DNA from: Sphaerolaimus hirsutus
Taxonomy: Eukaryota; Nematoda; Chromadorea; Monhysterida; Sphaerolaimidae
DNA: 64,000 nt
Assembly: GCA_964036195.1 (NCBI GenBank)
Contig: OZ038453.1
Coordinates: 21,166,352 to 21,230,351 of the forward strand
Direction of reading: 5' to 3'
Shown one piece after another: positions 1 to 64,000 of this stretch. Numbering within the stretch: the first letter of the stretch is position 1; each line of letters opens with the position of its first letter. The notes beneath the pieces are model-generated. The model was not told where the DNA came from. It saw only the letters and a program-made list of their open reading frames with translations, and ran no database searches. The translations under genes were made by a program, and so were the position numbers.

Positions 1-423
1 AGGATTTTTGAGCGGGGGGGGCTGCTTGTTTACGGAGGCCGGCGAGGGGGGGGGCTCAGCCCCCCCCCCCCCTAAAATTTTAGCTACATAGTGGCGGAAT
101 GGCGCCATGGCGCTGGCGCCATTAGTACGCGCCACGCCATGACGCCATTGGCGTTGGCGTCAGCGCCATGGAATGCTGTATATGTATGTAAATATACATA
201 CAAAACAGCAAAAAAACACAACATTGAATGTATTTACAATGATTTGTGGCCACATGGAGCAAATCCGATGATAATACCTTATGTCTGGTGAAGAATGCGC
301 GCTTGCGCGCAAAATTTTTTACGCTGACGTTGAAAAAGTCGCATTTTCCGGTCACTTTTTGGTCTCGCCCCGGGAGGGGGGGGGCTGCAGCCCCCCCCGC
401 CCCCCCCCCTGGATACGGCCCTG
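1..423. mobile_element. hAT-type MITE, CAGGGACGTAGCCAGG family (left end cut)
   Basis: Begins inside the terminus seen whole elsewhere (AGGATTTTTGAGCG then a G run) and ends CCTGGATACGGCCCTG. The interior has GGCGCCATGG-type repeats and long G/C homopolymers, as in the copies at 7554-8019 and 21575-22155. Confidence 0.7.
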
Positions 424-424
424 G

Positions 425-592
425 TTTCGAGTTCCGGGTTCTTCAACACAACGCTAGTGAACATTCAGCTAGTGTTGTGTTGAAGAACCCGGAACTCGAA
501 ACCCGATATCGGGTCGATCAACCCAACGCTACTTCGCTGTTTGGCCATTGTTCCATAACAAAGTGTGCGGAACAATTGAACAGCGAAGTAGC
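425..592. repeat. Two adjacent hairpins
   Basis: Positions 425-503 form a near-perfect inverted repeat with arms of about 33 bp (TCGAGTTCCGGGTTCTTC and its complement). Positions 528-592 form a second with arms GCTACTTCGCTGTT / AACAGCGAAGTAGC. They lie between two transposons and may be a foldback MITE. Confidence 0.7.
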
Positions 593-672
593 ATGCACAT
601 TGCACACATCTGGGGCACTGTAAATGGACATTCAGGTGGTGTGAATCTGGGTAGTTGGGGGTGGGAATCGAT

Positions 673-1052
673 TACCGTATTACCTCGAAATACCCCCAGG
701 GGGTTTATTATTTCGCCAGCAAAATTCCAGGGGGGGGTAATTCTAGGGGTGGGGTTTCGAGGGGGGGTCTATTATTTCGCCAGCAATTTTCGGAAATTCC
801 CCATACGCAGACGTAGAAAAATTGAACAATCACATAGATTTAGATGTGTTTATAGGCATATATTACTGTATACATATACACAAAAACCATTCCCTAACGT
901 CACTTAATCATCAGTTTAAACGTGTGTTCTGCATAGTACAGATCACAAACTGCGTTATTTGTCATGTACGTTCACGTTACACTCAATTTTAGGGGGGGGG
1001 GGTATTTCGAGGGGGGTTAATTCAATGGGGGGAAATTCGAGGTAATACGGTA
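673..1052. mobile_element. TACCGTATTTC-family MITE, C/G-tract type
   Basis: Starts ACCGTATTACCTCGAAATA and ends with its complement (CGAGGTAATACGG). It has paired motifs TTATTTCGCCAGCAA and long G runs. One of more than ten copies in the window. Confidence 0.75.
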
Positions 1053-1283
1053 TATAGGATTATTATCGACCATCAAATTGTAACGTAGCTCATTTTCCCA
1101 TTGTTTTCATGACCATTGTCAGCCAGCCGATGCCGCCGTTTGTTGTTTGCTGCGGGGGAGAAGGAGGGGGTGATTGAAAACACCGAATTTTTGTTGCGAC
1201 AGTAAGCGGTAAGCGTGTGCTGCTCGCCCCCCCCCCCGGGCCGCGCTTGGTAACATGACACTTGTGCGGACTGCGGGGGGGGG

Positions 1284-1860
1284 GGATACCTAGCCCATCC
1301 CGCACATATGCCCATCATGCATTTGTGCCCATTCCGCATCATGGCCCATCCCGCAAGTTGCATCACCTGTGTGCGGGATGGGCAAAAATGCGGAATGGGC
1401 TTTTTTGCGGAATGCTACACTGTAATATCACAGTAAGATCTGAGATCAGTTTATACTAGCGACAAATATTTGTGCTAGTGTTGTGAAAAGCGACTCGGGT
1501 ACCGGTGCCCAACGCTATTTGGGGGAGGGGAATGGAGGTTAGATACATGGTGATTGTTGTATTGCGGCAAAAACAAAGGGCTATGTATTGTTTGCATTGT
1601 TTTCTGCCCTTTGTGTTTGCCGCACTGCGCACACGTCGTCCGTAGACACCCCCCTGTCTACACACCCGCCGCTCGTCGATAATCCCCTGCCCGCAGGTAT
1701 TGTAAACCCGGTCGTAATGTAAAACCGGCCGGAATGTTGCCCGGCCGGAATGTAGCATCCCCTACATTACGGCCAGGCTTTCATTACGGCCGGGTGGGAA
1801 TACATTACGGCCAGGCTTTCATTACGGCCGGGTTTTCATTACGGCGAGGCCCCCGTCTTA
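1284..1860. repeat. Intergenic/intronic repeats: CCCATTCCGCA and CATTACGGCC units
   Basis: Positions 1284-1420 hold inverted copies of GCCCATTCCGCA/TGCGGAATGGGC; positions 1700-1850 hold direct and inverted copies of CATTACGGCCGGG and CATTACGGCCAGG. No coding exon recognised here, although this is inside the Ena gene span. Confidence 0.6.
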
Positions 1861-1889
1861 AAAAAGTATCATAAGAAAAAAATACTTAC

Positions 1890-4800
1890 GGCTTCGACAG
1901 GGGTACATTTGGTTGGCCAGCATTCGCAGGCGCGCTAGCAGACCCAACGGCACCAGAATCTGGGGGCATTTTGTTATTTTTATTTTCTGTATTCAAACAC
2001 AAATAAAATATAATTCAAAACAAAAGTAATGCGTGTACTATTTATTTACTTATCACCAATCTACATTGAATATTTATATTATCCAAACAGACACAATAAA
2101 TGGCAACTTCGTGCTAGCTCATATAACCTTTTTTAAGTTTTACTAAATTGAAAATAAGTGAAACCCAGCTCCAATCCTCAAAAAACCGATAAGGCCAATA
2201 AATGGACCCCCCCCCCCCCCCCCAAAAAAAAAAAAACAACAACAACAAAAAACAACAACAACACACAACAAAAAAAACAACAACAACCACACACTCGATG
2301 TATTCGAACTAGCGGCGTCTGCAATGTGTCTTCTGCGCGCTAACGCTGCAGCCATTTCACTTAGCACTGACTGTTGACTGTTTTGAGTAGCCCCTCCGCT
2401 GGTGAGACTGGCTGCGCGGGGGGGGGGGGGTATTTTGTAATTTGAAATTGTTTTTTTTTGGGGGGAGTGAAATATTTGGGGGGTTTCGACTAGGATTTCT
2501 ATCAAGGCGAACTTCACAAAGAACATAAATCCGAACACCAAATGGTTTTAGGGATGGTGAAAAAGTTTTTTTATGACGATCGGGTTTTTTTGAAAAACGT
2601 TGACGTTTTAAAAAAATTCAAAACGCTAGGCATCCCTCCCTAGCCGGTCACGAGTTTTCTGGGTAATCAAAATTTTGCTAGTTACTATATGCAACTATAT
2701 ATATAAAAATTTTACGCGTCTTTTTACTGAGTCGAATCACCATTTTTGCATTTGTCAAAATTAAAGAATTAAAATAATTTTTGCCTTCAAACCGCTCATT
2801 CATAAGAAACACCCCATTCTCACTACCCCCAAACCAACCGCTTCTCTGACTCTGCTGTGTCTGCAAAAGGGGTCCTTTTCGATTGAGCGGGGTTTCATTT
2901 TTAGCGGCGCCTTGCAGCATGGCCACGGGCGGGGGTGGGGGTACAGCTGCGGGGGGTGCTGGCACGCTGCCAGCATCACTTCTCACGGTAGAAGTGGTTT
3001 GGAGTGGGGGTGCTGGCACGCTGCCAGCGCCACCCCCTGCTGTATGGTTACTTTGGGGTGGGGGTGCTGCGGCTACAACTGGAAGGGGTGATGTGATACG
3101 TGATTAGTGATTTGTGTTGCACACAGATGGTGTATGAGATTCAAAACGCATTGGCATTGATTCATGAATGGCGCAAATCCCAAGAACTCAATTATACTTC
3201 GTAGACTTCAGTTTAACTGAAGTAGACTTCAGCTGGTGGACCCACACGCACTAGTTGACATCGCAATTCGGGTCAACTGAATGTCAACTAAATAACATAA
3301 AAAATTAAAAGCATCACCCTTAACAGAAACAATGAAAATTAAGTGTCGCGGTATAAATTTCAACTATGGTCTATCACATAGGAAAGTTGAAATTACAAAA
3401 TATCTAGTTGACATTCAGTTGACACGAATTTCGGTGTAACTAGTGTGAGTTAGCCCTTCTTCATGAGTTCACCACGCAGTTTACAGTTCTAATTCAACCT
3501 TAACACAAGATAACAGGGCTCAAAACTAGTGATGTTAAAGGCACCGGGAAAAATGGCACCGCACAGCACCGGCACCTTTGCCAACGCATGAAAAGGGCAC
3601 CTGGCACCCTGGGGCACCGGCCAGAAAATGGCACCGCACCGCACCGGCACCGGTGCCTTTTGGAAAAAATGGCACCGGCACCGAAGGGCACCGGCGGGTT
3701 GCCGGTGCTAGCACCGAAAGGCACCGCACCGGGCTGGAATTTCTGAAGTAAATATCGGGCAGTTTCTCAGTAGTTTCACCTTTGGAAGTGCATATTTCCA
3801 TGAATTTTCAACCGATTTTGATGGTTGAGCACTTAAAATGATCAGAATGATGTGGCAATCACTTTTATGAAGCAATTACAATGATTACAAATGAAAGATA
3901 AAATATTTTATTTACTACAATGTCCATAGCCACTATTGTCTACTGATCGGAGTCGTTGCTGTACAGAGAATGGAACTATCTCTGTCATAAACTGACAACA
4001 AATTTTGAACAAAAAAGTAAGATAAATATAAAATATAAAAATGATAAAAATTCAACAAAATTTTAAATTCGCTCATCAGATCATGTATCGGGTATAATGA
4101 ATTTCACAGTAGGTATATTTATTTGATGGGGGTTTACAAAATAGGCAAAAACGGTTGGGTAAATATATCGCTGTTTTTTGAAATATGAATAAGCACATAC
4201 TATGGACAAAATTGCACAGCACATGAAGCCTTGGCCGGTGCCTTTCCCGGTGCTTTTTACTTTGCCCTGGTGCTAGCACCTTTGGCACCGGCAAAAAATG
4301 GCACCGCACCGCACCGGCACCGGTGCTATTCTGAAAAAAATGGCACCGGCACCGGCATGGCACCCCTGAAGATTGCAATGGCACCGCACCAGCACCGGTG
4401 CTGGTGCCCTTCGGTGCCCAGCACCGGTGCCCCGGTGCCTTTACATCACTACTCAAAACTCACCGGTGGTACACTGCGATGCATTGGAACTAATAACTGC
4501 GTATTGTTCAGCGGATTGTTGCTGTGCGAAATCGGCGGCGCTCGTGTGCTGTTGACCGAATGAAGATTTCCTGCGAATTAAGAACAGTTGATACTAGGGT
4601 ACAAACGGGATTGACTTTTCGGGATCGGGATTGGGAGTTTTCGGGATCGGGATCGGTAATGAAGACATTTTCTGGTATTTTCTGGCATTTTCGGGATTAT
4701 GGTTTTGGGATTTTGGAGAAAGATCTGGTATTCAGATTTTCTCTGATTTATCACGAAAAAGCGCTAAAACACGTAAAAACATGCCTAAATGCCACAGAAA

Positions 4801-7800
4801 GTAAAGTGGCGTAAAGTTCACGCTGGCGGTTTATATTCACATTTTTAGTGCAAAAAAGGCATTTAACGTATGTAGCGAATTTCCCCGGGATCGGGATTGG
4901 GGTCACGGAATCGGGATTTGAAAAATTTCGGGATCGGGACCGGAATCGGGACGGGACTGCAACATCCCGAATTTTTCGGGACTCGGGATCTGGATCGAAA
5001 TCCCGTGTGAACCCTACTCACTACACTACAACAAAAACGCAGACCAACCTGCCCTGTTCTTGAACCACTGCCGCACAATGTTGCATATGCGGCGCGCTGT
5101 GCACGTGCGACAAGATGCTCGCACTCGCGCCTTCGTTGTCCACTGAGGGCACTGCAATTGGGGAATATTTGTCGCGGGATCGATGTTTGGGTGAATTTAA
5201 AGAGACGTTGGAAACAGCGATAATGTCGGGAGATTTATATTTTAAAATAATAAGAAAATATTTTAAAAGATATTATATTGATTTATATATTTTTCAGAGA
5301 GATTTTAAAATACTATAAATATCGCATTTATATTTCTCTCGTTTTCTCTACGTTTTTTTCAGAAAGATTTTATTTTATTTTTGAGAGATTTTCTGACATT
5401 ATATTTAATTATATTTTCTACAAACACACATTTTTGAAAAGACCCTTCACACGCTCAAACAAACCGTATTCACTCTGCGGTACATTGTGTTGCGGCTGCG
5501 CGAGCACAACTTCATTCTGACCGGTGCGTTTCCGCCGCTGCAGACACTCCAGAGCGGATTGTAACGCCTGCGACGGAAATTAATCTCGAACTTTTCTAAA
5601 AATGCTTTTTTTAAATACCGTATTTGCTTGAATAATTCCCCCTTGAATAACCATGACGAGTGAGGAAAAAATTCCCCACTTCAAGGCATATGATCAGTTT
5701 TTTGACCCAATTTGACGTGAATGACATGTTATTGTGTTAATAAAGTATATTTTGTCAAATCAATTGATGGAAACATGCTTTAAAATTTTGACGAAATAAT
5801 AATTCCCCTTCCCACGACTAGGGTTCAAACGGGATCCCGATCCCGATCCCGGATCCCGTGAAATTCCGGGATTTAGCAGTCCCGATCCCGATCCCGAACC
5901 TTTCAAATCCCGATCCCGAGAAACTCCAAAGTCCGGGATCCCGATCCCGGAAAAATTAGTGGTAATTATCAAACACGAAAAAACGACATTTTGGCATGCA
6001 AAAATGTGAACGCAAACCCCCAGCGTTCATTTTATGCCACGTTTCTGGCATCCAACAGTGTTTTTAGACCTTTATGAACAACTGTGGATGCCAAAACATT
6101 GGCCAAAATCTCTATCCCAAGACCCAAATCCCGATCCCGAAAAAATGCCAATCCCGATCCCGATCCCGATCCCGTGACCCCAATCCCGGCCAATCCCGAT
6201 CCCGATCCCGAAATCTCAAAAAACCAATCCCGATCCCGATCCCGAAAAGTCAATCCCGTTTGAACCCTACCCACGACTCCCGCCTCGAACACCCGCCCCC
6301 CAAAAAAGTCTGACGAAATAAAAATTCCCCGGGGGAATTATTCGAGCAAAAACGGTAGGCAAAATAATTTTACACAAAAATTCGAACCTCGGCAAAACTG
6401 TCCGCGTCTGGATGGGAAGCGAAATTCAAGCCGAAAACTTGTTTCCTATCTCGCCACTGATGGAATGTATTGGTTGCGCGGTTGTATTTCAGTGAGGCGG
6501 ATAGAGTCATGTTCAGGACAACCTGGACAAGTAGAAATGGGGTGTTTTAGTGTCAATTTTGCTTGGCGTCAGGGGTAGGAGGGTTGGGTGGTAACCCCCC
6601 CCCCCAAATCGCCCAGCTTATATATCTATCTATGTCGGGGCAGCCACTCAGCTATAAATCTTTTTCGGAGGCTTTTCCGGATTTTTTTTGGCTACTGTCC
6701 CCTGAACCCCCCCCCAAAAAAAAATCGGTCAGCTATCTAGCCATCTGGAGCGATTTACAAGAAACTCCACCTAATTTTTGATCAATATCCCCAATTTTAT
6801 ATAGTTTTATAGATTTTCAAAATCTTGTTCAAAGTATGTTTAAGCTATTTTGAACCTATTTTAGCAAATGCAAACTAGAATCTTAAAATTATCAGAAATT
6901 GGTTAGCCTAAAGAGCTTGACACTTGATAATTCTCGAACAATCATTTATATTTCAGTTTGCAATCTAGTGATGTATCTGCTGCACCTCTAATTAGCAGCG
7001 CACCAAAATTGACTTCCAAATCTGAAACGACAAAACTATCAACGACAAAAAAAACGCAAAAACACACCCAAGCGCAAACACCAAAAACTCACCTGTTTGT
7101 CGCTAATCGTAGTAGCAACAATGCGACAAACGCCATCGGTTTGATTCTGCAGTAATCTCACTCTGGCGACAGTTTGTTGTTGACCGCTGGCGTCAGGGGT
7201 CATGGCACCGGCGCCGGGGACTTCCTGGGAAATTGGGGGGGGGGGTGGTTGGATTGAAAATCGGCTATTATTGTATTGAAATGCTTATGGGGGGTTGGGG
7301 GTTTGGGCGGTTGTGTGGGGTTGCGGTTTACCCCTTCCACAGATCGCCCAGCTATCTAAATATCACCGAGGCAAATATTTTGGCTAGTTTCATGTTAACC
7401 ACCACCCCCATCACTCACATTTCTAGGTATCCGGAGCTATTTTTGAGAAATCTTGCACCAATTTTTGCTCAAAATCGCTCAAAAAATTTCAGCAGAAATT
7501 TGCACACGAAAAAACCCTGCAGAGAAGGTAACAGCGCAAAAATAGACTCCGCCCAAGGACGCAGCCAGGGGGGGGCGGGGGGGGCGGCCGCCCCCCCTTC
7601 CCGAGCCGGACCAAAGAATGCACTTTCGGAAGACGATTTTGTCGACAGTTTGAAAAATCTTTGCGCGCAAGCGCGCATTTTCCCTTCACAACATATACTT
7701 TTGGCTGACCGGTCTCCGCGGCCTCAAAGCCAGTGAAAATGGACTGAATTCGTGTCCATGTCGTTCTATATGCCTGTAAAATACAGACGTATATTGCTGT

Positions 7801-8234
7801 TTGGGCACCAATGCCAACGCCAGTGGCGCCATGGCGTGGCGCCTACAAATGGCGCCAGCGCCATGGCGTGGCGCCTACGAATGGCGCCAGCGCCAGGGCG
7901 CCATTCCCCCACTACAGGGGTAAAATTTTAGGGGGGGGGGCGCCCCCCCCCCCCCCGTTCGCCGGGCTCCGTATACAATCCGCCCCCCCCCCCGCTCAAA
8001 AATCCTGGCTACGTCCCTGACTCCGCCCACTAAAAGTAAATGCGACAACCCCTAGCCACACAATTTTCACCACGCAATTCAACTCTCGCAACCCCCCGTG
8101 CATACGCAAATGCAACCCCCCAGCCAACCTCATTGACGCCAGTAATGGGCATGCAAGGGGTCCACCTTCTATTCGCGTCATCGTAACGCATGGCGCTAGC
8201 GCGCACGTAGCACAAAGTTACTTCGTCGCTAACG
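1890..8234 (-). CDS. Ena: Ena/VASP family actin regulator (partial, multi-exon)
   Basis: Promotes actin filament elongation at leading edges and adhesions. Exons (complement, 5' to 3'): 8129-8234, 7093-7146, 6388-6522, 5465-5567, 5049-5151, 4464-4570, 2827-3078, 2295-2411, 1890-1959; splice phases agree at every join. The EVH1 domain is visible as YDDANRRW, then VVLNMTLSASLKYN, then FHQWRDRKQVFGLNFAS. A Gln/Ala-rich linker follows, then a proline-rich exon (PPPPP, profilin/SH3 type), then SEMAAALARRRHIAD, matching the Ena/VASP LARRRxIA block. Not located: the first coding exon, the EVH1 strand usually reading GFSKVxIYHH (expected between 7146 and 8129; phases allow a 0-0 micro-exon), and the C-terminal tetramerisation coiled coil, expected left of position 1. 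Exon 1890-1959 ends in phase 2 at a GTAAGT donor, so the gene continues. Introns are packed with MITEs. Family call is firm; individual exon edges are inference. Confidence 0.86.
2195..2290. repeat. Low-complexity C/A tract
   Basis: A run of C, then A, then CAACAACAA-like repeats, immediately 3' (on the minus strand) of the Ena exon carrying the LARRR motif. It translates to a false Cys/Phe/Gly-rich frame. Confidence 0.9.
3237..3460. mobile_element. CACACACTAGTTGAC-family MITE (long form)
   Basis: Ends with ACTAGTTGACATCGC and its complement. The interior shows the shared signature of this subfamily (AACAGAAACAATGAAAAT, TATCACATAGGA). In an Ena intron. Confidence 0.75.
3527..4451. mobile_element. 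hAT-type MITE with GGCACC hexamer arrays
   Basis: Termini TAGTGATGTTAAAGGCACC / GGTGCCTTTACATCACTA, flanked by exact 8-bp TSDs CTCAAAAC (3519-3526 and 4452-4459). Both subterminal regions are arrays of GGCACC and its complement (about 200 bp each). The right TSD lies within the splice donor of the Ena exon at 4464. Confidence 0.88.
4595..5016. mobile_element. hAT-type MITE with ATCCCG hexamer arrays (degenerate copy)
   Basis: Terminus TAGGGTACAAACGGGATT and its counterpart CCGTGTGAACCCTA, with CGGGAT repeats at both ends. The 8-bp TSD is not preserved, so this is an older copy. Confidence 0.75.
5616..6357. mobile_element. TACCGTATTTG-family MITE, nested host element
   Basis: Left end TACCGTATTTGCTTGAATAA, right end TTATTCGAGCAAAAACGGTA. 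It is interrupted by the hAT MITE at 5819-6269, whose TSD lies inside it. Confidence 0.75.
5819..6269. mobile_element. hAT-type MITE with ATCCCG hexamer arrays
   Basis: TAGGGTTCAAACGGGATCCC to GTTTGAACCCTA with exact TSD CCCACGAC (5811-5818, 6270-6277). The left arm is an ATCCCG array. The core has the conserved motifs of this family (GGCATCCAACAGTGTTTTTA, TTTTGCATGC). Confidence 0.9.
6555..6790. repeat. GATAGATA-motif repeat element
   Basis: Contains TATCTATCTATG, GCCCAGCTATCTA-like motifs and C runs. Related stretches occur at 7185-7470, 10800-10970, 16680-16770, 24310-24640, 40310-41090 and 41860-42294. Borders unclear for this copy. Confidence 0.5.
7554..8019. mobile_element. hAT-type MITE, CAGGGACGTAGCCAGG family
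   Basis: Starts CAAGGACGCAGCCAGG, ends CCTGGCTACGTCCCTG, with exact 8-bp TSD ACTCCGCC (7546-7553 and 8020-8027). Internal GCGCCATGGCG units and C/G runs. In the Ena intron that separates EVH1 exons. Confidence 0.85.
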
Positions 8235-8361
8235 CTGCGAATGGAAAAGAAGTGAGATTTGGCACAGTGCCAAAGTGTTTTAGGTGGGTTGTTTTGGGCA
8301 GACTCTCCGTTACGGTAAAGGGCTGAGTAATTCGTGGCAGTACCTAGGCAGATTTTACCGG

Positions 8362-8877
8362 TAGGGTTCAGACGGGATCGACTTTGTGGGATCGGGACTT
8401 TGAATTTTCTTGATTGGGATCGGGGTAGATTTTGCTTTCGGGACTTGCGGGATCCTAATTTGGGCCACAGTTGCGGTATTGACAGTTTTTATCTAACTTT
8501 ATCACAAAAAAGGTCTCAACACAGACCTGAATGCCAGAAAAGTGGTATAAAAGCACACAGGACGCTTCGGTTGACATTTCTCAGTGCTAAGTTACTTTTT
8601 CATTTCCACTAATTTTTGGGCCCACACACGCTAGTTGACATCGACACCAAATGTCAACTGGTGCCGATCCCGATTCAAAGCTTGTTAACGAGCCGACGAA
8701 CGACGTTCAAACCCAAGCTTTGAATTGGGATCGGAACCAGTTGACATTTGGTGTCGATGTCAACTAGCGTGTATGGGGCCTTTTCGGGATCGGGGTTACG
8801 GGCTCAATTTTCGGAATCGGGACAGTTGTATCGCGATTCGGAAATAATCCGGAATCGGAATACCGTTTGAACCCGGT
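8362..8877. mobile_element. hAT-type MITE (ATCCCG family), old, with nested hairpin MITE
   Basis: Left end TAGGGTTCAGACGGGATCG, right end CCGTTTGAACCC. The hexamer arrays are eroded. The hairpin at 8618-8780 is inserted inside. Confidence 0.7.
8618..8780. mobile_element. Hairpin MITE, GTTGACATCGACACC subfamily
   Basis: Nearly perfect foldback: arms run CACACGCTAGTTGACATCG, ACACCAAATGTCAACTG, then CCGATCCC and CAAAGCTTG, around a short loop containing GACGAGCC. Same structure at 33811-33972 and 49091-49266. Confidence 0.85.
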
Positions 8878-8880
8878 TGA

Positions 8881-11800
8881 TTCAAAATAAGTGACAAACC
8901 TCATGGCTGAACGATAGGCGACAAAACGTTGTAGTCCCAACCGCCGACGCCAAGTTTCCAACAAAACTGTGCGCAAATTCAACTTTTGTCAACTGCAAAC
9001 TTGTGTTTATAGAGTTCAAATGTCGCGTGCGATACTGCAATGTGTTAGTGAGTACGCAAAGTTCCGGCGCGAATCGATTTGCACGTGCAGATTTGGGACG
9101 GTACAAAGCTGTGTGACGGCCCAACGCACACTGCAAAGTGACACCGGCGGTTCGGACATTTTTAATTTCCGCCCGGGCGGAATTGTAAAGTAGTTCGGAC
9201 GATTTTATTGGCGCACCGCACACTGAAATTTTGCGTTCGGCGTTCGAACGTTTTTGCACGCCGAACTACAAACGCTGAAATCAAAATCTAATGAACACAG
9301 CGTTTTTGAAGCGTTTACTGTTTTACTCAAACGAATAGTAACGGCTGCAAAAATGGCAGCGGAAATTATAGAGGTCGTGATAGGTGGGGAAAGCGACTAC
9401 TCTCGATTTCAATTTTACTTACTTTTACATCTTCCTAGATACAAAATTTAAAACAATTACGAATTTTACGTTTTCCCCGAGTAATAACACTGATATTTAC
9501 GTTTACTCACCGTTTACGCAGCGTAAAAGTTAAAAAAATTACTTTACGTTTTCTGTACACATGGGCGAGAAAACAAAACAAAATACTTTACGTTTACGTT
9601 ACTTTGAAAAAAGTTCAGTACTTTCAACAACTCTGCACGCGGTATATCACTGAATAACCACGGCAATGGAACGGCAGCATTTCCCAGGCACGGGGGTATC
9701 TTGAATTTTGACACTTCGGGGGTTGGTTAGATAGCAAATCGCTGATACGGGGTGATAAATAGATGAAAAAATGGTGAGGGGTGTTTGCGGGAGTTTAATA
9801 TATCGGCTTTTTCAAGTTGTAGAGGGAAGAAAAGTTAGGAAAATTGCAAAAAAATGGAAACAGCTAGCCGCTAGCAGCGGCGTTTTTTCTTCTTTTTTTT
9901 GGGGGGGGGGTATTCATCCGAGACCGCGTTTCCCAGGGGGTTTTTTTTGCACGTGCACATCGATTCCCACCTTGCGTAGCATTCTTGCAACCAATCATTA
10001 TTTTAGTATAGGCTAAACTTCTAATTTTCAAAAACACAAAAACTAAGCCAAATAATTCATTTCGAAACAATATTTTTTTACAAATTTACAAGAGCACTTG
10101 TGAAGTGAGATCTACCCATTAAATATTTTTCTGCGTGTTGAAAATGGACGTGTTTCTCAGAGGAAATTAATAAATTATGACATTTTCATAATCAGAGTAG
10201 CAAGTTAGGTGACTATAAATACAAGTAAAGTAATAAATTTACAAGGTTCAAAAATACATAAAATGGTAACAGATTTTTGTATTTATGAATTCGTATTGTA
10301 AAAAACATAGGCAAGCCATATCATATCAGGTTATATAAAGTGCAGTCAAAAGCAAACCAGATAGTGACAAAAGACCTTAAATATTTACGTAAATATGATA
10401 AACATAAATACTGAACCCAATTTTTTGAAAAATAAAATCTAATGTGTGAGCAAACTCATACATCTGCGTTTATTCATCAGCACAAAATTTGCAAATTCAA
10501 AAATGTGCAGTGAACGGAAACCGGGAAAATTTGCAAATTTTGTAATTTCGACAACAACAAAAAATTCACTCCTGTCCCTGTGAACTTTTACAGTTTATGT
10601 TTCACACGCAGGTGTAGGAGCTTGTACCGCTAATAACGGCAGTGCACTATTCCGCATGTAAACCCATCCCGCATGTTGACCCGGAACACATTTATTTATA
10701 CCTGGCATGTTGAAAATAGGTAATACAAACACATGACCTAGTTATTTTGAAGGTGAAAATCTATAAGAAGTAGGAAAATTAGGAATTTTAGTGAAAGTTA
10801 GGGTAAAATTGCTCAAAAGCGCTCCAGATAGCTAGATAGCTAGGCAATTTGCGGGTGTGGGGGTGTTCAAGGGAATGTAGCCAAAAAAATTTGCGCCAGG
10901 GATAGATAGATAGCTGGGCGGTTTGGAGTGGTGTTACCCACCCCCCTTTCTTACCCCTGCAGGCATAATGTGTCTATAATGGGTCTACATGCGGAATGGG
11001 CTTTGATGCGACATGGGCCCTAGCCTAACTAGTTATGCGACGTAATTATATTTAAGAATGTCACAAACGATAAGAATATTGCGCAGATTTCAATCTAGAT
11101 GAATCTATTAAATTTTACAATTGCACCATCAGAAAAATCTCTCAAAAACCCCTTGCATTATAGGCTCACATAACAAATATATTATTTAATGTAGAAAATT
11201 GTTCCTAGGACACTGAAAATGTTAACCGGGCAGAAAAAAAATACAATTTTGGGGTAATTTGTGCAACTACAATAGAAATAAATAGTAGACAAGAAATCGA
11301 TATAGAAAAAACTGTCGAACCATCAAAAAAATCTGCGCAAAATTTGCCCTGCAGTAATCCCCAAAAATCAATGTCAAAACTTACGAAAATACCAAAGGCA
11401 AGGGTTGGAACGATGTGTATTCCCATGTACACACTATATAAACAATTTATAAATGTATCCAAATTACACAGAAAGTATCGAATATTCATTGTCCCCTCAC
11501 ACGCTAGTTGACGGCTGAAATAACGGTAACTGATAAATCTATTTTGAAAACCAGAATGAATCATTACCGATCTCCGTGAATAGTAGTTGACAGGCTCCTC
11601 ATTCCAGTAAACTCAAATGCGTCCAAAGCTGATTTGAGTTTCCAAATTCTCGTCCGCAAACTAGCGCATGTGGGGACAATTAGGGCTTCAGCATTTACCG
11701 TACCGTACAGGGAATTTGGAAAATTTACAGTAACATTTACCGAAATTTTACAAAGCCGTACCGTACCGTTTGCCACCCTAGGGCCAACACACACTAGTTG

Positions 11801-12109
11801 ACACCAAAATTCGCGTCTACTAAACTTTGGTTACGTGATTTAATCTTTCCTAAGTGATAGAGCCTAGTTAATGTTATATAAATATTGACACAATTTTCAC
11901 TGCTTATATTAACAGAGCATAATTAATTTTATATAGTAACACAATTTTCACTGCTTATGTTAAGTGTTTTTCCATGTACCCAGTTGACATTCAGTTGACA
12001 TCTACTCACAATGTCAACCAACTAGCATGTATGGGCCCTCAAACAACTCAAACATCAACACCCAACTCAACTCAACTCACACCGTCCCAACCCCCTCCAA
12101 CCCCCCAAC
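8881..12109. other. Interval between Ena 5' exons and the zinc-finger gene
   Basis: No convincing coding exon. The first Ena coding exon and promoter should lie here on the minus strand. Holds a fragment of a CAGAGTTGTT hAT element (about 9340-9637), an AT-rich low-repeat stretch (10020-10600), a CCGCATG repeat with a nested GATAGATA element (10650-11015), and two TAGTTGAC MITEs (11491-11678, 11783-12036). Confidence 0.6.
11783..12036. mobile_element. CACACACTAGTTGAC-family MITE (long form)
   Basis: Ends CACACACTAGTTGACACC and its complement near 12030. The interior repeats a TATAxxxACACAATTTTCACTG block twice. Sits directly 3' of the zinc-finger gene stop. Confidence 0.75.
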
Positions 12110-15100
12110 TCAATTGACCTGCATCAACCCCTGCATCTGCGAGTGTCCAACATGTTGTTGTACACTCTGCAGCATGGCATTGGCCTCGGCCACGCCGGCG
12201 CTCACATGGGAATCGTCCACGTTCAGGTGCATTTGGCCCGGGTCCAAAGAATTGGATTGGTGGCCCATCGATGTTGATGGGGTGTGGTGATTGTGTTGGA
12301 TCGAGCCCATGAGGGTTTCTGGGGCCACGTGGTCCGGTTCGGTTAGCTGGGGGGGGATTGTGGAAGGTTGAGTGAATGAGGGGGTATTGAGATGGATTTT
12401 TGACGACTTTGAAAAAATCCTATGTTTATTTTTTTAATAGATTTTTCAAATCAATGCGTTTGAATTTTTTTCAGCACTAATGATAAGAATCTAATTACGT
12501 ATCATACCAGTAGGGATGGAAAAAACGTTTGTTAAAGACCCCATCTAAAAACGACGTTTTTAAACACTTGAAAAATCCCTGCTACAAAGTTAAAAATACG
12601 TTGCGCGCGAGCGACGTTGCGAAAAAGGGCACCAGGGAAGTTGAAACCAGGCCAATTCCAGCTTTTGATCACGCGTTTGATTCATCACGCTCAAAAACAC
12701 AAAAAAATTCCTTAAAAAAAAGTTTAAAAAAAGTTCCAACTTACTATCAAGTGTCCATTGGCAACGAGTGCGGCCACTTGTTTGTGGTAACGCTCGTGCT
12801 GGCCGAAATCCTCCGGATTTTTAAATTGCCGCATGCAGACCTGCGTAAATTTGAGCGGTGTTTTATTGTTCTGACTTGAAAATGGAATTTGAAAATGAAA
12901 ACCGCACAGCGAATAAGTTAAAATGAATATCCATTGGCTAGTTTTGTAACCAGTAAAATTTAATGTAAAATTCCCGGTAAAATTTTATATTGACTGGTCA
13001 CTTTATTTATTCACAGCTCATTTATATTAGCTAATATTTCAGACATTCAACACATTACATGACGTTTTGCGAGATGCCACACACACAAATTAATTCATAA
13101 CACGATCATTAACATCCACAGAGCTCATTTCGCACATGCAAAAAGCTCCCACAAACTCAAAAGCCGGTAAAAATAACAAAACACCGCAAAAAAACATCAC
13201 AAACCTCACAAAACAAATCCCTCTGATCCCCCTGACTATCATGAGCGATAGCCAAATGTTCGATCGCCTCCACCCGACTCATAAACATGGCCTTACAATC
13301 GGGGCAGGCGTATTGTTCAAACGGTAAAGCCCGCAAAACATCCATACATTCCGATAGGGTGTACTGGGATTCCGCTGCGGATTGAATTAGTGCGCACGTG
13401 TGTTGCAGCTGAAAAATTGGGGGGGGGGGGTATTTGAGGGGTGGTGTTTTATTTGAGAGAAACTGGGATTACTTTTTGAAGATAAAACGTGTTAGTTGTT
13501 TAAAAACCGTTATTACAAAAATATTCGTTCCCATATATAGGGTTCAAACGGGATTGACTTTTCGGGATCGGGATCGGGATTCACGTTTTGAGATTTCGGG
13601 ATCGGGATCGGGATTGGGGTTTCGGGATTGGGATCGGGATTGGTTTTTTGAGATTTCGGGATCGGGATTGGCCGGAATTGGGGTCACGGGATCGGGATCG
13701 GGATTGGCATTTTTCCGGGATCGGGATTGGGTTCTAGGGATAGAGATTTTGGCCATTTTTCTGGCATTCACATTTGTTCAAAAAGGTCTCAAAACACTGT
13801 TGGATGCCAGAAAAGTGGCATAAAATTGACACTGGGGCTTTGCATCCACTTTTTTGCATGCAAAAATGTCATTATTTCACTTTTTATAATTTCCACTAAT
13901 GGGATTTGAAAGTTTTCGGGATCGGGATCGGGATTGGTCGTTTTGAGATTTCGGGATCGGGATCGGGATTGGGGTTTCGGGATCGGGATCGGGACTGCTA
14001 AATCCCGGAATTTCACGGGATCCGGGATCGGGATCGGGATCCCGTTTGAACCCTACCCATATATGGTTATGAGTCAGCTTATTTTGGCAGAAAATTTTCA
14101 TTAAAAAAAACAGTTTTGATGTTTGCGTTTTTTAGAAATTTTTTAACCGTTGTTAAATTTTTTTATAAAAACACTGGTCAAAGCCTAGCGCCAATACTAT
14201 CAAACAATCAACAACCCCCCCCCCCCAACCAACCTTATCATTAACACCATGGCACTTCATCAAATCGTTATTTCTAATTTTCTTGACCCACTCCGCACTG
14301 CTATTACCCAGGCCCATGCGCCTATTTCTAGAACGGGAACTGGGCAGTGCCTTTGTACTTGAACTTTGGCCCTGGCCTTTTATAAGGGGGGTGTTGTCGT
14401 TGACCACTGCGTCTGTGGATGAACGTCTGAAGGGTTTGGGGGGGGGGGTATTTGGATTTTGATATTGTGCCTAGGGTTGGAAAAAAACGTTTTTTTAACT
14501 CGATGTTTTTTTATTAAAAAAAACGTTTTTTTTAAAAAGCTCCCAGATATGACCTAGTGTCAACATATATAGGTATATAAGACACTGGCAATACTCTGTG
14601 ATGTTAAATATGACCATATAATGGCTGTGGAGCCATGGGATAGCATTATAAGTGGTGATTTATGTCAAAAATATCCATTTTTCGTCGACATATCGTTCGT
14701 ATATCGCCTTATAGTCGAATGTTCGTGACTTCAGGTAAAGTTTGGCACGGAATGGTGATCAAACAAGGTTATAAAAGGAGGTTGTTACTTTGGGAGTGAA
14801 GTTACACACTGTGGAGGTACATGGAAGCACATTCCCTCAATATTATATATTACAGCAACATATGTCGGCTTATTCACCCATGGTAGCACATAGAAATGGA
14901 TGTTTTGATACTAAAAATGCAACAAAACCAATGAAAACAACCACCAATGTCAATTTGTGTGTGAAATTGCGCGCTTGCGCGCAAAAATTTTGCAAAATAC
15001 CTAGTGCTTAGTACTAAAAATTTCGGCCGATGATTTTTTTTAAAAAAAACATTTCGGACGTCATGTTGTTGTTTTTTAAAAAACGTTTTTTTTTTTTTTT

Positions 15101-18100
15101 AAACATCGGCCAACCCTAATTGTGCCTGCGCACACCTAGTTTTCACACGAAATTTGGAAAACTCACAAATCAGCTTAGAACACATTTGAGTTTTCTACAA
15201 TGAGGTGGCCGTCAACTACAGTTGACGGAGATTAAAAATGACTCATTGTGGAAAACTCAAACACGTTCAAAGCTCATCTATGAGTTTTCGAATTTCGTAT
15301 GAAAACTAGTGTGCGCAGGGCCATTGTAACGCCGATGTCCCCATTAGGGTTGGAAAAAAAAACGTTTTTTTTAACTCGATGTTTTTTTTAAAAGCTCCCA
15401 GATATGACCTAGTGTCAACATATATAGGTATATCAGACACTGGCAATACTCTGTGATGTTAAATATGACCATATAATGGCTGTGGAGCCATGGGATAGCA
15501 TTATAAGTGGTGATTTGTGTCAAAAATATCCATTTTTCGTCGACATATCGTTCGTATATCGCCTTATAGTCGAATGTTCGTGACTTCAGGTAAAGTTTGG
15601 CACGGAATGGTGATCAAACAAGGTTATAAAAGGAGGTTGTTACTTTGGGAGTGAAGTTACACACTGTGGAGGTACATGGAAGCACATTACCTCAATATTA
15701 TATATTACAGCAACATATGTCGGCTTATTCACCCATGGTAGCACATAGAAATGGATGTTTTGATACTAAAAATGCAACAAAACCAATGAAAACAACCACC
15801 AATGTCAATTTGTGTGTGAAATTGCGCGCTTGCGCGCAAAAATTTTGCAAAATACCTAGTGCTTAGTACTAAAAATTTTGGCCGATGTTTTTTTTTTTTA
15901 AACATTTCGGACGTCATGTTTAAAAAAAAAAAAAAACGTTTAAAAAAAAACATCGGCCAACCCTAGTCCCCATCTACTTTGGCCCCTGGATCAATTTTAC
16001 GTTTCAGTTTGCAGTTCAGTTGAATTGCAGGGGGGATTTGTTAAAGAATTATGTCTGCTAACTACTGTATTTCTTCGAAACACCGCCCTCCCCCTACTTA
16101 ACACCCACCCCCTTGAAATACCCCCAGATCATTTGGAGCTGAGGAAAAATAAACCCCCCTCGAAATACCCCCCCCCCCCCCGACTAGAATAAGGTTCATC
16201 ATGTATGCAATGTACATGATGAATTAATTACTGCCAATATGCATCAAAGCTACACATGAAATCAAACCTGACAAAAGGCCGCCATATTTGATCGAGCTCT
16301 TCCTTGCTGCTCACATGCTGCCTGAGGTGCTTTTTCAAATTTCCCTGCAAGTAAAAAAGAGAAATTGCAATTGAGTTCTCTTCGAAGGCATGGATCATAG
16401 AAAACGAGGGAAAAAAAATAATGACAAAAACGTCTGATAATGGCAGAAATACTTTTGATAAATTTAAAAATGTATTAAATGTTATAAATAAATTTAAAAT
16501 AAATATTTTTTAAATTGGCTGTTAATCAATCAATGTCTTATTAATAATTATTAATCATTGTCTTATAATGATCCCACTGAAACTTTCGGATTTATTGAAA
16601 CTGTACCCATCATGACAGAATCGCTCAATCGCTCAGCAATGTGGGTAATTTAGTGGTGTGCTAAAAAAATTATCTTAATATATCATATATCTGACCGGCC
16701 TCTGGGATAGATATAGCTGACCAACTCGAAGAGGGGGGTAAACCACCCCCCCCCCCCCCATTGGAGACCACTACCAACAATACACCCCCAACAGAGCTAC
16801 CCCCCAACCTTTAATCTGCACGCCTTGCCACAAAACGGACACTGATGCGACACATTTCCAGCCGCGTGAAGCGATTTGTGCTCGAATAAATTCGACTTGA
16901 ATCGAAAAGCCTTGCCGCATACGTCGCAAGCGAATGGTTTTTCATCGGTGTGAATTACTGCGTGCTGTTGGAGGCCTGGAAGCGAAATTGGGAATTTTTG
17001 GGCATTTTACTAGTGATAAGGGATTTGATGGTGACTGGCCCACACAAACTAGTTGACATCGCAATTTCGTGTCAACTGAATGTCAACTATGTAACAACAA
17101 AAGTTTTTCGAGCATCACGCTTAACAGAAACAATTAAAATTGAGTCACGAATGTAACGTTAGCTTTGTTCTATCACATAGGACAGTCGAAATCACTTGCC
17201 GGTAATTAACAAAAATTTAGTTGAATTTAGTTTACACGAATTTTGGTGTTAATTAGTGTGTGTGTGTGTGTGTGTGGGTCCTTTATGGTGAATGTATAAG
17301 ATATAGATATTGTAACAAAATAAATGCTTAGTGCAGGTATATTTGGTATTCAGAAAATAAATTCGAGCTTACGCATTTTTTACGGACACAGGAACGCAAT
17401 TATTAGAATGAACAATCCATGACATGGTTTTGGCAAACTTCCAACAGTGAATTTAGTCAAGAGTAGAATTTGGGAAAAATCAACCTAAAGTCATTCAACT
17501 TAGAACTTATAAACCGTGAAATCATTAGGACTGTGTAAAAACTGTGATTTCAAGTGTACAAAATATAAAAATACTAAATTGTTAAAAATTACCTTTTGGC
17601 GTGGCGAAAACCTTGAAGCAAACATCACATTGTGTCTTTGATGTGGGCACAAATGCGGATAAACCTTGTACCTGCGATGAAAGTAGATGTTTATCTATTA
17701 TTTTTTCGTGTGATATAATCAATTTTTGGAAAATGAGAAAAAATAATTCATGTTTTTTTCTTGATTGACGAAATTGATTTTGATTTTTTTATGTTGGAGA
17801 AACACTTGTGGAGAAAAAATTGATGAAATAGACGAAAATTCCTACCGGTTATGATGAATGAACCTTTTTCAATACATTATGACCGACCAGACAAAAATTC
17901 TCACGAAACTTCTTAAATTTAAATTAAATTTCGGTGACCACAAATAGGGTTCAAACGGGATCCCGATCCCGATCCCGGATCCCGTGAAATTCCGGGATTT
18001 ACCAGTCCCGATCCCGATCCCGATCCCGAAACCCCAATCCCGATCCCGATCCCGATCCCGAAATCTCAAAAATACCAATCCCGATCCCGATCCCGATCCC

Positions 18101-18866
18101 GAAAGTTTTCAAATCCCGATCCCGATCCCGAGAAACTCCCAAGTCCGGGATCCCGATCCCGGAAAAATTAGTGGAAATTATAAAAAGTGAAATAATGACG
18201 CTTTTGCATGCAAAAAAGTGGATGCAAACCCCCAGCGTCAATTTTATGCCACTTTTCTGGCATCCAACAGTGTTTTGAGACCTTTATGATCAACTGTGAA
18301 TGCCAGAAAAATGGCCAAAATATCTATCCCTAGAACCCAATCCCGATCCCGGAAAAATGCCTATCCCAATCCCGATCCCGATCCCGTGACCCCAATCCCG
18401 GCCAATCCCGATCCCGATCCCGATCCCGAAATCTCAAAAAACCAATCCCGATCCCGATCCCGATCCCGAAACCCCAATCCCGATCCCGATCCCGATCCCG
18501 AAATCTCAAAAAGTGAATCCCGATCCCGATCCCGATCCCGAAAAGTCAATCCCGTTTGAACCCTAACCACAAATGACCAAGACAATTTCGACCATAATCC
18601 AAAACGATCAAAAACGCTCAAAAACAGAAACATCGATCAAACTTGAAGCGAAAACTCCATCCAAATCGAAAAACAATCAAAAATCGCCACTATTTATCCA
18701 CAAAAACGATCAAAAGTCCTCAAAACACCAATCACTACCATTTTCAAGTCAAAATTACAGTAAAAAATACGGTATTCTACCGTGCGACAAAATCATTTCT
18801 AACCTGCCCTTCGGTTTCAAACTGGGTCCTATGTAGGTCCTCGTCCAAAATCGAAGATTCCGCCAT
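12110..18866 (-). CDS. C2H2 zinc-finger protein, five fingers
   Basis: Eight phase-compatible exons (complement): 18804-18866, 17593-17671, 16809-16975, 16268-16344, 14234-14426, 13205-13408, 12745-12840, 12110-12346, giving about 371 residues. The start is MAESSILDEDLHRTQ; the stop is at 12110-12112. Finger 1 has C36, C39, H52, H56 and is split between exons 2 and 3. Finger 2 follows a TDEKPF linker. Finger 3 is CPFCGKACRLK joined to GNLKKHLRQH across an intron. A basic Ser-rich spacer and a helical segment lead to finger 4 (CPDC, HLAIAH) and finger 5 (FCEVC joined to a QHERYH end). Each intron-split finger is rebuilt with correct C-x2-C-x12-H-x3/4-H spacing, which supports the model. The tail is rich in Gln, His and Met. 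Probably a nuclear DNA-binding regulator; no orthologue recognised. Introns hold two near-identical hAT MITEs and two hexamer-array MITEs. Confidence 0.82.
13538..14055. mobile_element. hAT-type MITE with ATCCCG hexamer arrays
   Basis: TAGGGTTCAAACGGGATTGA to CCCGTTTGAACCCTA with exact TSD CCCATATA (13530-13537, 14056-14063). Both arms carry CGGGAT arrays. The core is closely similar to copies at 5819 and 17945. In a zinc-finger gene intron. Confidence 0.92.
14472..15118. mobile_element. hAT-type MITE, TAGGGTTGG family, copy 1
   Basis: TAGGGTTGGAAAAAAACG to GGCCAACCCTA with exact TSD ATTGTGCC (14464-14471, 15119-15126). Poly-A/T-rich arms with AAAACGTTTT. The core is almost identical to the neighbour at 15345-15965. 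Confidence 0.92.
15127..15320. mobile_element. Hairpin MITE with CTAGTTTTCAC ends
   Basis: Inverted repeat: TGCGCACACCTAGTTTTCA at the left and GAAAACTAGTGTGCGCA at the right, with internal AAACTCA complementarity. It lies between the two hAT copies. Confidence 0.75.
15345..15965. mobile_element. hAT-type MITE, TAGGGTTGG family, copy 2
   Basis: Exact TSD GTCCCCAT (15337-15344, 15966-15973), different from copy 1, so an independent insertion rather than a local duplication. Over the core only a few bases differ from copy 1. Confidence 0.92.
17037..17283. mobile_element. CACACACTAGTTGAC-family MITE with TG microsatellite
   Basis: CACACAAACTAGTTGACATCG at the left; the right end has AATTAGTGTGTG expanded into about nine TG units (17257-17276). 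Internal TATCACATAGGA signature. Confidence 0.75.
17945..18565. mobile_element. hAT-type MITE with the longest ATCCCG arrays
   Basis: Exact TSD ACCACAAA (17937-17944, 18566-18573). Termini TAGGGTTCAAACGGGATCCC and CCCGTTTGAACCCTA. ATCCCG occurs in blocks of three to four separated by AAATCTCAAAAA spacers. In zinc-finger intron 1. Confidence 0.93.
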
Positions 18867-20066
18867 TTTTGGAACTTTTTTCGGGCGGAAAAGTGCGAAA
18901 AACGCAACTTTTCGACAGTTTTGGTGGGTGCCAAAATATGGTAGCCCCGGATGGCGGCCGATCGTAAGATTTTATTCGATAAATGATGGTGTCTGGTGCG
19001 GCGGGATTTCTTCACGAGTGGTCACATTTTTTTGACACATCAGGGCTTTCGAAAAATGGCCCGGAAATGGAATTTTTTGTGTTGCTGTTTCATCAAAAAT
19101 TCATATGTAGTGTAATTAAAATTTTTGGTAAATGTGAGATATGAATCTGCGCACAGTACTAAATGTGTGTTGTTATTATCAGCTAGTGAAGCAGAAATTT
19201 CATTCAAACAGATAACAAAAGTTTTGGCACCATTCCAAATATTTTGCTTTATACCATTTCAATCTGCACCACGACATTTCAATGTCAAAAAACTTCAGTG
19301 ATAATTTAAAAATCAAATCTGCACCGATGAATTGATTTTAATACATTTTTATCGACTGGACCGAAAATCGTGCACCTTATCTCTAAATTCTGGCCAATAA
19401 AAAGTGACCTTTTGACATTTTCTCACAAAACTAAATGTTTCAGAGGTTCAGTCGAAAGAAAATATTTCTTTTCTGGTTTGGCACAACGCCAAACAGTATC
19501 ATAGATGCTTTTAAATCGAAAATCAAGTTAACTTTGATAAGAAAACTGCTTTCGGAACTAATCATATTTTATTATTTTCTCATTTGATAATTTCTTCCCC
19601 GAATGTTCGTGTATTTATCTACCAAAGAAAGTCTACAATGCGGACGCGTGAAGACAAAAAGTACGAATGTTTCTTCACATTGTCTCGTTTTAATAATTTT
19701 TCTTGTCTCGCCTTTCAGCACTCATATAAACAACTTTTTACCATCTGTCGCTTTTTCCTGCAATTAGCTAGCAAATTGTTTCCCTTTGCCCGATTCTCTC
19801 TTTCGTAACTTTATAAAGTTGCAAATTTGCATATAAAGTGTTTTCCAAACGAAATAAATGAAACTTTTCTGCAGACCTCCTTACCAATGGAGGGCCCATT
19901 TGGATGAGACAAAATTCTGAAATTGTTCAAAATTTACGCTGATAAACTTATTTTTCTAACTAATCACCCCAATGCCATTGTTACCGTTTGGCTACTAATT
20001 TTTTAACCACTGATTATCACCAATTTTTAATCCACTTTTGACTGCCTTACAAATTTGTGACTCGCC
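18867..20066. promoter_or_regulatory. Divergent intergenic promoter interval (zinc finger / Rap2)
   Basis: The ATG of the minus-strand zinc-finger gene (18866) and the ATG of plus-strand Rap2 (20067) face away from each other across 1.2 kb. The interval is AT-rich and is one of the few non-coding stretches with no recognisable MITE. It should hold both promoters and 5' leaders, but no core element was identified with certainty. Confidence 0.5.
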
Positions 20067-23000
20067 ATGCGCGAGTTCAAGGTATGTTGGGATGAAAAAG
20101 TAAATGTTTTGGGTATTTTTACACAAAAAGTTACTTTATGATTTTGCTGTAGCAAAATGTGAAAGTGAACGTAAGCATGTTGATGGAATCTTTGCTGTGA
20201 ACTGAACGAGTTTTTTAAAATGTGTGACTTCTATCTGAGAGGCTCTAAATATGTAAAACGTTCGTTTACAAACTTTGCAACCGAATTCAATACAATGTGG
20301 TCTGTTGGATGTTGTGTGAAAGTCAAGTAAACGCAGTGTTTCCCCTCGAATTTACCCCCTCTAAACACCCCCAGGTCTGAGTGAGCGGAGAAAATAATAC
20401 CCCCCTCAAAATGCCCCATCTGAATTGAGTGTAAACAGCATCTAGATTGTAAAAACTGCAGCTTAGATCTGTAGATGTTTACACATCTTTGTTATTGTTT
20501 TATTTTTCTGCGTCTCATGTGTAAATCCATAGAAATTTCTGGCGAAAAAATACCCCCCTTGATTAAGCCCCGTTGAATTAACGCCCCTCAAAATTTGCTG
20601 GCGAAATAATAAACCCCCCGTGGCGGTATTTCGAGGCAATACAGTATATAGATCTTCCGTTTAACGATTAATATGCGATAGTCGAAGCCTTGTCGGCATT
20701 GTCTTATTTTCTGAAGTTTGACAACAACAAAATTGAGTAAATTCACAAGAGAAAAATTAGAAGTTTACTTTTAACTGTTTACTTTTCACTACAAAGTTGT
20801 TCTTTTACTTCTGCACTTTGCCGAATTGGCACGGTGTTCACAAATTTTCTGGGGGGTTTTTCTCGCTATTTTTATCAAAAATTACCCCCCCCCCAAGGTG
20901 GTCGTATTGGGCAGCGGGGGTGTCGGCAAATCTGCATTAACAGTGCAATTTGTCAGCAACAAATTTATCGAGAAATACGACCCCACGATCGAGGATTTTT
21001 ATCGGAAAGAGATCGAAATCGATGGCCAGCCGTGTGTTCTTGAAATTTTGGATACTGCAGGTTATTTTAAATATAGTCATTTCGTGGTATTTCTTTGTAT
21101 TTAAGAAATAAATGTCTCGCGGCGCTGAAATGGAAATTGTGTGTAGGGCCATAGTAGGGTTCAAAGGGCCCATTTTTACAGTCCTGGGAATGGTGCCAAT
21201 GGGCCCACACACACTAGTTGACATCGACACCAAATGTTAACTGGTGCCGATCCCGATTCAAAGCTGGCTGACGAGCCGAAGAACGCCATTCAAATGCAAT
21301 CTTTGAATTAGGAACGGAACCAGCGCGTTCTCAATGCGCGTGTGTAGGGCCAATGTCACAGTTATTTTCTTGTTTGAATTTTACTCATCAGACCTGACGC
21401 CCCTCTAAGTGTTATCAACTATGTACTGCGCCTAGATATCCTATTTAGCCATAAAGATGTCCGAAATATGCTGAACTTATGTCCGTGGTATTTCTGGTGT
21501 GAAATCTCTGCCCACGCTACTCTATGCTAGTATTTCGTACACGGAATTTTGTATTTAAACTGGTTTTTGACAGCCAAGGACGTATCCAGGGGGGGGGGCG
21601 GGGGGGCTGCCCCCCCCCTTCCCGCGGTGAGACCCGAAAAGAACCGGAAAATGCATATTTTCCTATATATTTTCCGATGTTTCTTAAAAATTTTGAGCGC
21701 AAGCGCGCAATTTCTTCCCCATGCATTGTATTTTCAACGGATCGGCCCCTGCGAACCAATATCCTCGGAAATAAACACATTTTGCAGAAGCTGTTTAGTT
21801 CATTCCAAGCAGTGCAATGCATTGGCGAGGGTTTTATGATGTTTTTGATGTTTATTCGAACCTCACGTTGCACCTCAATTTCGCTGCATACAGGGACGTA
21901 GCCAGGATTTTCGAGCGGGGGGGGCGGATTGTATACGGAGCCCGGCGACATATACATATAAAGCGGCTCCTGGCGCTGGCGCCAACGCCAATAGCGCCAT
22001 GGCGTGGCGCCATGGTATGGCGTTAGCGCCAAAACGCTTTTCCGTCCCTATATAGGGAAAAAATTCAGGGGGGGGGGGGGCTAAGCCCCCCCCCCCGTTC
22101 GCAGGCCCTCGTAAACAAGCAGCCCCCCCGCTCAAAAATCCTGGATACGTCCCTGTTGACAGCCTAATTTTATAAAAAATGAGAACTTTGTTGTATTTTT
22201 TCTTAAATAATCTATTTCCGAATGAACCCACTTTCAACCCTTTTCAGGTACCGAACAATTTGCTTCCATGCGCGATTTATACATCAAAAATGGTCAAGGT
22301 TTTATCGTGGTCTACTCAATTACAAGCCATCAGACATTTCACGATATAAAATCTTTGAGAGATCAAATTGTAAGAGTGAAGGGTTCGGAACAAGTGCCCA
22401 TTTTATTAGTTGGAAATAAATATGATTTGAATCACCAGAGACAGGTCGGTTTTTTTTGTTGCACAAAAATTGTCGCGTAAAATTTTTTTTTACATTTAAG
22501 TGTTTAATTGAATTTCCCAATTTGTGGCGGCACCAAAATTGATGAATTTATCTGCAAAACACTGTTTTTCTCTAGTCTTCTTTCTGTCCTTTAGGTTAGG
22601 TAGGCACATGTGTAACGGCCCTGCACACCCTAGTTGACAATGATGCCAAATGTCAACTGGTTCCGATCCCAATTCAAAGCTTGCTGACGAGCCCACGAAC
22701 GACGTTCAAATGCAAAAGTGTTGAATCATGCTGCAAATGGAGTTGTAGTTTTGAAGAAAATATTCTGCCAAAAAAAATGTAAATACAGTGTGCAAAGCCA
22801 GCATGCAGCAAGTGTATGCAATAGTGCGTAGTGTCACCGTTGGCAAGCTTAGAATTGGGATGGGAACCAGTTGACATTTGGTATCGTTGTCAACTAGCTA
22901 ACTTGCTAACTCAGTGTAAATCGATTAATGCAAGCAAACTATAAACTATAAACAACGAATTATACAACTATAAACATTATTGTGAGTAGAGCATTCAAAG

Positions 23001-23243
23001 CATTCTTCCCGATTCCTATTTTAATTCTCGTGATTAAAAAACCCCGTAACATTCCCCAAAATTTCCCAGGTATCCACTGAAGAAGGTTTAGCCCTGGCCG
23101 AATATTGGGGCTGCCCTTTTGCCGAGTGTTCCGCCAAAGTTTCGCAAAACGTAAATACGGTATTTGCGGAAATTGTCCGCGAAATGAATTATGTGCAAAA
23201 ACAGAAGGCGTCTAGGAGCGGCCGGTGTTGTGCCATTTTGTGA
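20067..23243 (+). CDS. Rap2: Rap2-type small GTPase
   Basis: Ras-superfamily switch acting at membranes on junctions, adhesion and MAP4K/TNIK-type effectors. Four exons: 20067-20081 (MREFK), 20898-21060, 22248-22444, 23070-23243; 182 residues, close to the usual 183. The P-loop is GSGGVGKS (residues 10-17). The effector loop YDPTIEDFY has Phe39, the hallmark separating Rap2 from Rap1 (Ser39). DTAGTEQ carries the Rap-specific Thr61 in place of the Ras Gln. NKYD (116-119) and a SAK box complete the nucleotide site. The C terminus is RCCAIL: a CAAX box ending in Leu (predicting geranylgeranylation) with an adjacent Cys suited to palmitoylation. The first intron separates MREFK from the P-loop exon and ends in an unusual poly-C then AAG acceptor. 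Introns 2 and 3 contain MITEs. The gene looks intact. Confidence 0.97.
20336..20647. mobile_element. TACCGTATTTC-family MITE
   Basis: CCCCTCGAATTTACCCCC at the left and GGTATTTCGAGGCAATAC at the right. In Rap2 intron 1. Confidence 0.65.
21202..21352. mobile_element. Hairpin MITE, GTTGACATCGACACC subfamily (eroded right arm)
   Basis: Left arm intact from GGCCCACACACACTAG. The right arm retains only parts near CGTGTGTAGGGCC. In Rap2 intron 2. Confidence 0.7.
21575..22155. mobile_element. Composite hAT-type MITE, CAGGGACGTAGCCAGG family
   Basis: Outer termini CAAGGACGTATCCAGG and CCTGGATACGTCCCTG with exact TSD TTGACAGC (21567-21574, 22156-22163). A second left terminus lies inside at 21892, so one copy sits in another. 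Inserted 92 bp before Rap2 exon 3. Confidence 0.85.
22619..22908. mobile_element. Hairpin MITE, GTTGACATCGACACC subfamily with insert
   Basis: Arms CTAGTTGACAATGATGCC and its complement near 22880-22900, separated by extra unique sequence (about 22700-22840). In Rap2 intron 3. Confidence 0.65.
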
Positions 23244-23311
23244 CCGGTGCGGAAATTTGGTAATTCTAAATAATTCAGTTTTGGCCTGATTTTATCGTTC
23301 AGCGGACTAAT

Positions 23312-23701
23312 ATGACGTTTATGCATAGCGATGATATGCCTTTTTATTGTGATATTTTGATTTGTTTGCGTTCGGACTTTAGAGAGAAAAAATCCTTAAA
23401 TGACACTTTCAATGAAAAATGTAACGAAAAAACGGCAAAATTTCCAAATATCGCAATAATTACCAGCGGTGAATTGTGTGTTTATGATACAATCGCGACT
23501 AGTGCCACCCTGGTGAATTCCCGGTGCTTATTTCAGCCATTTTCCTACCGATTTGCACATTTAAATAACGAGTGTTTCCGTCGGCAGATCATTTATTATC
23601 TTTCAATTGTTTTCGAGGATGAAAATTGTTTCGACCCAGATTTTCTACTTTTGAGTTTATGGTCAACCAGTCGGGTGAGCGGATCATTGGAAAGGAGATA
23701 A
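23312..23701 (+). other. Orphan ORF in the Rap2 3' region
   Basis: An uninterrupted 129-codon ATG frame begins 68 nt after the Rap2 stop, in another frame. It has no repeats, transmembrane segment or motif I recognise, and is Cys- and Phe-rich. Most likely chance coding potential in the Rap2 3' UTR. Confidence 0.15.
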
Positions 23702-23826
23702 ATGGGTTTTTTTGTGTGAGTTGGGGATTTTTTATTTTTTATTTTACATGAAACTGCATCTCGTTATTTGCAAAACTTTTCCATTCCTGTTATATATCTG
23801 CACGTATTTATGTACGTAGGAAGGGT

Positions 23827-24044
23827 CCACACACTGGTTGACATTAAAATTCGCGTCAACTGAATTTTGGTTTATTATGTGATTTCAACATTCCTATGTG
23901 ATACAGGATAGTATAGTTAATTTTATATGATCACACTTTCATCATCCTTTCTGTTAAGTGTGATGCTTTAAAACTATTTCGTATAATTTGTTGACATTCA
24001 GTTGACATTTATTTACGATGTCAACTAGTGTATGTGGGTCCAAA
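23827..24044. mobile_element. CACACACTAGTTGAC-family MITE (long form)
   Basis: CCACACACTGGTTGACATTA to TGTCAACTAGTGTATGTGGG. The interior has TATGTGATTTCAAC and TCTGTTAAGTGTGATGC. Confidence 0.75.
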
Positions 24045-25264
24045 ATACATCTTTTATTCACAGTTTGGTGAGATCTCTTTTGTGGTTCTATAGTGTATTG
24101 CAGAAATCGATAAGTTTGTTTGTGCTGCACTCGAGTGCATCTGAGAACCCCGCGCATATATGTTACACGGTGGTTCAATTGTATGATTAACGAATATTTT
24201 TGTTCTTACTATAGAATATGGTTATTTGTCCGTGCGTGGCTTGTACTTATGTAAATATAATTTTTTAGCAGCATTTAAAAAGTGTCTGACGGCAATTTTG
24301 CGTGATCCAATGATGATGGGGGTTAACCCCCCCCCCCCAATCGGCCATCTACCCCAGACCCCACTCAGCTATATTTCTATCTCCAGTCAAAATTTCTGGC
24401 TACTATAACTTGCCTGAACACCCCCCCCCCTCCAAAAAAAATCGGGTAGCTTTTTACCTATCTGGGACAAATTTTGAGCTACTTTTCCCTAATTTACACT
24501 CAAAATCGCAAATTTTTGCACTTTTTGGCCATTTATCACTATTCTGGGCCGCATACGTAGATATATCCATTTGTAGCTATTTTTTACCTATTTTTTAGCA
24601 ATTTTTTACCTTTTCTGTTTCTGCACCTAGAAAAAGCCTATATATTCAACATACGCTGAAATATCGAACTTCTGTGACGGGCAAAATTCTGGGGACCCCT
24701 GTTTGAAATAACAGTGACGAAATAGAAAGTTTCTTTTTTCATCAAGTGCCCTTTTGTGAGTACCAAAATCTACTCGCTATATCTGCACCGCAGTTTCTAC
24801 GTGTACTTTATTCGAAGTTTATTCAAGACAAAAAGCCTATGCTCAATAGTTAAATATACTTTCTGTTCCATTTGAATGAAGGGGTGATGCTCTACGTTGA
24901 AATAAGAAAATTGTATGCAGCGAAATAATTGCACTGTCTTTTATACCCTAGGGTAATTATGGAATATTGGTTTGATAGAATGGTCTTTTGTGTTACTGCC
25001 TTGGGGTGTATTTATTTACATATGCCATATTGTAGACAGAACTTTTATAATTGCCACTATTCCATCATATTTATTTATTTTGTGTCTGTGCGGCATGAGT
25101 ACAATTCAAACATTATTGCTATTGTGATGTTTGCTTACATGTAGTGTCTTATTCACTCTGGGTGAACATGGGTATTTACAGTGTCAAGTTGCGGTAAATA
25201 AGTTGAGTGTTTGTAGTGACTTCTGAATGGCGCTCTACAGACATTGGGTTTCAATTGTATGTGT

Positions 25265-26270
25265 TTCCACACTAGTTGACATCAAACTTCTTGTCAACTA
25301 AATTCAACTTAATTTTAGTTAAATGTGACACAGCACAGTATAATTTTTAATTGTGTGACACAGCACAGTATAATTTTCGATCGTTGGTGACTAGGGTTCA
25401 AACGATATGAATTTTCGATATCGATATTCGATATTCGATATTTTTTTCTGAAACTCGATATTCGATATCGATACGATATGGAACCTCGATATCGATATTC
25501 GATATTAAAAACTGGTCGATATTCGATATTCGATATTTTCGATATTCGATATTGCGATTTGCTTTTGGTATAGCAAGGCATATTTCAAGTGACATATTGT
25601 ATTTTAATGTGGTTGCACGCATGGTTAATCATCTCTTTAGTTAAATGTGAATGGTACAAGTGATTTTAACAAGGTTTACATCACTCAAAAGTAGAACATG
25701 TAGAACAAAACATGATAAATCAATGTGTAGCAGACAAATAACAATTTGTAGATATTACAGTTCATACTGATAACCTGATTGCTTAAAGGCATGTTGCAAA
25801 AAATAGAATATCAGCATTTTCTGGCTTCAAATTTAGCACTCCAACAAAAATGACATTATAAGTACAGTACTTTTACTCATCTAATACCATTCTCAGATCA
25901 GATCAAGCACATCAGATCAATCATAAATATCTCAAAATGAAAATGATAACTTTTTTTAGGGACACAATATAGGTTCGATATATCGAAAAAATGGTCGATA
26001 TTCGATATCGATATTCGATATTTTTTCAAATTTTCGATATCGATATTCGATATTCGATATTTTTTCAAAATTTTCGATATCGATATTCGATATTAAAAAA
26101 TGGTCGATATCCGATATTCGATATTCGATACGATATATCGTTTGAACCCTATTGGTGACACTTTAATTTCATTTTTCTGTTAAGTGTGATGCTTTTGATT
26201 TTTTTGTGCTTTTTAGTTGACGTTCAGTTGACTCGAATTTGCGATGTCAACTACACACACTGTGGGCCAT
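25265..26270. mobile_element. TAGTTGAC-family MITE split by a hAT insertion
   Basis: Left part 25265-25391 and right part 26152-26270 together make one family member. The hAT element at 25392-26151 sits in the middle. Confidence 0.8.
25392..26151. mobile_element. hAT-type MITE with TCGATA arrays, copy 1
   Basis: TAGGGTTCAAACGATATG to CGTTTGAACCCTA with exact TSD TTGGTGAC (25384-25391, 26152-26159). Arms are GATATTC/GATATCGATA arrays. The core near 25560-25970 is almost identical to that at 42840-43250. Confidence 0.93.
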
Positions 26271-28418
26271 TTCTACCAAAACTTTTTCATTTGCAAATGC
26301 AAAGCTGAATTTGCAAAATCATATTCTACCAGTACAATCGGTGCTCATAGATTTGAGTGTTAGGTAATCTAGCACACTTTCTGCATAGAAAACTGCATTT
26401 GCACAGTGCCAATTTTGCATAGCATATGCATCGGCATGCATACAAGCTTGTCAGCACATTTCCACAGACTATACATGCCGCATGTGTACGCATCCAAGAT
26501 TCACTCAGTATACACTTACATTTCAACTGAAAGTCACCATTCCCCCAGGGCCTGCCTTAATGCAGTGAGTACACGTGGCATGATGTAATTTGCAGTGTAC
26601 TCTCATGCCTAATTTGAGTTTACATGCCCCCCCCCCTTCCCCCATGGTGATGCTAATGCAATATGCATTGGAAAGGGGGACTTTTGCATGTTTGGGGGGG
26701 GGCTGGTTTTGAGTGAAGGGACTGTCAAAATGTTTAGTTACTGTTGTGTGAGACTTGAGATGGATGTTTGATGTTGAATAAATAAATGTGTATTTTATGG
26801 TGCATACTATAAATGTGTATGATCAAATACAGTTCACACATGCACTGTAAATTTTATTTTTGTTGGTTCTGCAAACAATGTTTGCAGGAAGTGCCAGATT
26901 TAGTGTACCAGTTTTATTTGATGGGTGTTTATTTTGGGTGTATGCTACTATTGCAGTGGTTTACAACAGTGAGAAAAATGTAGGTCTGGCCAATGGTTGT
27001 AGTTTTTAGAAGAAATTTTACTAAAAAGTTTTGATAATACCCTGAAAAATCACATCTGGATATGATTGAAGAAAACGTTTATGATAGCGGTTTGCATAAG
27101 TTATGTTATGTTAAATATGACATCAAAGAAAATATTTGGACTTTGGACAAAAAACTTTTTCATGTTTTTTTCATAAACATTGCCATGTTTTGTAAAGGAA
27201 TTTGCATATTCAAACAAGTTTTTACTACTGGTCATCCTTGATTACCTGGACACTTATGTCCTTGTTCACACTTGCACATAACTTTTCATATCACCCACAG
27301 TGACCTTCCAAAATTTCAAATATTTTCCTTGTTGGTTATGTGTACCTTTTACAGTCTGCATCACTATTTTAAAAAGTAGTGACAAAGGCAAACACATTGC
27401 TGTAAAATTGTGTGTAAATATGTAATATGCACACAGCCCAGGTAAATATTTTTTACCATCCATCTCAAAGGTCTGAATCATGCATGTCACTTTGTATACC
27501 GTCAGTAATTTGTTTCTTTAATAGTTTTTGGGGGGCTAGCGATTAAACTTGATATTTATCTTTGATAAAAAAATGTGAAAAATGATGCCATACATGGGCT
27601 GATATTAGAATCTTATTTAGGTATTTTGTGTACCAAATTAAAAGTGTTCTGATAATTTTACTGCGTGCATAACTGAAAAATACATGTAAAGAGAGAAAAT
27701 AGGCAAGTGCCTTTCATGGAAATACCACTTGAGTTCATGATGCAAAAACACACTGCAGTTTTGGGGATCACTTTCTTAGATTACTGAACCTGCCATTTAG
27801 ATTCATATCTTAGCTCTTTTCTAAATATTCAGTTCAATGTGTCCTAAATATTTGAGCTATGGCAGCTGTGCTATAGTTTAGGTATTATAGTGGGAATTTG
27901 AAATGTCCTGACTTATATGAGAGTGATTTATGGCATTTTGAGTGAATTTTTGTGTTCAGCCACTATTCTACATTCCAATGATTTAGATACATACATGTTT
28001 ATGTGAACTGGTGCACAACTGTCTCACTATGACATATTTATTTGTTATTTTTCTAGGGACTGGTTAATTTTGATGCATCTTTCAGTGATACATTACAAAA
28101 GATGAAATACCTAAATCATAAAATGTGTTTGTCTGCGTGATTGCAAAACTATTTGGAACATTGCCAAATTATAGCCATATTGGGTGCGGGCGCAGCACGC
28201 ATTCAATACCACATGAATCCTAATTAAAAAGGTCATAATGTCACATCACACATATGCCATATGACGCCGCGGCAGATAAATCCGACATTTGCAGATCATA
28301 AATGTGGAATCATGCACATGGTGCAACATTTTGCATGCTCGAATATTCCTTTCCTAGTGTGCGTTCATTATGTTTGATTTATGTGTATTTATTATATACA
28401 TGTCACCCTGTCTTTAGG

Positions 28419-28670
28419 GGGCATTCCCAGACCATGTAAAATGTCAAATCTCATGCAAAGTGTCAAAAGTTAAGTAAAATGACCTGGAAAATGTCAAATG
28501 TCATGTAAAAATGCCCTGCAAAATGTCAATTGTCATGCAAAGTGTCAAAGGTCATGTAAAATGCCCTGCTAAATGGCGACTCGGTTGCCATTTTGCAGGG
28601 CATTTTACATGACCTTTGACACTTTGCATGACATTTGACATTTTACTGGGTCTGGGACTGGCACCAAGGG
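28419..28670. mobile_element. CCTGTAAAATGTCA foldback MITE
   Basis: Starts TCCCAGACCATGTAAAATG and ends ACATTTTACTGGGTCTGGGA. Arms are made of repeated GTCATGCAAAGTGTCAAA-type units. Confidence 0.8.
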
Positions 28671-30255
28671 TCACTTCTATCCGCGTGGTGTGAATAAAAC
28701 ATTGCTAGTTTATAGGGAGGGTGTTTATGACGCCATAATGTTGATCTGCGACGTGTAAGGATGTGTAAATATTTCATACTGCACAAAATGGCTGCGTCCA
28801 TGCGCAAAATAATGCCGAGATTGTTGGGGTATGTGCGTTTTTGTAATAAAAAGAGCATGGTTTTTGCAATTATTATACAAAGTGCTGGTTGAAAAATTGG
28901 GCACAAATTTTATTACTTTCTGAAAATGCAAAATAATGAGATGCGTGTAATTTTCGGGGGATTTGCAAGTTTTGAAGTATCCAAACATCAATATAATTCT
29001 ACTTTATTTCTCTTTGCAGATTTTTCGTGGAGCCGTGCGTAAACATTGGCGGAATTGTTTGAAGCCTAGTCATGTGGACTGTTTTTTATAAATCGAGTCT
29101 TTTTTTATTTTTTTTTATAGGCAAAATACATTTGAAGCTACAGGGAAATGATAATTGATGGGAGTTTTACAGTTGAACACTTTGTGTCATTCCATTATTT
29201 TCATCTTGTGTTCTGTTGTATTTTTGAATTACCGGCGCAATTTAGTTTGTTCAGTCAACTGCTGAGTTGACACTTGAAAATTAAAAGTCCTTTTGTGTTC
29301 AAAAAAATTATATTGACTATTTCATCGATACCGGGAAAAAAATTGTTGAAAATTTGTCAGCTACTGGCAGACTTTTGTGCGCCACTAATTCAAAAAAGAC
29401 CGAACACTATAATCCGAGTCTGTTGTAATTTTGCACATGAAAAGTAATGTATTTATGTGAATAATTAGATTATGTAAATTATTAAAAATACCATTTTATT
29501 GTTTTTATGAAGTAACTCCACGTTTACGCTTTCGTATGTAGATATTTATATACCTAGTTTGAACGCTCATCACAATTTATGCATTTTGATATACTCTGCG
29601 GAGATTACACTTAGTATGGAAACCTACCATAACCCATCTGAATAATGAACTAAAGATAATACAGTTTTTATTATAATACATATTTCGTTTTTACTATGGA
29701 ATAATCAATTGCAAAATCCATCAAAATATTTTATTCATTAAATTATGGTAGGATTGTGTGCATACTTTGCGGTCCGCCGAGTATATCCATACATAATTAG
29801 GTATGTGTGTATTTACGTAAATACAGGGTTATTTTAGGGTACCCCTCATATTTCTCTGTGTAAATACATAAATGCAACAAAAAAACAGAATGGGGGGAGG
29901 AAACTTGAGATATTGAAAATTTTGTCAAACATAAAACAATGTGCCTTTTACCTTGTATAGAAGTACTCATCTAGTAGATAAAAAAGAAATTTTTAAACTT
30001 GTTTCATGTTTGATGTGATTTATATTTAGGTGCTCAAATGCCAATTTTTTCATTGGAGGTCACGAAAAAAACTTGGCTGTTGATATTGCAAATATATGAA
30101 TTGATAATATAGCAATGAAATGCCTTTGCTTTTCTGTAACTTTTATGTTGTGTTTTCTAATGCCAAATGTTCGTTTCTACCAAATTTGCAAGAAAATATC
30201 TTCATTATTTTCGTGGCATTTTTTATATATATGTTAACTGTGTATGCAAGTTGAT

Positions 30256-30577
30256 TTACCGTATATCTTTGAATAAGACCCCAGAGGGGGTTATTATTGC
30301 GTCAGAAGTTTAGGAAGGGGGGGGGGGTTCCTCAGAACTTACCGGAACTTGCACTTTTTTTAATTGTATGAATGCATTCCGTCAACTCATGTGATCCAGG
30401 TATTTATAGTTCAACAACAACAAAAACGAGGTATCCGTGCTAAAATTTTGCATCCGAACCATTCAAATACACTTTGTGAATACACATATCAAATGCCTAG
30501 GGGGGAGTTATACAAGGGGGGGGGTATTTTATCTATTCCTGGCCAACAGGGGGAGTTATTCAAGGCTATACGGTATG
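30256..30577. mobile_element. TACCGTATAT-type MITE
   Basis: TTACCGTATATCTTTGAATA at the left and TTCAAGGCTATACGGTA at the right, with G-run arms. Confidence 0.65.
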
Positions 30578-30906
30578 TACACTTTCATTTGCAAGATCTA
30601 CCTTGCAGAATTCAACGACACGTTTTTCACTGAACCTATTCTGTTGTGTTTTTACAGTTATAATCTTGCAAAGGTGGTTTTGCAAATGTACGAGCTTGTA
30701 TTTCAACGACTGTATTTTGATATTGTATGCAAGTGGGTATGCCTTCATATTTAATGTTTTTTCACCTACTCACATGTTTTCCATTTGATTTTTGAAGTCC
30801 ATTGTTGTACAGATTTTTGTTTACGCGGACTTTACGCTGAATAAAAGCTGCTTTATAGCACTATTTGGAAAAACGTATAAAATCGCGAAAAAAACATCAT
30901 ACGTAT

Positions 30907-31498
30907 ACCGTATTTCTTCTGATAGAACGGCAGGTTTTGGCACTTTGTCGCCTGCAAAATCAATAGAATGGCAGGTACAAACGGGGCAGGCCTATTACGC
31001 ACAAATGCCCATTACGCACATTTTCCCGTTTTTTCACTTGACACTTGTTCAAGTGATTTTCAGATATGTGTGAAGTGAAAAAAAGTTGCACAATGACATT
31101 AGTGAACTTTTTTCACTTCACTCACATCTCAAAATCACTAGAAAAAGTGTCAAGTGAAAAAAACGGGAAAATGTGCGTAATGGGCATTTGTGCGTACTAG
31201 TGCACCGCTGGTACAAACTACCCTGGAAGAGTGCCAAAACACGGAAATATTTTTAAAATGGTTGGTAAGAACATCCAAGGTGTTAGAACTATGATTCAGT
31301 TGTTGTTTTCACATTTGATTTTGCTTGAATTCCAACTATGATATTAAAATGTAGCTCATTTTTCATTGAAAATAGCCTGTTCAAATGAAAAAAATTTGTA
31401 AAAAAGATTGGTGAAAAAATATCTGCTCAATAGAACGGCAGGTAAAAAAGGTGACGAAAATAATAGAACGGCGCTCTTCTATTAGAAGAAATACGGTA
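30907..31498. mobile_element. TACCGTATTTCTTCT MITE with nested CGCACAAATGCCC hairpin
   Basis: Outer ends ACCGTATTTCTTCTGATAGA and TCTATTAGAAGAAATACGGT. The nested inverted repeat (about 30987-31212) has arms TACGCACAAATGCCCATTAC and its complement. Confidence 0.8.
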
Positions 31499-31630
31499 TT
31501 TATCAAATACATTGCATGGTTAATTTACTCCAATGGAAACAATAGTATCCATGTTCTTTCACTAGTTTTCTATTTGTTAGTCTATTTTTCACTGAAACGC
31601 AAATATCCAGCGTTACTTCGTTTCGATACG

Positions 31631-34600
31631 ATGGATTTGGAATCGCGGAAAGAGGTAATTTTCGAAATTTTTAGCTTTTGACTTTTTTGGTGTGGGGTGT
31701 ATGTTTGCCATAACTTCTGGTGCCACTCCCAGACCCTGTAAAGTGTAAGAGACTTTGAAAAATGTCACGTGTCATGTAAAAATTCCTGTAAAATGTCCGG
31801 TGTTATGTAAAATACCCTGTTAAGTGTCATGTGTATACAAATCTTATGCCAAATGGTAAGCTTTGGATACGTGACACTTTACAGGGTCTTATACATGACA
31901 TTTTACAGGGTTTTTCACATGACATTTTACAGGGTTTTTCACATGACAATTTACAGGGTCTTTTACAAGGTCTGGGAGTTTCCCCAGGATTGCTTTGCGG
32001 CCCTATGTAAAAAAGCCATTGCAAGTGCCCAAGGCCCAACACTAGTTGACATCGCAAATAAATGTCAACTCCACAACATTTTATAAAGTATTTGTCTAAC
32101 TTGGCACGAATTTTGATGTCAACTAGTGTGTGGGCCCGTAAGTCATGTATGTAAACTGTTGTAAAAATGTCACATGATATGTACTTTTACATGACTTTTC
32201 GCACTTTGCATGGCATTTTACATGGTCCGGGACTGGCACCAGATTTGTCAAGTAAGTACTTTTTAAAGAACACTAGTCACCTTTTACAGGATTTAAATAA
32301 ATCGATCAATTGTTTTTTCAATTTGTTAAAATACAAAACTCAAAAAAATAAACTCAGGAAATTGAGCTGGACGTAGCTGAACTGCGAGGGCTGCTAGTTT
32401 CCGTGAAACGCGACCGCACCAGAAACGCACTCAATAGTGCCTATCAAATCGCTAATAGGGAACTGCAAAAGGTTTTTTGGGGATTTTTTCAGGGGTTTTA
32501 AGGTTTGTATTTACTGTATTCAGGCGTAGAGTGGAGGAAATTTTCCTTTGAAACTCCGCATATCCCTATTCCGAAATGCCCCAGTGCATTTATTCAATAG
32601 TTGACGACACAACGCAAGTTGACAATTTTCGGAACTGATAAATCTGTTTAAAACACAGTCGAGTTCACCACAATTTATAATACATAGCAGCACTTGACAG
32701 ACTCCTCATTCAAGTTTAAAGTTCAATTTCAAGTTTAAAGTGTTTGCAACAGATTTATCGGCCTTGCAAATTTCGGTTGTCAACCAGTGTGTGCAGGACC
32801 ATTGAAAAAAATCTGTATTTATAAAGTGTAAAATGCTGTATCCGTGCTGGTTGGTGGATGGCCGGGTCTCAAGGAAATTTGCAAAAAGGTTCCCCATAAG
32901 TGCGCAGTGTCATATTTCTTACAATTTGAATAGAAATAAAAACGAGAGTGGGGCCTATAAACGATCTTCGTCTGAACCCGCAAATATTATGTTTCACCGA
33001 TGGGTTAGGATGTTCTTGCACGAATCCTCGTTTGATAGATAGCTGAATACCAGCATAGCTGGTAAAAATAGCTGAAAATAGCTTTTTTGCGGAGTTGGAG
33101 GCAGCGCCTCCGCTCCTAAATATGTGATGGGGTTTGGTTGTTTTGTTCGTTTTGTTGCATTGGCGCCATAACTGAATTCGTAACTGAATTGATGTCAACT
33201 GAATTCGTGTCAACTAAAATTGAGTGAATTATGTGATTTCAACTTAGCATAAATACTTTAACTCATGACTAGTGATGTAAAAAGCGCCATGGCGCTTTTC
33301 TGAACCCAGTGCCAAGCGCCAATGGCGCCAGACAAAAATAGCGCCAGAACCGCCATGGCGCTTTTTGCTTTGGCGCTTTTACATCACTAGTCATGACACT
33401 GTATTTTCATTGTTTCTGTTAAGTGTGATGCTTTTTAGAAACTTTTTGTGTTATTTAGTTGACATTGAGTTCACACGAATTTGCGATGTCAACTAGCGTG
33501 TGTGGACCCATTCTGACGTAGCACATGACCCTGCCAGATGACAATACCGCACCCTGGAAATGTCATGCGAACTGTACCCTGTAAAATGTCATAAAAGTGT
33601 CAAACGTAATGTAAAATGTCGTGCAATGTATATAACAAAAGAGATGTAACATCTCTGAAATGTCAAACATTTCAAACACCATTTTACATGACTTTTGACA
33701 CTTTGCAGTGGAAGGAATCTCCAGGGGCCAGTCCGCAAGTGGCGAATTAAAGAGCTAAACATACCATTTCTTATTTTTCATTACTTACTTATCCAGAAAT
33801 GTCACCAATGGGCCCACACACACTAGTTGACATTGACACCAAATGTCAACTGGTTCTGTTCCCAATTCAAAGCTTGCGTCTGAATGTCGTTTATCGGCTC
33901 GTCAGCAAGCTTTGAATTGGGATCAGCACCAGGTGACATTTGGCGTCGATGTCAACTAGCGTGCGGACCAATTAACCAACCAGTTACGATCACATAGGAG
34001 CGGAGGCGCTGCCTCCAACTCCGCAAAAAAGCTATTTTCAGCTATTTTTACCAGCTATGCTGGTATTCAGCTATCTATCAAAGAAGGCTACGTGTATAGA
34101 CATCCTCACCCATTGTTGAAACATGATATTTGCGGGTTCAGACAAAGATCCTTAATACTTCACTGTGAGTGCTCACGGGGGCCGCTCACGCAAATGTTCA
34201 TATGACCTTCAATTTCAGACAAACCTCTTAATTACCCGAACACATTAGGGACCCGGAATTAGACGTCTGATTCTAAAAGTCGACAGTTCCACAACATGGG
34301 ATTTTGAGTAGATCGCATTTTACGTTTCATTTTCAATTCACGGCCCTTGATATGTGTCCAATTATGCTGGCTCATGCCTACCGTTAAGTTCCAAATGTTG
34401 ATAATAAACTGTCAAGTTTTCAGCCCCTGCTCTCAACGTTTATGGAAACCTAAAGGTATAAATGTACATCTGCCTTATGGACAATTTATGGACTTTCGAC
34501 TTTTAGAAATCGGTGCCCATATAGGGATGGCCAAAAAACGTTTTTTTAACGACCGTTTTTTAAATTAAAAACGGGTTTTTTAAAAGCTCCCAGATATGGT

Positions 34601-37600
34601 TATGGGTCAACATATACAGGTATATCAAACAATTGTCAGTACTTTGTGATGTTATATATAGCCACAGAATGGCTGTGGAGCCATGGGATAGCATTATAAG
34701 TGGTGATTTCTGTCAAAAATATCCATTTTTGTCGACGTGTTATGTATACCGCCTTGTGTCGAATGTTCATGACTTCAAGTCAAGTTTTGCATGGAATAGC
34801 ACTTATCCAAGGTTATAATATCAGGCTAATCCATTGACAGTGATGGATCACACTGTATGTGTATGTGGGAACACATTGGCTGGATATTATGTGCTACACT
34901 AACATATCACGGCTTATTGTGCCTACACACACTAGTTTTCACCGTGACTTCGTGAGAAAACTGAAACTTTTTCAAATGCAAATTAATGAACCAGTTGAAT
35001 GATTTGATTTTATTTGAATTTGAATTTAAATTAATGAAAGTCAAAATTTAAAAATTTGAAAAGAAAAACACATAAAGCATACAAAAAGAGTGGGCTGGAT
35101 GTCGCCATGTCGCCATTTCAGTTTTCACACACGTCACGGTGAAAGCTAGTGTGTGTAGGGTCATTATGACACAATAGCATGAAGAAATAGAAGCTTTCAC
35201 ATTAAAAAATGCCTCAAAACCAATGATAACAATTACAAATGGTAAAGTGTATGTGAAATTGCGCGCTTGCGCGCAAAAAAAAATTGCAAAATACCTAGTA
35301 CATAGTGCAAAAAAATTTGGCTGCTGTTTTTTTAAAAACGGTTTCGATGCCTCTGTTTTAAAAAAAACGTTGTTTAAAAAAAACGGTTGAAAAACATCGG
35401 CCATCCCTATGCCCATAGCGGACTTTTCATGCTTTCCTGGACTGGTGCTGCAAAAAAACACATGCATACACACATATTTGATTTTTCTTGAATCAATCGG
35501 CCATGTTCTTGAATCAATCAGCCATGTTCTTGAATCAACGACTGTAAAAACTCGTTTTTTAAACATTTTACTTGACTTTTCTCACTTTATTCTCACAGAC
35601 CGAAGAGCAAATTGAGGGGGCGAAAAACAGTTCCGGTGTCAAAAAATCTACGGTCGCACCGGGCGGACCCCTTGCTGCCAAAAAGCTGAGCACTTTTGGT
35701 GAGAAATTTTTTCAAATAATTGAAGTTCAGTTTCGGCAAATATCTGGGTATTACCGTTTTTCTTCTAATAGAACGGCATACTTCCAATAGAAGGGCACAT
35801 CCAATAGAACGGCAGGTTTCGGCCCGTTTTTGCGCTAATGAAAACAATAGAATGACACCCTCCAATCGAACGGCAGGTAGAAATTACGTTGGAACAGTGC
35901 CAGGACACAACAATAAAAATGGTAAAAACATTCAAATAAATATTTAATTTCAAATTGATGCTCTGTTACTGAAATATTGCTTAAGCTTCATTAAAAAATA
36001 ACAATGGAAAATGTGTGTAAAAATTAGTGAAAGAATAGAACGGCAGCCTCCAATAGAACGGCAGGTAAAAAATTTACGCAAAATAGAACAGCGCTCTTCT
36101 ATTAGAAGAAATACGGTATATATTTTCGAATTAGATATTGTGCATCACTTTTGATGCGCCATACCTTATTTTTGTGCAGCATTATAAGATTTCTTTACAA
36201 CTCCAATTGTTTTCAACTTAAGCAGTTTCTGTATTCAACTTGTATCATATAATAGATAAAAGATTTTTTGTTTCAGCGTGGGATCAAAGCGATAAATTTG
36301 TCAAAATCTATCTGACTTTGTCTGGCGTGGAATCTGCAAATTCGGAACAAGTAAAATTCGATGTGACCGAAACGTGAGTTCTTTTTTTAGTTTGGAGATG
36401 TATCACATCGAGTGTCGATTATATTTTTATTCTCAAATATCGCTATTTACAGTTTTTAATCAATGTCAATTATCGATAATTAGATATTTTTGACACTTCG
36501 TATTGAATATCAAAAATGTAAAAATATCAATATCAAAAAGTGATCCATTTCAACCTTTTATTTTGATTTCATTCGATTTTTCAGATCAATCGATTTGCGC
36601 CTTTCTTCATTCAACCAGTGCAACTATGAATTCATTATCAAAGGCTTTTTTGACCCCATCGTTCCGGAAAAATCCTACTACAAGGTGTGCCTCGTTTTTA
36701 TTTAAAAATATTTTGAATTTTTTTAAAAGTTTTATATTTTCAGCTGAAAAAGGACACCATTTTGTTGATGTTGAAAAAAAGCCGCGAGCAAAATAATTGG
36801 TCACATTTGACTGCGCTGGAGAAAAAGGAAGAGGACGCTAGAACGTAACTTTTTGAATTTTTATCTTTCTTATTTTTTTCTGTCGGACAATGTGCCTTTC
36901 ACAGAATATTACTATAATTTTATGAACAAAGTTATGCGGTCATTTTTGGATGTAAATATATTCTCTTATATTGGTTGTATGCCTCAGCGCATCCAGCTCT
37001 GAGCGCATGTAAAATTGATCCCAGCGTATCTAAACCCGCACCGCATGCATGCAACATGTACTGCGGTTGCGCGGCGACGCAAAAGCTGTGGGAAACCGCC
37101 CCCCCCCCCGGCAACTGCACCGTGTGCATAATTGTGTACTGGGCCACGGCGCCGCGCGGCAAAGATCTTTGATTGTGCCGCCACGCCACCGTTGCACTGG
37201 GTGCATAGATGCGCTGAGGGTTTAGATGCGTTGGGAGCAATTTTCAATGCGCTGAGAGTTTCCGAAAAACACGACAAAACATACCCACTTTCTCTTGCGC
37301 TTGGCGCTAGAGCCAAAGCAAAAAGCGACATGGCGCTTTTTACATCACTACTGAAAAATAAACTCAATATGCAGCCAACACTTTTTTCCAGTGCTCGCTA
37401 CAAGAAAAAGGAGGGCGATGCAGACGACCCTAACGCCGGGCTCATGGGCATGATGAAGCAAATGTAAGTTTTTAGCAACTTACGTTCGAATTGATGATCG
37501 GTTTGGTGAAAGATGTTTTGAGAGTAAAGTGTTGAGTGAAATGTATAGAGAGTGAACTTTTTCTGGGAGCGCAACCTATCGCTTTGAAAGAAATTTATTG

Positions 37601-37874
37601 TAACATTTTATCATCGAATCCTCGAATAACTCCCCCTAGAAAAGCTCCCATTCGAATAACTCCCCCTCGAATAACAGATGGAAATAAATCCTTGAAAAGT
37701 CAATTCCAATTGAAACGTTCATTTTAAAAACGGAGAAAAAACATCATTCTTTTTTTCAAATTTTGCAGGTATGACGAGGGTGATGATGAGACAAAAAGAA
37801 TGATCCGAAAAACTTGGCACGAAAATCAGAACAAGAAAAGTGCGCAGGAAAATCTGCTAGGCGCATTTCAGTAG
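31631..37874 (+). CDS. CACYBP: Calcyclin-binding protein / Siah-interacting protein
   Basis: Adaptor linking Siah E3 ligase to the Skp1 ubiquitin machinery, and binder of S100 proteins. Eight exons: 31631-31654, 32358-32471, 35599-35698, 36277-36373, 36585-36684, 36744-36844, 37392-37463, 37769-37874; 237 residues against 228 in human, with all phases matching. The N-terminal SIP helical hairpin (about 1-46) has DVAELRGLLVSVKRDR. The CS domain begins near residue 80 with AWDQSDKFVKIYL and includes the strand pattern around VKFDVTE and YEFIIKGFFDPI. The SGS region has DPNAGLMGMMKQMYDEGDDE and RMIRKTWHEN, family signatures. Intron 2 is over 3 kb and filled by nested transposons. The last exons are compact, apart from a C-rich repeat with a hAT-like end ahead of exon 7. 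Confidence 0.96.
31722..31980. mobile_element. CCTGTAAAATGTCA foldback MITE
   Basis: CTCCCAGACCCTGTAAAGTG to TTACAAGGTCTGGGAG, in CACYBP intron 1. The right arm has three direct CATGACATTTTACAGGG units. Confidence 0.8.
33177..33507. mobile_element. TAGTTGAC-family MITE interrupted by a small hAT
   Basis: Left end eroded (GATGTCAACTGAATTCGTG); right end GATGTCAACTAGCGTGTGTG. Carries the 120-bp element at 33270-33389. Confidence 0.7.
33270..33389. mobile_element. Miniature hAT-type element with GGCGCC motifs
   Basis: TAGTGATGTAAAAAGCGCC to GGCGCTTTTACATCACTA: the same termini as the 925-bp GGCACC element at 3527. The flanking TSD matches at seven of eight bases (CTCATGAC / GTCATGAC). Confidence 0.8.
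33811..33972. mobile_element. Hairpin MITE, GTTGACATCGACACC subfamily
   Basis: About 160-bp near-perfect palindrome from GGCCCACACACACTAG to TCAACTAGCGTGCGGACC. Confidence 0.85.
34522..35409. mobile_element. hAT-type MITE, TAGGGATGG family, with nested hairpin
   Basis: TAGGGATGGCCAAAAAACG to GGCCATCCCTA, exact TSD TGCCCATA (34514-34521, 35410-35417). Core homologous to 14472-15118. A CTAGTTTTCACCGTGAC hairpin (about 34920-35165) is inserted in it. Confidence 0.9.
35753..36118. mobile_element. TACCGTATTTCTTCT MITE
   Basis: TTACCGTTTTTCTTCTAATAG to CTATTAGAAGAAATACGGT, with repeated AATAGAACGGCA units. In CACYBP intron 3. A partial relative lies at 39885-40000. Confidence 0.75.
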
Positions 37875-39444
37875 ATTTTGATATTTATTAAATTTGTTGG
37901 ATATTTTTGTTATTTTTGTCAATCTGTTCGGTTTTGTGCTTTTCTTTTTCTGCTGTATTTTTCGAGAGACGATATTCTGTGAATCGTTGATTGGTCTGAT
38001 GGTAAAATAATACATATGGTAAATTCATACCGCAAAATGTCGATGCAAAACCTGTAATCTGGTGCCAGTTATCTGGTTACAGGTAGCCCTGTAAAGTGCA
38101 AAGTCAAGTGCCGAATCTCAGGTAAAGTATCATACAAATTGGTTATTGTCATGCAAAGTGTCAGGCAAAGTATTAATTGTCATGCAAATTTCAGAAATAA
38201 GATCTCTTTTATTTTGTGGAGTCTGTTAACTACACTGACTCGTTCTAACGCAACTTCTCGATACTTTGTTTTACAAGATCATCATTTAACCGAAACTCCA
38301 TGGAACAAAAATGGGGTTTTAAGACTTGCTGGGAGCTGCTTAGGGGGTTTCTAATCGTCATTTTACGGTGCTGGTACAGTTTTACATAAAAAATAAATAT
38401 TGGACAGCTTTAATGTCTGATTAACGTTGATTTCCCACCTCTTCAATTCTGCTCAAGTGTCAATACCTTAATAATTAATATTCTGTAAAAGTCCTCCCTT
38501 GCAGTTTTACCATTGACATAATAAACGTATGTTTTGATTGTCGCAAACAATTTATAAAAATGAAATAGTGGTGTTATTCTCTGTAAAATGACATGTCAAA
38601 AGTCGTGTAAAATTGCCGAGTTGTCATTTTACAGTGCTTTTACATTTGACACATTGACTGACATTTTACATTTCACAGGGTATGCGTGTTGCACATGGAT
38701 GGGCTCCATCCCTGACTTTACTTTTACCGTGACATCCTGTCTGCTTTATTTACGCGTTTCCTCTAGAGAAACCTCTAATGAAAACTTGGCAGCCGGCCAA
38801 AAATTTCGAAATCGCTATAAATTTAAACAAGGTATATAATTATGTACATAGACAAAAACCGGTGATTATGACGATGAAACGTGCCAAAATTGAGCAAGTT
38901 TCACTGATTTTGAGAAAAAATTTGGGGTTGGGGTGGGGGAATACGCAACTGGTGACTTGGTCGTGGGCCAACTTTTTTTAAATGACCTGCGTGGCTCGGG
39001 GACCTGTGTGAAGTTGGCTTTTGTCCAAGTTTGTATTTGGATACCTTTAAGTATTGTAGAACGAAAGCAAAAGACATGATTTCTGTCAGAGTGACCGATT
39101 ATGGCCGTGGTATGCGATAAAACAACCGGAAATGGTCGCTAATGTGGGCCAACACATTATGGCGCTGCGCCGGTTCGCGGTCATTAACGGCGGTATACGA
39201 ACCGGTGTATCCTGAATTAGTTTTGGACGGATGCCAACTTCACATAAGGTCCTTCGCCGTGACCCGTTTCCTTTTCTCGTTTCCTCTCCGCAAAATGCGG
39301 CCAATCTATGCAAATTCCGCGTGGCCCTATGCAAGATGCGGAAGCCCGTAAAAAAGAAAAATCCGAAGTCGCTCGACGCCGGAAGTCAAACATCGCATTT
39401 TTCACTTCAAAATGATCATCTCCCATCACTTTTCAGACCGTTCA
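37875..39444. other. CACYBP-YTHDF intergenic interval
   Basis: Holds a degraded CCTGTAAAATGTCA-type repeat (about 38060-38690) and a stretch at 38996-39150 that recurs downstream of SLU7 (55570-55720). The YTHDF promoter and 5' leader should be here. Confidence 0.55.
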
Positions 39445-42400
39445 ATGTCCTCCATCTCAGAGCAATGGAAGGGACCCCCGGGGGTGCCTCCGAGCGCCCC
39501 CCAAAACGCCCAGAACATTCTACAGCAGCAAAATAATCAATCGCAAAATTCGGCGGGTCAAAATCAATTCCAAAATGCCGCTCATCAACACCCGCTCTAT
39601 CAATATTCCACTCCGAATTTCTCTACTTTATACCAGCCTTCCAGCGGGCAGTTTGAATGGGGCTACTACCATAATCACCCGAATAATGGACCGAGTTATT
39701 TCGCGCCTTCTGCGGGCGGAGATATTTCCGGGGTGTTTTCCAGTCAATTCGCCAGGCCGCCCCCTCATCACGCTACAGGTTTTGTTGGGCTAGAATCCCT
39801 TCGGGCTGGTTTTGGTATTGTTGGCTCCGCCCACCTGGAAAGTTGACCAAAATTTGTTCTAAGTATCAGTAAAATATTACCGTATTTCTTGTAATAGAAC
39901 GGCGTACCTCCAATAGAATGGCAGGTTTTGGTGCGTTTTTTGCAGCTACAAAAACAATAGGACGGCAGGTAGAAATTACATTGGAAGACTGCCAAACCAC
40001 AAAAATATGAAAAATAAATACAGTGCATTCACAGGCACCTCCCCCCAATACGGCGGCATCCCCTACGGTGGTAACGCCTTCGATTACGCCCAACACTGGA
40101 CCCCCTCAGTTCTAATGAACGATTCCAGCGCAAACAATTCAGGCAGACATTTGCCCGCGCACCAGCAACAAGTGCACCCGGAAACTGACCTCAATTTGAG
40201 TAGACCCATGGCTAACATGGTGCTCGCGCCGCAGGTGTCAGATCCAATTTGGAGGTAAGGCGCGAGTAAAGTGTCCTACGGTGGGTAAGCGCTGAAATTG
40301 TAGAATCTGGGGTAGGAAAGTAGGGTTACCCCCCAAATTATATCTATCTGTCCCGGAGGCCGCTCATCTATCTATCCCTCGGAAAAATTTGGCTACTATC
40401 CCCTGAACTTCCCCCCCCCCTAATCGGCCAGCTATCTATCTGGGGCCAGATTTAATTCTCCCTACAGATTTGTAGGGCAGGGCGTACGCCCGATAGATTT
40501 TTTTAAGTTCAGCCGCATCGATGCACATGCACTGAGAGCAAGGCGGTTCGTAAAATACATCAAACAATCCCTTAAGGTCGCCGATAATGCAATATGACGT
40601 ATATCACATCGATTTTGGCCCGGAAATAACTATTTCGTCATTTCTTGGCCATCCGCCAATTCTTTCTTTTTTCGATTTTGTCGGGCGCATTACTCGCATA
40701 AGTCGCGCTTTTGTGTGGTCAGGTGGTCACTTTTTTAGTGTTCACTGTCTGCAACCGAAACCATGAGGGCAGCGACAAGAAAGAAATGCATGCACGAGCG
40801 TACAAAAGCGCGACTTATGCGAGTAATGCGCCCGACAAAATCGAAAAAAGAACGCGATGGCCGACTGCCAAGAAATGACAAAATCGTGATTTCCGTGCCA
40901 AAATCGAAGTGATATACGTCATATTGCAAAATCGGCGACCTTAAGGGATAGTTTCGTGTATTTTACAAACCGCCTTGCTCTCGGTGCATGTGCGTCGATG
41001 CGGTTGAACTTTAAAAAATCTACCTGGCGTACGCCCTACCCTACAAATCTGTAGGGCGTATTAAATCTGGCCCCTGGAGCGATTTTTGAGAGAGTTGACC
41101 CCCAATTTTGGTCAAATTCGCATTTTTCATACCTTTTTATAGATGTTGATCACTAGAATCAAAATCACTTATTCATGTACCTTGTTGCCTATTTTCAGCT
41201 ATTTTCACCTGTTTTTGAGCGACCCCCCCCCCTTATCTGGTTTCTACACCTAGAAAAAGCGTATAAATTGAACCACGGCAACCCCCCATCCCCCCCCCTA
41301 AATTTTTCATTTCTTATCTATCCAACCCTGAGGATCAAAATCTGGACTACCCTGTGTACAATTTCAACACTCACTCGCGTATCAGGCGCCTTACTAACAC
41401 CTTACCTTCAAATCGGATTCGGCCCCAGGCTTATCACGGCTATTCCGCTGGAATGAACGGCCAAATGCAGTGCGTTCAGGCGAACTTAAATTCGCACTTG
41501 GAACTGAGCCAACAGCAGGTTCAAGCGCCAAAAATTGGCGCTACTGTTGGAGGAAATGGCGTGGCGCAAGTTTATCCTACGAGTCAGCAGCTGGTGAATA
41601 AACCTTTGAGTTGGGCAGATAAAGTTAAACAGGCGCCCAAGGACTGTACGCCTCCTTGCAGGAAGGGAAAGGTATTTGGGGGCGGAGTTTAAACGGGGTT
41701 TTGAGTATTTGTACTTTACCACGAGTTTGAAAAACTGTTCACGGTGCGGTTGTTTCTGCGATTTATGTTTCATTTCCGCACACTAAAATGCTAAAAATGC
41801 GCTTTCAACAATATTCGCAACTTCAGATTAAAGAGCTCGATCCCCGTCCTGTAACACAGGGGTCTCCAAGATTTTGGCCTTCGCAGGGGTTGGAGAGATA
41901 GCAAATCGCTCCTCCGGAGGGATAGATAGCTGAAAAATTTTCTGGGGGGAGGCCACGGGGGCAAAATATATAGGCTTACTGCATGTGCATAGAAGGCAGA
42001 AAGGGAAAAATCGCTCAAAACAGGTTAAAAGTAGCCAAAATAGGCTAAAAATAAATATATAAACATGTGTATACGCAAGCTACGCGATTTTGAAGGTGAA
42101 AAACTATAAAATGGTATGAAAATCAACGATTTTGAGCGAAAATTGTGGCAAATTGTTTCTCAAAAATCGCTCGATAGGTAGCTAGCTGACCGATTTGGGG
42201 GGGGGGCAGGGGGTAGTATTTTGCCTCCGGGATAGATAGATAGCTGGCGGATTTGGGGGTGGGGTAGCCCTCGCCTAGGAGACCCCTGCTGTTACATATC
42301 CACATATCAGCCTATTTCCAAATACCCCCCCCCCCCTCAGAGCATAGGGGGTTCCATCGTAGGAGGGGGTTCTACCCCGCCACCCCCATCGCACGGCCAA

Positions 42401-45400
42401 TCTCGTCCCAAATTGCCGCCACCCCCCGCGTCCATACCCGCCGATGCCCGACAAATCGAAATCGAGCCTAGAGACGCTAATTTTGGCGACTTGCCAGCTA
42501 ATATTAATGCGGCTGGCGCAGTGCCAAATTACGCGCACGCGATGATTCAACAGAATTGGGTTGGGCAGGATCAAAGTCTACTCAACGGCTGGGGTCATCG
42601 ATTGGATTTTGGGGATGATATAAGGATTGTTAATGGTTGGGTTGACGCTTTTTTGATGCGTGAACGAAAATGTTGTACAGAGAGCTAGGGTTCAAACGAT
42701 ATGACTTCTCGATATCGATATTCGATATTCGATATTTTTTTCTGAAACTCGATATTCGATATCGATACGATATGGAACCTCGATATCGATATTCGATATT
42801 AAAAAATGGTCGATATTCGATATTTTCGATATTCGATATTGCGATTTGCTTTTGGTATAGCAAGGCATATTTCAAGTGACATATTGTATTTTCATGTGGT
42901 TGCACGCATGGTTAATCATCTCTTTAGTTGAATGTGAATGGTACAAGTGATTTTAACAAGGTTTACATCACTCAAAAGTAGAACATGTAGAAAAAAAACA
43001 TGATGAATCAATGTGTATCAGACAAATAACAAGTGGTAGATATTACAGTTCATACTGATAACCTGATTGCTAAGGGCATGTTGCAAAAAATAGAATATCA
43101 GCATTTTCTGGCTTCAAATTTAGCACTCCAACAAAAACGACATTATAAGTACTGTACTTTTACTCATCTAATACAATTCTCAGATCAGATCAAGCACATC
43201 AGATCAATCATAAAAATCTCAAAATGAAAATGATAACTTTTTTAGGGACACAATATAGGTTCGATATATCGAAAAAATGGTCGATATTCGATATCGATAT
43301 TCGATATTTTTTCAAAATTTTCGATATCGATATTCGATATTAAAAAATGGTCGATATCCGATATTCGATATTCGATACGATATATCGTTTGAACCCTACA
43401 GAGAGCCCAATACTCGAACATTTTAGTGACTTTTTAAGCGCGCTAGGTTGAATTTTAGCAACGTTTTAAACTTAGTTGATGGGAATTAGCGAACACCCTA
43501 AATGACTGGCACTTGAATCATGATTCTACGTGATTTCGACTCCCGAAAACAAACAAAAAACAATCCCGAAAGGTCAATCCCGTTCAAAATACAGGGCAGT
43601 CGCACAAAATTTTCAACACCCTCAATATTTCCTCATTTCCACTCTCCCAGGCGGCCTACCTCAAACCAACATCCCTGGCGCCACGGTGGCGCCAAACACA
43701 GCGCCTGCACCAGTCCCAGCGCCAACCGCAGCGCCATTAGCCGCCAGCAGCACTCCATCCACCAGGAGCACGCCTGCATCCGGCGAAAATGGCGCCAGCG
43801 CCAGCGCGGCGCCAAAACGGACAGCGCCAGATGGCGCCAACGCCAATGCACTTCATCAGCGCCAGAGGACAAACCGGACTAACGCCAACAGGGGCGCCAA
43901 CGGGCGGAGCCAAGCGCCAGTCGCCATGGCGCCAGTAGAACCGGTCACGCCCAGGGCTTTATTGGAAACTCCCTCTAGTTTGGACCAGATAAAAGGGCAG
44001 GTTAATCCGACTGATTTGGACAGCGTGCCGATGAAAAACGCCAGATATTTTGTGATAAAGAGCTATTCAGAGGACGATGTTCACAGGAGTATTAAGTATG
44101 GTATTTGGTGCAGTACTGAGCATGGAAATAGGCGGTTGAATGAGGCTTTCAAGTGGGTTTTTGTATTTATCTTGTGATTAGGGTTTAAACGGGATCCCGA
44201 ATCCCGATAATATCCGGGATTTAGCGATTCCGACCCGAAAGCCCCGATGCCGATACCTAAATCTGAAAATCCATGTTCCCGATCCCGAATATTTTGAAAT
44301 CCCGATACTGGAAAAATTAGTGGGAATGATAAAATGTGACAAAATAACTTTTTGCGGTGATATATGTTGACGGGAACGTCCAGTGTGCTTTTATGCCAAT
44401 TCCCTGGCCTTCAAGTGTGTTTTTATACTTTTTTTGTGGAAAATTAGAGCAAAAACCCTCGATACCAGAACGTTTGTCAAAATCCCGAGACCCTAATCCC
44501 GATCCCGAAAACACATCAAAACCAACCCCAGCCCAATCACGACCGAAAACTCATAAAGAAACAATCCGGATCCCGCGACCTCAATCCCGATCCCGATAAT
44601 TCAGATGACCAATCCCGATCAGGGTTGGCAAGAACTCTGGAAAAAAATAAAAATGAATAAAATTAAAATAAAATACAATTTTAATAATAAAGAATTTTGC
44701 TAAAACCAACCCTGGCCGCTAAACTAAAAAAAAATTTAATTAAAATAAAGTGAAAATTGAAGAATAAATTAAAATAAGATGAAATGAAATAAAATTAAAA
44801 TTAAATATTTTTTTTATACACTTTTTCTTAAAAGAATTTTACTAAAACCAACCCTGATCAGCCTTTTTGGCAACCCCCAAACAATACCCTCCCCCAGGCA
44901 ACAAACAACTTTGAGCGCTCCAGTTTACTTATTTTTCTCCGTCAACTCATCCGGTTATTTTTGCGGCATGGCTCAAATGACAAGCGAAGTAGACTGCACA
45001 AAACAGGCTACAGTGTGGGGCAGTTCCAAATGGAAGGGCATTTTTCATGTTGGTTGCTTTTTGCGAGTTGCTTTTTGGTTGTTTTTTTATACTTATTTTT
45101 GGTTGTAGTGCTTTGGTGTTGGAAAAATGCAAGATGGCGAAAAGTTTACGAGATGCTGTCTGACAGTGTCAGGATTTCGGAGAAAATCTACAATTTCCAG
45201 TCAAATAGTGTCTAGAGGGACACTCTCCCTTTTAGACGACATTTCATAAGATGTGTGATGGGCCCTAGATCACAATTCTTCGAAAGCCAAAGTTCACAAA
45301 GTATGGGACATTTTTTGCCCGTTAATTGATTTTCCGTATCCCCTTGAATTACCCCCTTCAAAAATTTGCTGTCAAAATAATAAACCCCGTTGGGTTATTT

Positions 45401-46982
45401 CGAGGAAATACGGTAGACAGTCACTACCTACATGCTTTACAGTTGTTTTTCGGTTTCAGCTTGTCAATTTTTCAATTTATTTATTCACAGGTGAAATGGT
45501 TCTTTGTCAAAGATGTGCCCAATTCCAATTTGAGGCACATTCGTTTGGAAAACAACGAAAACAAGCCGGTCACAAATTCCAGAGACACTCAAGAAATTCC
45601 CAGCGATAAGGGGAAGCAAGTTTTGAGAGTTATGTACCAGTTCAAGCACACCACTAGTTTGTTTGACGATTATACGCATTATGAAAAGAAACAAATGCAA
45701 GAGGATGCTAAAAAGGTTCGGGTTTTTTTGCTTTTTGTCTTTGTAAATTTTGTGTTTATAAAAATTCTATAAGAAACTGTTATGATATTAATTTTTGTTC
45801 TTTTGGTGACGGTTTCAGACCCTGTAAAATGTCGTGTGTAGGGATGGACAAAAATGTCTTTTTTAACGACACTCTTTTTTAAGACATTTTTTAAAGACTG
45901 TCTTTTTTAAAAAGCTCCCAATTATTGTTGAGACAACATATACAGGTATATTAAACAAGTACCAGTACTTTGTAATGTTAAATATAGCCATAGAATGGCT
46001 GTGGAGCAATGGGATAGCATCATAAGTGGTGATTTCTGTCAAAAATATCCATTTTTATGTCGACCCATTATGCATATCGCATTTTGTCGAATGTTTGCGA
46101 CTCAAGTGAAGTTTGGCATGAAATAGTGCTTAAATAAGGTTGTAAGAGAAGGCTAATACAGTGTGAGTGATGTTTCACACTGTAAAAGTATGTGGGGGCA
46201 CATTGCCTGGATATTATATACTACACAAACATATCACAGTTCATTATCATGCAATAGCATGAACAAATGGAAGATTTTTCACTAAAAATGCTTCAAAGAC
46301 CAATGAAAACAACCGCCAATGGTGATGTGCATGTGAAATTGCGCGCTTGTGCGCAAACATTGCAAAATACACAGTGCATAAGTACTAAAAATTTTGACTG
46401 ATGTTTTTTTTAAAGACGGTTTTAATGTCTCTGTCTTCTTTTTTAAAGACATTTTTCAAAAAAGGACGGTTAAAAAAGACATTGGCCATCCCTAGTCGTG
46501 TGTCAGGTAAAAGTATGTATCCAAATCTTTCTCTATTATTTTGATACAAAAACGTAGATTTGGATACGCAGGACTCTTTACAGGTTTTTTTACGTGACAT
46601 GACATTTTACGCTCTGTTTTACATGACCCCATTGCCCCCTGACTTCGCTGACCGAATACGAGACTAAATTCAGTGTATTCTGGGGGCAGTCCCAGACCCT
46701 GTAAAATGTCAAATGTCATGCAAACTGTCTAAAGTCATGTAAAATGCCCGGCAAAATGGCAAACGGCAAAATGTTCAGGTAAAAGTCATGTAAGATGTAA
46801 AATGCCCTGCAAAACACGTTTGCTATTTTCCATGGCATTATACCCGACTTTATACACTTTGCATGGCATTTACAGGGAATTTTACAGGGTATGGGACTGG
46901 CACTAGGCGATAATATCACTTATAAACCTCACTTTTTCATGATTTTCAGGCAAAAGGGGGATCTGCTCGCGTGCGCCAGTGA
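39445..46982 (+). CDS. YTHDF: YTH-domain m6A reader, YTHDF class
   Basis: Cytoplasmic reader of N6-methyladenosine in mRNA. Exons: 39445-39778, 40035-40254, about 41386-41671, 42341 to 42635 or 42659, 43651-44152, 44898-45048, 45491-45715, 46950-46982; roughly 681-689 residues. The N-terminal two thirds is low complexity, rich in Q, N, P and Y, as in YTHDF proteins. A SWADKVKQ motif parallels the W-A-x-I-A segment of vertebrate members. The C-terminal YTH domain is nearly canonical: [18 protein letters not shown], then IWCSTEHGN, the VW-x4-KWKG pair and WFFVKDVPN. The three Trp that form the m6A cage (IWCS, VW, KWKG) are all present. The protein ends [12 protein letters not shown], shorter than the basic tail of human YTHDFs. 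The third exon start and the fourth exon end are the least certain. A TCGATA-type hAT MITE lies in intron 4 and a foldback in intron 2. Confidence 0.93.
40446..41076. mobile_element. Foldback element with about 295-bp arms
   Basis: Begins GGGGCCAGATTTAAT and ends ATTAAATCTGGCCCC. The arms match for almost their whole length (shared CCTTAAGGTCGCCGAT, GACGTATATCAC, GGGCGCATTACTCGCATAAG), with scattered substitutions. The loop is only some tens of bases near 40740. In YTHDF intron 2, inside a GATAGATA repeat. Confidence 0.9.
41860..42294. mobile_element. GATAGATA-family element with CAGGGGTCTCC ends
   Basis: Left CAGGGGTCTCCAAGATTTTG, right TAGGAGACCCCTG. Internal GGGATAGATAGATAGCTG and TGAGCGAAAAT motifs. 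This best-bounded copy defines the family seen as fragments elsewhere. Confidence 0.75.
42686..43398. mobile_element. hAT-type MITE with TCGATA arrays, copy 2
   Basis: TAGGGTTCAAACGATATGA to CGTTTGAACCCTA with exact TSD CAGAGAGC (42678-42685, 43399-43406). Near-identical core to 25392-26151. Lies in YTHDF intron 4, just after the exon. Confidence 0.93.
44177..44630. mobile_element. Degenerate ATCCCG-family hAT MITE
   Basis: TAGGGTTTAAACGGGATCCC at the left, starting about 25 bp after a YTH exon donor. ATCCCGATCCCG repeats are scattered to 44630. No right terminus recognised. Confidence 0.6.
45839..46494. mobile_element. hAT-type MITE, TAGGGATGG family
   Basis: TAGGGATGGACAAAAATG to GGCCATCCCTA, exact TSD GTCGTGTG (45831-45838, 46495-46502). 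Inserted into a CCTGTAAAATGTCA foldback repeat in the last YTHDF intron. Confidence 0.9.
46686..46915. mobile_element. CCTGTAAAATGTCA foldback MITE
   Basis: AGTCCCAGACCCTGTAAAATG to TTTACAGGGTATGGGACTGG; ends 34 bp before the last YTHDF exon. Confidence 0.75.
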
Positions 46983-47425
46983 TTGATTGAATTTGGCAAA
47001 TTTGATAAACGAATACTTTCTTGATGGGTGGATTTTGATAGGCTTCGATTGTGAAATTAGTTGTTTATTGTGAAATCTGGAATATGTTTTCGGGATCGGG
47101 CCTGTGGCAATTCCGACATTTTTTCCCGATCGGGATCGAGATCCCGCGTGAACCTTAATTCAAATTAGATTTTAAAAATTCACATCGATCGTTTTTTTCT
47201 CCGAAATTTAGTGTTCATCTGGTCCGAATGATTTTCTTGAATTTCAATTCAAGACTTTTCATAAATTTGTCAGTAACAACTACCATTATTCATGCTTGTG
47301 TGTGTGTCAACTTTCGTTCCAGGAGTTTAGTCGATTTTGAACATTTTTGTGTCGCGTTATTAGTAGGGACGGTACCTGATTTTTTCAACTGATTTAAAAA
47401 AAACAGTATTCTACCGTATTTTCGG

Positions 47426-47460
<35 letters not shown>

Positions 47461-48076
47461 CCGGTGAAAATTGGTGTAGATGCCGTAAGTTGTCAATTTT
47501 GCGTTGAAGATAGGTAAAAGAAAAACCTAGAAAATGGGGGGGGGCATTTTCCCCAAGACTGGCTAAACTCCTGTTTTGTGCTATATTTCAATACGGAATC
47601 CAAATTGATCTTTGTGCGTGTGTTTGTCTTTTTATTATTTTTACCGTATTTCCGTTCGTGTCCATTTATACAGAAGATTTTCGTTCTTGATTTTAGCGGT
47701 GTATTTGCATTGTATTTATATTCCAAGTTTTTACGCTTTTTTCTACCTTCACGCAAAAATGTGTGTAAAATATTTTTTGTCTGTTTTCGTTTTTTCTCTA
47801 CTTTTTTGAGTGTTTGTTTACGTTCAGAGGATTAGGTACTTTATTAGGATTGAGCTATTTGTGATGTTGATTCATATGAGTGGATCCAATGAACAATTAA
47901 AATCATCTAGGTATATTCATTTGATGATAAATAAATGGATAAATATTTGGTTTTCTACCCATTAAAGCCTGCACGCTTTGATTATTTTTTGAAATCATTT
48001 TGTCAGCGAGTAGAATTTAAGTTTCATTCCAAAAAGTCCCACTTTCAGCTCGATTAACGTCAAAAGCTTCACCAAA
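46983..48076. other. YTHDF-SLU7 intergenic interval
   Basis: Contains an ATCCCG-family fragment (47090-47160), an AT dinucleotide run (about 47429-47458) and the SLU7 5' leader. No coding exon seen. Confidence 0.6.
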
Positions 48077-51000
48077 ATGACGTCATTCAAACCGAAAATC
48101 CCCGCTTCTGAAGTTCTAAAAACCAAAGGCAGCAGTGGCACCGGGCCAAGTGTGAGACAGTCCAAGGAGGAATACAGGTGAATTTTTTAAATATTTTTTT
48201 TGTGAAATGTGTTGGATGTTCGTTGGTGTCAATTCATATTTGTTGGCAGATCAAAGGTGACATTGCACATCTGCATCTAGACAAGGAGTTTCCTTGTTTC
48301 CTCGAAATACCTCCAGCGGGTATATTATTTCGCCAATAATAAGGGAGGTTATTCGAGTGGGGGGGGGGGGTATTATTTCGCCAGCAAATTTTGAGGGGAT
48401 ATATTTTGACATATACAGAAACTAGTATATGTATAGCTGCAGGGCAAATTGGCGGCTATACATGTACATTATTCCAGCTGGGGGTATTTCGAGGGGGGTT
48501 TGTTTCCCTAGCTCACTCAGACCTGGTGGTATTTCCAGGCTGGGTCAATTCAAGGGACTGTTATTCGAGGAAATACGGTAACAATGGTATATGCATCTGA
48601 ACATCGTTCGGTGACCCATCAACTATTTAGAATCTGAATAGAAAACAGTGGCAGTGAAAACCCCATCAAACAGCAAAAAGTGACGCAAAATTTCACATCA
48701 CCACCAAAAAATCCAACCCCCAAAAAACCCCCCAGAAAAGAGAAAGAACTAGAAGAAGCGCGAAAGGCGGCCACGGCGCCCGCTATCAAAGATGTAGAAA
48801 CGGGGCGGGACATAAATCCGCACATCCCGCAATTTATCACCGACGCTCCATGGTATACCGGGCCGAAGGGACCTACCTTAAATCACCAAAAACCCCATCC
48901 TGAAAGGCAAGCTAATTTGGCACAGATTACGGATTGGTATAAGAGGGGTGTTAGTGATAAGGTTTGTGGGGGGTTTTGGGGATTTTTTTTTGTGGGGGGG
49001 GGCGTTGGAGGGTTTCTTTTGCTAGGTCCCATCTATTCTGACAGACAGCGGCCAAATGGAAAAAATTTCAAACACTTATTAACTTAACCACTTATTGGCT
49101 CCACACACGGTAGTTGACATCGACACCAAATGTCAACTCAACTGGTTCTGTACCCAATTCGAAGCTTGTGTTTGAACGTCGTTCGTCGGCTCGTCAGCAA
49201 GCTTTGAATCGGGATCGGCACCAGTTGACATTTGGTGTCGATGTCAACTAGCGTGTGTGGGCCCATTTAAATTGACTGTCGGTCAACTAGTCCACCCCAC
49301 TGACATTTGATACTCCCGATCAGAATTTTAACCCTGAAAACTGGGCCTACACACACTAGTTGACATCAAAATGAGTGTCAACTAAAGTTTTGTTAATTAT
49401 GTGATTTCAACTTACCTATATTATCGACCATAGTTAATTTTTAATCGCGGCACTTGGCTCTGTTAAGTGTGACGCTTTGGAAAAAAATTGTGTTTTTAGT
49501 TGACATTCAGCTGACACCAATTTGCAATGTCAACTTGTGTGCGTGGGCTCAATTCCCAATACAAATAATCATATGCTCAGTCACATTTGTATTTTTACAC
49601 AAATTGCAGGGGGGAAGTCAACTTTTTATTCAATTACCATCCCCCCCCCCAAATCACCAGGTAGCCACCAAATATCGCAAAGGCGCGTGTGAAAACTGCG
49701 GTGCCCTAACCCACAAAAAGAAGGATTGTTTGGAAAGGCCGCGAAAAATTGGGGCCAGATGGACCGGGGACGATATTGCACCGGACGAATATATACAACC
49801 CGATTTGCAGTATGGATATGATGCGAAAAGGGACAGGTTTGTCGCTGCGCTGTTTAATGTGTTTTCTTGAATAAATCCCCCCCCCCTTGAATTAACCCCC
49901 CTCGAAGTACCCCCGTCTTGAAATGTACATCATGTATTAACTGCTGCTAATTTCCCAGCTACACATAGACTAGTTTGTATAGATAAAAATATTCATATAC
50001 AAATATGTCCGAATATATCGTGTTTAGTCATATTTATGACCAGTTTTGGGTGTGTAAAAGCCCGTTCCTCCACAATCCTCCACGAAAATGTCTGAGGAAA
50101 TAATATCCTCCCCTCGAATAACCCCCCCCCACCTCGAGTTAACCCCCTCAAAATTTGCTTGCTAAATAGTAAACCCCCTGGGGGTATTTCGAGTAAACAC
50201 GGTATCTCATTTTTAAATATTTTTATTGCTTTTTTCATTTCTCGATATTCAATTCCGGCACACAAATTTCATTCACTTATTCACGAAAATTTGGCAACGT
50301 TCCAGGTGGAACGGCTACGATTCGTCTACGCACAAGGAAGTGATTGAAGAATATGAGAAAATGGAAGCGGCAAGGAAAGTTATGATCGCGCAGAAAGTTG
50401 CTGAAATGGATAGAGAAACTAGTGAGGATAGCAAAGGTGCGATTATGTTTTAGATACTCTTTCATTTTTTCTTTTTTTACAGAGACAAATTTGATCCATT
50501 TAGTGGTTAGCGTGTGTAGTTGCAGGATATTTGATACACTCACGATACATAGTATTTATTTTCTATGATTTATGTATTTAGCAAACGTGCTGCGCTTTAC
50601 ATGTCATAAATACGTATTAGGTATGTAAATATTCACATGAGATAGCAATCATAAATGATACGATATAACAAAAAGTATATGATATCATTTACTTTAAATA
50701 CCATAAATATATATATAAAGATAAATGCAATAAGCGCAATAAATATTGCAATTTTACTATTATAATTTTGCACAAATTCCGCAGTTTCTCAGAAACCCAA
50801 CTAATTACACCCCCCGCCCCAAAAAAAATATTCACTAATTTCAGCTGGTCCAAGTACATTGGTGGAAGGTCCCGCAGAAACTGCCCCAGTGGAAAAAGTG
50901 ACCCCCGGAGTTGATGAAGATAAGTATGCCGAATTTGCTGACATGCCTGGTTTGTTGGGGGTTTTGAAACCCCTGATTTTCAGGGGGGGGGTTGTCCAGA

Positions 51001-54000
51001 GAGTTTTTGTAGTTTTCTGTTGAACAGTTTTTTTGCGATTGTGCCATTTGATGTGTTGGTGAAGGATTTTTTGTGCTACTCACTATAGTACGCAAATCGA
51101 GTAAACGCTGTACAAAGGATTCTACCGTATTCTGTTGAATAAGTCACGTGAAAAATTATGCGCAGAGACGAGAGAAAGCACAATTTCTTTGTAAAATGGT
51201 AGATTTCATTGTAAAACCCGTGTTCAGTGGACCATGCCATCAATCAACCAACCACAATTGTAATATTTGAACAAAAATATATTCAACCACGAAACTTTCA
51301 CACAGGCGTAAAACTGGACACCGATTCCCGAACGCTCATTACAATTCGAAATCTGCGCATCCGTGAAGACACCGCAAAATATTTGCTAAATTTGGATCCT
51401 AACTCCGCCTACTATGATCCGAAATCACGTTCGATGCGTGAAAATCCATATTTGGGCACTGGAAAAGTCGACAAGGAAAAGATTTATGATGGGGATAATT
51501 TTGTCCGCTATACGGGGGAGGCTGTGGTAGGTTTTGTGAGGGTAATTTTGGGTAGAAAACGTGGGTCAAATATTTTTGAATAACCTATCAGTCCACACTT
51601 TGGCATACTCAAACGTGAAACGTTCAAACGTGAACCCGGTTTCTATTTTTAATATCAAAATGTCAGACCCAAATAGGGTACAAACGGGATTGACTTTTCG
51701 CGATCGGGATTGGATTTCGTATTTTCGCGATCGGGATTCGGATTTTGAATTTTCGCGATCGTGATCGGGTTTGTGTTTTCGGGTTTTCGGAATCGGAATT
51801 TTGGCAAAGGTTCTGGTATTGAGAGTTTTTCTTAAAAAATTATCCGAAAAAGGTCTAAAAACACTTGAACGACAGAGAATTTCGAATTTTCGTGATCGGG
51901 ATTGGGTTCATGGAATCGGGATAGCAAGTTGAAAATTTTGGGTATCGGGGATCGCAAGTTAAAAATTTTGGGGATCGGTACCAGTATTGGGATTTTCAGA
52001 TTTCGGGTCTGGATCAGGACTGCTGAATCACGGAAAATTCGGAATCGGAATCCTGTTTGAACCCTGCATCAAATCAATCCCATTATCCACCCCCAAGATT
52101 CAGAACACCCTAAATATTAAATTTTTTCAATTTTTCACAAAAAACACCCTTCCAGGACGTCAGCAAAGCGCAATTATTCGCGTGGGAAGCGAAACGCAAA
52201 GGGGTCGATGTACACGCAGTTGCCGAACCGACCAAATTGCAAACTTTGAAAAGGGAATATGGCACGAAAAAAGTCGGGTTTGAAGATGAGAAAAAGAGGG
52301 CGGTATTGGAGAAGTATGGAGGGGAAGAATATTTTAATGTGAGTGCCGCTTTTTGTTACCTTTGGTCCACATGCGCTAGTTGACATCAAAATTCGTGTCA
52401 ACTGAATGTCAACTAGGAAACAAAAAAATTATGGCATCACAATTAACAGAAATGACGAAATTAGGTGGCACGATATAAAATTGATACGGTATAAAACTCT
52501 ATCACAATTAATTTACCAAAAACAATAATTTACCTAAATTGAGTTGACACGAATTTTGATGGCAGCTAGTTTATGCGGGCCCTTTGTTACGCGATATGTC
52601 AATATTTTAACATTTCTTCAACTTTTCAGAATCCAGCCAAGGACTTGCAGCTTGCACAAACGGAAACTTATGTCGAATACAGTAGGCGGGGCGAAGTTAT
52701 CAAAGGTGTCGAAAAACCGATAGTTATGTCCCGATATCCGGAGGATGTTTATAATAACAACCACACTTCCGTGTGGGGTGAGTGACCTGTTATTTTTGTT
52801 TTACATTGAATTCATCTGTATATACACTGTTTTGTCACATTTATTAACAGTTTGCATATATGTAAAGGTCTATTCTTTACAATGAAACGTCACGAAAATT
52901 TGTGACAAAATAATAACCCCCGACCATTCCAATAAGCCCCCCTTCGAATTACCCTCCTCAAAATTTGCTGGCAAAATAGTAAAAACCCCGCTGGGGGTAT
53001 TTCGAGCCAATACGGTAGATCGAAAAAACGTCCCGGCATGATAAAAGTCCGCATCTAGCTCGAAATATTCACATTTGATTTATAGTTTCCTTCCAAAAAC
53101 AATAAAAACAACTCATTTCCAGGCAGCTACTGGACTGCCGGGGAATGGGGCTACAATTGCTGCAAATCAACTGTCAAAAACAGTTATTGTCTAGGCTCCG
53201 CCCACAATGAGAACAATTCTGAGGCTGCGAGTAGTGCGGGTCCATTGGCTCCCGTTCCTGAAAGTGTGGAAAAATCTAATGAGATTGGTGATAAGAATGA
53301 TAAGGATGATAGTGTGGAGAAAAGTGTGGATGGTGATAAGAAGAAAAAGGAAAAGAAAGGTTTGTTGTCCTGGGCCCAATTCCAATTGCTAGTTGTCCGG
53401 AGAGTGATGGCAAATTTTTCAACATATTTATCCTGGTAAAGTGTTGTGTAAAAATAAAGCGTTCATTTTGATGTAAAGTTTGTACTGTCCATTTTGAAAG
53501 TGCACATTTTAAAGATCCAAATTCGAAAATGTTTAAATTCAATTGGTAGATAGAAATTATAGTGATAGCACGGCTGGCACGGGCCAGGCCTCCTACGCAC
53601 AAATGCCTGGTACGCACAAACGCCCGGTACGCACAAAATTGTGCCAGCCACGCACATCTGCCCGGTACTTACATGGCTGATGATCTTTGCGTACCGGACA
53701 GATGGTCACTAATGTTATTGCACAGCTTTTTTCACTTCACTGATATCTGAAAATCACTTGAAAATGTGTCAAGTGAAAAAAACGGTCAAAAATGGCCATT
53801 ATCCACCATTTTTTCACTTGACACTTTTTCAAGTGATGTTCAAATATATGTGAAGTGACAAAAAGTTGACTAATGTCATTACACAACTTTTTTTCACTTC
53901 ACTCACAAGTGTGAAGTGAAAAACACGCTCAAAATGTAATGTAATGTTATTTCGTATCGGGCAGATGTGCGTGGCGGGCATAATTTTGTGCGTACCGGGC

Positions 54001-55535
54001 GTTTGTGCGTACCAGGCATTTGTGCGTACAAGTGCACCGCCGCTGGCACGGCTGGCTTGAAATGAGTTGATAGAATGCTCGGAAATTTTGACAAAATAAT
54101 TCCTTTTTTCCCTCGAATAATTCCCCACTCGAAAAGTTCCCCCTCGAATAGAACCTTCTCTAAATGTCTAACGAAAAAATAGTTCCCCAGGGCAATTATT
54201 CGAGCAAATACGGTAATTGTAAAAATATATATAGTTAATGCTGAATTTTCCGCGCAGCGAAACGTCGCTCATCAAACGCCGAACGCGAGTCCAATTCGTC
54301 ATCATCATCATCGTCCAGTGGAAGTTCGTCCGATTCCGATTCGTCACAGGACAATTCGGATTTGGAACGGGAAAAGGCGAAATTTCGGGAAGATGTTGAG
54401 AGAAATGCCAAGAAAAGGGAGGCGAGGAAATTGAAACGGTTGAGAAGGAAAGAGCGATTGTTGAATAAGAAAAAGAAAAAGGCGGCCAAAAATGTGGATG
54501 ATGGCAAAAAGAAACGCGAGAAAGGTATTTTTATTTTTACGCCTTGCCCGCGTGGTTCACTTTGGAAGCTTGCCAATGATATTGAACGCGCGCGATTTTC
54601 ATGAAAAGTTACAAAATCTCAGTGCTGTTATAGATTTATACGTGAACATAATCACAACAATTAACTTTTCACAAAAATCGCTTGCTTTTATTATCATGGC
54701 ACACTTCCAACATGAGACATAAATCAGTGCGAGTGCAGAGTATCGACTCCGCCTAGTATAGGCAGTTTGTGTTAATATGATACATTTTCAATATAAAATA
54801 ATATTTCAATTTTTCACCTAATTTTTTTCAATACACTTAAATACACTTTCATTATAAAAAATATTAATCATAATTCACAAACAATTTTAGATTCATCTAG
54901 CGAAAGTGACAAGGACGAAGTGCGAAAGGCCATTAAATTGCTGCGCAAAAAGGAAAAAGACGCTGAAGCTATGATTGCTCTTGGTCCGTATTTGGGCTTT
55001 TTATTTACCGTATTTCCTCTAAATACCCCCATGGGTTTTTATTTTTTGTGAGTGCAAATTTTAAGGGGGTAATTTTTTAAAGGTCTCAGTACTTTTTTAA
55101 CGTATGCAGATGTGGAAAAATGCAACAGTGTGTAGATGGTATAAGCCCTGTCCTAACGTAACTCATTCATTGTTTTCAACGTGTGTTCTGCATTACACAG
55201 ATCACAAACTGCTGTTTTATGCTTACATTCTCTTTACACACATTTCGGGGGGATGGGGTTATTTCTCCATATGCTCGCTCATACCTGGTTGTATTTATAC
55301 CCTATCAATTAACCCATCCCCATTCACCAACCTCCACCCCCACTTCGTCACATCCCCATTCGTCCCAATCCATCTCGTCACGTTCACATTCGCAGGCGAC
55401 CGCAAGCGCGGCTACAACGTGACCTACGAAGAACGGGAGCCCACCGCAGCCGAAATGGAAGCGTATAAATTGACTAGGATAGATCCTAATGACCCAATGG
55501 CACATTATGTGGCTGAGAAAAGGAAAAAAGTGTAG
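48077..55535 (+). CDS. SLU7: Pre-mRNA splicing factor SLU7
   Basis: Second-step spliceosome factor that helps choose the 3' splice site; nuclear. Twelve exons, all phase-consistent: 48077-48177, 48736-48961, 49661-49836, 50306-50436, 50845-50949, 51306-51526, 52156-52338, 52630-52777, 53123-53359, 54258-54524, 54891-54983, 55396-55535; 675 residues against 586 in human. Family blocks in order: [17 protein letters not shown], the CCHC zinc knuckle [14 protein letters not shown] (Cys119, Cys122, His127, Cys132), [59 protein letters not shown] and the C-terminal [15 protein letters not shown]. The extra length is a Ser- and Lys-rich insertion in the exons at 53123-54983. Every intron of appreciable size carries MITE sequence. 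Confidence 0.97.
49091..49266. mobile_element. Hairpin MITE, GTTGACATCGACACC subfamily
   Basis: CACACACGGTAGTTGACATCG to the complementary TCGATGTCAACTAGCGTGTG. The central loop has GTTCGTCGGCTCGTCAGCAA. In SLU7 intron 2; a long-form relative follows at 49344-49551. Confidence 0.85.
49344..49551. mobile_element. CACACACTAGTTGAC-family MITE (long form)
   Basis: CACACACTAGTTGACATCAA to AATGTCAACTTGTGTGCG, internal ATTATGTGATTTCAACTT and TCTGTTAAGTGTGACGC. Confidence 0.75.
51674..52066. mobile_element. ATCCCG-family hAT MITE, older copy
   Basis: TAGGGTACAAACGGGATTGA to CCTGTTTGAACCCTG. Arrays eroded to CGCGATCGGGAT-like units. No matching TSD. In SLU7 intron 6. Confidence 0.75.
52363..52584. 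mobile_element. TAGTTGAC-family MITE (long form)
   Basis: GCGCTAGTTGACATCAAAAT to TTTTGATGGCAGCTAGTTTA, in SLU7 intron 7. Confidence 0.7.
53570..54058. mobile_element. CGCACAAATGCCC inverted-repeat element
   Basis: Left CCTACGCACAAATGCCTGGT, right ACCAGGCATTTGTGCGTAC, flanked on both sides by GCACGGCTGGC. The core contains several TTTTTCACTTCACT/AGTGAAGTG repeats. In SLU7 intron 9. Confidence 0.8.
54532..54775. repeat. TTGGAAGC-TTGCCA repeat, copy 1 of 3
   Basis: Shares ordered blocks with 60293-60545 and 63410-63625: a GGAAGCGTGCCAA-like box, AATCGCATGCT-like core, GGCACGCTTCCAAC-like box, then GAGACATAAAT and a GAGTATC motif. In SLU7 intron 10. Confidence 0.65.
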
Positions 55536-55906
55536 TGATGTTTTGGGGAATGGATTTTTGGGATGGTTGAACGTATTTAGACTTGGCCCACGTCCAATTT
55601 TGTATTGGATACGGTTGGGTACATTTGGATAGTGTAAGAATGAGAGTAAAAGACGCAATATTTCCGCCCGCGTCACCCATAATGGCTGCAGAATGGTATT
55701 ATGCGACCGGAAATGGTCGCTAATGGCGGCCCACACACTAGTTGACACTAGTAGGATTTATGTGTACAATCGCGTGTATCCACATGGCTGTTTTGGCCGG
55801 CTGCCAAGTCTAAATGCGTTCAATCGCCGTATTTTTGTGGTGTTGTGTGATTGGTTGCCCGTTTTGTGTAATTTTATTTTTGAATTATATTTGTGGATAT
55901 AGGGTC

Positions 55907-56107
55907 CACACACACTAGTTGACATCATAATTCGTGTAAACTAAATTTTTGTTTTTTATGTGATTTCAACTTTCCTATGTGATAGGGCATAGTAAATTTT
56001 ATCTCGTGGCACAATTTTCATTCTTTCTGTTAAGTGTGATGCTTTTAAAAGTTTTTAGTTGACATTCAGTTGACACGAGTTTGCAATGTCAACTAATGTG
56101 TGTGGCC
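55907..56107. mobile_element. CACACACTAGTTGAC-family MITE (long form)
   Basis: CACACACTAGTTGACATCAT to CAATGTCAACTAATGTGTGT; sits between the SLU7 stop and the PLPP6 start. Confidence 0.78.
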
Positions 56108-56275
56108 CCATGGTGGCTTGATTAAATAAATGAATGAATTACTGACGTCAAATAGATGAATTGACACTTGAAATTTATAACATCTTGAAAAACTAAAGCG
56201 CGGCTCAACGTACGTGTCTTTCATGCATTTTTTATCATTCAACATTTGTTCCACACTTAAGTCCTCGTACGCAGC

Positions 56276-59200
56276 ATGGATCTGGACAATTTAGACTATA
56301 CAATTGCAAATTATTTTTCATTATTTTTGACCTCTCCAAAATTCGCAATACTCCGCCAGTGTCTCCTCATAATCGAGTATAGTTTCCACGGCATTCCTTG
56401 GCTGTTAACTACGGGTGGCGGCTTATTTTATTGTCTGAAGACAGATTTTGTCGAAACTTGGAAGGTTGCCAAGTTTTCTGGGAGATGTGATGAAGCAGTG
56501 GTCGACGTTTTTATGCACTTTTTTCTTGGTTAGTTCGCCGTTTGTGTGTGTGTGCATTTTGGTTTACGTAATGTGCCTACACACACACACTAGTTTTCAC
56601 CGTGACTTTGTGGGAAAACTGAATTTTTTTCAAATGCAGATTAATCAACACGGTTGATTGATTTTATTTAATTTTAATGTGAATTTAAATTAATGAACGT
56701 TTAAATTTGAAAACTAAAACAGATAGCTTACAATCAGAGTAGGCTGGATGTTGCCATGTGGCCATTTCAGTTTTCACAGAAGTCACGGTGAAAACTAGTG
56801 TGTGTAGGGCCATTAGTGCAATACCGTATATCCTCGAATAAGGCCCCGAGGGAGTTATTTTTTCGTCATAATTTTTGAGGGGGAGTTATTCAAGGGAGGG
56901 GGTTATTTTTTCCTCAGAAAACTTGGACCTAATCCATTAAGTGAATGAATTCTGCCAACTCGCGTAATCCAGATACCGTATTACCTCGAAATACCCCCAT
57001 GGGGGTTTATTATTTCGCCAGCAAAATTTGAGGGGGGGTTAATTCGAGGGGGGGGGTTTATTCGAGGGGGGGGGGGGGGTTTATTATTTCGTCAGAAATT
57101 TTCGTAAGGATCGTAGTAAATAGTAGGCATTTGCGTACCCAAAATAGGTAATAAATGTGTCCAAACAGGATATATTTGGACATAAAAACGTAGACAGCTA
57201 CACAAAGTACTCTATGTGTAGCTGCAATGCAAATTAACAGTAATATACATCATGTACATTGCGTACATGACGTATTTATTATGTACATGACGTACATCAT
57301 TCCGAAGGGGGGGGTATTTCGAGGGGGGGGGGTTATTATTTCCCCAGCCCATTTTGAGGGGGGGTTAATTCGAGGGGGGGGTTAATTCAAGGGGGGGGAT
57401 AATTCGAGGTAATACGGTATGTAACAGTTCAACAACTATAAAACGGTGTGTATACACCAGAGTTGTTAGAATTACTGAACTTTTTTCAAAAGTATATGTA
57501 AACGTAAGTATTTTTTTTTTACTCACCACAAAGTATCAAAAACGTAAAATACTTTTTTTTACTCATATGTACGCGTAAATTTGGGTACTTTTCTTGCGAG
57601 TGTAGAAACGACCACTTTTCGTCATTCCTGACGCTACACCTTTCGTGAGGCGTCGATATTATTTCAAGTGGGTGTAAAGTGAGCACTTTTTCATGCGTGT
57701 ACCGCACAACATATGTTTTTGTTTAAGAAAATGATAGAAAACATAGTTTTCAGGGTCTCTTTATTGTAGGAGATAAAAATAGCAAGAATAGCGGCAACAA
57801 AAATATAACCTAACTCATCCAAATCTGGTAAATCACTAGAAACACTTCTTATAATTGAAGCGAATGAAAAGCTCCTTCTCTAATGTTTCGGGAGCGAGGT
57901 GCAACCTTTTCCCAACACAAACCAGTGCCCAGCTTCATCCAGCCCAGTTCATCCCCAGCTGGGATTTCAGCGGTGCCGGATGAATCATCCATTCCATCGT
58001 CGCTCTCGCGACTCGTTTCCACTTCGATTGTCTCCGCAGCCATGTCGATTTGGTTGCGTTTTTTTATTTTTAAAGCGCGCTACCCCCGCGTATCTTTTAT
58101 ATTCAACGGAACCACGTCTGTAAATACATAGCACTGTAGTCACTTTATAAATATCCCCCACATTGAATTTTCTGAAATACATTTTATGTACGCGTATGCT
58201 TTGAAAATGTACGCGTACAAGTGCGTAAGGTATTTTTTTAAAAAGTATATGTAAACGTATTTACCGCGTACGCGCGTACGCGTATTTTTCGAGTAGACGT
58301 ACGTACCTTTTAACAACTCTGGTATACACTGCGTACACGTTATGTATCTGCTGTCGCTGGCATACGTTAACTTTCTTTCGTATTTTCATCGATCATTTTT
58401 GTAAATTTTGTAGCATAATTTTCACCCAGATGGGGGAGTTATTCGAGGGGGGGTATTTTTCGTTAGAGTTTTTGAGGGGTTAGTTGTTGAAGGGGGAGTA
58501 GTTATTCGATGGGGGTCTTATTCGAGGATGTACGGTATACTGTGTAACTCTTGGTTGCATCTGCAATAAAAGGTTGCGAGAATTTTTTATACATTTTTCC
58601 GTCTACAGTACGTTTGATTACACTTCATATGAACTAATTTACCATGTGGCTATATTCATAAAAGAGCGTCGGCCTATCGTTATTTTTACTTTCGGCCGTC
58701 GTAATTTCTCATGGCAAAAAGGGCACTAAATGACCTAAAATTTCACAAACAAAAAAATCACTCGCAAAAAAATATATCTAAAAACCACCCTTCATTCAGC
58801 GCTGATTCTAGACGGCCTCACAATAGGGCTAATCAAGCTAATATTCCGGCGCGCCAGACCCCCACAACACCAAACAGTTGGCACGATGCCAGCTGGGGCC
58901 CCCATAGCTGACAGGTACTCGTTCCCATCTGGTCACGCTAGCCGGGCTGCCATGTTGGCTGTGATGGTGTTTGTTTGAGGGGGGTGGTTATCGAGTATAG
59001 CGGAATTTGAGGGGGGGTGTTGGCGTCCCATATGACCCTTGAACCAATAAAAAATGTTACTTTTCCATTTTCCGTCAATTGAAAAAATACCTTTCCGTTT
59101 TCCGTGAAAAACATCTTTGACGCCCTATCCCAGACCCTGTAAAGTGTAAAGTGTGGAACCATTTTCAAATATCAAATTAAATGCCATTCAAACTTGGCAA

Positions 59201-59810
59201 ATGTCATGCAAAATGTCAATGTTTAGTGATACAATTTTTTATATATATATTTAGTTGACATTTTTCATAACATCTGACACTTCACTTTATACTTTACAGG
59301 GTGCGGGGATGTACCCTGGGGCTAGTCCCGCAAATTGACAAGTGCTTTACCCTTGACTGTTGACTTGACTTTTGACTTTGCTCTTGACGTTTACCTTGAT
59401 ATTTACTTGACTATGTCACTTGCGGAAGCGGCAAGTGACAGAGTCAACATTCAAGTGAAAAGTCAAAAGTAAACCACTTGTCAACTTACGGGACTGCCCC
59501 CAGGTCACATTTTCAAGTTGTCAATACAATAACGTTCAGTCACCCGATAACCAAATAACACAGATCATTATGGACCACCGACGTTACATCTACACAGCTG
59601 TATTTCAGTGAAAGTCTACGTTTTTTTTCTTATTTATCAGCTATTTGCGTGGCATTTTCAAGATTTGCACTTTGCAGACACTTTTTCAGCGACGTTTTAG
59701 CTGGCATCGGTTTTGGCGTAATTTTTGCATTAATTGTTGTCAATTTTAGAATGCCACTTTGTGCGTGGCATTTTGGTATTTGGGTCGTTTTTGGTTGGCT
59801 GTGGAAGTAA
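56276..59810 (+). CDS. PLPP6: PLPP6-like PAP2 phosphatase (polyisoprenoid diphosphate type)
   Basis: Membrane phosphatase of the PAP2/chlorinase fold; vertebrate PLPP6 dephosphorylates presqualene and other isoprenoid diphosphates at the ER. Exons: 56276-56528 (ATG, phase 1), 58800 to about 58960/58966, and 59641-59810 (stop at 59808). The first exon has SFHGIPWLL, matching the PLPP6 GHGIPWLLG segment, and the exon 1-2 join recreates VFMHFFLALILDG. All three PAP2 catalytic motifs are present: K97-x6-RP (KLIFRRARP), SFPSGHAS (His130) and SR-x5-H-x3-D (SRFALCRHFFSD). About 12-20 residues of a membrane helix between the second and third motifs are missing. Phases (0 then 1) require one more small exon between 58970 and 59640, not found. 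Either it is cryptic or the gene is damaged by the two MITEs there. Confidence 0.85.
56573..56815. mobile_element. Hairpin MITE with CTAGTTTTCACCGTGAC ends
   Basis: CACACTAGTTTTCACCGTGA to TCACGGTGAAAACTAGTGTG; the interior is strongly similar to the nested copy at 34920-35165. It begins 45 bp after PLPP6 exon 1. Confidence 0.82.
56822..57420. mobile_element. Nested TACCGTAT-family MITEs
   Basis: Starts ATACCGTATATCCTCGAATA. A second element begins near 56973 (TACCGTATTACCTCGAAAT) and ends near 57418 (CGAGGTAATACGGTA), with runs of ten or more G. Confidence 0.75.
57458..58321. mobile_element. hAT-type element, CAGAGTTGTT ends, with small minus-strand ORF
   Basis: CAGAGTTGTTAGAATTACTG to TTAACAACTCTG with exact TSD GTATACAC (57450-57457, 58322-58329). 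The ends are rich in TACGCGTA-like motifs. On the minus strand 57849-58043 encodes 64 residues starting MAAETIEVETSRESD. In PLPP6 intron 1. Confidence 0.88.
59130..59507. mobile_element. Two adjacent foldback MITEs in PLPP6
   Basis: 59130-59335 is a CCTGTAAAGTG family copy. 59335-59507 is an inverted repeat of GTCCCGCAAATTGACAAGTG with internal TTGACTTTTGACTT units. They lie where the missing PLPP6 exon is expected. Confidence 0.75.
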
Positions 59811-61015
59811 AAATTTATGGAAAAAGTGACGTTTAAGATGCGATATTTATCTGACCATTCCTGATTTTATCTACCGTATTTCCTCGAAATACCCCCCGGG
59901 AGTGATTGTTTCAGAGTGAGAATATTGAGGGGTTAAACGAGGGGGGTATTTCGAGGAAATACGATATGTGATGTGATACGTTAAATCTTTATCAGCAATA
60001 AACCGCAAATGAATAACCGCCGTGGTTTTTACTCCAACTCAAATATCTTATATTCCAATTCAAACTTCCATTTATTATTTCGAAAATCAAATTTCATAAT
60101 GTGCATTCGTATTTACAAAAAAAAATTTAGAAAAACTTGTTAGAAAAATTTGGAGTGCACTCGTGTCAGGTAGCAGGTTCCAGTGAAATTCAACAGTTAT
60201 CGAATTCGAAAAATTTCATATCCTCAGATTTTGCCTAAAAGTATCCACGGAATGTACAAACATCGAGTTCCGATCATGTATAATGTACTCCAGTTACATT
60301 ACACCCTGCACGCGCGGTTCGCGCTGGAAAAGTGCCAAGATTTTTTTACATATGCGATTTTCATAAAAAGTTGAAAAAGTCATCGTTGTTATAACGCTAT
60401 TCGTAAACTCATTCACAACAATGAATTTCTTTATCTTTTACACAAAAATCGCATGCTCTATCATAATTGGCACGCTTCCAACGTGAGACATAAATGAGTA
60501 CGAGGGCAGAGTATCACGTCCGCCGAGTATACGCAGTGTCAATATTTTTCAAATTTTACATTCGTTACTTTTTTAAATCATTTCACAATTTCCGGTGTTT
60601 CCAAACCGCAACAAATAACATAAAAAGTCAGCGGTATTAGATAAAAATATTTCGTCACTTCTACAACAAAATTACGCATCCGTCAACCACATAAAATAGT
60701 AAAATACATTGTAATTATTTTTTTACAATGTAAATACAAAAGCACTGAAATACAGTCAGAAATACAATTCATGCAAATCCCTTGACAATCATGCGCACAA
60801 AAAATATAACAGGTGTGCACACGCAATACAAAACGCACGTAAAAACGTACCTATACCTTAATGTAACCATGGCAACACACAGAAGCCGTTAGAATAAATC
60901 TGCCGTTAGCTAGAGATTGAGGCTTTTTATATGTATATCTTGGTTGAAAGTGTATTTTTAATGAATTTGCGTAATTATTTTTGTGTTCAGAAATAGTTTT
61001 CTGCATTTGCACCCG
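59811..61015. other. Interval between PLPP6 and the last gene
   Basis: Contains a short TACCGTATTTC MITE (59873-59970) and copy 2 of the TTGGAAGC repeat (60293-60545). The rest is AT-rich with no recognised exon. Confidence 0.55.
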
Positions 61016-64000
61016 ATGTCACTATTGGATAAAATACAGTTGGCAAAGAAAGAGGTTTGATTTAATTAAATACTTTGTCGATTTTATATATGCTGGATAA
61101 AGCGAATTTGTCGCAACTTTTGCGTAAATTTTCAGCTTGGAGCATTTGAACAGAAGCTTACAAGGGCCGAGCGACAATTTTACCTGAATAACTTTTCCGA
61201 TGAAAAATTACCTGTGAAAAAATTGAAGCATTTAAATTCGTGGGCAGATTTACCATCAGAATCAGTCACTGCAGGTAATTAAAATATGTTAATTTTTTGT
61301 TAATTTTCTTTTCTCTTTGATTTTCCAATGACGATCTTTCCTTAATCAGAACCACTAGTCGCTGCTCAACCTCCGGTCGCTCCGACCTTTAAACGTGACG
61401 AAATCACACAAACCCAAAGTGGACGCGACCAACTGTTATATGACGAAGTGATAGATTATGAATCTGGAATGGCGCAAAACATTGCTTACTGTTCTGTGTG
61501 CGATTTTGAACGGCTGCTGGAACAGCATCATTTCAGAGTGGAAAGAATTCGCAAACAGCAAGGTAAATATAATTGTTTGGTTTCATTTAAAATTTAACTG
61601 CCATTTACCCTTTCAAGATCTTGAATAAATCATCTTGGCAAATTCCCTGAAATAATCCCCCATGTAGTCCATTTGCATGTATTCTATGGGTGGGCTACTT
61701 AAATAAGTGGCTAAAATGGATCAAAAGTTTGAATTGCTCTTTAATTTTAATCTATTTTAATATCATTCTTACAAGTTGAAAATCCTGAATTTGATGATCC
61801 AAAGTAGGAAAAAAAACACTCAAATAATTCTCATTTAACAAACTTGTTGCAAAACATCTGCCTTAACACCTCTACAGGGTATACCATATTTCCTCAAAAT
61901 AGTCTCCCTGAATTAACCCCAGTCCTCTCTAAATACCCACAGGTGTTTTTGAGCCAAGGAAATAATAAACCCCCCTCGAAATATCTCCCTTCTTGAATGA
62001 GGTACATCATGTATACAATGTACATGATGTATTTATTGAGTCCAAATCTCATTGCAGCTATACAGAGCAGTTTGTATAGCTATCTAAATACATTTGAATG
62101 TTCTTATACATCACATTTGGTGAGGTTTATTACCAGTTTTGAGTATGTAAATGCCCATTCTTTGCTACAATATTTTCAAAAATTTCTGGTGAAATAATAA
62201 TCCCCCCCCCCTTGAAAAACCCCCCTCAAAATTTCTACTCTGAAAAAAAACCATGGGGGTCTTTCCAGGAAACGCGGTACTCACATTTGTTACAGAAAGT
62301 GAAGAAAGACAAGTGGCTGTGAAATCATAAAAATAAGAATTTCCATTCATTTTTCACAATTTCAGAGTCCCGCATTGGCACTAGCTCCGCACCGAGACAC
62401 TGGAAGCCTGATTCCAATCCTCTCATAAATGGACAAATTCCTGCCAAATGTGACAAGTGTCACATCCAAAAATCAACTGTTCCAACCCAAACAAATAACC
62501 AAAAACCATCCCCAGTGATATCTAAATCAATCTCAACTCAAGCTCAAGTGACTACTTATGTCCACCAAGAAATTCAATATTCTACACCAGAAATGATGTC
62601 ATTTCGTCAAAGTGAAACTAGTGAACATCAATTCAAAGTTCATGTGAACGAAATGGCACATGACAAAACGGGAATTGTTGAAAGTGGAAGTGCAAGTAGT
62701 GGAAATTCTAGTAGTGCGACTATTAAAGGAAGTACTACTGATCACGGTTGGTTTTTTAAGATACCTATTAGCATGGAAGCATTAACCTAATTAGCATGGA
62801 ATTAGCAACATCACTTGACATTTTTATCTGACTTTTATTTGAAAATTGGCAGGATTAAGGAATTGCTCCCAGGAAGAATATAATTGTGCTAATTGTAGAA
62901 GTAGGGAAGTGACTAGAAAAGTTATTGTATTTAAGTGAGTTATAAATAGAGTAAAGTACCGAACTTTTTCATAGTATACATAAACGTAAAGTATTCATTT
63001 ATACCCCAGAGTACAGAAAACGTAAAAAAAATTTAAACTTTTACACATTGTCAACACTCATTTTTACAGACACCTCGTCAACTACGGAACCACCGAAATC
63101 ACAACAACACCGACAAATTCATATAAACAGATACCATCTAAATGATGTTCCGACAAGTTCCCAAGCGCAAAAAAGTGCCCAGCCGATTTCAATAGAAAAT
63201 GATCGAAAAAATCAATCTAGAAAGCACAAATATTCCACTGAGGAAATTCAGGAATTTATCAAATCAAGGAAAATGCAGAGAAGAAATGAGAGGAATAATA
63301 GTGTTGAAAGAACATCTGCTATGGTGCATTTTCATGGCAGGAAGGATAGAAGCGATTCTGAACAAGTTCAGGTAAATTTTTATTTTTATTCTTTTAACTT
63401 TTCAGTGACTTTGCACCTTGCACTGGTGGTTCTCGTTGGAAGCGTGCCAACAGTATATAGCGCATGCCACATTCATCAAAACCTCAAAATTCATTTATGT
63501 TATAACATTACACATTATCTCATTCACAGCAATGAATTCTTTTGCAAAGTGGCATGCTTTAACTATCATTGGCACACTTCCAACGAAAGATATAAATCCG
63601 TGCGAGTGCATAGTATTAAGTCCATTAACTGTCTATCATTTTGTAATTCAGAATAATTTCACAGCAATTCATGTTGGCACAGCGCCAAGACAGGAGAAAA
63701 AAGTTGCATCTACAGCGAGAAAATCTCGGCTCGGCGGCTGCGGACTTTGAGAAGAGAATAGGCAGCGTTTTGTTGGAACAGAAACACAGGTCAAAAAAGA
63801 ACGTAATTGACCTTTTGGTTCCATTGCCAAGTGACACCGATTTGTGCGTTCATATTTCTGATTGTCAAGTTTTTTTGTCAAATTTGTCAATTTGTCAAAA
63901 TTTGCAGAGGCTCGATTGACAAAACGCCGCGTTCGAGCAGTGAAACAAAGCGAAAAAGAACAAAAGTGCGCAGTTCTAGTAACAGCAACCGAACACCACC
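61016..64000 (+). CDS. Uncharacterised protein, partial (runs off right edge)
   Basis: Family not recognised. Phase-consistent exons: 61016-61054, 61136-61274, 61350-61562, 62366-62746, 62853-62900, 63070-63371, 63665-63843, and 63908 onward. The proposed start is MSLLDKIQLAKKE, but the frame is open upstream to the acceptor at 60990, so an earlier coding exon is possible. Visible features: a charged helical segment (about residues 8-45), three CxxC pairs (YCSVC followed by EQHH, KCDKC, NCANC) that could bind zinc, a long Ser/Thr/Gln-rich disordered stretch, and basic helical patches (STEEIQEFIKSRKMQRR; RQDRRKKLHLQRE). The last exon starts a Ser/Arg/Lys-rich tail. The EIQEF-x-K-x2-RR pattern resembles basic helices in some centrosomal proteins, but that is only an impression. 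The end of exon 5 was chosen by phase (GTAGGG donor). Confidence 0.6.
61880..62282. mobile_element. TACCGTATTTC-family MITE
   Basis: TACCATATTTCCTCAAAAT at the left and GGGTCTTTCCAGGAAACGC at the right; includes paired ATGTACATGATGTA motifs seen also near 16200 and 57250. In an intron of the last gene. Confidence 0.65.

Follow-up and report, generated by a model that had tools for sequence, protein, structure and literature searches.

The window analysed here, a 64,000-nucleotide stretch of the Sphaerolaimus hirsutus genome (contig OZ038453.1), contains five short elements that carry the exact terminus TAGGGTTCAAACG at both ends and are flanked by exact 8-bp target-site duplications (TSDs). 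Three are built of CGGGAT hexamers: a 621-bp non-autonomous element at 17945..18565 (exact 13-bp ends, TSD ACCACAAA), a 451-bp element at 5819..6269 (TSD CCCACGAC) and a 518-bp element at 13538..14055 (TSD CCCATATA). The other two, of 760 bp at 25392..26151 (TSD TTGGTGAC) and 713 bp at 42686..43398 (TSD CAGAGAGC), are built of CGATAT. A preliminary description of the window had reported this common terminus, the duplications and the arrays, written there as ATCCCG and TCGATA, and all of this was confirmed. Short, non-coding, present in high copy number and bounded by terminal inverted repeats (TIRs) and TSDs, the elements have the features of MITEs. TAGGGTTCAAACG matches the window 21 times at up to two mismatches, 10 times exactly, where chance predicts 1.7 at that tolerance. 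Tandem unit dimers number 61 for CGGGAT and 9 for CGATAT, with none in 50 first-order Markov simulations, and an Rfam scan of the window at gathering thresholds gave no matches. Three degraded CGGGAT-class relatives, each with no clear TSD, lie at 4595..5016 (one mismatch per end), 8362..8876 (with an inverted-repeat insert) and 51674..52066 (mixed CGCGAT/CGGGAT units). The separate hAT-like group ending in TAGTGATGT, also described before, is real; its element at 3527..4451, with GGCACC units, has the exact TSD CTCAAAAC, and the TSD of its 120-bp element at 33270..33389, with GCGCC units, matches at 7 of 8 bases.

The same architecture recurs across the 348-Mb genome, which holds 15,514 exact termini. 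Genome-wide, the outer end TAGGGTTCAAA is followed by CGGGAT at 8,581 ends, by CGATAT at 3,241 and by a third unit, CGGGAC, at 2,549, while a sister family with the terminus TAGGGTGTCAA bears CGGAAA arrays; the third unit and the sister family both go beyond the preliminary description. We analysed 58 of several thousand elements, selected for an 8-bp TSD in which a single mismatch was tolerated (53 are exact and 5 have the mismatch), a selection by which the sample shows that such duplications are common, not what share of elements has them. Most of these elements (47 of 58) are 139–1,134 bp long, the remainder reaching 2,655 bp. Paired termini agree in class in 28 of 31 cases (shuffle mean 10.8, maximum 21), and each of the other three joins a classed end to an unclassed one. 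Only 5 of the 15,514 termini combine TAGGGTTCAAA with CGGAAA. Four of these were examined as possible hybrids and rejected; the only one that the element finder accepted, L105, is a CGGGAT element whose inner terminus has changed. Outer end and unit do not form a fixed pair, because CGATAT arrays also follow a different outer end, TAGGGTTGGGA (L044, L073).

The array unit starts within the terminal repeat, read inward from the terminus. Across 42 TAGGGTTCAAA elements, the inner terminal hexamer is the array unit at 78 of 84 ends; the terminal repeat of the CGGAAA family contains neither unit nor palindrome. In this register CGGGAT, CGATAT and CGGGAC differ from one another at 1–3 of 6 positions, so the hexamers are not unrelated, as they had first appeared. 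Nor are the arrays inverted between the two ends, as had been proposed: their direction is uniform in all 43 testable elements (CGGGAT 15/15, CGGGAC 12/12, CGGAAA 16/16). CGATAT direction is not readable from the unit, because, rotation aside, CGATAT is identical on both strands. Whole CGGGAT elements read in one array direction, with inversion confined to the terminal repeat, and in the element at 17945, 43 units point one way and 3 the other.

The two ends are polar. At the A end, the side upstream of the transposase remnant described below, a palindrome precedes antisense units; at the B end, a spacer precedes sense units. The palindrome lies at position 12 and reads CGGGATCCCG in 12 of 15 CGGGAT elements, CGATATATCG in 13 of 15 CGATAT elements and CGGGACCGCGGTCCCG in 7 of 12 CGGGAC elements, with none in the 16 CGGAAA elements. 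The spacer, A(C/G)TTTT, occurs at the B end in 15 of 15 CGGGAT, 13 of 15 CGATAT, 11 of 12 CGGGAC and 11 of 16 CGGAAA elements, and at none of 58 A ends. In the element at 17945 the A end lies on the left, its palindrome CGGGATCCCG at 17956..17965 (plus strand) formed where the first sense unit overlaps the first antisense unit, and the B end on the right, at 18525..18565 (minus strand), reads inward TAGGGTTCAAA-CGGGAT-TGACTTTT-CGGGAT and onward. The A end is likewise on the left in the element at 5819, and the B end in those at 13538, 25392 and 42686. In four families the units form runs of 1–4, with just two runs of 5, if one additional T or A is tolerated in each CGATAT and CGGAAA unit.

Relics of hAT transposase C-termini are present inside elements. 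Relic lineages A, B and C match PF05699, and a lineage-A relic aligns with the C-terminus of Hermes (E 2.7e-6); these dimerisation-domain remnants and the 8-bp TSDs bear out the hAT origin first proposed. Searches with tblastn found relics inside 10 of 15 CGATAT, 13 of 16 CGGAAA and 1 of 12 CGGGAC elements, and a profile search found them inside 2 of 12 CGGGAC elements. Both CGATAT elements of the window carry weak matches to the degraded last part of a lineage-A C-terminus on the minus strand: at 25758..25834 (frame E 0.0047; placed by hand) and, with one internal stop, at 43046..43120 (frame E 0.013, stretch 0.024), each scored with profile A1, built from relic alignment A1. Every one of the 23 relic matches (the E-value list gives 22 elements) is oriented from A end to B end, and elements with a 3' relic look like internal-deletion derivatives. 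None of 15 elements of the largest class, CGGGAT, which includes that at 17945, contains a relic, so this class is placed in hAT only by the shared 13-bp end, the TSD and the end layout. Locus L064 was rejected as a source of the CGGGAT transposase; the relic it holds falls outside the CGGGAT element.

Relic lineage and array unit go together. Among 67 relic loci examined for lineages and arrays, 45 bear arrays, and at 42 of these the lineage matches the unit (A with CGATAT, B with CGGAAA); at the 3 discordant loci the foreign array belongs, by coordinates, to a neighbouring element. At the other 22 loci no class reaches 15 units within 700 bp; 8 of them belong to lineage A and 3 to B, while 11 were assigned to C, four of these last at less than 60 bits. 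Lineage D accompanies CGGGAC arrays at all 12 loci examined of 150 listed, at 10 of them within an exact-TSD element. Because lineage and unit are inherited together, the relic loci count as no more than three independent lineages; their match reflects descent, which fits co-divergence without showing an arms race. The concordance upholds the earlier suggestion that the arrays are putative amplified transposase-binding sites differing by lineage.

A genome search for BED fingers gave 15 matches, of which 7 were read; none of the 7 lies inside an element, and one is 202 bp from a CGATAT element. Searching for PF14372 (RNase H-like catalytic core) gave 2 sub-threshold matches only and no catalytic domain inside an element; neither PF14372 nor the 7 BED matches led to an autonomous element with arrays. 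Locus L115, which lacks arrays and resembles the terminus at one isolated place only, was rejected as an autonomous copy, and the longest CGATAT elements (L087 and L088, 2.2 and 2.7 kb) contain no convincing transposase frame.

We consider it very likely that the elements are non-autonomous derivatives of related hATs whose arms are lineage-specific arrays of putative transposase-binding sites. Judged from sequence, such arrays are well supported as candidate binding sites. Several closely related hAT transposons would have been the parents, each lineage with its own hexamer, and the arms would be clustered subterminal repeats, where BED fingers of hAT transposases bind. Behind TAGGGTTCAAA, the hexamer occurs both as the last six bases at the inner side of the terminal repeat and in some 20–40 array copies per ordinary element; its presence in both implies that the terminus changed in step with the array when lineages diverged, presumably along with the BED finger. 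The outer 11 bp would be a cleavage site common to related catalytic domains. The arrays could cooperatively draw in numerous BED domains from the transposase multimer of a single lineage, each array serving as an address that selects that transposase. Hexamer arrays thus conceived probably mark which transposase can act on an element.

Subterminal repeats are known in hATs, and the present arrays are a variant of them. In Hermes of the house fly, BED fingers bind subterminal repeats; LE STR1/STR2 form a quasi-palindrome at the left end with STR2-7 antisense, and RE-STR1-5 at the right end are sense, one of them inside the TIR (PMC10368747). Our elements resemble Hermes in that one end has a palindromic first pair with antisense repeats and the other has sense repeats, and in that a repeat lies inside a terminal repeat, although the palindrome is missing from the CGGAAA family. 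They differ in that Hermes has AAGT/AAGC motifs, occurring 17 and 14 times, in place of tandem hexamers (PMC10368747), and in that no full transposase was seen here. Because the right end of Hermes is, in its structure, bound by no BED domain (PMC10368747), sense arrays at the B end may likewise not need to act as those at the A end.

Tol2 has a palindrome immediately after the TIR of its left end. The CGGAAA unit of the TAGGGTGTCAA family is, by rotation, the AAACGG hexamer of maize Ac. Copies of the Ac hexamer are scattered and do not form dense one-way arrays, Ac termini differ from the present ones, and we know of no set of sister families with swapped units. Several AAACGG hexamers inside both ends of Ac/Ds are reported to bind transposase (PMC3260210). 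In the mosquito hAT Herves, the motif CGATTCAT is repeated at both ends and four direct repeats suffice for transposase binding; the motif and its variants recur only several times per end and form no dense array (PMC3143072). Muta1 and other Aedes MULEs are alike in their 8–9 bp TSDs, short tandem repeats next to the ends and many non-autonomous copies, but belong to the Mutator superfamily and carry 9–15 bp units in long TIRs (PMC5225508), units that are presumably mirrored rather than one-directional. Galileo also has conserved ends, and tandem repeats lengthen the TIRs of some of its copies, but it is a P-superfamily transposon, and the abstract mentions extended TIRs for three copies only (PMC4168063). 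Coral CMITEs, described as piggyBac-like with whole elements in tandem (PMC2872659), and pineapple microsatellite-associated MITEs, described as inserting into microsatellites (PMC8449440), were rejected as parallels.

Slippage or unequal exchange does alter array length, in steps. CGGGAT copies differ chiefly by gaps of 6 and 12 (the 17945 element against L092: 6, 6, 1, 6, 6, 6, 12; against L112: 6, 1, 2, 6, 6, 12, 6; also 30, 50 and 78 against 5819, and 49, 5 and 1 against 13538), the differences between CGATAT copies are of 7, 8, 39 and single bases, and CGGGAT elements of 421–692 bp contain anywhere from 18 to 43 forward units. The arrays could accordingly be read as neutral, microsatellite-like passengers of successful elements, without a part in binding. 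We regard this as very improbable: runs end at 4 units in four families bar the two runs of 5, the array start is fixed, with the first unit at position 12 behind TAGGGTTCAAA, terminal repeat and unit agree, and polarity, spacer and palindrome are fixed across classes with different letters. Arrays also travel intact in transposition. A copy of the 17945 element at G000:C1:1437551-1438171 is 617/621 identical, gap-free and flanked by a different TSD, GACGCCGC, which rules out slippage after insertion as the source of the arrays, an origin that the preliminary description had allowed for. It had also allowed for arrays of variable length unrelated to transposase clade; length does vary, yet the unit tracks the clade. 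Another reading, in which a single transposase moves every TAGGGTTCAAA class by way of the outer 13 bp that they share, and chooses without regard to the unit, is unlikely, if slightly less so. The identity of those 13 bp in three classes and the lack of relics in the 15 CGGGAT elements speak for it; lineages A and D, however, each occur in their own unit class behind TAGGGTTCAAA, and hAT subterminal repeats are reported to be needed for excision or binding (PMC3260210, PMC3143072, PMC10368747).

Lineage-specific arrays of putative binding sites might also be products of conflict. Non-autonomous copies would compete for or titrate a shared transposase, so that arrays multiply, and the unit would shift as the finger changes to escape. 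The very high copy number (15,514 termini), the many sites per element against the three hexamer copies stated to be required in the Ac 5' end (PMC3260210), and the presence of at least four units in one genome with no autonomous copy detected all suit such an arms race, but the evidence so far fits simple lineage divergence equally well, and we hold the idea to be doubtful. Somewhat more credible, and still tentative, is a modular address code in which related lineages keep the 11-bp cleavage end while the selecting hexamer is replaced jointly in the inner terminal repeat, in the palindrome of the A end and at 20–40 array sites. At least three orthogonal transposon-transposase pairs would then coexist in one genome, and competition among copies would drive both amplification and switching.

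To our knowledge, how hAT transposases keep to their own elements among related families in one genome is poorly known. The elements form a natural series, with one outer end and layout, a similar spacer, different predicted recognition hexamers, matching transposase lineages and thousands of copies, that allows direct tests of how specific BED fingers are, of what the palindromic first pair does and of how non-autonomous copies compete. Among the literature matches listed, no hAT with lineage-specific tandem hexamer arrays appeared in a title or the start of an abstract, which is weak evidence, subscription journals lying mostly outside the scope.

The interiors of the classes share limited similarity. 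One CGGGAC and one CGATAT element align over 240 bp at 72%, for which a shared later insertion may be the source, and one CGGGAC and one CGGGAT element over 77 bp at 75%. CGATAT and CGGAAA elements share 42 bp at 81%, near the relic.

Five elements in the window (G000:C4:21166352-21230351) have the exact TAGGGTTCAAACG terminus on both ends and exact 8-bp TSDs, with CGGGAT arrays in the three starting at 5819, 13538 and 17945 and CGATAT arrays in the two starting at 25392 and 42686. Three degraded relatives start at 4595, 8362 and 51674. Across the genome (348.5 Mb, 762 contigs), we counted 7,752 + 7,762 exact termini, compared with only 5 + 3 for a backward-read control pattern. A sister family, ending in TAGGGTGTCAA, carries CGGAAA arrays; for this family, exact TAGGGTGTCAAC occurs 1,878 + 1,855 times (control, 12 + 12).

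The array unit begins within the terminus itself. Among 15,514 ends, the six bases after TAGGGTTCAAA are CGGGAT in 8,581, CGATAT in 3,241, CGGGAC in 2,549 and other hexamers in 1,143, the last including five with CGGAAA. This inner terminal hexamer is the unit of the element's own array at 78 of 84 ends (42 elements behind TAGGGTTCAAA). Four of the six mismatching hexamers are one-base variants of the array unit; the other two, CGGGAC and CGGAAA, lie in CGGGAT elements, and the CGGAAA-reading end had been picked by the search for hybrids. On contig C1, the first 100 termini yield 31 neighbouring pairs, of which 28 have the same class on both ends, three combine a classed with an unclassed end, and none mixes two classes. 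CGATAT arrays are also found behind TAGGGTTGGGA ends, at loci L044 (TSD AAAGTGAC) and L073 (TSD AATTAGTG), and thus the outer end and the unit are able to vary separately.

We compared the ends of 58 elements drawn, non-randomly, from the window, from terminus-search loci and from transposase-relic loci, allowing at most one mismatch over the first 11 bases of the ends and at most one in the TSD. Among the loci that this rule excluded are L016, because of its TSD, L044 and L073, because of their ends, and the window's three degraded relatives. TSDs are exact in 53 of the 58 and carry one mismatch in five, in a sample selected by TSD. With both arms summed, the unit is unidirectional across the element in 43/43 cases (15 CGGGAT, 12 CGGGAC, 16 CGGAAA), and whole-element counts by direction are 444 vs 33 for CGGGAT, 299 vs 23 for CGGGAC and 461 vs 0 for CGGAAA. 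One end, hereafter the A end, carries a sense unit at position 12 with an antisense unit after it, and the two form a palindrome (CGGGATCCCG in 12/15, CGATATATCG in 13/15, CGGGACCGCGGTCCCG in 7/12) that occurs in none of the 16 CGGAAA elements. The B end comprises, in order, a sense unit at position 12 (lacking in the CGGAAA family), a spacer and the array. The spacer contains A(C/G)TTTT in 15/15 CGGGAT, 13/15 CGATAT, 11/12 CGGGAC and 11/16 CGGAAA elements, and this motif appears at no A end in the sample. The first exact unit of the B array mostly starts at 26 (CGGGAT, CGGAAA), 25 (CGATAT) or 31 (CGGGAC). The layout has thus remained constant and the letters have changed.

Excerpts of the published account of Hermes (PMC10368747) describe a left end that opens with an STR1/STR2 quasi-palindrome at bases 11-27, with STR2-7 antisense, and a right end whose STR1-5 are sense and whose first repeat lies within the TIR. 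The same excerpts place several BED domains on the left end and zero on the right, and report a perfect palindrome immediately after the TIR of Tol2. This matching anatomy makes the A end of the S. hirsutus elements the counterpart of the Hermes left end. Relic matches within the 58 elements agree, with 23/23 oriented from A to B. The Hermes left end is the one upstream of the Hermes gene. In the sister family, the CGGAAA unit, read as AAACGG, is the hexamer given for maize Ac in an excerpt of PMC3260210, and excerpted sources report transposase binding of subterminal repeats for Ac (PMC3260210), Herves (PMC3143072) and Hermes (PMC10368747).

Transposase relics track the unit. A PF05699 profile search of the genome returned 28 matches, which we sorted according to the query peptide (A, B or C) that each most resembled. 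All three queries match PF05699 themselves, and lineage A also aligns with Hermes (E 2.7e-6). Our tally covers 67 loci from the PF05699 list and one further search list, with one overlapping locus removed and some lineage assignments weak (<50 bits, or a near-tie between two lineages): A with CGATAT at 23, B with CGGAAA at 19, A with CGGAAA at 2, A with CGGGAT at 1, and relics without an array at 8 (A), 3 (B) and 11 (C). Lineage and unit are concordant at 42 of the 45 array-bearing loci, compared with a permutation mean of 22.2 and maximum of 34. At the three discordant loci (L064, L074, L079), the foreign array belongs, by coordinates, to an adjoining element. A relic-derived profile added lineage D, the fourth, which it detected in two of the 12 CGGGAC elements. 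From a genome search with the lineage-D profile (150 scored matches listed of 258 candidates), we fetched 12 loci, chosen mostly for the longest open frames; all 12 are surrounded by CGGGAC arrays, and in 10 the relic is enclosed by an exact-TSD element. Weak traces of a lineage-A C-terminal region persist in the window's two CGATAT elements (E 0.005 and 0.013), and none of 15 sampled elements of CGGGAT, the largest class, contains a transposase relic. In the CGGGAC elements of L119-L127, the hexamer array is in frame with the transposase relic, and open frames reach at most 189 codons, with many RS and PG pairs.

A copy of the 17945 element, at C1:1437551-1438171, matches it gap-free at 617 of 621 bases, and the two are flanked by different TSDs, so arrays travel along in transposition. 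Gaps among other CGGGAT copies are mainly of 6 and 12, with some larger (30 to 78); CGATAT copies differ by 7, 8, 39 and single bases. Runs contain 1 to 4 units in the four families, and only two runs in total reach 5. Capped runs of this kind, in clusters set apart by spacers, look unlike the unchecked expansion of a microsatellite. One CGGGAT element of 1,357 bp, at L083, is a tandem or composite form: its halves are repeated, it has 70 forward units, and one 128-codon frame is present nearly twice.

We propose that the arrays would be amplified subterminal sites, bound by BED fingers in the transposase multimer of the respective lineage, with the A-end palindrome as a putative first cooperative pair of sites and the outer 11 bp as a cleavage end common to the lineages. 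From the anatomy, we infer that transposase binds the arrays; the concordance in three lineages suggests that the choice of transposase depends on the unit. Competition between copies might underlie both the amplification and the switching of units. Of the 15 BED matches across the genome, seven were read, and none of these lies inside an element, nor was a finger, core domain or autonomous copy found together with arrays. A seven-match BED zinc-finger cluster (G000:C1:7466186-7488779; L131, L132) includes the match at C1:7488648-7488779, which ends 202 bp before an exact-TSD CGATAT element (7488981-7489751), and a short CGGGAC pair without a TSD is also nearby. The CGATAT element here looks like an insertion next to a host gene cluster.

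Further groups occur besides these families. TAGTGATGTAAA elements with GCGCC units occur at L017:38-1314, L037:206-422 and window 33270-33389, and exact TAGTGATGTAAA occurs 3,931 + 3,884 times genome-wide (control, 117 + 109). The L017 element has the palindrome AGCGCCATGGCGCT on one end and AGACTTTT on the other, a layout similar to that of A and B ends in the main families. Elements ending in TAGGGTTGG/TAGGGATGG, with exact 8-bp TSDs and T-rich arms, lie at window 14472-15118, 15345-15965, 34522-35409 and 45839-46494. In the two that were read, the short arm motif is unlike, ACGTTTTTTT vs GTCTTTTTTAA, perhaps another instance of unit change. TAGGGTGTCAA-type sequences at L041:1909-2397 and L076 have many AAATGG units besides AAACGG, possibly an intermediate or decayed form. 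Adjoining the 42686 element is an open frame (window 43524-44177), a segment of which we take to resemble the start of a YTH domain, a likeness that points to an animal genome; the frame is likely part of a host gene. A TAGGGCTC-ended element (L062:550-2045), which has arms of (CTCGA)n pentamers and whose TSD is exact, has a CGATAT element nested within it.
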